A stretch of DNA of 35,161 nucleotides from Flavobacteriaceae bacterium ASP10-09a (GTDB taxonomy: Bacteria; Bacteroidota; Bacteroidia; Flavobacteriales; Flavobacteriaceae). The notes under the pieces are model-generated. The model saw nothing but the letters and a program-made list of their open reading frames with translations, searched no databases and had not been told where the DNA came from. Shown here in pieces: positions 1-35,161 of this stretch. Position 1 is the stretch's first letter. Every line of letters begins with the position of its first letter. The position numbers were made by a program, and so were the translations under genes. The DNA is taken from positions 462-35,622 of the forward strand of contig LAQA01000056.1 of NCBI GenBank assembly GCA_000981625.1. The letters are read 5' to 3'.

Positions 1-2
1 AC

Positions 3-455
3 ACTAATATTGAAATCAATGAAATAATTTCAATTCAACCTGAATTATTGATTTCTAAAACAGGTAGTAAAGCAACTATTGAATTTAAAGAATTACAGAA
101 TATTTATACTAATCAAGATGCACTAGTATATCAAGAAACCAAAGGAATAATAGATGAATATAATATAGTAATTCCAATTTTATTAAACATTAATATGAAT
201 AAATACTTTTTTGAAATTGGACCACATTTTGGATATACGTTTCGAAGAGATATATCATATAAAGATGGACCAATTAACTCTCAACTGATTTTAAAAAATA
301 CTGACTCTGAAAATTTTGAATTTGCAGGAGCTCTTGGGTTTGGATACAAAATGTCTGAATTATATAAGATTAATATCAGATATTCATATGGGTTTACAGA
401 AAAACAAAACTTGAATAGTTCTATTTTATATTTAGGACTATCATATAAACTCTAA
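3..455 (+). CDS. Outer-membrane beta-barrel (porin/PorT-like) protein, C-terminal part
   Basis: The reading frame is already open at the window edge and reads through without an initiator, so the gene is 5'-truncated by the window. The visible part (about 150 residues) alternates short polar turns with amphipathic strands. It contains the phrase ISIQPELL near its start, a common strand in the outer-membrane beta-barrel family 2 (PF13568) of Bacteroidota, and GPHFGYTF in the middle. It ends with a strand of the kind LYLGLSYKL, whose terminal aromatic/hydrophobic pattern suits BAM-dependent insertion. The likely location is the outer membrane and the substrate is unknown. The family assignment rests on strand pattern and remembered family phrases, not on catalytic residues. 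Confidence 0.6.
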   Translation, partial: TNIEINEIISIQPELLISKTGSKATIEFKELQNIYTNQDALVYQETKGIIDEYNIVIPILLNINMNKYFFEIGPHFGYTFRRDISYKDGPINSQLILKNTDSENFEFAGALGFGYKMSELYKINIRYSYGFTEKQNLNSSILYLGLSYKL

Positions 456-535
456 AAAAAAGAGGATAACATTTGCAATATTGGTCTACTTAAAAATTTA
501 AACAAAAATTTATGCAATTAATTTCAAAAAAAAAC

Positions 536-1228
536 ATGAAGAAAATATTTATTTTATTAGCACAAATAATATTCATTTTTCCATCTTTAGCTCAAGAAAA
601 TGTTAATGAATCAAACTCCAGAAATATTACAAGGCAAGGATTTGGAAAACAAATACCTTTTGAGATGGGAGTTGGTTTTGTTAACAGAAAAGCTAATACT
701 GAGGGTTCTGCTTATTATTTCGATGACTGGAATAATGAAGGAATAGTTTATACAAAAGATAAGGGAAAGTATAAAATAAAAAAAGTAAATATAAACTTAT
801 ACAGTAATAAATTTGAAGCAATTTATGATAGTACTTTTGTTTATACATTCGATAGTAAAAACTTAATAAAAATAGTAATTGATAACAAAGTTTTTCGAAT
901 AATTAAAATCAAAGAAGAACCAAAAATTTTCGAATTATTTTTTAACGATAAAATTTCAATTTATAAATATTATAATATCAATTATTCAAGAAGTTCAAGA
1001 AACCCGATGGTTAATAGAAAAACTAATAAATATATTAAGAAAACAAAGTATTTTTTATTTAGTAAAAATAAACTGACTAAAATAAAACTATCTAAGAAAT
1101 CATTCTCTAAGTTCTTTAAATCAGATAAAGTTAGTCAAAAATCTACTTTAGATTTCATCAATGAAAACAAATTATCCTTAAATAAGGAAAGCGATTTAAT
1201 CAAAGCTTTAAATTTTGTAAGCAAATAA
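536..1228 (+). CDS. Exported protein of unknown function
   Basis: I do not recognise a characterised family. The start is placed at MKKIFILLAQ because this begins a clean signal peptide (KK, hydrophobic core IFILLAQIIFIFPSL, cleavage near SLAQ). An in-frame ATG eight codons upstream would put extra polar residues before it. The mature protein of about 210 residues is lysine-rich, particularly after residue 150, with no cysteines and no transmembrane segment. It has repeated beta-strand-like stretches, so it is probably a small periplasmic or surface beta-rich protein. It stands alone, with no close partner downstream. The lysine- and asparagine-rich composition differs from the metabolic genes further on. 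Confidence 0.6.
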   Translation: MKKIFILLAQIIFIFPSLAQENVNESNSRNITRQGFGKQIPFEMGVGFVNRKANTEGSAYYFDDWNNEGIVYTKDKGKYKIKKVNINLYSNKFEAIYDSTFVYTFDSKNLIKIVIDNKVFRIIKIKEEPKIFELFFNDKISIYKYYNINYSRSSRNPMVNRKTNKYIKKTKYFLFSKNKLTKIKLSKKSFSKFFKSDKVSQKSTLDFINENKLSLNKESDLIKALNFVSK

Positions 1229-1744
1229 ACAAAGGGTGAAACAAGTAGTTAAACAATTAATTAAAAGGGGAAGATATCATGGTGTAAAACATGTATTAAC
1301 AACGTTTATGATACATCGCTTATAAGCTATAAAAAGAAATTTTTGTTCATATTTACAAAGATTTCCAGGTTTTAAATTTGACTTTTAAAATAAAAAATAT
1401 AAAAATTTGGCTTATATTAAACTAAAAATATAGTTCTTTTAAACACGCTAGATTGCAGACACATACCTTTATTTTTAATTATAAATAAACGCTAAACCAA
1501 TGATGAAATTCTTTAGAAAAGTTAGAAGACACATACTTAATAAAACCTCGCAGACTTTCTATTTAGTTTTTATTTACTAACTTTAGTGCTTTATAAATAA
1601 CCAATATCATAGCACAACTTTAGTTGTAATTATTGGGATAAACATAACTTAATAAATATAAAAAAAAGCAAATTAAAACTTTTTAAAAAAAAATAAGGCG
1701 AATTCTGAAAAGCCATACGAGTAAGAAAAATTTAATATCATAAA
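1229..1744 (+). other. Long AT-rich intergenic stretch (about 516 bp)
   Basis: No open frame of useful size with coding character was seen here on either strand. It contains the first copy of a repeated promoter-like element (1534-1605). It also has a small inverted repeat, TATCAT (about 1275) and ATGATA (about 1308), around the text AACAACGTTTATG. No tRNA or known ncRNA structure could be recognised. Its length and the repeat suggest an insertion boundary or cassette junction rather than ordinary spacing. Confidence 0.4.
1534..1605 (+). repeat. Repeated promoter-like element, copy 1
   Basis: This roughly 70-bp segment matches 2608-2673. Both begin TACTTA, continue with a near-identical GCA.ACTTTCTAT stretch, and share a perfect 20-bp block at 1569-1588 (core TTTACTAACTTTAGTG). 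TAACTTTA within the block resembles the Bacteroidota -7 box TAnnTTTG with one mismatch. It lies about 160 bp upstream of the first DoxX-like gene. It may be a promoter, a mobile-cassette boundary, or both. Confidence 0.5.
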
Positions 1745-2083
1745 ATGGAAAATTTAGTAAAATTAGTGCAAATGACTGTAGCAATATCTGTTGCTTATGT
1801 TTGGATTTTTAGGTTTCATAATGTCATTAAAGAATTTAAACAATTTGGATTGAGTGATTTAACCCGAAATTTAATAGGAGCTATTAAAATATCTCTAGCT
1901 ACATTGCTTGTAGTTGGTATTTGGAATTCAACATTAGTTATAATTCCATCTATTCTTATGGGACTTTTAATGATAGGTGCTCAATATTTTCATTTCAAAA
2001 TAAAGAATCCATTTATTAAACATTTACCTTCTCTAATTCTTTTGATTTTATGTGCTTTTATAATATTAATATCAATTCAATAA
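1745..2083 (+). CDS. DoxX-like small membrane protein
   Basis: This 112-residue protein is almost entirely hydrophobic, with about four transmembrane helices. The loop after the first helix carries EFKQFGLSDL followed by a second helix rich in Leu and Val, the layout of the DoxX-like family (PF13564), in which a K/R-x-F-G-L loop is typical. It would sit in the inner membrane. The biochemical role of these short family members is not established, although DoxX relatives have been linked to quinone or thiosulfate metabolism and to redox membrane complexes. The next gene starts 6 bp after the stop and encodes a paralogue of the same length, so the two are probably co-transcribed and may form a hetero-oligomer. 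Confidence 0.6.
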   Translation: MENLVKLVQMTVAISVAYVWIFRFHNVIKEFKQFGLSDLTRNLIGAIKISLATLLVVGIWNSTLVIIPSILMGLLMIGAQYFHFKIKNPFIKHLPSLILLILCAFIILISIQ

Positions 2084-2089
2084 TCAAAT

Positions 2090-2428
2090 ATGGATATCGT
2101 TAAAATATGCATTTTAATATCAAGTTTATCCTTTTTTGGTTATGCTGTCGCCTACTTCGTCTCACCAAATATGAAGAAAGAATTTAAACGGTTTGGATTA
2201 GAAAAAATTGGTCTATTGACAATGGTCTTAGAATTTATAGGAGCGGCTGGTCTAATTGTAGGGCTTAAGTTTAACCCAATTCTAATAGTTTCATCTTTAG
2301 GCCTTGCCTTACTAATGTTTTCTGGATTAATAGTGAGAATAAGATTAAAAGACTCCCTTTGGATTTCTTTACCTGCCCTATTTTATATGGTTTTAAATGC
2401 TTATATATTCTTAGAGTCTATAAATTAA
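2090..2428 (+). CDS. DoxX-like small membrane protein, paralogue of the preceding gene
   Basis: It encodes 112 residues with four predicted membrane helices. The loop motif KKEFKRFGLEKIGLL is followed by a helix with EFIGAAGLIVGL. This Glu-x-x-Gly-Ala-x-Gly pattern in helix 2 is typical of DoxX-like proteins and is clearer here than in the upstream neighbour. The six-base gap to the upstream gene indicates one transcript. No catalytic residues are apparent. The function is unknown, and the family call rests on length, topology and the FGL loop. Confidence 0.65.
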   Translation: MDIVKICILISSLSFFGYAVAYFVSPNMKKEFKRFGLEKIGLLTMVLEFIGAAGLIVGLKFNPILIVSSLGLALLMFSGLIVRIRLKDSLWISLPALFYMVLNAYIFLESIN

Positions 2429-2607
2429 GTGATAATCAATAATTACAATTATTGATATTTTGCATTTGGAAAGTAAATAAATTCAATGATTTAAATATTG
2501 ATACAATTTGTTAAAAAAAAATGTAGCTTAATACCTCCAAATCATCAATCTACTTCTGAATAAAACTGATTAGAGCACCCTATATAATTTATTACATGCT
2601 ACTCGCC

Positions 2608-2673
2608 TACTTATAAAATTCTTGCATACTTTCTATCTGTGATTTATTTACTAACTTTAGTGTTTAAAATAGG
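2608..2673 (+). repeat. Repeated promoter-like element, copy 2
   Basis: This is the partner of 1534-1605, with the shared perfect block at 2643-2662. It is followed at 2692-2700 by ACGTTAAGC, and the ATG of the next gene is at 2714. The surrounding interval (2429-2713, 285 bp) holds no gene that I can support. The position just upstream of a lone gene is the same as for copy 1, so the repeat may deliver transcription to single accessory genes. Confidence 0.5.
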
Positions 2674-2713
2674 TAACTAAACTTACATAAAACGTTAAGC
2701 AAAATATTTAGGC

Positions 2714-3613
2714 ATGAATAAGAAAAACAAAATAGTAACATTCCTATTCGATAAATTTCTTTCAGAAAATACTCGTGAGAAAATTGAAAAAATAATTCTT
2801 AAAGTGGCTATATTTAGTTTTTTTATCCATTTGGCGGTCATCTATTTAATGAAATTTGATTTTTTTGTAGATTTTTCATCAAACTCAGAATTACTAAAAA
2901 ATCCTATATCAGCAGCTTATACTCCTTTTTCGTTTATTCTTATTTATGAGGTTTATCTCTTAATTTACTATTTACCCAAGTCTTTTACGATTTATATAAC
3001 CAAACAGTACGAAATTATAACGCTAATTATTATTCGTAAACTTTTTAAAGATTTATCAGCTTTAGAACTTTCTGAAAATTGGTTTGAAATTAAAGGAGAC
3101 CTACAGTTTACTTATGATTTAATCGCTTCTCTTTTACTTTTTTATTTAATATTCTTATTTCAAAAAGAAGGAAAACTAAAATTAGTCAAGCACGTAAATA
3201 TTAAACCTGTGATTGAACGATTCGTCGATAAGAAAAAGTTAATAGCTGTTATTTTGGTGCCGTTATTTTTTGTAATAGCCTTATATACGCTTATAGATTG
3301 GTCTAAAGGAATTTCTTTAGTATCAGAAGAATTACCAACATTTGAAAGTATCAACAACTTATTTTTTGATCAATTCTTTACGGTACTAATTTTAGTGGAT
3401 GTAGTACTACTTTTAATTTCTTTCTTTTATACAGACCAATTTCATAAAATTATCAGAAACTCTGGATTTGTTATTTCGACAATTTTAATAAGAATGTCTT
3501 TTGGAGTCAGCGGATTAATCAGCACGATTTTAATTGTTGCGGCTGTTCTTTTTGGATTAGCAATAATAACAATTCATAATAAATACGAAAAAAACAGTTT
3601 ATCAAACAACTAA
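2714..3613 (+). CDS. Multi-pass membrane protein of unknown function
   Basis: The protein has 299 residues with about six or seven membrane helices (roughly 29-46, 70-87, 134-149, 175-194, 219-238 and two between 251 and 287). A basic amphipathic N-terminus (KKNK...REKIEK) points to cytosolic entry. A conserved-looking loop reads TPFSFILIYEVYLLIYYLP, followed by LELSENWFEIKGDLQFTYD. No transporter signature, P-loop or catalytic motif is visible. I believe similar hypothetical proteins occur in other Bacteroidota, but I know of no assigned function. It stands alone, preceded by the second copy of the repeated promoter-like element. Confidence 0.6.
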   Translation: MNKKNKIVTFLFDKFLSENTREKIEKIILKVAIFSFFIHLAVIYLMKFDFFVDFSSNSELLKNPISAAYTPFSFILIYEVYLLIYYLPKSFTIYITKQYEIITLIIIRKLFKDLSALELSENWFEIKGDLQFTYDLIASLLLFYLIFLFQKEGKLKLVKHVNIKPVIERFVDKKKLIAVILVPLFFVIALYTLIDWSKGISLVSEELPTFESINNLFFDQFFTVLILVDVVLLLISFFYTDQFHKIIRNSGFVISTILIRMSFGVSGLISTILIVAAVLFGLAIITIHNKYEKNSLSNN

Positions 3614-4067
3614 GTTGCTTAAAAAAAAGTTTAAAGGAACCATAAAACAGAAGAATAGACTCTTTGTTAAACATAAAACGGAAACTTGAGAATATAAATT
3701 TGAAGTTTCTCGAGTTTAAGAACATTTTACAACCTCTTATAAAATTAATTACAGCTAAATATCTGCCTATCAGAATTCTTATAGATAGAAATTTACAACA
3801 AAGTTATTATTAATTGTAACCTATCTTGTAATATTGATAAACGTAAAATCTTAATATAATAGACAAAATTACCGTTAAGAAAATGCAGTAAAATTTTACA
3901 TTGCAGTAAAACTTCATTTATTTTTAGATTTTAAAACACCGAATATGGTATATAAAAATATCACTTAAATTTAATTTAACCTTTAGCCCAATTTCATTTT
4001 TAGAGCACTTTAAATTTGTTGAATAATCAAAGAATAAATATTTACTTTAGCATTTATAATTGAAAAC
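3614..4067 (+). other. Intergenic stretch (about 454 bp)
   Basis: No gene is seen here. A hairpin with 11-bp arms (3682-3692 AAACTTGAGAA and 3707-3717 TTCTCGAGTTT, one mismatch) lies soon after the membrane-protein gene, but it lacks a T-run, so it is a poor terminator. The last 50 bases hold the promoter proposed for the hydrolase gene. Confidence 0.4.
4019..4050 (+). promoter_or_regulatory. Candidate promoter of the secreted hydrolase gene
   Basis: TTG at 4019-4021 is followed after about 21 bp by TACTTTAG (4043-4050), then CATTTAT. This is close to the Bacteroidota primary-sigma consensus TTG-N(19-23)-TAnnTTTG. It leaves a leader of roughly 10 bases before the ATG at 4068. Confidence 0.4.
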
Positions 4068-5165
4068 ATGAAAAACTCTTACTTTGTCATAAAGCTAACG
4101 CTTATTTCATTACTATTTACTAATGTTGTTTCAGCCCAGTGTGATAACGTAACGGTTAATAGCCTAACGAATCCCGGACCTTTTGAAGTCAGTACGCTCA
4201 CCGAAGCAGATGGAATACGGAATGGTCCTAATTATTTAGGAGCGACCATTTACTACCCAGAAAATGCTACACCGCCCTATGCTAGTATTGCAATTGTTCC
4301 TGGATTTACAGGACTTCCTGTAACTATTCAAGAATGGGGTCCATTTTATGCATCTCACGGAATTGTAACAATTATTATAGGTACAAATTCTCTTTTTGAT
4401 TTTCCAGAGGAACGCGCTAATGCTTTGCTAGATGCATTAGAAACAATTAAACAAGAAAATACTAGAGTATCTTCTCCATTAGAAGGAGTACTTAACTTAA
4501 GTCAGTTGGCTGTGAGTGGACACTCTATGGGTGGTGGTGGAGCACAAAGGGCTGCAGTACTTGATAGCTCTATTGCTGGTGTTGTTGCCTTGTGTCCTTG
4601 GTTACCTAGTCCTGAACTTAATCATGAAAGTCCTGTGCTGATTTTTAGTGGTGAAAATGATACAGTAGCCCCTCATTCGCAACACGCAGATATTCATTAT
4701 AATACAACACCAAATACAACTGATAAATTACTATTCGAAATTGAAAACGGCGACCACTTCGTTGCCAATAGTCCTAGTGGCAGTGGCGGTTCTGTTGGTC
4801 AAATAGCACTCTCTTGGCTTAAACTTTATGTAGAAGAGAATGATTGTTATTGTACCTTATTAACTGATAACCTCTTAGTAAATCCTTCGGATACATCTAA
4901 CGTAGTGCAAAGCTTCGAATGTGAATCGTTAGGAATCGATCAACAAGAATTGGCTATTGGAGTTTATCCTAATCCAACAAAAAATACAATCAATATAAAA
5001 ATTAATGAAAACGTACACTACGAACTTTTTTCAACTTTAGGACAACGACTATTAGAAGGAGATCTAACAGGCAATAATAAACAAATTGACTTGTCTCAAT
5101 TACCTTCAAGTTTATATTACTTGTATATCGAAGGAAAAATCATTAAAATTATTAAATATGATTAA
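4068..5165 (+). CDS. Secreted PET hydrolase/cutinase-like alpha/beta hydrolase with T9SS sorting domain
   Basis: This is a predicted extracellular polyester or ester hydrolase of 365 residues. Residues 1-23 form a signal peptide (cleavage VSA/Q). Residues about 33-260 form the alpha/beta-hydrolase core, and residues about 297-365 form a Por-type T9SS C-terminal domain (VYPNPT start). The nucleophile is Ser153 in GHSMGGGG, with Asp198 in GEND and His230 in GDHF. These align at a near-constant offset with Ideonella PETase Ser160, Asp206 and His237. Phe80 and Met154 would form the oxyanion hole, and Trp178 (CPW) matches PETase Trp185. His152, Phe231 and His206 are the cutinase-like states, not the PETase-specific Trp159, Ser238 and Ser214. 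The PETase-specific second disulfide is absent. Cys262 and Cys285 could form the usual C-terminal disulfide. Bacteroidota enzymes PET27 and PET30 have the same plan. The natural substrate is unknown. Confidence 0.8.
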   Translation: MKNSYFVIKLTLISLLFTNVVSAQCDNVTVNSLTNPGPFEVSTLTEADGIRNGPNYLGATIYYPENATPPYASIAIVPGFTGLPVTIQEWGPFYASHGIVTIIIGTNSLFDFPEERANALLDALETIKQENTRVSSPLEGVLNLSQLAVSGHSMGGGGAQRAAVLDSSIAGVVALCPWLPSPELNHESPVLIFSGENDTVAPHSQHADIHYNTTPNTTDKLLFEIENGDHFVANSPSGSGGSVGQIALSWLKLYVEENDCYCTLLTDNLLVNPSDTSNVVQSFECESLGIDQQELAIGVYPNPTKNTINIKINENVHYELFSTLGQRLLEGDLTGNNKQIDLSQLPSSLYYLYIEGKIIKIIKYD

Positions 5166-5300
5166 AAATTGTGCGTCATTAAAAAAACCGAAGCTAGAAT
5201 AAAAAAAATATTTTAACATTAATTTTAGTTTCCCTACCAATTTGTTCAGTGAATAACATTTAAGATAAACGCAATATTTTGATTAGAAAAATATAAAGAT

Positions 5301-5849
5301 TTATTTTTTAATCAACACCAAATCTATACACGCGTCATGTGCTTCTTTAGGTACTGTATTTATTTTCTGAAAAGGATAAGCAACTCCAACTTTAAAAGCG
5401 GCTGGATATGCTGATAAGAAGTCATCGTAGTAACCTCCACCATAACCCAACCTAAAGTTCTTAGTATCAAAAGCCAAACCTGGCACAACTATAAAATCTA
5501 TATCACCAGTAAAGACAGTTCCGTTTTTTGGGTGTGACGTCCCATAGATTCCAAATTCTAAATTATCTAAAGAAGTTAAGATTCGATGTTCTAGATTTCT
5601 GTTTTTTAATGTTACGGGTACAACAACAGTGATATTGATTTTCAGTAACTTTTGTAATAAAGGTAAGATATCAATTTCGTTTCCCATAGGTAAATAAGCA
5701 TGAACAACGTTGCAGTTTCTTTCAGTAATCAATAGTTCTAAGGCATTACAAATCGAGGTGTCATAAGTGTGTTTGTAGTCTGGCGCAAGGGCATCTCGCT
5801 CTCTTTTCATTGCATTTCTTAAAGCTTTCTTTTCAACGATGATTTCCAT
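5301..5849 (-). CDS. 5-formyltetrahydrofolate cyclo-ligase (MTHF synthetase)
   Basis: It converts 5-formyl-THF to 5,10-methenyl-THF using ATP in the cytosol and so returns stored folate to the one-carbon pool. At 182 residues it has the normal length for the family. The N-terminus is basic (KKALRNAMKRERDAL), as in the ATP-binding start of the family. The C-terminal half has the signature VVPGLAFD...RLGYGGGYYDDFL at about residues 122-146, which binds phosphate and folate. It is transcribed alone on the minus strand, divergently from xdhA. A well-formed promoter lies 29-62 bp upstream of the ATG. Confidence 0.92.
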   Translation of the reverse strand: MEIIVEKKALRNAMKRERDALAPDYKHTYDTSICNALELLITERNCNVVHAYLPMGNEIDILPLLQKLLKINITVVVPVTLKNRNLEHRILTSLDNLEFGIYGTSHPKNGTVFTGDIDFIVVPGLAFDTKNFRLGYGGGYYDDFLSAYPAAFKVGVAYPFQKINTVPKEAHDACIDLVLIKK

Positions 5850-5877
5850 ATTTATCCCTCTATTAAACGATTAAAAG

Positions 5878-5911
5878 CAAAGATAAAAGGGTTTACTTAA
5901 AAACACCCAAA
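5878..5911 (-). promoter_or_regulatory. Promoter of the cyclo-ligase gene
   Basis: On the minus strand TTTG (5911-5908) is followed after 22 bp by TATCTTTG (5885-5878), an exact match to the Bacteroidota -33 / -7 consensus. It lies about 30 bp upstream of the ATG, which supports the chosen start. Confidence 0.6.
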
Positions 5912-5935
5912 GAAGATGCTATTATAAAAAGCAGA

Positions 5936-5968
5936 TTGGATTCAAACATTTTTGTATCTTGACCTTTG
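5936..5968 (+). promoter_or_regulatory. Candidate promoter of the xdh operon, nearly abutting the start codon
   Basis: TTG (5936-5938) is followed after 22 bp by GACCTTTG (5961-5968), one mismatch from TAnnTTTG. The ATG of xdhA is only 4 bases further on, so transcription from this site would give a leaderless or almost leaderless mRNA. It may instead be chance, with the true promoter further upstream. Confidence 0.35.
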
Positions 5969-5971
5969 CAT

Positions 5972-7375
5972 ATGATACGATTTATATTAAACAATACAGA
6001 AATCAGTACTGATATTAATACCGGAATTACTTTACTTGATTTTATACGAGAATACCAGCATTTAAAAGGAACTAAAATTGGCTGTAGAGAAGGTGATTGT
6101 GGGGCTTGTACAGTCTTGGTTGGAACTTTAACTGTAAATAACACACTTCAATATCAATCAATTACTTCGTGTATTTCTCCTTTAGGAAATGCGCATGGAA
6201 AACACATTGTTTCAATAGAAGGAATTAACATTCCAAAATCGTTGACATATCCACAACAAGCAATGGCAGATAATTATGCCACACAATGTGGATTTTGTAC
6301 GCCAGGGTTTGTAGTTTCTATGACAGGTTTTGCGCTGCAACAAAATAACACATCTACCTGTAATGACGCTATTAGTGGTAATATTTGCAGATGTACTGGA
6401 TATAAATCTATTGAAAAAGCAGGGTTTGAAATTGAGAATAAACTAATACATAAAGATCAAAACCATCAAATAGATTGGCTAATTTCGAATGCTTTTATTC
6501 CAAATTATTTTAAGGATATTCCCAATAAATTAAAAGCTATTCCAATACAAAAATTTAGCTCTAAAGGAATAAAAGTAGCCAACGGAACCGATTTATTTGT
6601 TCGTTTTGCAGATCAAATGGCAACTAAAGAAATGCATTTACTAGCTCATAATAAAGTATTAAATGGCATCACTTTTAAAAGTAAAACCTGTGTTATTGGA
6701 GCAAACAGTACTGTTACCGAGATGGCAGAAAACAGTAAACTACAAACACTATTCCCTAAATTACACCAATTTTTAAAATTAGTTTCCTCAGAACAGATTC
6801 GGAATATGGGAACTTTTGGAGGAAACTTTGTGAATGCTTCTCCAATTGGAGACATGTCCATTTTCTTTTTAGCTTTGAATGCAACCATTACAATTATAGA
6901 TTCCGAAGAAAAAGAAAGAGAACTCCCATTCCAACAATTTCATATCGATTATAAAAAATATGATTTAAAAGCGAATGAAATTATCAAAAGTATTTCGTTT
7001 CCGATACAAACAAAAAACACCCACTTTAATTTTGAAAAAGTTTGTAAACGAACACATTTAGATATTGCCAGTGTAAATGCTGCAGCAAGAATTACAGTGC
7101 AAAACAATTTAATTATCGATGCACATTTCTCTATAGGCGGCGTTGCAGCTGTTCCAAAATATTTAACAAACACTAATAATTTTATACTAGGTAAAGAGTT
7201 AACGTTAGCTACAATTAAAGCTGCAGAAGAAGTATTACAATCAGAAATAACTCCGATTAGTGATGTAAGAGGTACAATTGCTTACAAGAGACTGTTAGCA
7301 AAGCAATTATTTTTCGCACATTTTATCACCTTATTTCCAACACAATTTCAACTACAAAACTTTATAAGCAAATGA
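5972..7375 (+). CDS. xdhA: Xanthine dehydrogenase small subunit (2Fe-2S / FAD)
   Basis: This is the electron-transfer subunit of a two-subunit xanthine dehydrogenase. It passes electrons from the Mo site through two 2Fe-2S clusters to FAD and NAD. Numbered from the ATG at 5972 (467 residues), Cys38, Cys43, Cys46 and Cys67 ligate the plant-ferredoxin-type cluster. Cys106, Cys109, Cys139 and Cys141 (CGFC...CRC) ligate the second. Residues about 185-460 are the FAD-binding domain with NGTDL and SSEQIRNMGTFGGN. A TTG two codons upstream was rejected because MIRFILNN is the usual beginning and the TTG lies in the probable -7 box. The gene overlaps xdhB by 4 bp (ATGA), indicating translational coupling. 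Confidence 0.93.
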   Translation: MIRFILNNTEISTDINTGITLLDFIREYQHLKGTKIGCREGDCGACTVLVGTLTVNNTLQYQSITSCISPLGNAHGKHIVSIEGINIPKSLTYPQQAMADNYATQCGFCTPGFVVSMTGFALQQNNTSTCNDAISGNICRCTGYKSIEKAGFEIENKLIHKDQNHQIDWLISNAFIPNYFKDIPNKLKAIPIQKFSSKGIKVANGTDLFVRFADQMATKEMHLLAHNKVLNGITFKSKTCVIGANSTVTEMAENSKLQTLFPKLHQFLKLVSSEQIRNMGTFGGNFVNASPIGDMSIFFLALNATITIIDSEEKERELPFQQFHIDYKKYDLKANEIIKSISFPIQTKNTHFNFEKVCKRTHLDIASVNAAARITVQNNLIIDAHFSIGGVAAVPKYLTNTNNFILGKELTLATIKAAEEVLQSEITPISDVRGTIAYKRLLAKQLFFAHFITLFPTQFQLQNFISK

Positions 7376-9624
7376 AAAATATAGACAGTTATACACATTT
7401 GCGTGGAGAATCTATTTTTGTAGATGATTTAATGATACGACAAGATGCACTTATTGGTTTGTGTTTCGATGCACCAAAAGCGAATGGAAGAATAGTACAA
7501 GTAGATTATAGCAAAGCTGAAGCTATAGAAGGCGTTGTGAGAATATTTACCTACAAAGATGTGTTAGGTGAAAATCAAATTGGAGGTATTATTCCAGATG
7601 AGCCACTTTGGGCAGAAGATGAAGTTCATTTTTGGGGACAACCCATCGCATTTATTGTAGCAACCTCAGAAGCTATCGCAAAAAAAGCACGTGTTTTAAT
7701 TGAGATAGAAATAGAAGAATTTCCTGTAATTACAACTGCTAAAGAAGCCAAAGAAAAAGGAAGTTTTATTAATGCTCCGAGATCTTTTAACCTAGGAGAC
7801 ACTAAAAGTTCTTTTAAAGATTGTGACTATGTTTTTGAAGGTGAAACTTTTTCTAACGGACAAGAACACTTGTATTTAGAAACACAAGGATGTTATGTAG
7901 AACCGAAAGAAAATGGAGATATAAAAATAACTTCGTCTACACAAGGACCAACGCAAGTTCAAAAGACTGCTGCCAAAGTTTTGGGAATCCCAATGCATAA
8001 AATTGAAGTGGATGTGACGCGTTTGGGCGGTGGATTTGGAGGAAAGGAAGATCAAGCAACACCATGGGCCGTTATGGCAGCAGTGGCAGTTCAATATTTA
8101 AACAGGCCAGTAAAGTACATTTTAAATAGACATGATGATTTAAGAATGACAGGAAAACGTCATCCATACACTTCATTCTTTAAAATTGGATTGACGAAAG
8201 ACTTAAAAATTCATGCATTTGAAGTGGAGTTTTTACAAAATTCTGGTGCTGCTGCAGATTTATCTCCTGCCATTGCAGAACGTACGTTATTCCATGCAAC
8301 CAATAGTTATTTCATTCCGAATGTTCAAACAACCGTTTATAGTTGTAAAACAAACTTACCACCGAACACCGCCTTTAGAGGTTTTGGTGGACCACAAGGT
8401 ATGTTTGTTATAGAAAGTGCTATTGCCGCTGCCGCAGACAACATGGGAATCGATAAAAGTAATATTCAGGAATGCAATTTATTAGTAGAAAATAATGAGT
8501 TTTCGTACGGTCAAATTGCGACTGAAGTTCAAGCGGTAAAAGCGTGGCAAACAGCAAAAGAAAAATTCAATTTAGAAGCGCTTCAAAAAGAAACAAACAA
8601 CTTTAATACTGTAAATTTTCAAACTAAAAAAGGAATTTCTGTGATGCCTATTGCCTTTGGAATTTCTTTTACCAATACGCCAATGAACCATGCAAGAGCC
8701 TTGATTCATATTTACCAAGATGGAAGTGTAGGTGTGAGTACTGGAGCAGTAGAAATGGGACAAAGTGTGAATACCAAAATGCTACAAGTAGCCCAAGATA
8801 TTTTGGGAATCTCTGCCGATAAATTAAAACTAGAAACAACCAATACAACTAGAGTTGCAAATACTTCTCCAACAGCCGCAAGTTCGACTGCAGACCTCAA
8901 TGGAAAAGCAGTAGAAATGGCATGTACAAATCTGATTAAAAGGTTGCAGAAGATTGCTAGCAACTTACTTTCTAAAGAACCAGAAAACATCTCTTTTAGT
9001 GAGAATTTTGTTTGGATTGATGCTAAAAAAACGACACTTACTTGGGGAGAGGTGATTGCACAAGCTATGCTAGAAAGGGTTTCTTTAAGCGAAAATGCAC
9101 ATTATGCAACTCCAATAATTAACTTTGATAAAACAAAAGAAAAAGGACATCCATTTGCGTATCACGTATACGGAACTGCAATTACATCAGTTACATTAGA
9201 TTGTTTGCATGGCACCTATGAAATTGATGCAGTACATATTATACACGATTTTGGAAAAAGCATGAATCTTGGAATTGACATTGGTCAAGTTGAAGGCGCA
9301 TTGGCACAAGGAATCGGTTGGATGACAATGGAAGAAATTGCCTACAGTTCAGATGGAAAACTGCTCTCAAATGCTTTGTCTACATATAAAGTGCCAGATA
9401 TTTTTTCTGCAGCCAAAAAAGTAACTGTATTACCATTAGAAACTGAAGGAAACTCGATGGCAATCAAAAAATCAAAAGCAGTTGGAGAACCACCTTTAAT
9501 GTATGGAATTGGAACCTATTTTGCAATTCAACATGCTGTAAAATCATTTAATAAAAATCATAAGCTACAGTTTAACGCACCTTTTACTCCTGAAAAAGTA
9601 TTAATGAGTTTATATGAAAAGTAA
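7372..9624 (+). CDS. xdhB: Xanthine dehydrogenase large, molybdopterin-binding subunit
   Basis: This is the catalytic subunit hydroxylating hypoxanthine and xanthine, 750 residues, with an aldehyde-oxidase a/b hammerhead followed by the Mo-binding domain. The residues that define purine specificity in bovine xanthine oxidase can be placed. Gln191 corresponds to Q767 (STQG), Glu226 to E802 (GGGFGGKE), Arg304 to R880 (AERTLFH), Arg336 and Phe338 to R912/F914 (FRGFGGPQG), and catalytic Glu706 to E1261 (VGEPPL). The E226-R304 spacing of 78 and E226-R336 spacing of 110 equal those of the bovine enzyme, which supports a purine hydroxylase rather than an aldehyde oxidase. It is cytosolic and needs Mo cofactor matured by XdhC. 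Confidence 0.95.
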   Translation: MKNIDSYTHLRGESIFVDDLMIRQDALIGLCFDAPKANGRIVQVDYSKAEAIEGVVRIFTYKDVLGENQIGGIIPDEPLWAEDEVHFWGQPIAFIVATSEAIAKKARVLIEIEIEEFPVITTAKEAKEKGSFINAPRSFNLGDTKSSFKDCDYVFEGETFSNGQEHLYLETQGCYVEPKENGDIKITSSTQGPTQVQKTAAKVLGIPMHKIEVDVTRLGGGFGGKEDQATPWAVMAAVAVQYLNRPVKYILNRHDDLRMTGKRHPYTSFFKIGLTKDLKIHAFEVEFLQNSGAAADLSPAIAERTLFHATNSYFIPNVQTTVYSCKTNLPPNTAFRGFGGPQGMFVIESAIAAAADNMGIDKSNIQECNLLVENNEFSYGQIATEVQAVKAWQTAKEKFNLEALQKETNNFNTVNFQTKKGISVMPIAFGISFTNTPMNHARALIHIYQDGSVGVSTGAVEMGQSVNTKMLQVAQDILGISADKLKLETTNTTRVANTSPTAASSTADLNGKAVEMACTNLIKRLQKIASNLLSKEPENISFSENFVWIDAKKTTLTWGEVIAQAMLERVSLSENAHYATPIINFDKTKEKGHPFAYHVYGTAITSVTLDCLHGTYEIDAVHIIHDFGKSMNLGIDIGQVEGALAQGIGWMTMEEIAYSSDGKLLSNALSTYKVPDIFSAAKKVTVLPLETEGNSMAIKKSKAVGEPPLMYGIGTYFAIQHAVKSFNKNHKLQFNAPFTPEKVLMSLYEK

Positions 9625-10123
9625 TTTCCGATTGAAAAACCTAAAATACACAAAATCAAACATACTAAAAGGAGCACTAATTTATAGTGTTGGTGATGCT
9701 ATTGCTGCTCTTTTATTAAACGAATTTTCTATTTACAGAACGCTCGGAATGATCCTTGTTGGCGCTACCATTTATGCGTTTGAAATTCCAAACTATTTTA
9801 CATGGATTGATAGGAAAACAGTGTCCTATCTCGGAATAAAAAAAACACTCGCTAAAACAGGTTTGGCGATTGTGTATTTTAACCCTATTTGGATTTGGAG
9901 ACATTTACTATTTATAAAAATATTTTCTGGAAATCTAGCGCAAATAAACATGAATTTATTTTTTATTGCATGTCTTTCTTTTTTAGTAAATATTCCTATT
10001 TCACTCATTGCAAATTATACTATACAAAATAAGATTAAATTAGGTTGGCGGTTTTTAGCTAGCGCAATTTTCTCAGCATTAATGGCAATATATTATGCCC
10101 TTAGTGAAACAATTTTTAATTAA
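9614..10123 (+). CDS. Small membrane protein embedded in the xdh operon
   Basis: It encodes 169 residues with four or five predicted membrane helices. The start lies 11 bp inside the end of xdhB, and the stop is 9 bp before xdhC, so it is an integral part of the operon. I cannot assign a family firmly. The sequence SVGDAIAALL...IYRTLGMILVGATIYAFEIPNYFTWID recalls the GD and RT...G...Y...D pattern of the Mpv17/PMP22 family. The size and several helices would also suit AlaE-type small exporters. A role in uptake or efflux of purines or urate, or in anchoring the enzyme, is inference from context only. Confidence 0.6.
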   Translation: MKSNFRLKNLKYTKSNILKGALIYSVGDAIAALLLNEFSIYRTLGMILVGATIYAFEIPNYFTWIDRKTVSYLGIKKTLAKTGLAIVYFNPIWIWRHLLFIKIFSGNLAQINMNLFFIACLSFLVNIPISLIANYTIQNKIKLGWRFLASAIFSALMAIYYALSETIFN

Positions 10124-10132
10124 CGTTACGCT

Positions 10133-11083
10133 ATGGAATTCTGGCAGCAACTTTTACAAAAACTACGCGCAAAACAGCACGTTTACCTCTTAACCGTTAT
10201 TCAAAATTTAGGGAGTTCTCCTGGTAGGAAAGGCTTTAAAATGTTGGTAGCCCAAGATGGATTTATTTTTGGATCTGTTGGCGGTGGTATCATGGAATTT
10301 TCGTTAGTAGAAGAAATAAAAAAACTATTGCAACAAGAAGAACAACCCATCTTTTTCAGAAAACAGCTTCACCAAGGAAACGGAAAAGATAAATCGGGTA
10401 TGATTTGCTCTGGAGAACAAACGGTGGTTTTTCATCCGTTGGATAGCACTCACATTTCATTAATAGAAGCTATTATAATCAACTTAAAAAGCAATCAACT
10501 AAAAACACTGTCCTTCTCTCCTACCAAAATTGAATTGATTGAAAAGGGGATTTCAGAGAAATATCAAGCTGTAATTACCTCAGCTCTAGATTGGAGTTTT
10601 AAAGAACTTATTGGCTTTAAAGAAACCCTATATATTATTGGAGGCGGTCATGTTGGCTTAGCGATTTCTAAATTATTTAGACAACTAAATTTTCATGTAG
10701 TTGTTTTAGATAATAGAGATCATTTAAATACACTAGAAGCAAATGATTTTGCACATAAAAAACAGGTAATTGATTATGAAGATGCTGAAAAATACATCAA
10801 ACAAGGCAATGATAGTTATGTGGCTATTATGACCAATAAATATACGGATGACAAATTAGTATTGAGTAAAATTATTAGAAATCAACACAAATTTATTGGA
10901 GTTTTAGGAAGCAAGGCTAAACTAAAAACCATGTGGGAAGTATTGCAAAAAGAGGGTTTTTCTTTAGAAGAGTTGAACCAAATACATGCACCTATTGGAT
11001 TGTCTATTAAAAGTCAGACTCCCGAAGAAATTGCAGTGAGTGTAGCTGCAGAAATTATTAGGGTTAAGAATGAACTGTTATAA
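10133..11083 (+). CDS. xdhC: Xanthine dehydrogenase maturation factor XdhC (XdhC/CoxI family)
   Basis: It binds molybdenum cofactor, promotes its sulfuration and inserts it into XdhB. The protein has 316 residues in two parts. The N-terminal XdhC/CoxI domain has VIQNLGSSPGRKGFKMLV and GSVGGGIME. The C-terminal Rossmann-like domain starts with YIIGGGHVGLAISKLF and continues with VVLDNRD and GVLGSKAK, ending with the usual PIGLSI...PEEIAVSVAAEI. This organisation matches the family throughout. It lies directly after the small membrane protein and closes the xdh operon. No separate MocA-type cytidylyltransferase is present in the window. Confidence 0.92.
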   Translation: MEFWQQLLQKLRAKQHVYLLTVIQNLGSSPGRKGFKMLVAQDGFIFGSVGGGIMEFSLVEEIKKLLQQEEQPIFFRKQLHQGNGKDKSGMICSGEQTVVFHPLDSTHISLIEAIIINLKSNQLKTLSFSPTKIELIEKGISEKYQAVITSALDWSFKELIGFKETLYIIGGGHVGLAISKLFRQLNFHVVVLDNRDHLNTLEANDFAHKKQVIDYEDAEKYIKQGNDSYVAIMTNKYTDDKLVLSKIIRNQHKFIGVLGSKAKLKTMWEVLQKEGFSLEELNQIHAPIGLSIKSQTPEEIAVSVAAEIIRVKNELL

Positions 11084-11114
11084 TTAATACTATGCTAAAA
11101 CCAAACACCAATAA

Positions 11115-11573
11115 ATGATTAAACGGCTACAGAATAATGACATAGAAATATCTAATAAAATACGTGCAGTTTTTCAAGTATCGTATAAAGTAGAAGCAAA
11201 ATTATTGAAGGCCACTGATTTCCCCCCATTAAAAAGACCTCTCGAAGATTATGTGATTAGTAAAAACACCTTCTTCGGATACTTAAAAGATAAAGAACTC
11301 GTTGGAGTAATTGAAATTAATCGGAACAATAGCTATACACTTATTAGAAGTTTAGTGGTAGACCCACTTTTTTTTAGACAAGGAATCGCAAGAAAATTAA
11401 TGGAATTTACTCTTAAAACATTTGATTCAAATTTGTTTGTTGTTGAAACGGGATTAGAAAATGAACCAGCTTCAAAGTTATACAAGAAATTTGGTTTTAT
11501 AGAAGTTAAACAATGGAATACTGACCACGGAATTAGAAAAATAAAATTTGAGAAGAAAATAATTAACTCATAA
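11115..11573 (+). CDS. GNAT-family N-acetyltransferase
   Basis: It encodes 152 residues with the GNAT fold. The acetyl-CoA-binding motif A is VVDPLFFRQGIARKLM (Q-x-x-G-I-A), preceded by strand YTLIRSL. Motif B follows near NEPASKLYKKFGFIEV, the usual ending in which the Tyr acts as general acid. The acceptor substrate cannot be deduced. It begins 31 bp after xdhC and could be a read-through member of that operon, but nothing links it to purines. Its stop codon overlaps the start of a decayed gene. Confidence 0.8.
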   Translation: MIKRLQNNDIEISNKIRAVFQVSYKVEAKLLKATDFPPLKRPLEDYVISKNTFFGYLKDKELVGVIEINRNNSYTLIRSLVVDPLFFRQGIARKLMEFTLKTFDSNLFVVETGLENEPASKLYKKFGFIEVKQWNTDHGIRKIKFEKKIINS

Positions 11574-11972
11574 AAAAGAATAGACTAATTTCATTTATAT
11601 CTATTTTAATATTAGGAATGAGTTCAATAATTATACCGGTCTTTTTCATCGATGATTTAAAACATTATGACTCTCCTTTATTTCCTTTAACTAGAACTGG
11701 AATCGAAGAAGTATCTAGACATAGCATACCTTTTCTGTTTTTTCAGGTCTTATAGTTAAATTATTTAATAATGTGTCCTCCTGGAAAATTGTATTAATGA
11801 GCATGTTACTATTTCCTTTAGCTACTATCGTAAAATAATAGTCGATTCTTCTTCATACAATATGTTCTTATAGAATTTTCATTTTATGGGTTTTTATACA
11901 ATTCCAGTAATAATTAGAACATATCTATCTCAACTTTCCAAAAAATTTATTCTTAAAAGAAAAACACTTTAA
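11570..11972 (+). pseudogene. Decayed small membrane-protein gene
   Basis: Three successive frames read as one hydrophobic protein of about 134 residues. Frame one (from 11573) gives KNRLISFISILILGMSS and on to HSIPFLFFQ, then a stop at 11753. Frame two (from 11746) gives GLIVKLFNNVSSWKIVLMSM and LLFPLATIVK, then TAA at 11836. Frame three (from 11838) gives IVDSSSYNMFL, a TAG at 11871, then FMGFYTIPVII...SQLSKKFILKRKTL and a TAA at 11970-11972. The first shift lies by a run of six T. The expected ATG reads ATA, overlapping the stop of the acetyltransferase gene. Two shifts, one nonsense codon and a lost start together argue for true decay rather than one sequencing error. The family is unknown. 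Confidence 0.65.
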
Positions 11973-12372
11973 CAGAAGGTGATAATTAAATAAAGTAATT
12001 CTTAGAGAGGGCATTTTTGAGTTAAAGAAAAGATATTGTTATATGGAAAATAATTGATGAAAGATATAATTATTTAAAGATATTTACTGTCTAAATTTAT
12101 TAGACTTATAGTTTAATTAATGAAAATATAAGCACAAATAATCTACTCCCTTTCATTTACCAACACGTTATCTTTAGATAGAAAAAGGAAGCTCCCTTCA
12201 ATAACTTAATTCTAAAACTCTTATTCCAATCATAATTTTACACCCTAGCCTAATTAATATTAATTTCTTATATTTGGATAGGGTATTTTTAGAATTTATC
12301 AAAAAATTGATTAAAATTTAACGATATTCTTATTTTTTTTAGAAATTTTTAACAATTTAAACAATCAACTTG
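11973..12372 (+). other. AT-rich intergenic region upstream of the pyrimidine cluster
   Basis: About 400 bp with no supportable gene. TATATTTG at 12269-12276 is an exact -7 box, but no convincing TTG lies at the right distance. It would give a leader of roughly 90 bases for the dehydrogenase gene. The box is flanked by ACCCTA (12242-12247) and TAGGGT (12279-12284), a short inverted repeat that could be an operator or chance. Confidence 0.35.
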
Positions 12373-13842
12373 ATGATGCCTGTACGTAAAAATATTTCTG
12401 AGGTAAAGAATTATATAAATGGTAGATTCGAAAGAAAGAACCAAAATTCTATGGATGTTTTTAGTCCTATTGATGGTTTTAAAATTTCAACAATTCCTTT
12501 GTCAACAAGAGAAGATTTAGATGCTGCTGTTTTGGCAGCTAAAAATGCTTTTCCTTCTTGGTCTCGAATGACCTTTAAAGAACGTGTTCAAATATTTTTC
12601 AGGTATAGAAATTTATTAGAACAACATATGGACGAGTTAACAAAGTTAGTTCAACTTGAAAATGGAAAACTTTATGGTGAAGCGAAAGCTGAGGTTGAAA
12701 AGAGTATGGAACTGTGTGAATTTGCAGTTTCTATGCCACAAATTGTTGTGAATGAAATTCAAGAAGTAAGTAAAGGGGTGGAATGTAGAACTGAAAGAAA
12801 ACCACTTGGAGTAGTTGCTTCTATTACACCTTTTAATTTTCCTAATATGGTTCCTCATTGGACACTTCCAAATGCTTTAGTGCTAGGGAACACAATGGTA
12901 ATGAAACCATCAGAACTTGTACCATTGAGTACTGTTCGTATGGCTGAACTACTTAAGGAAGCTGGCCTCCCAGACGGAGTTTTTAATATTGTAAATGGAG
13001 GAAAAGATGTTGTTGAGGCGATATGCGACCATCCTGACATTAAAGCAGTTTCTTTTGTTGGATCAACTAAAGTTGCGAAAATTGTTTATAAGAGGGCAAC
13101 TTCTACTTTAAAACGTTGTGTTGCTTTAGGAGGAGCAAAAAATCATTTACTAGTCTTGCCAGATGCAAACCCTAAAATGACGGCTTCAAATGTTGTTGCT
13201 TCAATGTCAGGTTGTGCAGGACAGAGATGTATGGCAGCTTCAGTAATGGTTGGAATTGATAAGGTCCAACATATTATTGACCTTATGGTTGAAGCTGCAA
13301 AAGAAATTGTTCCAGGTGATAATTTAGGATCTGTTATAACTGCTGAATCCAAAGAAAGGATCGAAAGTTATATTACTGAAGCTGAAAATGATGGAGCGAT
13401 AATTTTATTGGATGGTAGAAATACTTCAGTAAATGGAAAAGAAGGAGGTTATTATGTTGGACCAACTATTATAGATTATGTAACTATAGATATGTCTGTA
13501 GCAAGAGAAGAAATATTTGGGCCTGTAATTTCAATTATTCGCGCTAAAGATTTAGATGAAGCAATTGAAATTGAGAATGGATCTAATTATGGAAATGCAG
13601 CTGCTGTATTTACACAAAGTGGTGGACTAGCCAAACAAGTCATGGAACGTGCAAGTGCAGGAATGATTGGAGTAAATATTGGTGTTCCCGTTCCTAGAGA
13701 ACCTTTTTCTTTTGGAGGATGGAATGAATCTAAATTTGGGGTTGGAGACATAACTGGAAGAAGTTCTATTGAATTTTGGACTCAAAATAAGAAGACGACT
13801 ACCAAATGGAATCCAGAAGCACAAACGAATTGGATGAGTTAA
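12373..13842 (+). CDS. mmsA: CoA-acylating (methyl)malonate-semialdehyde dehydrogenase
   Basis: It oxidises malonate semialdehyde to acetyl-CoA (and methylmalonate semialdehyde to propionyl-CoA) with NAD and CoA, the last step of uracil and thymine breakdown. It spans about 490 residues of the aldehyde dehydrogenase fold. Signature elements are TPFNFP (oxyanion Asn), the MMSDH-typical LGGAKNHL in place of the ELGGK-type glutamate motif, and catalytic Cys in SGCAGQRCMA, near residue 287. Two adjacent ATGs (12373 and 12376) are possible starts, and a TTG before them is less likely. Standing first in a co-directional set with an aminotransferase and the pyrimidine genes, its probable task is handling beta-alanine-derived malonate semialdehyde. 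The gene symbol follows family use. Confidence 0.9.
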   Translation: MMPVRKNISEVKNYINGRFERKNQNSMDVFSPIDGFKISTIPLSTREDLDAAVLAAKNAFPSWSRMTFKERVQIFFRYRNLLEQHMDELTKLVQLENGKLYGEAKAEVEKSMELCEFAVSMPQIVVNEIQEVSKGVECRTERKPLGVVASITPFNFPNMVPHWTLPNALVLGNTMVMKPSELVPLSTVRMAELLKEAGLPDGVFNIVNGGKDVVEAICDHPDIKAVSFVGSTKVAKIVYKRATSTLKRCVALGGAKNHLLVLPDANPKMTASNVVASMSGCAGQRCMAASVMVGIDKVQHIIDLMVEAAKEIVPGDNLGSVITAESKERIESYITEAENDGAIILLDGRNTSVNGKEGGYYVGPTIIDYVTIDMSVAREEIFGPVISIIRAKDLDEAIEIENGSNYGNAAAVFTQSGGLAKQVMERASAGMIGVNIGVPVPREPFSFGGWNESKFGVGDITGRSSIEFWTQNKKTTTKWNPEAQTNWMS

Positions 13843-13940
13843 GTATACACAAAATTTTAATAATTAATTATTCCAAAATTAATGATTTGATTATCAATAA
13901 ATTGAGCTCATTTTTTTTTAATTACAATTATTTCAGATGA

Positions 13941-15275
13941 ATGAACAAACAACAAATAATAAAAGATAACCTCGACTACACACTTTTTTCGTGGGGAAAA
14001 CAAGGAGGATTAAATCCCATAAATGTTTCTCACGCTAAAGGATCTTATTTTTATGATAGAGATGGTAAAAAGTACTTAGATTTCTCGTCTCAGTTAATGA
14101 ACGTCAATATTGGTCATGGAAATCAACGTATTACTGAGGCTGTTACAAAGCAGATGAAAGAAATGAGTTATGCATATCCTGGAATGGCAACTGATATTCG
14201 TGGAAAATTAGGAAAAAAAATTTCAGAAATTACTCCTGGAAATTTAACTAAAAGTTTTTTTACACTTGGGGGTGCTGAAGCGATAGAAAATGCTATTAAA
14301 TTAGCTAGAATATATACAGGGCGACATAAAGTTATAGCACAGTATAGAGCCTATCATGGTGCTACAAATGGGGCAATCTCAGTTGGAGGGGACCCCAGAA
14401 AGTTTGCTGTAGATAGTAATGCGATGCCTAATATAGTGCATGTTGAAAACCCTTATGCGTATCGTTGTCCTTGGAGTTCTTCATCCATAGAAGAATGTGG
14501 TGAACGTGCTTTTGCAAATTTAGAACGCATTGTAAAATTAGAGAATCCAGAGAGTGTTGCGGCTATATTACTTGAGGGAGAATCAGGATCTTCAGGATGT
14601 ATTAAATATCCACCGATGTATTTAAAGAAAGTACGAAAACTATGTGACAGGTATGGAATTTTATTTATAGATGATGAAACGATGAGTGGTTTTGGTCGCA
14701 CAGGAAAGATGTTTGGTATAAACCATCATGGGGTAGCGCCAGATATTATGGTTATGGCAAAAGGATTAACCTCTGGCTATTTACCACTAGGTGCAGCTGT
14801 GGTTACTGATAAAATTGCAGAATATTTTAACGAGAATCCTATGGTTATTGGCTTGACTTATTCTGCGCATCCAACGCTATGTGCTGCCGCATTAGAAAAT
14901 ATAAAAATTATTGAAGAGGATAATTTAGTCAAACGAGCGTCAGAAATGGGTATATATATTGAATCAGAAGTAGAAAAATTAAAAGTAAAACATCCATCAA
15001 TTGGTGATTTTAGAAATACCGGTTTATTAGGTTGTATCGAGTTGGTGAAAAATAGAAAAACAAAAGAGCCAACAACACCTTGGAATGCGAAGCAACATGA
15101 AATGGAAGCAACATTAAGAATGGCTGCAAAAGTAAGAGAATTAGGAATGTTCACATTTGTAAGATGGAACTGGATCTTTATTGCACCACCACTAAACGTA
15201 AGCAAAGAAGAGGTAGATGAAGGGCTGAAAATTATTTCCAAAGTAATTGCTATTGCTGATGAGTATTGTTATTAA
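13941..15275 (+). CDS. Class III PLP aminotransferase, probably beta-alanine transaminase
   Basis: It encodes 444 residues of the omega-aminotransferase family. PLP-site features are GGAEAIENAIKLAR (phosphate binding), the AYHG turn at about 137-140, Asp245 in IDDETMSGFGRTG (pyridine nitrogen) and Lys274 in VMAKGLTSGYLPLGA (Schiff base). Overall it resembles taurine/beta-alanine:pyruvate transaminases. Placed between the semialdehyde dehydrogenase and the pyrimidine enzymes, it most likely converts beta-alanine to malonate semialdehyde. It could also accept 3-aminoisobutyrate from thymine. Taurine is a possible alternative substrate and cannot be excluded from sequence. The transporter gene follows after 13 bp. 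Confidence 0.88.
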   Translation: MNKQQIIKDNLDYTLFSWGKQGGLNPINVSHAKGSYFYDRDGKKYLDFSSQLMNVNIGHGNQRITEAVTKQMKEMSYAYPGMATDIRGKLGKKISEITPGNLTKSFFTLGGAEAIENAIKLARIYTGRHKVIAQYRAYHGATNGAISVGGDPRKFAVDSNAMPNIVHVENPYAYRCPWSSSSIEECGERAFANLERIVKLENPESVAAILLEGESGSSGCIKYPPMYLKKVRKLCDRYGILFIDDETMSGFGRTGKMFGINHHGVAPDIMVMAKGLTSGYLPLGAAVVTDKIAEYFNENPMVIGLTYSAHPTLCAAALENIKIIEEDNLVKRASEMGIYIESEVEKLKVKHPSIGDFRNTGLLGCIELVKNRKTKEPTTPWNAKQHEMEATLRMAAKVRELGMFTFVRWNWIFIAPPLNVSKEEVDEGLKIISKVIAIADEYCY

Positions 15276-15288
15276 AGAATAAAACGCT

Positions 15289-16977
15289 ATGAATAAAGAC
15301 ATCGTAAAATTACAAGAAGATATTTCTAGCTCACCACTATACAGTGAAGACTTAGCACCAGTTCCTGCAAATAAAAGAACTTGGAGTAAATGGCATTTAG
15401 CAGCTATTTGGGTTGGAATGGCTGTTTGCATTCCAACATATTTATTGGCATCTTATATGATTAAAACAGGATTAAATTGGTATGAAGCGTTGATTATTAT
15501 TGGTCTTGCCAATTTAATTATTACAGTACCAATGGTTTTAAATGGTCATGCAGGTGTAAAATACGGCATTCCATTTCCTGTAATTGGACGCGCTGCATTT
15601 GGAACAAAAGGAGTTCATTTGGCTTCTGTGACTAGAGGTATTATTGCCTGCGGATGGTTTGGAGTTCAAACTTGGATTGGTGGACTGGCTATCTATGCAA
15701 TTTTTAATGCAGTTACTGGAACAGATGGTGAATTAGGCTTGTCGATTGGTAAATTTATTGGTTTTGGCATCTTTTGGATTATCAATATGTATTTTATTTG
15801 GAAGGGAACTGAAAGTATCAAATGGCTAGAAACCTACTCCGCCCCTATTTTAATTATAATGGGAGTCGCCTTGATCTATTGGAGTTATGCAAAAGCAGAT
15901 GGGTTCTCGATTGTATTAAATCAAAGCGTACAGTTAGAAAAAACAGCAGCATCAATTACTAAAAAAGGAGATGTATTTTATCTAAATTTAAATGCTTTAA
16001 AAAATAAAGAAGGCGACCTAAAAGCTTTAGAATATACTATTATTTCAGATAAGAATAGTATTTGGAAAGCATATACAAGTGAACCTATTTTAATTTCTAA
16101 TACTGAGAATATTCAAGTGCAATTTAGAAATGATGAAATAGCATCAAGCATTGTAAATGCAAATGTAATAAGTCCAGAAAGTGGTTCTGATAGCAAGCTT
16201 TGGAGCTACTTATTATGGCTTACAGCAATGGTAGGTTTTTGGGCAACCATGTCCATCAGTATTGCCGATATCACTAGGTATGCATCCACTCAAAAAGATC
16301 AAATAGCAGGGCAGTTTATTGGGTTACCCGCCACAATGATGTTGTATTCATTTGTAGGAATATTTGTAACATGTGCAGCCGTTATTAATTTTGAAGATAT
16401 TTTAATTGCTGACGATGCACCTTGGGATCCAGTTTCACTTATTTCGAAGTTTAAGAATCCAATGGTCGTAATTGTCGCACAAATTTTTATGTTGATAGCG
16501 ACTTTAAGTACCAATATTGCAGCGAATGTAATTGCGCCATCCAATGCATTTTCTAATCTGTGGCCTAAAAAAATAAGTTTTAGAACTGGAGGAATGATTA
16601 CTGGAGTTTTAGGAATTTTAATTATGCCTTGGTGGTTGTTAAATGAAATTTCAGGCTTTTTAATTTTTGTAAGTGGATTATTAGGCCCTGTACTTGGTAT
16701 TTTAATTGCAGATTATTATTTAGTCAGAAAAAAGAAATTAGAATTAGCAGAATTATATAAAGAAGATGGAATCTATTCTTATGGAAAAACTGGATTTAAT
16801 AAAGCCGCAATGATTGCATTATTTTTCGGAGTATTTGTTGCATTAATTGGGTATTGGGTTCCTGCATTGAACTTTTTATATTCCTTATCTTGGTTTACTG
16901 GATTCATCATTTCGTTTGTATTATATGTTTTATTAATGAAAAAGAATAGTACAATACTTATAACTAAAAACTCATAA
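15289..16977 (+). CDS. NCS1-family nucleobase/hydantoin-type transporter with an extra soluble insertion
   Basis: This Na+- or H+-coupled inner-membrane importer is probably for uracil, thymine, dihydropyrimidine or allantoin-like bases. It aligns with Mhp1 over most of its length. Trp123 and Gln127 (CGWFGVQTW) match Mhp1 W117 and Q121, Trp318 matches W220, and Asn413 in STNIAAN matches N318, all substrate-site residues. At 562 residues it is longer than the usual 450-500. The excess is a hydrophilic block at about 212-300, between helices 5 and 6. The block ends in a strand pattern (WKAYTSEPILIS...IQVQFRND...VNANV) that recalls FN3-like/CHB_HEX-type beta-sandwiches. The next gene starts 6 bp after the stop. 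Confidence 0.9.
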   Translation: MNKDIVKLQEDISSSPLYSEDLAPVPANKRTWSKWHLAAIWVGMAVCIPTYLLASYMIKTGLNWYEALIIIGLANLIITVPMVLNGHAGVKYGIPFPVIGRAAFGTKGVHLASVTRGIIACGWFGVQTWIGGLAIYAIFNAVTGTDGELGLSIGKFIGFGIFWIINMYFIWKGTESIKWLETYSAPILIIMGVALIYWSYAKADGFSIVLNQSVQLEKTAASITKKGDVFYLNLNALKNKEGDLKALEYTIISDKNSIWKAYTSEPILISNTENIQVQFRNDEIASSIVNANVISPESGSDSKLWSYLLWLTAMVGFWATMSISIADITRYASTQKDQIAGQFIGLPATMMLYSFVGIFVTCAAVINFEDILIADDAPWDPVSLISKFKNPMVVIVAQIFMLIATLSTNIAANVIAPSNAFSNLWPKKISFRTGGMITGVLGILIMPWWLLNEISGFLIFVSGLLGPVLGILIADYYLVRKKKLELAELYKEDGIYSYGKTGFNKAAMIALFFGVFVALIGYWVPALNFLYSLSWFTGFIISFVLYVLLMKKNSTILITKNS

Positions 16978-16983
16978 TTATAT

Positions 16984-18369
16984 ATGTCTATACTCATAAA
17001 AAACGGTCAAGTAGTTACTGCGTCAGAAACTTATATAGCAGATATATTTATTGAAGGTGAACAAATTATCGCTATTGGTAAAGATTTAAAGTACCAAGCT
17101 GATAAAATAATTGATGCTTCAGGTAAGTTAGTTTTTCCGGGCGGAATTGATCCACATGTGCATTTAGATATGCCTTTTATGGGAACGTATTCAAGTGACG
17201 ATTACGAAACTGGAACACGAGCAGCATTACATGGAGGAACGACAATGGTCATCGATTTTATTTTACAGATACAAGGTGACACGCTCCATAATGCATTAAA
17301 AACTTGGCAAGGAAAAGCACAAGGAAAAGCGATTGGAGATTATTCTTATCATATGGCAGTTACCGATTTTAACGATGATGTAGCCAAAGAAGTTATTCAA
17401 ATGATAGAAGAAGAAGGAATATCTTCCTTTAAAACATTTATGGCTTATAAAGGAGCCTTGATGATTGATGATGGGCAAATGATTCAATTAATGAAAATCG
17501 TTAAGAAATATGGTGGTTTGGTCACCGTTCATGCTACTAATGGTGATATGATTGATTCGTTAATTTCAAAAAACAAAGCAGAAGGAAATATGTCACCTCT
17601 ATATCATTATTTATCTCAACCTGAAGTAACTGAATCAGAAGCGTCAAGTCGTTTTGCAGATATGTTAGAGTACACAGGATGTCCAGGGTATATTGTGCAT
17701 ATGACTTGTGAAGGGGCATTGAATGCTGTAAGAAAATCAACACAACGTAATCAAAAAATATTTGTAGAAACGTGTCCACAATATTTAATATTAGACGCTT
17801 CATTGTATGAAAATAATTTTGAAGGTGCTAAGTGGGTGATGAGTCCGCCATTAAGAGAAAAGAAAGATCAAACAGCATTATGGGCTGGTATAAATCAAGG
17901 CTTAATACAAGTTGTTGGTACAGACCATTGTCCGTTTATGTGGGAACAAAAATTAATGGGGAAAGATGATTTTTCTAAAATTCCAAATGGACACCCAGCG
18001 ATAGAACATCGAATGGAATTATTATATTCAGAAGGGGTTCATAAAGGGAAAATTTCATTAACAAAATATGTTGAAGTAAGTTCTACAAATGCTGCAAAAA
18101 TATTCGGAATGTATCCTAGAAAAGGTACAATTGCGATTGGAAGTGATGCAGACATTGTGATTTTTGATCCTAAGAAAGAACATACTATTTCTGTTGATAC
18201 ACATCATATGAACTGTGATTATTCAGGTTATGAAGGACGAAAAGTTACTGGAAAGACAGAAACTGTAATTCTACGAGGACAAGTAGCTATAGAAAATGAA
18301 GAATGCCATTTAAAAGCAGGTCATGGACAGTTTATTAAAAGAGAAAAAATATCAAAAATAGTGATTTAG
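16984..18369 (+). CDS. hydA: Dihydropyrimidinase
   Basis: It opens the ring of dihydrouracil or dihydrothymine to N-carbamoyl-beta-alanine or its methyl derivative, in the cytosol. It has 461 residues, normal for the cyclic amidohydrolase family. All six binuclear metal ligands can be placed: His58 and His60 (DPHVHLD), carboxylated Lys156 (FMAYKG), His183 (VHATNGD), His239 (YIVHMTCEGAL) and Asp314 (GTDHCPF). SPPLR (about 287-291) and NGHPAIEHRM contribute to the substrate site. The residue after VHA is Thr, where many family members have Glu. It lies between transporter and amidase genes of the same pathway. Hydantoinase activity is an expected side reaction of the family. Confidence 0.93.
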   Translation: MSILIKNGQVVTASETYIADIFIEGEQIIAIGKDLKYQADKIIDASGKLVFPGGIDPHVHLDMPFMGTYSSDDYETGTRAALHGGTTMVIDFILQIQGDTLHNALKTWQGKAQGKAIGDYSYHMAVTDFNDDVAKEVIQMIEEEGISSFKTFMAYKGALMIDDGQMIQLMKIVKKYGGLVTVHATNGDMIDSLISKNKAEGNMSPLYHYLSQPEVTESEASSRFADMLEYTGCPGYIVHMTCEGALNAVRKSTQRNQKIFVETCPQYLILDASLYENNFEGAKWVMSPPLREKKDQTALWAGINQGLIQVVGTDHCPFMWEQKLMGKDDFSKIPNGHPAIEHRMELLYSEGVHKGKISLTKYVEVSSTNAAKIFGMYPRKGTIAIGSDADIVIFDPKKEHTISVDTHHMNCDYSGYEGRKVTGKTETVILRGQVAIENEECHLKAGHGQFIKREKISKIVI

Positions 18370-18382
18370 AAAAGCATAACCT

Positions 18383-18442
18383 CTCGACTGCGCTCGAGGG
18401 GACAAAAATAAAATAATATCAGGTCGAGCGCAGTCCAGACCT
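18383..18442 (+). repeat. Paired GC-rich extragenic palindromes
   Basis: Two GC-rich units stand out in an AT-rich gap. CTCGACTGCGCTCGAG (18383-18398) is a hairpin by itself, and AGGTCGAGCGCAGTCCAGACCT-type sequence (18421-18442) has AGGTC/GACCT arms. The cores GACTGCGCTCGA (18386-18397) and TCGAGCGCAGTC (18424-18435) are perfect reverse complements, so they could also pair across a 26-base loop. It resembles the short dispersed palindromes that I recall from other flavobacterial genomes. It splits the cluster inside the presumed transcript. Confidence 0.65.
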
Positions 18443-18459
18443 AATAAAAATAAAAGATT

Positions 18460-19326
18460 ATGCCAAGAATTGTAAAATCAGGATTGATACAAATGAGTCT
18501 TCCAATGACGGAAGGTGAAGGAACTATTAAAGAAATTATGGATGCAATGTACGATAAGCACATTCCATACATAGAAGAAGCAGGAAGACAAGGAGTGCAG
18601 ATATTGTGTTTACAAGAAATATTTAATACACCCTATTTCTGTCCAGGACAAGATCGTAAATGGTACGCATCTGCAGAGTCTGTTCCTGGACCTACTACTG
18701 AGAAAATGCAAGTATTGGCAAAGAAGCATGATATGGTAATCATCGTACCAATTTATGAAAGAGAACAAGCTGGCGTCTATTATAATACCGCAGCAGTTAT
18801 TGATGCAGATGGAACGTATTTAGGAAAATATCGTAAAAATCATATTCCACATACAACAGGGTTTTGGGAAAAATTCTTTTTCAAACCAGGCAACTTAGGC
18901 TATCCTGTTTTTCAAACAAAATATGCTAAAGTGGGTGTTTACATTTGTTATGATAGACATTTTCCAGATGGAGCAAGAGCATTAGGATTAAATGGAGCTG
19001 AAATTGTTTACAACCCTTCTGCAACTGTTGCAGGATTGAGCGAATATTTATGGAAACTAGAGCAACCTGCACATGCTGCAGCCAATGGCTATTTTATGGG
19101 TTGTATTAATCGTGTTGGAGAAGAAAAACCTTGGAATCTAGGTAAGTTTTATGGGCAATCTTATTTTGTAAATCCAAGAGGACAAATATTTTCAGAAGCT
19201 TCTCGAGATGATGATGAATTATTAGTAGCTGATTTTGACTTAGACCTTATTGAAGAAGTGCGTTCTACTTGGCAATTCTTTAGAGATAGACGTCCAGAAA
19301 CCTATGGGAAATTAACAGAGTTGTAA
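18460..19326 (+). CDS. Beta-ureidopropionase (N-carbamoyl-beta-alanine amidohydrolase), nitrilase superfamily
   Basis: It hydrolyses N-carbamoyl-beta-alanine to beta-alanine, CO2 and ammonia. The 288-residue protein has the carbon-nitrogen hydrolase triad Glu53 (LQEIF), Lys126 (KYRKNHIP) and Cys163 (VYICYDRHFPDG). A Glu-rich region around 140 has GFWEKFFFKPGN, the usual linker around the nitrilase second glutamate. The neighbours (dihydropyrimidinase before, PreT/PreA after) specify the substrate. N-carbamoylputrescine amidase is the nearest alternative, with a similar length and the same triad. The 90-bp gap before it contains a pair of palindromes. Confidence 0.9.
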   Translation: MPRIVKSGLIQMSLPMTEGEGTIKEIMDAMYDKHIPYIEEAGRQGVQILCLQEIFNTPYFCPGQDRKWYASAESVPGPTTEKMQVLAKKHDMVIIVPIYEREQAGVYYNTAAVIDADGTYLGKYRKNHIPHTTGFWEKFFFKPGNLGYPVFQTKYAKVGVYICYDRHFPDGARALGLNGAEIVYNPSATVAGLSEYLWKLEQPAHAAANGYFMGCINRVGEEKPWNLGKFYGQSYFVNPRGQIFSEASRDDDELLVADFDLDLIEEVRSTWQFFRDRRPETYGKLTEL

Positions 19327-19339
19327 ATTATTAATAATA

Positions 19340-19394
19340 AATTATGAGTTGCTTTTTTATATTTCTCATAGTTGAAAACCCAACACTCATAATT
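19340..19394 (+). repeat. Inverted repeat in the gap before preT
   Basis: AATTATGAGTTG (19340-19351) pairs with CAACACTCATAATT (19381-19394), leaving a two-base bulge and a loop of about 29 bases. It fills most of the 75-bp gap between amidase and preT. There is no T-run after it, so it is more likely an mRNA-stability structure or an operator than a terminator. Confidence 0.35.
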
Positions 19395-19401
19395 CTAAAA
19401 T

Positions 19402-20724
19402 ATGGCAGAATATAAAAAACCAAAAACCGAAGCAGAGTTCGAGAATAATTTTAAACAGAAAAATCCTCTAATGAATGATACCGAAGCCTATTATGAGGCT
19501 TCACGTTGTTTATTTTGTTATGATGCACCTTGTATTCAAGCGTGTCCGACAAGTATAGATATTCCGTTATTTATTAAACAAATACATACAGATAATATCA
19601 CGGGAGCCTCAAAAACTATTTTTGAATCTAATTGGTTAGGAAATGCTTGTGGAATTGTTTGTCCAACTGGAGTTTTATGTGAGGGTGCATGTGTATATAA
19701 CCATCAAGATGTGCCACCAATTAAAATTGGACGCTTACAGAATTATGCAACTAATAAAACGATAGATGCTGGTAAAGTAATTTTTAAAGTTGGAGAAAGT
19801 AACGGTAAGAAAATTGCCATTATTGGTGCAGGACCTGCAGGAATTGCTTGTGCTTGTGAAGCTAGAACTTTAGGATATGAAGTTGATCTATTTGAAGCCA
19901 AAGAAAAGCCTTCTGGTTTAACTGTATATGGTATTGCTCCCTATAAAATTACAAATGAAGAAGTTTTGAAAGAAGTTGAATATCTTCAAAATCAATTAGA
20001 TTTTAATATTAAGTACAAAGCAACTATCAATTCTAAAGCAGCATTAAAAAGTTTAGAAGATGATTATGACGCTATATTCATTGGCGTTGGTTTAGGAAAA
20101 ACTAGAAATTTAGAACTGGAAGGAGAAGAAAAAGAGAATGTAATTGGTGCCGTTGAATTTGTAGAAGAATTGAGAATGAAACATCACAAGTTAGCTGTCC
20201 CTAAAAAAGTGGTCATCCTTGGAGGAGGAAATACCGCGATGGATGCAGCTTCTGAAGCTGCAAGAATGGGCGCAAAAAAAACGGTGTTGGCATATCGAAA
20301 TTCTAAAGAAAAAATGGGTGCTTATAGATTTGAATATGATTTAGCGATAAGTGCTGGGGTTGATAGTTTATTCAATGTAACTCCAATTGCAATCACGGGA
20401 AACGGAAAAGTGGAAGGAGTGAAATTTGCTAAAACAGAAATGGTAGATGGGAAACTAAAAACCAACATGAATAACACCTTCATTGTAAGATGTGATATGG
20501 TCATTAAAGCAACAGGACAAGCTAAGCAAGGACATTTATATGGTTTAATTGATGATTTAGAAATTGACACAAAAAAAAGAATTAAAACAAATGATGAATT
20601 TCAAACATCAAACCCAATGTATTTTGCTGGGGGTGATGCAATAAACGGAGGTGCAGAAGTTGTAAATGCAGCTTATGACGGAAAAATGGCAGCGCAAGGA
20701 ATTCATAATTGGTTAAACAAATAA
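19402..20724 (+). CDS. preT: NAD(P)-dependent dihydropyrimidine dehydrogenase subunit PreT
   Basis: This is the electron-input subunit that oxidises NAD(P)H through FAD and FeS centres and feeds PreA to reduce uracil or thymine. It has 440 residues. The N-terminal double FeS domain has Cys36, Cys39, Cys44 and Cys48 (CLFCYDAPCIQACP) and Cys83, Cys87, Cys93 and Cys97. The FAD-binding motif is IIGAGPAGIACACEA at about 140, and the second dinucleotide motif is VVILGGGNTAMDAASEAARMG at about 273. A GDAINGGAEVVNA stretch ends the FAD domain. Glutamate synthase small subunits share this fold, but the adjacent preA (9 bp away) settles the identity. Confidence 0.93.
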   Translation: MAEYKKPKTEAEFENNFKQKNPLMNDTEAYYEASRCLFCYDAPCIQACPTSIDIPLFIKQIHTDNITGASKTIFESNWLGNACGIVCPTGVLCEGACVYNHQDVPPIKIGRLQNYATNKTIDAGKVIFKVGESNGKKIAIIGAGPAGIACACEARTLGYEVDLFEAKEKPSGLTVYGIAPYKITNEEVLKEVEYLQNQLDFNIKYKATINSKAALKSLEDDYDAIFIGVGLGKTRNLELEGEEKENVIGAVEFVEELRMKHHKLAVPKKVVILGGGNTAMDAASEAARMGAKKTVLAYRNSKEKMGAYRFEYDLAISAGVDSLFNVTPIAITGNGKVEGVKFAKTEMVDGKLKTNMNNTFIVRCDMVIKATGQAKQGHLYGLIDDLEIDTKKRIKTNDEFQTSNPMYFAGGDAINGGAEVVNAAYDGKMAAQGIHNWLNK

Positions 20725-20733
20725 TACAAAAAC

Positions 20734-22062
20734 ATGATAGATTTATCAGTAAATTTCGGAGGAATAAAAGCACCAAACCCTTTTTGGCTAGCATCAGCAC
20801 CACCAACTAATTCAGGATATCAAATTATGAAGGCTTTTGAAGCTGGTTGGGGAGGAGCTGTATGGAAAACGCTTGGAGTCCCTGTAGTAAATGTATCAAG
20901 TCGCTATGGTTCAGTTAATTACAGAAATAGTAAAATGATGGGTTTCAGTAATATTGAATTGATAACAGATAGAACTTTGGCAGATAATCTTCGAGAAATG
21001 GAAGAGGTAAAAAAATACTTCCCTGATCATGCTGTAATTGCATCATTAATGGTGGAAAGCAGAGCTGAATGGGAACAAATTATTAAAGATGTTGAAAATG
21101 CTGGAGCAGACGGAATTGAACTCAATTTTGGATGTCCGCACGGAATGTGTGAACGGGGAATGGGGTCTGCAGTTGGGCAAGAACCAGAAGTTTTAAAAAC
21201 GATTGTAGGTTGGGTAAAAGAAGCAGCAAATATTCCTGTAATCACAAAATTAACTCCCAATATTTCTGATATTATTCCTCCTGGATTAGCAGCACTTCAG
21301 GGTGGAACGGATTCGATTTCATTAATTAATACAATAAAAAGTATTGTTGGAATAGATTTAGACACATATGCTCCATATCCAATTGTGGATGGAAAAGGTA
21401 CAAACGGAGGATATTGTGGACCTGCAGTAAAACCTATTGCCATGAATATGTTGAAAGATTTAGCACAACATCCCGAAATTGGAAGAATCCCTTTATCTGG
21501 AATTGGTGGTATTGAAACTTGGCGTGATGTGGTAGAGTTTATTCTTTTAGGCGCTACTTCTGTGCAAGTGTGTACTGCTGTAATGCACTATGGATTTGGC
21601 ATTGTTAGAGAAATGGAAGCTGGTTTACGTCAGTTTATGGAGGAAAGAAACTATAATACCATTTATGATTTTGCAGGAAAAGCATTGCCAAATGTTACGG
21701 AATGGAAACATTTAAATTTAGAGCACAAAGTAGTTGCAGAAATAAATGCAGATAAATGTGTGGGTTGTGAACTCTGTTACATCTCTTGTGATGATGGTGC
21801 GCATCAAGCAATTTCCTTGTCAGATGATCCATTAAATAGGATTCCAAGTATTATTGAAGAAAACTGCGTTGGTTGCAACTTATGTTCTCTAGTTTGTCCT
21901 GTTGAAGATTGTATTACTATGGTAAAAAAAGACGATGGCACTGAACATAGTTCGTGGAATGAACGTACATTAAATAATGATATTCCTACAACTTTTAATG
22001 ATGACAGAGCTGGAGGAAAGGGGCATTTTGTTCCAAAACCTTCAGATGCTTTAAAAATATAA
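20734..22062 (+). CDS. preA: Dihydropyrimidine dehydrogenase catalytic subunit PreA
   Basis: It reduces uracil and thymine to 5,6-dihydro forms, the first catabolic step. It has 442 residues. An FMN-binding DHOD-like barrel occupies 1-310, with Asn131 and catalytic-acid Cys134 in LNFGCPHGM, matching mammalian DPD N668 and C671 (S670 is Gly133 here). KLTPN (about 172-176) and NGGYCGPAVKPIA follow. Two 4Fe-4S clusters lie at the C-terminus: Cys342, 345, 348 and 352, and Cys378, 381, 384 and 388. It is the final gene of the cluster, converging on recG with about 96 bp between and no strong terminator. With PreT it forms the bacterial split version of DPD. Confidence 0.94.
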   Translation: MIDLSVNFGGIKAPNPFWLASAPPTNSGYQIMKAFEAGWGGAVWKTLGVPVVNVSSRYGSVNYRNSKMMGFSNIELITDRTLADNLREMEEVKKYFPDHAVIASLMVESRAEWEQIIKDVENAGADGIELNFGCPHGMCERGMGSAVGQEPEVLKTIVGWVKEAANIPVITKLTPNISDIIPPGLAALQGGTDSISLINTIKSIVGIDLDTYAPYPIVDGKGTNGGYCGPAVKPIAMNMLKDLAQHPEIGRIPLSGIGGIETWRDVVEFILLGATSVQVCTAVMHYGFGIVREMEAGLRQFMEERNYNTIYDFAGKALPNVTEWKHLNLEHKVVAEINADKCVGCELCYISCDDGAHQAISLSDDPLNRIPSIIEENCVGCNLCSLVCPVEDCITMVKKDDGTEHSSWNERTLNNDIPTTFNDDRAGGKGHFVPKPSDALKI

Positions 22063-22158
22063 TATTTTATAACTCTTATAATATTCAAGCTTCATGGAAA
22101 TGTTTACTTGCATGAAATAGGTATACTAAAATTAAAGCCCTAAAAAAATCTTAACAAT

Positions 22159-24255
22159 CTAGCTAATATTACTCCAAATTTTAGAAGTCTTCGACAATTC
22201 TAAATACGCTTTTTTAATGTTTGTATTTTCTGGTTTCGATAGATTAGAGTCTTCTTGCAAAAGATGAATTGCCGTATTTCTTGCTGCAACTAAAATTTTT
22301 GTATCCTTTACAATATCAGCAATCTTAAGATTTAAGACGCCGCTTTGTTGTGTTCCCATTAAATTACCTGGTCCACGTAATTTTAAATCTACTTCGGCTA
22401 TTTTAAACCCATCAGTCGTTTCTACCATTGTTTTTAAACGGGTTTTCCCTTCTGCGGATAATTTAAAACTCGATAATAAAATACAATAACTCTGGTCTGC
22501 TCCTCGACCAACTCTTCCTCTTAATTGATGCAATTGCGAAAGCCCAAATCGTTCTGAACTTTCAATAATCATAACACTTGCATTCGGTACATTTACACCA
22601 ACCTCAATGACTGTTGTTGCAACCATAATTTGAGTTTCTCCTTTTACAAAACGCTGCATTTCAAACTCTTTATCGGCAGGTTTCATTTGACCGTGAACAA
22701 TACTTATTTGATATTTAGGTGATGGGAATTCACGAGAAACACTTTCATAACCATCCATTAAATCTTTATAATCCATAACTTCAGATTCCTGAATTAATGG
22801 ATACACAATATATACTTGCCTTCCTTTTGCAATTTCATCTCTCATAAATTTAAAAACAGACAAGCGATTGCTATCAAATCGATGAACTGTTTTCACTTCT
22901 TTTCTACCTGGAGGTAATTCATCTATTACAGAAATGTCTAAATCTCCATAAACAGACATTGCTAACGTTCTTGGTATTGGGGTAGCGGTCATCACTAAAA
23001 TATGAGGAACCGTTGTGTTTTTTTTCCAAAGTTTTGACCTTTGTGCAACTCCAAACCTATGCTGCTCGTCAATAATTGCAATTCCAAGATTTTTAAATTT
23101 TACTTTATCCTCTAATAGCGCATGCGTACCTATTAGTATATCTAACGTTCCGTCTTCTAAATTAGCATGAATTTCTCTTCGCTTTTTTGTTCTTACAGAG
23201 CCTGTTAAAATATCTACCTTAATATTCATACCTTCTAAGAGTTCTGAAACTGCTATAAAATGCTGATTTGCTAAAATCTCCGTCGGTGCCATAATGGTTG
23301 CCTGAAATCCATTATCTATAGCTAAAAGCATTGCTAATAGTGCAACAATAGTTTTTCCTGAGCCTACATCTCCCTGCAGAAGACGATTCATGTGAGCACC
23401 AGAAGCAACGTCTTTTCTAATTTCCTTTAAAACTCTTTTCTGTGCGTTGGTTAAATCGAAAGGTAATTTATCTGCATAAAACTCATTAAAAATAGCTCCT
23501 ACGTTTTCAAAAATAAATCCTTTTATTTTGGTTTTGTTGATGAGTTTCTTCCTCAATAATTGCAACTGGATAAAAAATAATTCTTCAAATTTTAATCTAT
23601 TCTGAGCTTTTGCTAAATTTTCTTGACTTTTAGGAAAATGTGCATTTAACAAAGCATCACGTTTTGAAATCATTTTAAAATCATCAATAATTTCTTTTGA
23701 CAATGTTTCTTCAATTCCATTATAAAACTGTTCCAATAAATTCTGAATATAGGTTCGTATCAATTTATTCGAAACTCCAGAATTCATCAATTTTTCAGTT
23801 GATGGATAAACAGGTTGCATCTTCGTTTGTAACTTTTTTTTGTATTCTGTAGCCAATTCCATTTCTGGATGCGGAATACTAAAACTACCATTATAATGAT
23901 TCAATTTTCCATAAACCACATAAGGCTCATTAATTTTCAATGAATCTTTAATCCATTTTTGTCCTTTAAACCAAACTAATTCTATAGTCCCTGTCGCATC
24001 TTGAAAAGTCGCTACTAACCTACTTCCTTTTTTCTGTGCAACCGATTTTACATGCGTAATTTTACCTACAACCTGAACTTCAGATGAATTTGGTTGTAAA
24101 TCTTTAAGAGCATAAAAAGTAGTTTTATCAATGTATCTAAAAGGGAAGAAGTTTAATAAATCACTACATGTTTTTATACCCAACTCTGTATACAAAAGAG
24201 TTGCTCTTTGTACACTAATTCCTTTTATATATGTAATTGGATAGTTTAAATTCAA
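22159..24255 (-). CDS. recG: ATP-dependent DNA helicase RecG
   Basis: It remodels stalled replication forks and Holliday junctions. It spans about 700 residues. The N-terminal wedge/OB part includes VQVVGKITHVKSVAQKKGSRLVATFQD. Helicase motif I is LLQGDVGSGKT at about 300, motif II is DEQHRFGVAQR, motif III is MTATPIPRTLAM, and motif VI lies in QLRGRVGRG. The RecG C-terminal GTQQSG...LKIADI is present. There is no ATG near the expected beginning. TTG at 24255 gives MNLNYPITYIKGISV, as family members start. A TTG ten codons upstream (24285) is possible. Either start lies next to or overlaps the 5' region of the divergent methyltransferase gene. Confidence 0.94.
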   Translation of the reverse strand: MNLNYPITYIKGISVQRATLLYTELGIKTCSDLLNFFPFRYIDKTTFYALKDLQPNSSEVQVVGKITHVKSVAQKKGSRLVATFQDATGTIELVWFKGQKWIKDSLKINEPYVVYGKLNHYNGSFSIPHPEMELATEYKKKLQTKMQPVYPSTEKLMNSGVSNKLIRTYIQNLLEQFYNGIEETLSKEIIDDFKMISKRDALLNAHFPKSQENLAKAQNRLKFEELFFIQLQLLRKKLINKTKIKGFIFENVGAIFNEFYADKLPFDLTNAQKRVLKEIRKDVASGAHMNRLLQGDVGSGKTIVALLAMLLAIDNGFQATIMAPTEILANQHFIAVSELLEGMNIKVDILTGSVRTKKRREIHANLEDGTLDILIGTHALLEDKVKFKNLGIAIIDEQHRFGVAQRSKLWKKNTTVPHILVMTATPIPRTLAMSVYGDLDISVIDELPPGRKEVKTVHRFDSNRLSVFKFMRDEIAKGRQVYIVYPLIQESEVMDYKDLMDGYESVSREFPSPKYQISIVHGQMKPADKEFEMQRFVKGETQIMVATTVIEVGVNVPNASVMIIESSERFGLSQLHQLRGRVGRGADQSYCILLSSFKLSAEGKTRLKTMVETTDGFKIAEVDLKLRGPGNLMGTQQSGVLNLKIADIVKDTKILVAARNTAIHLLQEDSNLSKPENTNIKKAYLELSKTSKIWSNIS

Positions 24256-24303
24256 TTTAGAAAGATATGAATAACGAAAATACAAAATACCTTTTATTTG
24301 ACG

Positions 24304-24311
24304 TACCTTTG
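24304..24311 (+). promoter_or_regulatory. -7 box candidate for the methyltransferase gene
   Basis: TACCTTTG followed by CA is an exact TAnnTTTG match lying 21 bases before the ATG at 24333. No good TTG is present 19-23 bp upstream, which lowers confidence. It favours the ATG at 24333 over the one at 24267, which would precede the promoter. Confidence 0.4.
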
Positions 24312-24332
24312 CAGACTATTATAATTAAAAAA

Positions 24333-25544
24333 ATGAGATTACACAGAAATTTAACTTTTGCTGTTATAGACAGCATTAGAGATATATTTAATGAAGGTGT
24401 TTATGCGGATAAAGCTGTAGAAAAAGCACTAAAAAGAGACAAACGTTGGGGTGCAAGAGATCGTAAGTTTGTTGCAGAAACAATTTACGATATTGTACGT
24501 TGGAATCGATTGTATGCAGAAATAGCTGAAGTAAAGGCACCGTATGATAGAGATAACATTTGGAGATTATTTTCTGTATGGTGTATTTTAAGAGGAATTG
24601 CATTACCAGATTGGAATCAAGTTGGTGACGTGCCGGAAAGAAGAATAAAAGGTCGTTTTGCAGAATTATCTAGAACTAGAAAATACAGAGAATCTATTCC
24701 TGACTGGATGGATGAACTTTGTCTTTCTGAATTAGGTGAAGAGCTTTGGACGAAAGAAATTGCAGCTTTAAATATACAAGCCAGTGTAATCTTAAGAACA
24801 AATACCTTAAATATTTCTAGAGAAATTCTTCAAAAGAAATTAAAAGTAGAAGATGTTATTACGGAACTTGTTCCTGATCATCCAGATGCATTAATATTAC
24901 CAGAAAGAGCGAATGTTTTTAGAACTGAAGCTTTTCATAATGGTTATTTTGAAGTTCAAGATGCATCATCACAATTAGTTGCTGCTTATTTAGACGTAAA
25001 GCCAGGCATGAAAGTTATTGATACCTGTGCAGGTGCTGGTGGTAAAACTTTGCATTTATCAGCTTTAATGGAAAATAAAGGGCAGATTATTGCCATGGAT
25101 ATTTACGAAAGTAAACTACGCAAACTTAAGGTTCGAGCAAAAAGGAACAAAGCACATAATATAGATATGCGTGTCATTGATTCTACAAAACCTATCAAAA
25201 AATTACAAGGTAAAGCTGATAGAGTTTTAATTGATGCTCCTTGTTCTGGTTTGGGTGTTATTCGTAGAAACCCAGACTCTAAATGGAAGTTACAACCAGA
25301 ATTTATAGAAAATATTAAAAAAATTCAACAAGATATTTTACAGCAATATTCTACAATGGTAAAGCCAGGAGGAAAAATGGTGTATGCAACTTGTTCTATT
25401 TTACCTTCAGAAAATCAAAATCAAATTAAGACTTTCTTAACATCTGAAGCAGGAAAAGAGTTTATATTTGTGTCAGACAAAAAAGTTTTTGCCCATATTT
25501 CTGGCTTTGATGGATTTTATATGGCACTTTTAGAAAGAAAATAA
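24333..25544 (+). CDS. RsmB/NOL1/NOP2/Sun-family RNA m5C methyltransferase
   Basis: It is a SAM-dependent cytosine-5 methyltransferase, probably acting on 16S rRNA, of about 403 residues. The first 120 residues are helical, resembling the NusB-like leader of RsmB. Motif I is DTCAGAGGKTLHLSAL (about 229-244). Motif IV is DAPCSGLGVIRRNPD with the resolving Cys, and motif VI is YATCSILPSEN with the catalytic Cys. The frame is open from ATG 24267, but MRLHRNLTF fits the family start and the -7 box lies between, so 24333 is preferred. It is divergent from recG with overlapping upstream DNA. The exact target base is not shown by sequence. Confidence 0.87.
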   Translation: MRLHRNLTFAVIDSIRDIFNEGVYADKAVEKALKRDKRWGARDRKFVAETIYDIVRWNRLYAEIAEVKAPYDRDNIWRLFSVWCILRGIALPDWNQVGDVPERRIKGRFAELSRTRKYRESIPDWMDELCLSELGEELWTKEIAALNIQASVILRTNTLNISREILQKKLKVEDVITELVPDHPDALILPERANVFRTEAFHNGYFEVQDASSQLVAAYLDVKPGMKVIDTCAGAGGKTLHLSALMENKGQIIAMDIYESKLRKLKVRAKRNKAHNIDMRVIDSTKPIKKLQGKADRVLIDAPCSGLGVIRRNPDSKWKLQPEFIENIKKIQQDILQQYSTMVKPGGKMVYATCSILPSENQNQIKTFLTSEAGKEFIFVSDKKVFAHISGFDGFYMALLERK

Positions 25545-25618
25545 AACGATAAATTCATTGCTGATTTAACGTTATAATTGCTGAAAAAGAAGGTATCTAT
25601 TTTTTAAATTTAATATAT

Positions 25619-27832
25619 ATGATGAAAAAACTACTTATCTTAATTTTTATTACTTCATTCTCAGTTTCTTTTTCACAAGAACAGTATTATAGTAATGTGG
25701 ATTTAACATTAACCGGAATTCAACTTAAAAATGCATTAGCTGCAAAAATAATAGCAACTCATACTGCGCTGTCATATACAAGTGGTGGACCAGATGTTTG
25801 GGATGCTACAAAAGCAACTGATGAAAACCCAGCTAATACTAGTGACGTTATTTTATATTATGGTTGGGAAAGTGGAGATGACCAAGATATCACAAATGAT
25901 TTTTCTAGAGATAAAAACTTGCAAGACAGTGGTAGTGGAGAAAGTTTTGTTTGGAACAGAGAACATGTATTTCCTAAATCCTTGGCAAACCCAACATTAA
26001 ACACAGATGAACCTGGACCAGCTACAGACGCACATCATCTTAGAGCGGCAGACAGAACTCGTAATTCTACAAGAAACAACAGAAAATATGGAAGAGGTTC
26101 TGGAAATTCTGATTTTTCTACAGATACTTTTTCAGGTTTAAGTGGGGCAAATACAAATGCTTGGTATCCTGGAGATGATTGGAAAGGCGATGCTGCAAGA
26201 ATGATTATGTATATGTATATGCATTATGGAGAGGTTTGTTTACCAACCGCAGTTGGTGTTGGTAGTAAAGAGTTTACACCTGATGAAATGATTGATTTAT
26301 TTTTAGAATGGAATGTAGAAGATCCTGTTTCTGATATTGAAATTGCTAGAAACACCTATCATGAAAACAATTCTAACTATGCAGCACAAGGAAGCAGAAA
26401 TCCTTTTATAGACAACCCGTATTTAGCAACTAGAATTTGGGGAGGAAACTCTGCTGAAGATCGATGGGGTATTTATACAAGTAGTGATACTGAAGCTCCT
26501 ACTACTCCTACAGATGTAACATTAAGTAATATTACTTTAACTTCAATTGCTATTTCTTGGACTGCTTCTACTGATAATGTTGACGTGTCTGGGTATAATA
26601 TATATGTTGATGGTATTTTATCAGCACAAACTTCAAACTCAAGCACAAATACAACAATTTCTAACTTAAACACCAACACAACCTATAGTTTTACTGTTAT
26701 AGCAAGAGATATTATAAACAATCTTTCTAACGCAAGTACTCCTATCAATGGTACAACATTACAAGATACAGAAGCACCAACTGTACCAACAAATATTGTA
26801 ATTAGTAATGAGTCTGATTCTTCTTTTAAAGTAAGTTGGTCTGCTTCAACAGATAACAATGCTGTTAATGGCTACGAAGTTTTCGTTGATGGTGATTTAA
26901 ATGCTTCTACAACAGACCTTTTTTATACAGTTACAGCTTTAAATGCTTCTACAACTTATGCTGTACAAGTTTTAGCAAAAGATGTAGATAATAATAAATC
27001 TGCTAAAAGTACAACTGTAAATGCAACAACGACAGATGGTACTTCTAATGGTGTGACAGAATTATTTATTTCTGAATATGTAGAACCAGATGGTGGTAAT
27101 AATAAAGCAATTGAAATTGTAAATTTATCTAGTACTACCATTAGTTTAGCTGGTTATAGCCTACAGAAACAATCTAACGGCGGTTCTTGGGTAGATGATT
27201 TACCTTTAGATAATGCGGCTTTTTTAGTAGATCCTTCTGTAACTAGCATTATACCAAATGATGTCTTTGTATTAATACACGCTGGTGCAGCAGAACAAGA
27301 ATTAATAGACAACGCAGATTTAGTTGTGCCTAATAATCAACAAGCGCCTTATATATACGCATCTCCATTAAATTTTAACGGAAATGACCCTGTAGGGTTG
27401 TTTAAAAATGGTGTTTTAATAGATATTATTGGAGAAGATGGAAACTCTAGTAATCATATTCAGAATGCTACTTACAGAAGAAAAGGTAATATCTCAGAGC
27501 CTAATACTACTTTTAATTCTAATGAATGGGATATTTTAGACGCAAACACTTTTGATGGTATTGGTAGTCATACAGCTACTTTAGGTACAAAAAATATTAT
27601 TTTTGAATCTTTTAAAATGTTTCCAAACCCTACAAATGGAAATACCATTTATTTTAGTGTAACAGAAGATGCAACCATTAATATTTATACTATTTTAGGT
27701 AAACTGATGCAATCATCAGAAGTTACAAAAAGCAAAAATAGTATTGATGTTTCAAAATTTTCAACGGGTATTTATCTTTTAAAAATTAATTCTGGTAAAC
27801 AATTTATTACTAAGAAATTAATTAAAAACTAA
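25619..27832 (+). CDS. Secreted endonuclease I with two FN3 domains, lamin-tail domain and T9SS sorting domain
   Basis: It is predicted to be an extracellular or surface nuclease acting on DNA, possibly also RNA, 737 residues. It has a signal peptide 1-20 (cut before QEQYY) and an endonuclease I domain at about 22-285. The latter contains the catalytic segment WNREHVFPKS (His116), TDAHHLR, YPGDDWKGD and the closing RNPFIDNPYLATRIW. FN3 domains lie at about 292-382 and 383-472. A lamin-tail domain lies at about 480-655 (ELFISEYVEP...NKAIEI) and the Por sorting domain at about 666-737 (FPNPTNG...KKLIKN). Two adjacent ATGs are possible starts. A paralogue with the same layout follows after 55 bp. 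Confidence 0.88.
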   Translation: MMKKLLILIFITSFSVSFSQEQYYSNVDLTLTGIQLKNALAAKIIATHTALSYTSGGPDVWDATKATDENPANTSDVILYYGWESGDDQDITNDFSRDKNLQDSGSGESFVWNREHVFPKSLANPTLNTDEPGPATDAHHLRAADRTRNSTRNNRKYGRGSGNSDFSTDTFSGLSGANTNAWYPGDDWKGDAARMIMYMYMHYGEVCLPTAVGVGSKEFTPDEMIDLFLEWNVEDPVSDIEIARNTYHENNSNYAAQGSRNPFIDNPYLATRIWGGNSAEDRWGIYTSSDTEAPTTPTDVTLSNITLTSIAISWTASTDNVDVSGYNIYVDGILSAQTSNSSTNTTISNLNTNTTYSFTVIARDIINNLSNASTPINGTTLQDTEAPTVPTNIVISNESDSSFKVSWSASTDNNAVNGYEVFVDGDLNASTTDLFYTVTALNASTTYAVQVLAKDVDNNKSAKSTTVNATTTDGTSNGVTELFISEYVEPDGGNNKAIEIVNLSSTTISLAGYSLQKQSNGGSWVDDLPLDNAAFLVDPSVTSIIPNDVFVLIHAGAAEQELIDNADLVVPNNQQAPYIYASPLNFNGNDPVGLFKNGVLIDIIGEDGNSSNHIQNATYRRKGNISEPNTTFNSNEWDILDANTFDGIGSHTATLGTKNIIFESFKMFPNPTNGNTIYFSVTEDATINIYTILGKLMQSSEVTKSKNSIDVSKFSTGIYLLKINSGKQFITKKLIKN

Positions 27833-27887
27833 TATTACACTTTAACAAGACCATCCATAATTGAGTTGTTTTCAAATACTAAGAAAA

Positions 27888-29978
27888 ATGAAAAAAAAAT
27901 TACTATTATTATCTTTATTTTTAACGTTCGTTGTTTCTGCACAAGAGCAGTATTATAACGATGTAGATTTAACTGCTGAAGGAATTACATTAAAAGAAAA
28001 CTTAGCTACAAAAACAATAGCAACGCACGTAAATCTTTTAGATTATACACCTGGTGTTTGGGAAGCTTTAAAAATAACAGATGTAAACCCAGTTAATAGT
28101 TCAGAGGTTTTATTAATTTATGGTTTTTCTGCTTCTGGCATAACTGCAAGAACAAGAGGTATAAACGATAACAGTGGTAGTAATGGTGATTGGAACAGAG
28201 AGCACACCTATCCAAAATCTTTAGGAAATCCAAACCTAGGTTCTTCTGGTCCTGGTGCAGATGCGCATCATTTACGTCCTTCAGATGTACAATACAATGG
28301 CCAAAGAGGAAATAAAAAATTTGCTAATGGTTCTGGTAACTCTGGTGATGTTTCTGGAGGTTGGTACCCAGGTGATGAATGGAAAGGTGATATTGCAAGA
28401 ATGATGATGTACATGTACATTCATTACGGAAACCAGTGTTTACCAACAAATGTTGGTATTGGTAGCTCTGCTAATACTCCTGATGCAATGATCGATTTAT
28501 TTTTAGAATGGAATGCAGAAGATCCTGTTTCTGATTTTGAAAGACAAAGAAACACACATCATGACTCTAACCAAACCTACGCACAAGGAAATAGAAATCC
28601 TTTTATAGACAATGCTTATTTGGCAACTAGAATTTGGGGAGGAACTCCTGCTGAAGATTATTGGGGAATTTATACGTCTTCTGATTCAGAAGCACCAACC
28701 GTACCTACAAATGTTGTACTAAGTAATATTAGTACAACAAGTATCGATGTAACTTGGACAGCTTCTACAGATAACGTAGCTGTAACAAAGTATGAAATTT
28801 TTGTTAATGGCAACTATAACGGGTACACTACTAATACAAGTTATACGATATCAAACCTAAATTCAGGAACAGCCTATAGTATTAGTGTTTTAGCAAAAGA
28901 TATCGCAAATAACCAATCTGCACAATCAGCAGCAGTTAGCGAATCAACTTTAACAGATGCAACAGCACCAAGTATTCCTAGTAATGTGAACATTACAAAT
29001 GAAACAGGAACAAGTTTTAAAGTAAACTGGACGGCTTCTACTGATAATTCAGGCGTAACTGGATACGATGTTTACATTGATGGCTCTCTTCATGGAACGA
29101 CCGCAAATACAAGTTATAATGTTACAGGTCTAACAGCGTCAACAACTTACAGCGCTCGTGTTTCTGCAAAAGATCAAGCAAACAATACCTCTTCTCAATC
29201 TACAGCAGTTTCCGCAACTACAACAGATGGTAGTAATAATATTGTCGAATTATTTATCTCTGAATATGTAGAAGGAAGTGGCAATAACAAAGCGATAGAA
29301 ATCGCAAATATTACTGAAAACCCTATTAATTTATCAAATTACAGCATAAAAAAGCAATCGAATGGTGCAGGAGATTGGGTAAATGAATTGCCATTAAGTG
29401 GAACAATTGCAGTGAATGATGTTTTTGTTATGATTCATTTTCAGGCTGATGACAATACTTTAACTTCGGAAGCTGATTTAGTAGCACCACAAGGTTCAAA
29501 CTATGGTGCTCCTATAAACTTTAATGGAAATGATCCAATAGGCTTATTTAAAGATGGTGTTTTAATCGATATCGTTGGTGTTTTGGGAGAATCCGTTAAG
29601 AATTTTGAAAATATGACATTAAGAAGAAAAACTAATGTTACAGAACCTAATACCACATATACAGAGAGTGAATGGGATGAATTTCCACAAGGCACTGTAG
29701 ACGGTATTGGTTACCATGGCGACACAGCTAGTGCTGACGACTATTTAATGGATGCGATTACATTTTATCCTAATCCTACAAACGGAAACACTATTTACTT
29801 TAAAACAATAGAAAACATTACAGTTAACATATACAATGTAATAGGTCAAATAGTAAAATCAGCAAAAATTACTGAACTTAAAAACAGTATTGATATTTCT
29901 AATTTGTCGAAAGGTGTTTTTATTATCAAAATAAATATTTATGAAACAAGTATTTCTAAAAAGCTAATAAAAAACTAA
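27888..29978 (+). CDS. Second secreted endonuclease I, same domain plan
   Basis: It has 696 residues from MKKKLLLLSL. A TTG nine codons upstream gives no signal peptide advantage and was rejected. The signal peptide ends VVSA/QEQYY. The endonuclease I domain is at about 20-255 with WNREHTYPKS (His106), ADAHHLRPSD and RNPFIDNAYLATRIWGG. FN3 domains lie at about 268-357 and 358-447. The lamin-tail domain is at about 452-610 and the Por sorting domain at about 625-696. It lacks roughly 25 residues present in the nuclease domain of its neighbour and has a shorter lamin-tail domain. It arose by tandem duplication and has diverged considerably. A strong terminator follows. Confidence 0.88.
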   Translation: MKKKLLLLSLFLTFVVSAQEQYYNDVDLTAEGITLKENLATKTIATHVNLLDYTPGVWEALKITDVNPVNSSEVLLIYGFSASGITARTRGINDNSGSNGDWNREHTYPKSLGNPNLGSSGPGADAHHLRPSDVQYNGQRGNKKFANGSGNSGDVSGGWYPGDEWKGDIARMMMYMYIHYGNQCLPTNVGIGSSANTPDAMIDLFLEWNAEDPVSDFERQRNTHHDSNQTYAQGNRNPFIDNAYLATRIWGGTPAEDYWGIYTSSDSEAPTVPTNVVLSNISTTSIDVTWTASTDNVAVTKYEIFVNGNYNGYTTNTSYTISNLNSGTAYSISVLAKDIANNQSAQSAAVSESTLTDATAPSIPSNVNITNETGTSFKVNWTASTDNSGVTGYDVYIDGSLHGTTANTSYNVTGLTASTTYSARVSAKDQANNTSSQSTAVSATTTDGSNNIVELFISEYVEGSGNNKAIEIANITENPINLSNYSIKKQSNGAGDWVNELPLSGTIAVNDVFVMIHFQADDNTLTSEADLVAPQGSNYGAPINFNGNDPIGLFKDGVLIDIVGVLGESVKNFENMTLRRKTNVTEPNTTYTESEWDEFPQGTVDGIGYHGDTASADDYLMDAITFYPNPTNGNTIYFKTIENITVNIYNVIGQIVKSAKITELKNSIDISNLSKGVFIIKINIYETSISKKLIKN

Positions 29979-29997
29979 GGAAACTTATAAATAACAT

Positions 29998-30031
29998 AAA
30001 AAAGACTGTCTTTAAAAGGCAGTCTTTTTTT
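29998..30031 (+). terminator. Intrinsic terminator after the nuclease pair
   Basis: A-run, then stem GACTGTC/GGCAGTC (one G-T pair) with a 7-base AT loop and a run of seven T. The flanking A and T runs extend the stem to about 13 bp, so it could act in both directions. Confidence 0.85.
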
Positions 30032-30102
30032 ATGTTTAATAACATCGTGAATAACTACCTTATTTCAATAAAATAATTCATCAAAATTAAGTTGAAAAAA
30101 AG

Positions 30103-30110
30103 TAAATTTG
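30103..30110 (+). promoter_or_regulatory. -7 box candidate of purL
   Basis: TAAATTTG followed by CAT is an exact TAnnTTTG match 34 bases before the purL ATG. No clear TTG lies at standard spacing. It falls between the terminator and purL, as expected for a stand-alone unit. Confidence 0.45.
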
Positions 30111-30144
30111 CATTTTTACAACAACAAGAAAACACAACACTATA

Positions 30145-33100
30145 ATGATTCATTTCTTTGGAAATAAAAACAGTAAAGTATTCGCTGTTCAAACAACAAA
30201 AGAATTAACTGCTACAACAATCTCTAAACTGACTTGGCTTTTTGCCAATCAACCAAAAATAGAACAAATATCATTAGATGCTTTTTTTGTTGGACCAAGA
30301 GCAGCAATGATTACTCCTTGGAGCACAAATGCAGTAGAAATCACTCAGAATATGGGTATCAAAAATATTATCAGAATTGAAGAATTTACTTCAACTACTG
30401 AAGATTTTTCTGATTTTGACCCAATGATTTCTGAAAAATTTAATGGTTTACATCAAGAGTCATTTACAATAGATATTAAACCAGAAGCTATTTTAGATAT
30501 TGAAGATATTGCTGCCTACAATAATGAAGAAGGCTTGTCTTTAAGTGATGATGAAGTTGCTTATTTAGAAAGTGTCGCTAACAAAATAGGAAGAAAATTA
30601 ACAGATTCTGAAGTATTTGGTTTTTCTCAAGTAAACTCAGAACACTGTAGACATAAAATATTTAACGGAACTTTTGTTATTGATGGCGAAGAAATGCCAA
30701 CATCATTATTTCAGTTGATAAAAGAAACAGCTAAACAATTTCCTAACGATATTGTTTCTGCATATAAAGATAATGTTGCTTTTATAAAAGGTCCAAAAGT
30801 GGAACAGTTTGCTCCTAAAACAGCAGACAAACCAGATTTTTATCAAACAGAAGACTTTGAATCTGTAATTTCTATAAAAGCAGAAACACACAACTTCCCA
30901 ACAACTGTAGAGCCTTTTAATGGTGCTGCAACAGGTTCTGGAGGAGAAATTAGAGATAGATTAGCTGGCGGAAAAGGTTCTTTACCTTTAGCAGGAACGG
31001 CAGTTTATATGACTTCTTACTCTCGGTTAGACGAAAATAGATATTGGGAGCATAAATTTGAAGCAAGAGATTGGTTGTATCAATCACCAATGGATATTTT
31101 AATAAAAGCATCTAACGGAGCTTCTGACTTTGGAAACAAATTTGGACAACCATTAATCACAGGTTCAGTATTAACTTTTGAACATGAAGAGAATTCATCA
31201 TCTAGTGCTACGAAACCTAGAAAATTAGGATATGATAAGGTAATCATGCAAGCTGGTGGAATTGGTTATGGAAAAGCAGATCAAGCATTAAAAGACACAC
31301 CTAAAGAAGGAGATAAAATTGTAATTCTTGGGGGTGAAAATTATAGAATTGGAATGGGTGGTGCTGCAGTTTCATCATCAGATACTGGAGAATTTGCTTC
31401 AGGAATTGAATTAAACGCAGTACAAAGATCTAACCCAGAAATGCAAAAGCGTGCTGCAAATGCAGTTCGTGGTATGGTAGAAAGCAAAGAAAACTTTATT
31501 GTTTCTATACACGATCATGGAGCTGGAGGACATTTAAATTGTTTATCAGAATTAGTAGAAGATACTGGTGGTAAAATTAATTTAGATAAATTGCCAATTG
31601 GTGATCCTACTTTATCCGCAAAAGAAATTATAGGTAATGAATCTCAAGAAAGAATGGGATTGGTTATTGCTGAAAAAAATATAGACACTTTACAAAAAAT
31701 TGCAGAACGTGAGCGTTCTCCAATGTATACTGTTGGTGAAGTTACAGGAAATAATAGATTTACTTTTGAATCTAAAACCAAAGGCGACAAACCGATGGAT
31801 TTAGCTTTAGAAGACATGTTTGGTTCTTCTCCAAAAACTATTTTAACAGATACAACTGTTGTAAGAAACTATAAGAATTCAAGGTATAAAATCAAGAATT
31901 TACAAGTCTATTTAAAGCAAGTTTTACAATTGGAAGCTGTTGCTTGTAAAGATTGGTTAACAAATAAAGTAGATAGATGTGTTGGTGGTAAAGTTGCCAA
32001 ACAACAATGTGTTGGCCCGTTACAGATTCCATTAAACAACGTTGGTGTAATGGCATTAGATTATAACGGTAAAGAAGGGATTGCAACTTCAATCGGCCAC
32101 TCGCCTATTTCTGGATTAATTAACCCAGAAGCTGGTAGTAGAAATGCGATTACTGAGTCTTTAACAAATATTATATGGGCTCCTTTGAAAGACAACTTAG
32201 ATTCAATTTCGTTATCAGCAAATTGGATGTGGCCTTGTAAAAATGAGGGTGAAGACGCACGTTTATATAAAGCGGTAAAAGCGGTTTCAGAATTCTCTAT
32301 CGATTTAGGAATTAATGTTCCTACAGGAAAAGACTCTTTATCAATGAAGCAAAAATATGCAGATGATGAAGTAATTTCTCCAGGTACCGTTGTTATTTCA
32401 GCTGCAGGAAATTGTAATGAAATAAGTAAAGTTATTGAACCTCTATTGAAGATTGATGGTGGAAACATCTACTATATTAATATTTCTCAAGATGATTTTA
32501 AATTAGGAGGAAGTTCTTTTCATCAAGTTTTAAATACGATTGGAAATGAAGCTCCTGATGTAAAAAATAGTGCTTTTGTAAAAAACACTTTTAATACAAT
32601 TCAAGAGTTAATTAAAGGTGATAAAATTACTGCAGGACACGATGTTGCTTCTGGTGGTTTGATTACAACTTTATTAGAAATGTGTTTTGCTGATATAAAT
32701 CTTGGAGCAGATTTTAACATCTCAACTCTAAGTGAAGAAGATACTATAAAAGTCTTATTTGCTGAAAATTCAGGAATTGTCTTTCAAGCAGATGCTTCTG
32801 TGGAAACAGTTTTATCAGAAAATAATATTGAGTTCTTTAATATAGGAACTGCAAACAATTCTGGAACAGTAAATATCAAAAACAATGAGGATAATTTCTC
32901 TTTTGATGTTTCTGAAATGAGAGATGTTTGGTATAAAACTTCTTTCCTACTCGACCAAAAACAAACTGCAAACGGTTTAGCAAAAGATCGTTTTGATAAT
33001 TATAAAAATCAGCCTTTACAATATACTTTTCCAAAGAACTTTAAGGGTAAATTACCAAAAATAAATTCTAAGGGAGCAAAACCAAAAGCTGCAATTATTC

Positions 33101-33825
33101 GCGAGAAAGGTTCAAATTCTGAACGTGAAATGGCAAATGCAATGTATTTAGCTGGTTTTGATGTAAAAGATGTACACATGACAGATTTAATTTCTGGTCG
33201 TGAAACACTAGAAGATATTCAATTTATTGGTGCTGTTGGTGGTTTTTCTAATTCAGATGTTTTAGGGTCTGCTAAAGGTTGGGCTGGAGCATTTTTATAC
33301 AATCCAAAAGCAAAAAAAGCATTAAAAAACTTCTTTAAAAGAGAAGATACTTTATCTGTTGGTATTTGTAATGGTGCTCAGTTATGGATGGAATTAGATT
33401 TGATCAATCCAAAACATAAAGTGCATGGTAAATTGGTTCATAATGATTCTAACAAACATGAATCTTCTTTTACATCTGTAAAAATTCAAGAAAATAATTC
33501 TGTAATGTTATCTAGTTTAGCAGGAACAGAATTAGGGGTTTGGATTTCTCACGGAGAAGGAAAATTCAACTTACCAGAATCTGAAGAAAATTATAACATA
33601 GTTGCAAAATACGGTTATGAAGGGTACCCTAATAACCCGAATGGATCAGACTTTAACACAGCTATGATGTGTGATACGACTGGCCGTCATTTAGTAACAA
33701 TGCCACATATAGAACGTTCTACTTTTCAATGGAACTGGGCAAACTATCCTACGGAAAGAAAAGACGAAGTTTCACCTTGGTTAGAGGCTTTTGTGAATGC
33801 TAAGAAATGGATTGAAAACAACTAA
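30145..33825 (+). CDS. purL: Phosphoribosylformylglycinamidine synthase, large single-chain form
   Basis: It converts FGAR to FGAM with ATP and glutamine in de novo purine synthesis. It has 1226 residues, close to the long (about 1,200-1,300) PurL type that fuses synthetase and glutaminase. The FGAM synthetase linker has FSQVNSEHCRHKIFNG. The ATP/substrate segment is SIKAETHNFPTTVEPFNGAATGSGG-like, followed by RDRLAGGKGSLPLAGT. Two AIRS-type halves follow. The C-terminal class I amidotransferase (about 980-1226) has nucleophile Cys1075 (GICNGAQLW), His1188 and Glu1190 (MPHIER). It stands alone between two terminators. No FGAR amidotransferase domain is missing. Confidence 0.97.
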   Translation: MIHFFGNKNSKVFAVQTTKELTATTISKLTWLFANQPKIEQISLDAFFVGPRAAMITPWSTNAVEITQNMGIKNIIRIEEFTSTTEDFSDFDPMISEKFNGLHQESFTIDIKPEAILDIEDIAAYNNEEGLSLSDDEVAYLESVANKIGRKLTDSEVFGFSQVNSEHCRHKIFNGTFVIDGEEMPTSLFQLIKETAKQFPNDIVSAYKDNVAFIKGPKVEQFAPKTADKPDFYQTEDFESVISIKAETHNFPTTVEPFNGAATGSGGEIRDRLAGGKGSLPLAGTAVYMTSYSRLDENRYWEHKFEARDWLYQSPMDILIKASNGASDFGNKFGQPLITGSVLTFEHEENSSSSATKPRKLGYDKVIMQAGGIGYGKADQALKDTPKEGDKIVILGGENYRIGMGGAAVSSSDTGEFASGIELNAVQRSNPEMQKRAANAVRGMVESKENFIVSIHDHGAGGHLNCLSELVEDTGGKINLDKLPIGDPTLSAKEIIGNESQERMGLVIAEKNIDTLQKIAERERSPMYTVGEVTGNNRFTFESKTKGDKPMDLALEDMFGSSPKTILTDTTVVRNYKNSRYKIKNLQVYLKQVLQLEAVACKDWLTNKVDRCVGGKVAKQQCVGPLQIPLNNVGVMALDYNGKEGIATSIGHSPISGLINPEAGSRNAITESLTNIIWAPLKDNLDSISLSANWMWPCKNEGEDARLYKAVKAVSEFSIDLGINVPTGKDSLSMKQKYADDEVISPGTVVISAAGNCNEISKVIEPLLKIDGGNIYYINISQDDFKLGGSSFHQVLNTIGNEAPDVKNSAFVKNTFNTIQELIKGDKITAGHDVASGGLITTLLEMCFADINLGADFNISTLSEEDTIKVLFAENSGIVFQADASVETVLSENNIEFFNIGTANNSGTVNIKNNEDNFSFDVSEMRDVWYKTSFLLDQKQTANGLAKDRFDNYKNQPLQYTFPKNFKGKLPKINSKGAKPKAAIIREKGSNSEREMANAMYLAGFDVKDVHMTDLISGRETLEDIQFIGAVGGFSNSDVLGSAKGWAGAFLYNPKAKKALKNFFKREDTLSVGICNGAQLWMELDLINPKHKVHGKLVHNDSNKHESSFTSVKIQENNSVMLSSLAGTELGVWISHGEGKFNLPESEENYNIVAKYGYEGYPNNPNGSDFNTAMMCDTTGRHLVTMPHIERSTFQWNWANYPTERKDEVSPWLEAFVNAKKWIENN

Positions 33826-33846
33826 TTTTACCCTAAATTATATATC

Positions 33847-33876
33847 TAAAAGGGCTTTAAAAAGCCCTTTTTTTTT
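33847..33876 (+). terminator. Intrinsic terminator of purL
   Basis: AAAGGGCT and AGCCCTTT arms around a short TTAAAA-type loop are followed by a run of about nine T. It begins about 20 bp after the purL stop. Confidence 0.88.
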
Positions 33877-33915
33877 GCGCTAATATTAGCTAAATAAACA
33901 TTTTATGAAGTACAA

Positions 33916-35124
33916 ATGAAAATTCCAGAAAAATATCAATTTATAGTTGAATTAGGAAAAGCGCTTCATACATACGGCATTCCTTCTTATAAAATTCAAT
34001 CTCACTTAACCGAAATAGCCAAAAAACAAGGTATTACTGGTAGTTTTATGGATTTACCTACCTGGATAAATTATGCTTTTTATGAAGACGAAAAATCTTA
34101 TAATTATATTGAATGCATTCCTCCTGGAGCTCTAAATTTAGGAGCACTTTCTAGAATTTCTGAACTTACCAATAAGGTCATAGATTCTAAAATTGATAAT
34201 AATACTATAACCCATGAATTGAATTTTATTCATGCTAAAACAAAAGTAATAAATCACTACTATTTAACTTTGGCCTATGCTTTTTCAGCGGGTTCTTTTA
34301 GCTTATTAATAGGTACTAATTTAATTTCTTTTGGCGTTTCTTTATGGTTAGGCGCATTTATATATCTTTTGGTGTATTTAGCAACAAAATCGAAATATTT
34401 AGAAAATATATTCGAGTCTTTTAGTGCTTTGATTGCAACCATTATTAGTTGTCTTTTAACATTAGTTTTCCCTGACTTAAATTTAGGGTTAACCATATTA
34501 GCATCTATCATCATTTTTATTCCAGGATTGGCAATTACAACCGCTTTAGAAGAAATAACTTCTAAAAGTTTAGTTTCTGGAGCTGCAAAACTCTTCGATG
34601 CTATTATCGTATTGTTTAAGCAGTTTTTTGGCGTATTACTTGGTTTAGGACTCATGACATCATTCATTGATGTTGATTTAATACAACATGTATCAGAACT
34701 ACCTAAATGGACCATATTTCTTGCTATTCCTGTACTTTCAATAACGCTTTTCCCTATATTTCAAGTACGTAAAAAAGATATGTTTTTTGGTCTTTTAACA
34801 GGTGTTTTAGCCTTTTTTATAACCGTTTTATTATCAGGATACGGAGTAATGGTAAGTACATTTATTGGTACTTTGTCCATAGTTGGAATAAGTAGTTTAT
34901 TTAATAGAATATACAAAACTCCAAAAATAGTATACTTAACGCAAGGTATTATAATGCTTGTTCCAGGGAGTAAATCTTTTATGGGATTAAGTAACTCGTT
35001 TTTAAACTCTTCTATTGCTGGTTCTGTAAACTTATTTGAACAAGTAGCTTTTATACTAATGGGTATAATTGGTGGGCTTCTTTTTGCGGGTACATTTAGA
35101 GAGAAAAATAGTAATAAAGATTAA
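33916..35124 (+). CDS. ThrE-type threonine/serine exporter
   Basis: It is a predicted inner-membrane exporter of small amino acids, 402 residues. The N-terminal soluble domain (1-115) carries the family pattern HTYGIPSYKIQSHL...ITGSFMDLPTWI...IPPGALNLGAL. It is followed by about ten membrane helices in two five-helix groups (ThrE and ThrE_2), here on one chain as in Corynebacterium ThrE rather than split into two genes. A charged tail ends the protein. It follows the purL terminator, so it has its own promoter, which I could not define clearly. The substrate is inferred from the family only. Confidence 0.82.
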   Translation: MKIPEKYQFIVELGKALHTYGIPSYKIQSHLTEIAKKQGITGSFMDLPTWINYAFYEDEKSYNYIECIPPGALNLGALSRISELTNKVIDSKIDNNTITHELNFIHAKTKVINHYYLTLAYAFSAGSFSLLIGTNLISFGVSLWLGAFIYLLVYLATKSKYLENIFESFSALIATIISCLLTLVFPDLNLGLTILASIIIFIPGLAITTALEEITSKSLVSGAAKLFDAIIVLFKQFFGVLLGLGLMTSFIDVDLIQHVSELPKWTIFLAIPVLSITLFPIFQVRKKDMFFGLLTGVLAFFITVLLSGYGVMVSTFIGTLSIVGISSLFNRIYKTPKIVYLTQGIIMLVPGSKSFMGLSNSFLNSSIAGSVNLFEQVAFILMGIIGGLLFAGTFREKNSNKD

Positions 35125-35161
35125 AGCACAACTTAGTTAATAGGTATTTGGATAGAAAATA

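Follow-up and report, generated by a model that had tools for sequence, protein, structure and literature searches.

A T9SS-tailed probable esterase of the PET30/PET27 family with a rare His152/Phe231 pocket pair in a Flavobacteriaceae genome

The closest described relatives of the enzyme discussed here are PET27 of Aequorivita sp. CIP111184 and PET30 of Kaistella jeonii (PDB 7PZJ, WP_039353427). According to the sections of PMC8767016 on which we draw, both are promiscuous esterases that prefer pNP-C8 and C6 substrates and cleave PCL, Impranil and BHET, and PET weakly. IsPETase exceeded PET27/PET30 in activity by factors of 4.7 and up to 253, and the authors do not regard the two as PET esterases in the strict sense. 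Two further family members, PET28 and PET29, hydrolyse BHET but show no activity on PET (PMC8767016, Table 1). The crystal structure of PET30 is described in the same source; the enzyme has one disulfide, and its signal peptide is cleaved at 23-24 (PMC8767016, Table 3). For IsPETase, a review reports that S238F and W159H drastically affected activity (Joo et al.; this reads as single changes, which is left unstated there), that Austin et al. saw an increased product release from PET film with the S238F/W159H double mutant, and that W159H and S214H are among the changes in the ten-fold mutant DuraPETase (PMC8540959, as far as covered). His in place of Trp159, together with Glu for Ala89, is called harmful in the covered part of PMC12224614, and S214H is reported to lower IsPETase activity (PMC10080609, covered in part).

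The window, that is the whole analysed stretch of 35,161 nucleotides, carries a gene at 4068-5165 (Table 1) whose product is very probably a T9SS-exported serine esterase of the PET30/PET27 family. Its likely substrates are esters of short or medium chain length and aliphatic polyesters; PET would be a weak side substrate at most. The protein is an ordinary member of this family with an instructive pocket: its unusual part is the His152/Phe231 pair, present in 6 of 229 family rows, as compared to the IsPETase-like Trp/Ser of 196.

Table 1. Coordinates of the gene, its domains and its pocket residues in the window
Feature	Position	Strand	Basis or remark
PET30-family alpha/beta hydrolase, predicted T9SS export	4068..5165	+	365 aa, ORF intact; homology, domain profiles
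Sec signal peptide, residues 1-23	4068..4136	+	by inspection; cleavage before Gln24 by PET30 analogy
Catalytic domain, PF12740, residues 29-268	4152..4871	+	Pfam profile
Phe80, aromatic clamp	4305..4307	+	alignment; IsPETase has Tyr
His152 (codon CAC), catalytic Ser153, Met154 (oxyanion)	4521..4529	+	His152 = Trp159 in IsPETase
Trp178	4599..4601	+	Trp185 in IsPETase; Tyr in PET30, Trp in PET27
Catalytic Asp198	4659..4661	+	present in 229/229 family rows
His206 and His210	4683..4697	+	IsPETase Ser214/Ile218; LCC His/Phe
Catalytic His230, Phe231 (codon TTC)	4755..4760	+	Phe231 = Ser238 in IsPETase
Cys262 ... Cys285	4851..4922	+	numbers match the single PET30 disulfide
T9SS type A C-terminal sorting domain, residues 299-358	4962..5141	+	PF18962 and TIGR04183

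Family membership and predicted export

The initial annotation had called the protein a PET hydrolase-like enzyme, and the profile search bears this out: PF12740 ("PETase") matches at 180.5 bits (E 5.3e-53; curated cut-off 28 bits) and the sorting domain PF18962 at E 7.3e-10, both far beyond chance. The NCBIfam profiles agree with the Pfam architecture, with TIGR04183 scoring 33.9 bits over a cut-off of 23; the BHET hydrolase equivalog NF051441 stays at 137.3 bits, under its cut-off of 520. Among PDB sequences PET30 itself scores best (7pzj_A, 505.7 bits), and the match spans the whole protein with its sorting tail. The two are 61.2% identical overall and 73.8% identical over residues 29-265. 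For P0147, a gapless match of 364 aa from the PET27 strain, the corresponding values are 65.9% and 77.6%, and for P0191 of Aequorivita viscosa (365 aa, taken as PET28) identity is 61.8%. P0147 was equated with PET27 (WP_111881932) by strain and length, not by accession, using the strain and length data for PET27 and PET28 in section 6 of PMC8767016. The PDB match, these pairwise identities and two trees uphold the proposed kinship with PET27 and PET30, with which the protein shares full-length homology and tail, the Ser-His-Asp triad, a Phe-Met-(Trp/Tyr) motif and the lack of a second disulfide.

One could argue that this is a dienelactone hydrolase (DLH) or a generic lipase misnamed by homology, since relatives are called "dienelactone hydrolase", "lipase" or "pimeloyl-ACP methyl ester carboxylesterase" in several sources, and four of the sampled relatives (P0130, P0133, P0148, P0173) carry a precomputed DLH domain (PF01738) beside PF12740. 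However, the better match to DLH or platelet-activating-factor acetylhydrolase families that would have spoken against a PETase did not appear: the Pfam search of the 4068-5165 protein returned neither at E<=1e-3, against the strong PF12740 match, and the PDB matches listed (60 of 181) are mostly polyester hydrolases and cutinases. We consider a misnamed enzyme very improbable and retain the PET30/PET27-family esterase.

The suggestion that this is a small group did not survive the searches, which returned 927 protein clusters at E<=1e-10 for the 4068-5165 protein (P0001) and 1046 for an Aequorivita relative. The best 120 of each were sampled (213 different proteins), so that the sample leans to near relatives; together with genomic loci and PET30 they gave an alignment of 229 non-identical family rows. 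Ser153, His230 and Gly195 are, like Asp198, invariant (229/229 each), followed by Cys260 (228/229), Cys262 (227/229), His210 (226/229) and His206 (215/229). Among 19 further loci, several of which repeat earlier ones and two of which gave an identical ORF, His210 is found in 19/19, one row (genome G305) has Ala195 and two rows have Phe262. That genome holds two tandem family copies (L062/L065, G305:C35:27833-30226) with 50-51% identity to the 4068-5165 protein, of which one was read as Tyr152, Trp80 and Ala195. A 45% identical relative elsewhere (L040/L050, G092:C1:97051-98001) has an internal TAG stop and is perhaps a pseudogene.

Routing through the type IX secretion system, as first suggested from the tail, agrees with the genome: the tail scores over the TIGR04183/PF18962 cut-off as in T9SS type A cargo, the two components that were looked for, SprA and GldM, are present (2422 and 436 bits), and there are 27 TIGR04183 matches genome-wide, 26 of them over the cut-off. 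The protein would thus be exported via Sec, would cross the outer membrane by T9SS with loss of the sorting tail, and would then be displayed on the surface or released. Outside the cell the triad of Ser153, His230 and Asp198 would act on esters of short to medium chain length and probably also on soft aliphatic polyesters or on cutin-like/lipid esters.

The active site compared with named enzymes

The near-gapless alignment to IsPETase that had been claimed is a fair description (BLASTP: 35% identity, 7 gap positions in 248 columns), and Phe80, His152, Ser153, Met154, Trp178, Asp198, His206, His210, His230 and Phe231 are each read directly at the positions first given. The two enzymes share the triad, the Met and the W-loop Trp. 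The features of IsPETase proper are replaced: Trp159/Ser238 by His152/Phe231, Ser214/Ile218 by His206/His210 and the cysteines of its specific second disulfide by Gly195/Val232, in accordance with the earlier remark that the extra disulfide is missing; unlike IsPETase, the protein also carries a T9SS tail. The description of His152 and Phe231 as cutinase-like is confirmed by LCC, which has His/Phe at the same positions. LCC and the cutinase-type PET hydrolases also share His at 206, whereas LCC (about 40% identity) has Phe in place of His210 and lacks the tail.

PET30 resembles the protein much more closely, having the same fold by homology, the triad at the same residue numbers, Phe80, Met154, His206, His210, Gly195, Cys262/Cys285 (the numbers of its one disulfide, PMC8767016) and a T9SS tail; it differs by Trp, Tyr, Thr and Ser where the 4068-5165 protein has His152, Trp178, Val200 and Phe231. 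PET27, read as P0147, is alike in the Phe-Met-Trp motif, His206/His210 and the tail, and unlike in its Trp152/Ser231. The binding motif of PET30 itself is given as Phe-Met-Trp in one source (PMC13188925 Table 2, 2026) and as Phe-Met-Tyr in another (PMC8767016, 2022); the 7pzj sequence has Tyr178. Judging from the alignment to the PET30 crystal structure, triad and aromatic residues would line one shared cleft, in which His152 and Phe231 would make subsite II cutinase-like, in contrast to the Trp/Ser of most of the family. As the pocket is unlike those of PET30, P0147 and P0191, the substrate range of these enzymes may not carry over.

His210 had been called unusual. This stands against IsPETase (Ile) and against LCC, Ple629, Ple628 and MG8 (Phe), and fails inside the protein's own family, where its near invariance, like that of Gly195, makes His210 and the missing second disulfide family traits; His210 is a signature of the PET30/PET27 family and not an oddity of this protein. 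A metal site at His206/His210 is not supported: Zn, Ni or Co raise the activity of PET30 by up to threefold, but PET27 is little affected by metals (PMC8767016, in the part covered) despite the same two histidines in P0147.

We regard esterase activity of the protein as very probable and measurable PET hydrolysis as somewhat short of an even chance. A stronger proposal would be that the enzyme is a true PET hydrolase in use, with His152/Phe231 as an adaptation that improves the cleavage of PET or another aromatic polyester. The double mutant of Austin et al. and the Phe-Met-Trp motif, shared with PET27 as the better of the two active relatives (PMC8767016), speak for it. Against it stand the PET-inactive PET28 and PET29, the drastic effects of S238F and W159H in the hands of Joo et al., the harm ascribed to His at Trp159, and His206, which corresponds to the S214H change by which IsPETase loses activity; moreover, His/Phe is a cutinase state as well, as in LCC. 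The M5-PETase tail, DxDxR(Y)xxFxC (PMC12224614), is also missing: searched as D.D.R[any]..F.C, it finds no match in the 4068-5165 protein, which reads ENDCYCTLLTDN at that place, nor in any of the 229 family rows, while IsPETase matches and four other outgroup rows are too short to tell. In the covered part of that study Flavobacteriales fall mainly into the motif clades M2-M4 and none of the M1-M4 enzymes tested, whichever of them were flavobacterial, had PET activity. This rule is contradicted by PET27 and PET30: since PET30 and P0147 are without M5, while PET27 and PET30 are active, M5 is not necessary. Nor does the host genome hold an MHETase-family match over the cut-off (one Tannase/MHETase match, 19.6 bits against 29.8), which is weak evidence because the genome is 75.5% complete. 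Together with the shared old locus described below, these points make a PET hydrolase in use unlikely, and we keep to an esterase with PET as a side substrate at most.

Rarity, coupling and origin of the 152/231 pair

Across the 229 family rows position 152 is Trp in 210, His in 10, Met in 8 and Tyr in 1, and position 231 is Ser in 200, Phe in 14, Tyr in 10 and others in 5. Besides Trp/Ser and His/Phe the pairs are Trp/Tyr (10), Met/Phe (8), His/Ser (4) and the rest (5). Phe231 occurs in 0/210 rows with Trp152 and in 14/19 rows without it, a contrast whose Fisher value ignores kinship. Independent pairs were counted on two trees. In a FastTree tree of 234 rows including outgroups, from which the pocket columns had been removed, on average 5.6 pairs pointed the same way, 0 pointed the other way and 3.4 showed no difference (median p 0.031). 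The corresponding averages for a careful LG+G4 tree, built from 87 of these rows, were 4.8, 0 and 2.2 (median p 0.06). Changes at 152 number ten on the first tree and eight on the second, a recombination-free history being assumed. Trp152/Phe231 is absent from the 19 further loci too, among which L061, L063 and L064 carry His/Ser. As a general rule the coupling fails: MG8 (PDB 9vzr), a named PET hydrolase from another family, combines Trp152 with Phe231. Within the PET30/PET27 family the pattern would fit an interaction between positions 152 and 231, without proving one. In the parts of the literature covered, we found no report of a natural His/Phe state in the PET30/PET27 family.

In the careful tree the 4068-5165 protein groups with P0005 (Trp/Tyr; support 87/94) and P0002 (His/Phe) with P0003 (Trp/Tyr; 100/99), all four lying inside a seven-row clade (100/99). 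P0002 and P0003 are close in N-terminus and tail; they part at most positions from 77 to 88 and also at 152, 231 and 237, and at these sites P0002 has the residues of the 4068-5165 protein. A mosaic test gave a permutation p of 2e-4 for P0002 and of 3.5e-4 for the 4068-5165 protein against P0002/P0005, both at the protein level, where rate differences between domains can inflate the result; against P0002/P0004 it gave nothing for the latter (p 0.26 and 0.86). The likeness of P0002 to the 4068-5165 protein reflects either an exchange of pocket segments, in whichever direction, or repeated selection. A family-wide protein triplet scan (624,997 triplets, 75 under the Bonferroni threshold) was set aside because many top rows contrast the catalytic domain with signal peptide and tail, whose rates differ.

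Evidence for mosaicism from DNA comes from outside the lineage of the 4068-5165 gene only. By synonymous codons alone (block-wise dS), the ends of L011 are L015-like and its codons 100-242 L013-like (89 informative synonymous codons, 0/20,000 shuffles). Its downstream neighbours alternate in identity to L013 and L015 as well, so that the flanks are also mosaic, which points to general recombination or to a strain chimera of metagenome assembly and not to a gene-specific device. Between L013 and L015, codons 181-245 show 22 nonsynonymous to 22 synonymous changes against 7:43 in codons 61-180 (Fisher p 2.7e-4), with the bounds of this pocket half chosen post hoc, once the blocks had been seen; the excess is not significant between L008 and L011 (p 0.24). 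L020 and P0066 differ at 4 of 365 residues, including His (L020) versus Trp at 152; codon 152 of L020 (8001-9095) is CAT, three bases from TGG.

It could be that the pocket of this marine family switches between a PETase-like state, Trp152/Ser231, and a cutinase-like one, (His or Met152)/Phe231, as a linked unit, through epistasis and spread between lineages by homologous recombination, and that in the 4068-5165 gene nature has arrived at what was engineered as W159H/S238F. We put this forward tentatively and think it rather less probable than its negation.

Genomic setting and distribution

The host is a marine bacterium of the Bacteroidota, and its genome (2.37 Mb in 71 contigs) has one copy of the gene, six other matches being sorting tails. 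With the own genome counted, the gene is found in at least 9/146 genomes of the genus (at least 5/110 of good quality) and at least 2/59 near-relative genomes at E<=1e-40, and in at least 15/397 genomes and 12/237 genera of the host's family at E<=1e-60; these are lower bounds because not every first-look candidate was scored in each genome. The family is large, yet sparsely spread among the genomes of the host's family.

We see no functional gene neighbourhood: when the 16 window ORFs of the first 17 kb were compared with L001-L020 and L031, only the esterase gene had a counterpart (>30% identity, half of the length). The neighbours give no hint of the substrate: upstream are two DoxX-like proteins and others that match no Pfam family, and downstream genes for xanthine dehydrogenase and pyrimidine catabolism. 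The region 5966-22062 holds xanthine dehydrogenase genes and an XdhC-type maturation factor, then an apparently complete reductive pyrimidine degradation cluster with an NCS1 transporter, dihydropyrimidinase, carbamoyl amidase, aminotransferase, semialdehyde dehydrogenase and, by inspection only, a two-subunit dihydropyrimidine dehydrogenase. The NCS1-type permease profiles match about residues 19-214 and 298-550 of the product of 15289-16977; the roughly 85 uncovered residues between them may be an inserted domain in a membrane transporter. Further on, 25619-29978 encodes a tandem pair of large secreted proteins that resemble each other and have T9SS tails; by inspection they look like endonuclease I combined with fibronectin-type repeats.

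In several relatives the locus itself is shared. In L010, L012, L013, L015 and L016 the gene stands immediately after one and the same large ORF (polA in the L012 copy), two ORFs lie between them in L008, and rplM-rpsI-rpsB (named from the L012 copies) stand downstream in L008, L012, L015, L016 and L011, the last of which has a different upstream side. The 4068-5165 copy sits elsewhere, beside a 5-FCL/xdh block and at a synteny break to the congener G032, which keeps this block (65-88% identity), has other genes on the esterase-gene side and gives no match to the 4068-5165 protein. The shared position in records titled Polaribacter, Patiriisocius and Ulvibacter suggests that the locus is older than plastics, and by far older than PET; transfer of the whole region is a possible alternative source of this shared position.

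The label "PETase" in marine flavobacteria stands for a large family whose origin probably predates plastics. Within it, the pocket of a natural enzyme bears both cutinase-type residues once engineered together into the Ideonella enzyme, and as His/Phe occurs on the same scaffold in the 4068-5165 protein and five sampled relatives, the effect of the pair is testable on natural enzymes. We would predict that Trp152 with Phe231, the combination seen in 0/229 family rows, is poor on this scaffold, though MG8 has it on another.
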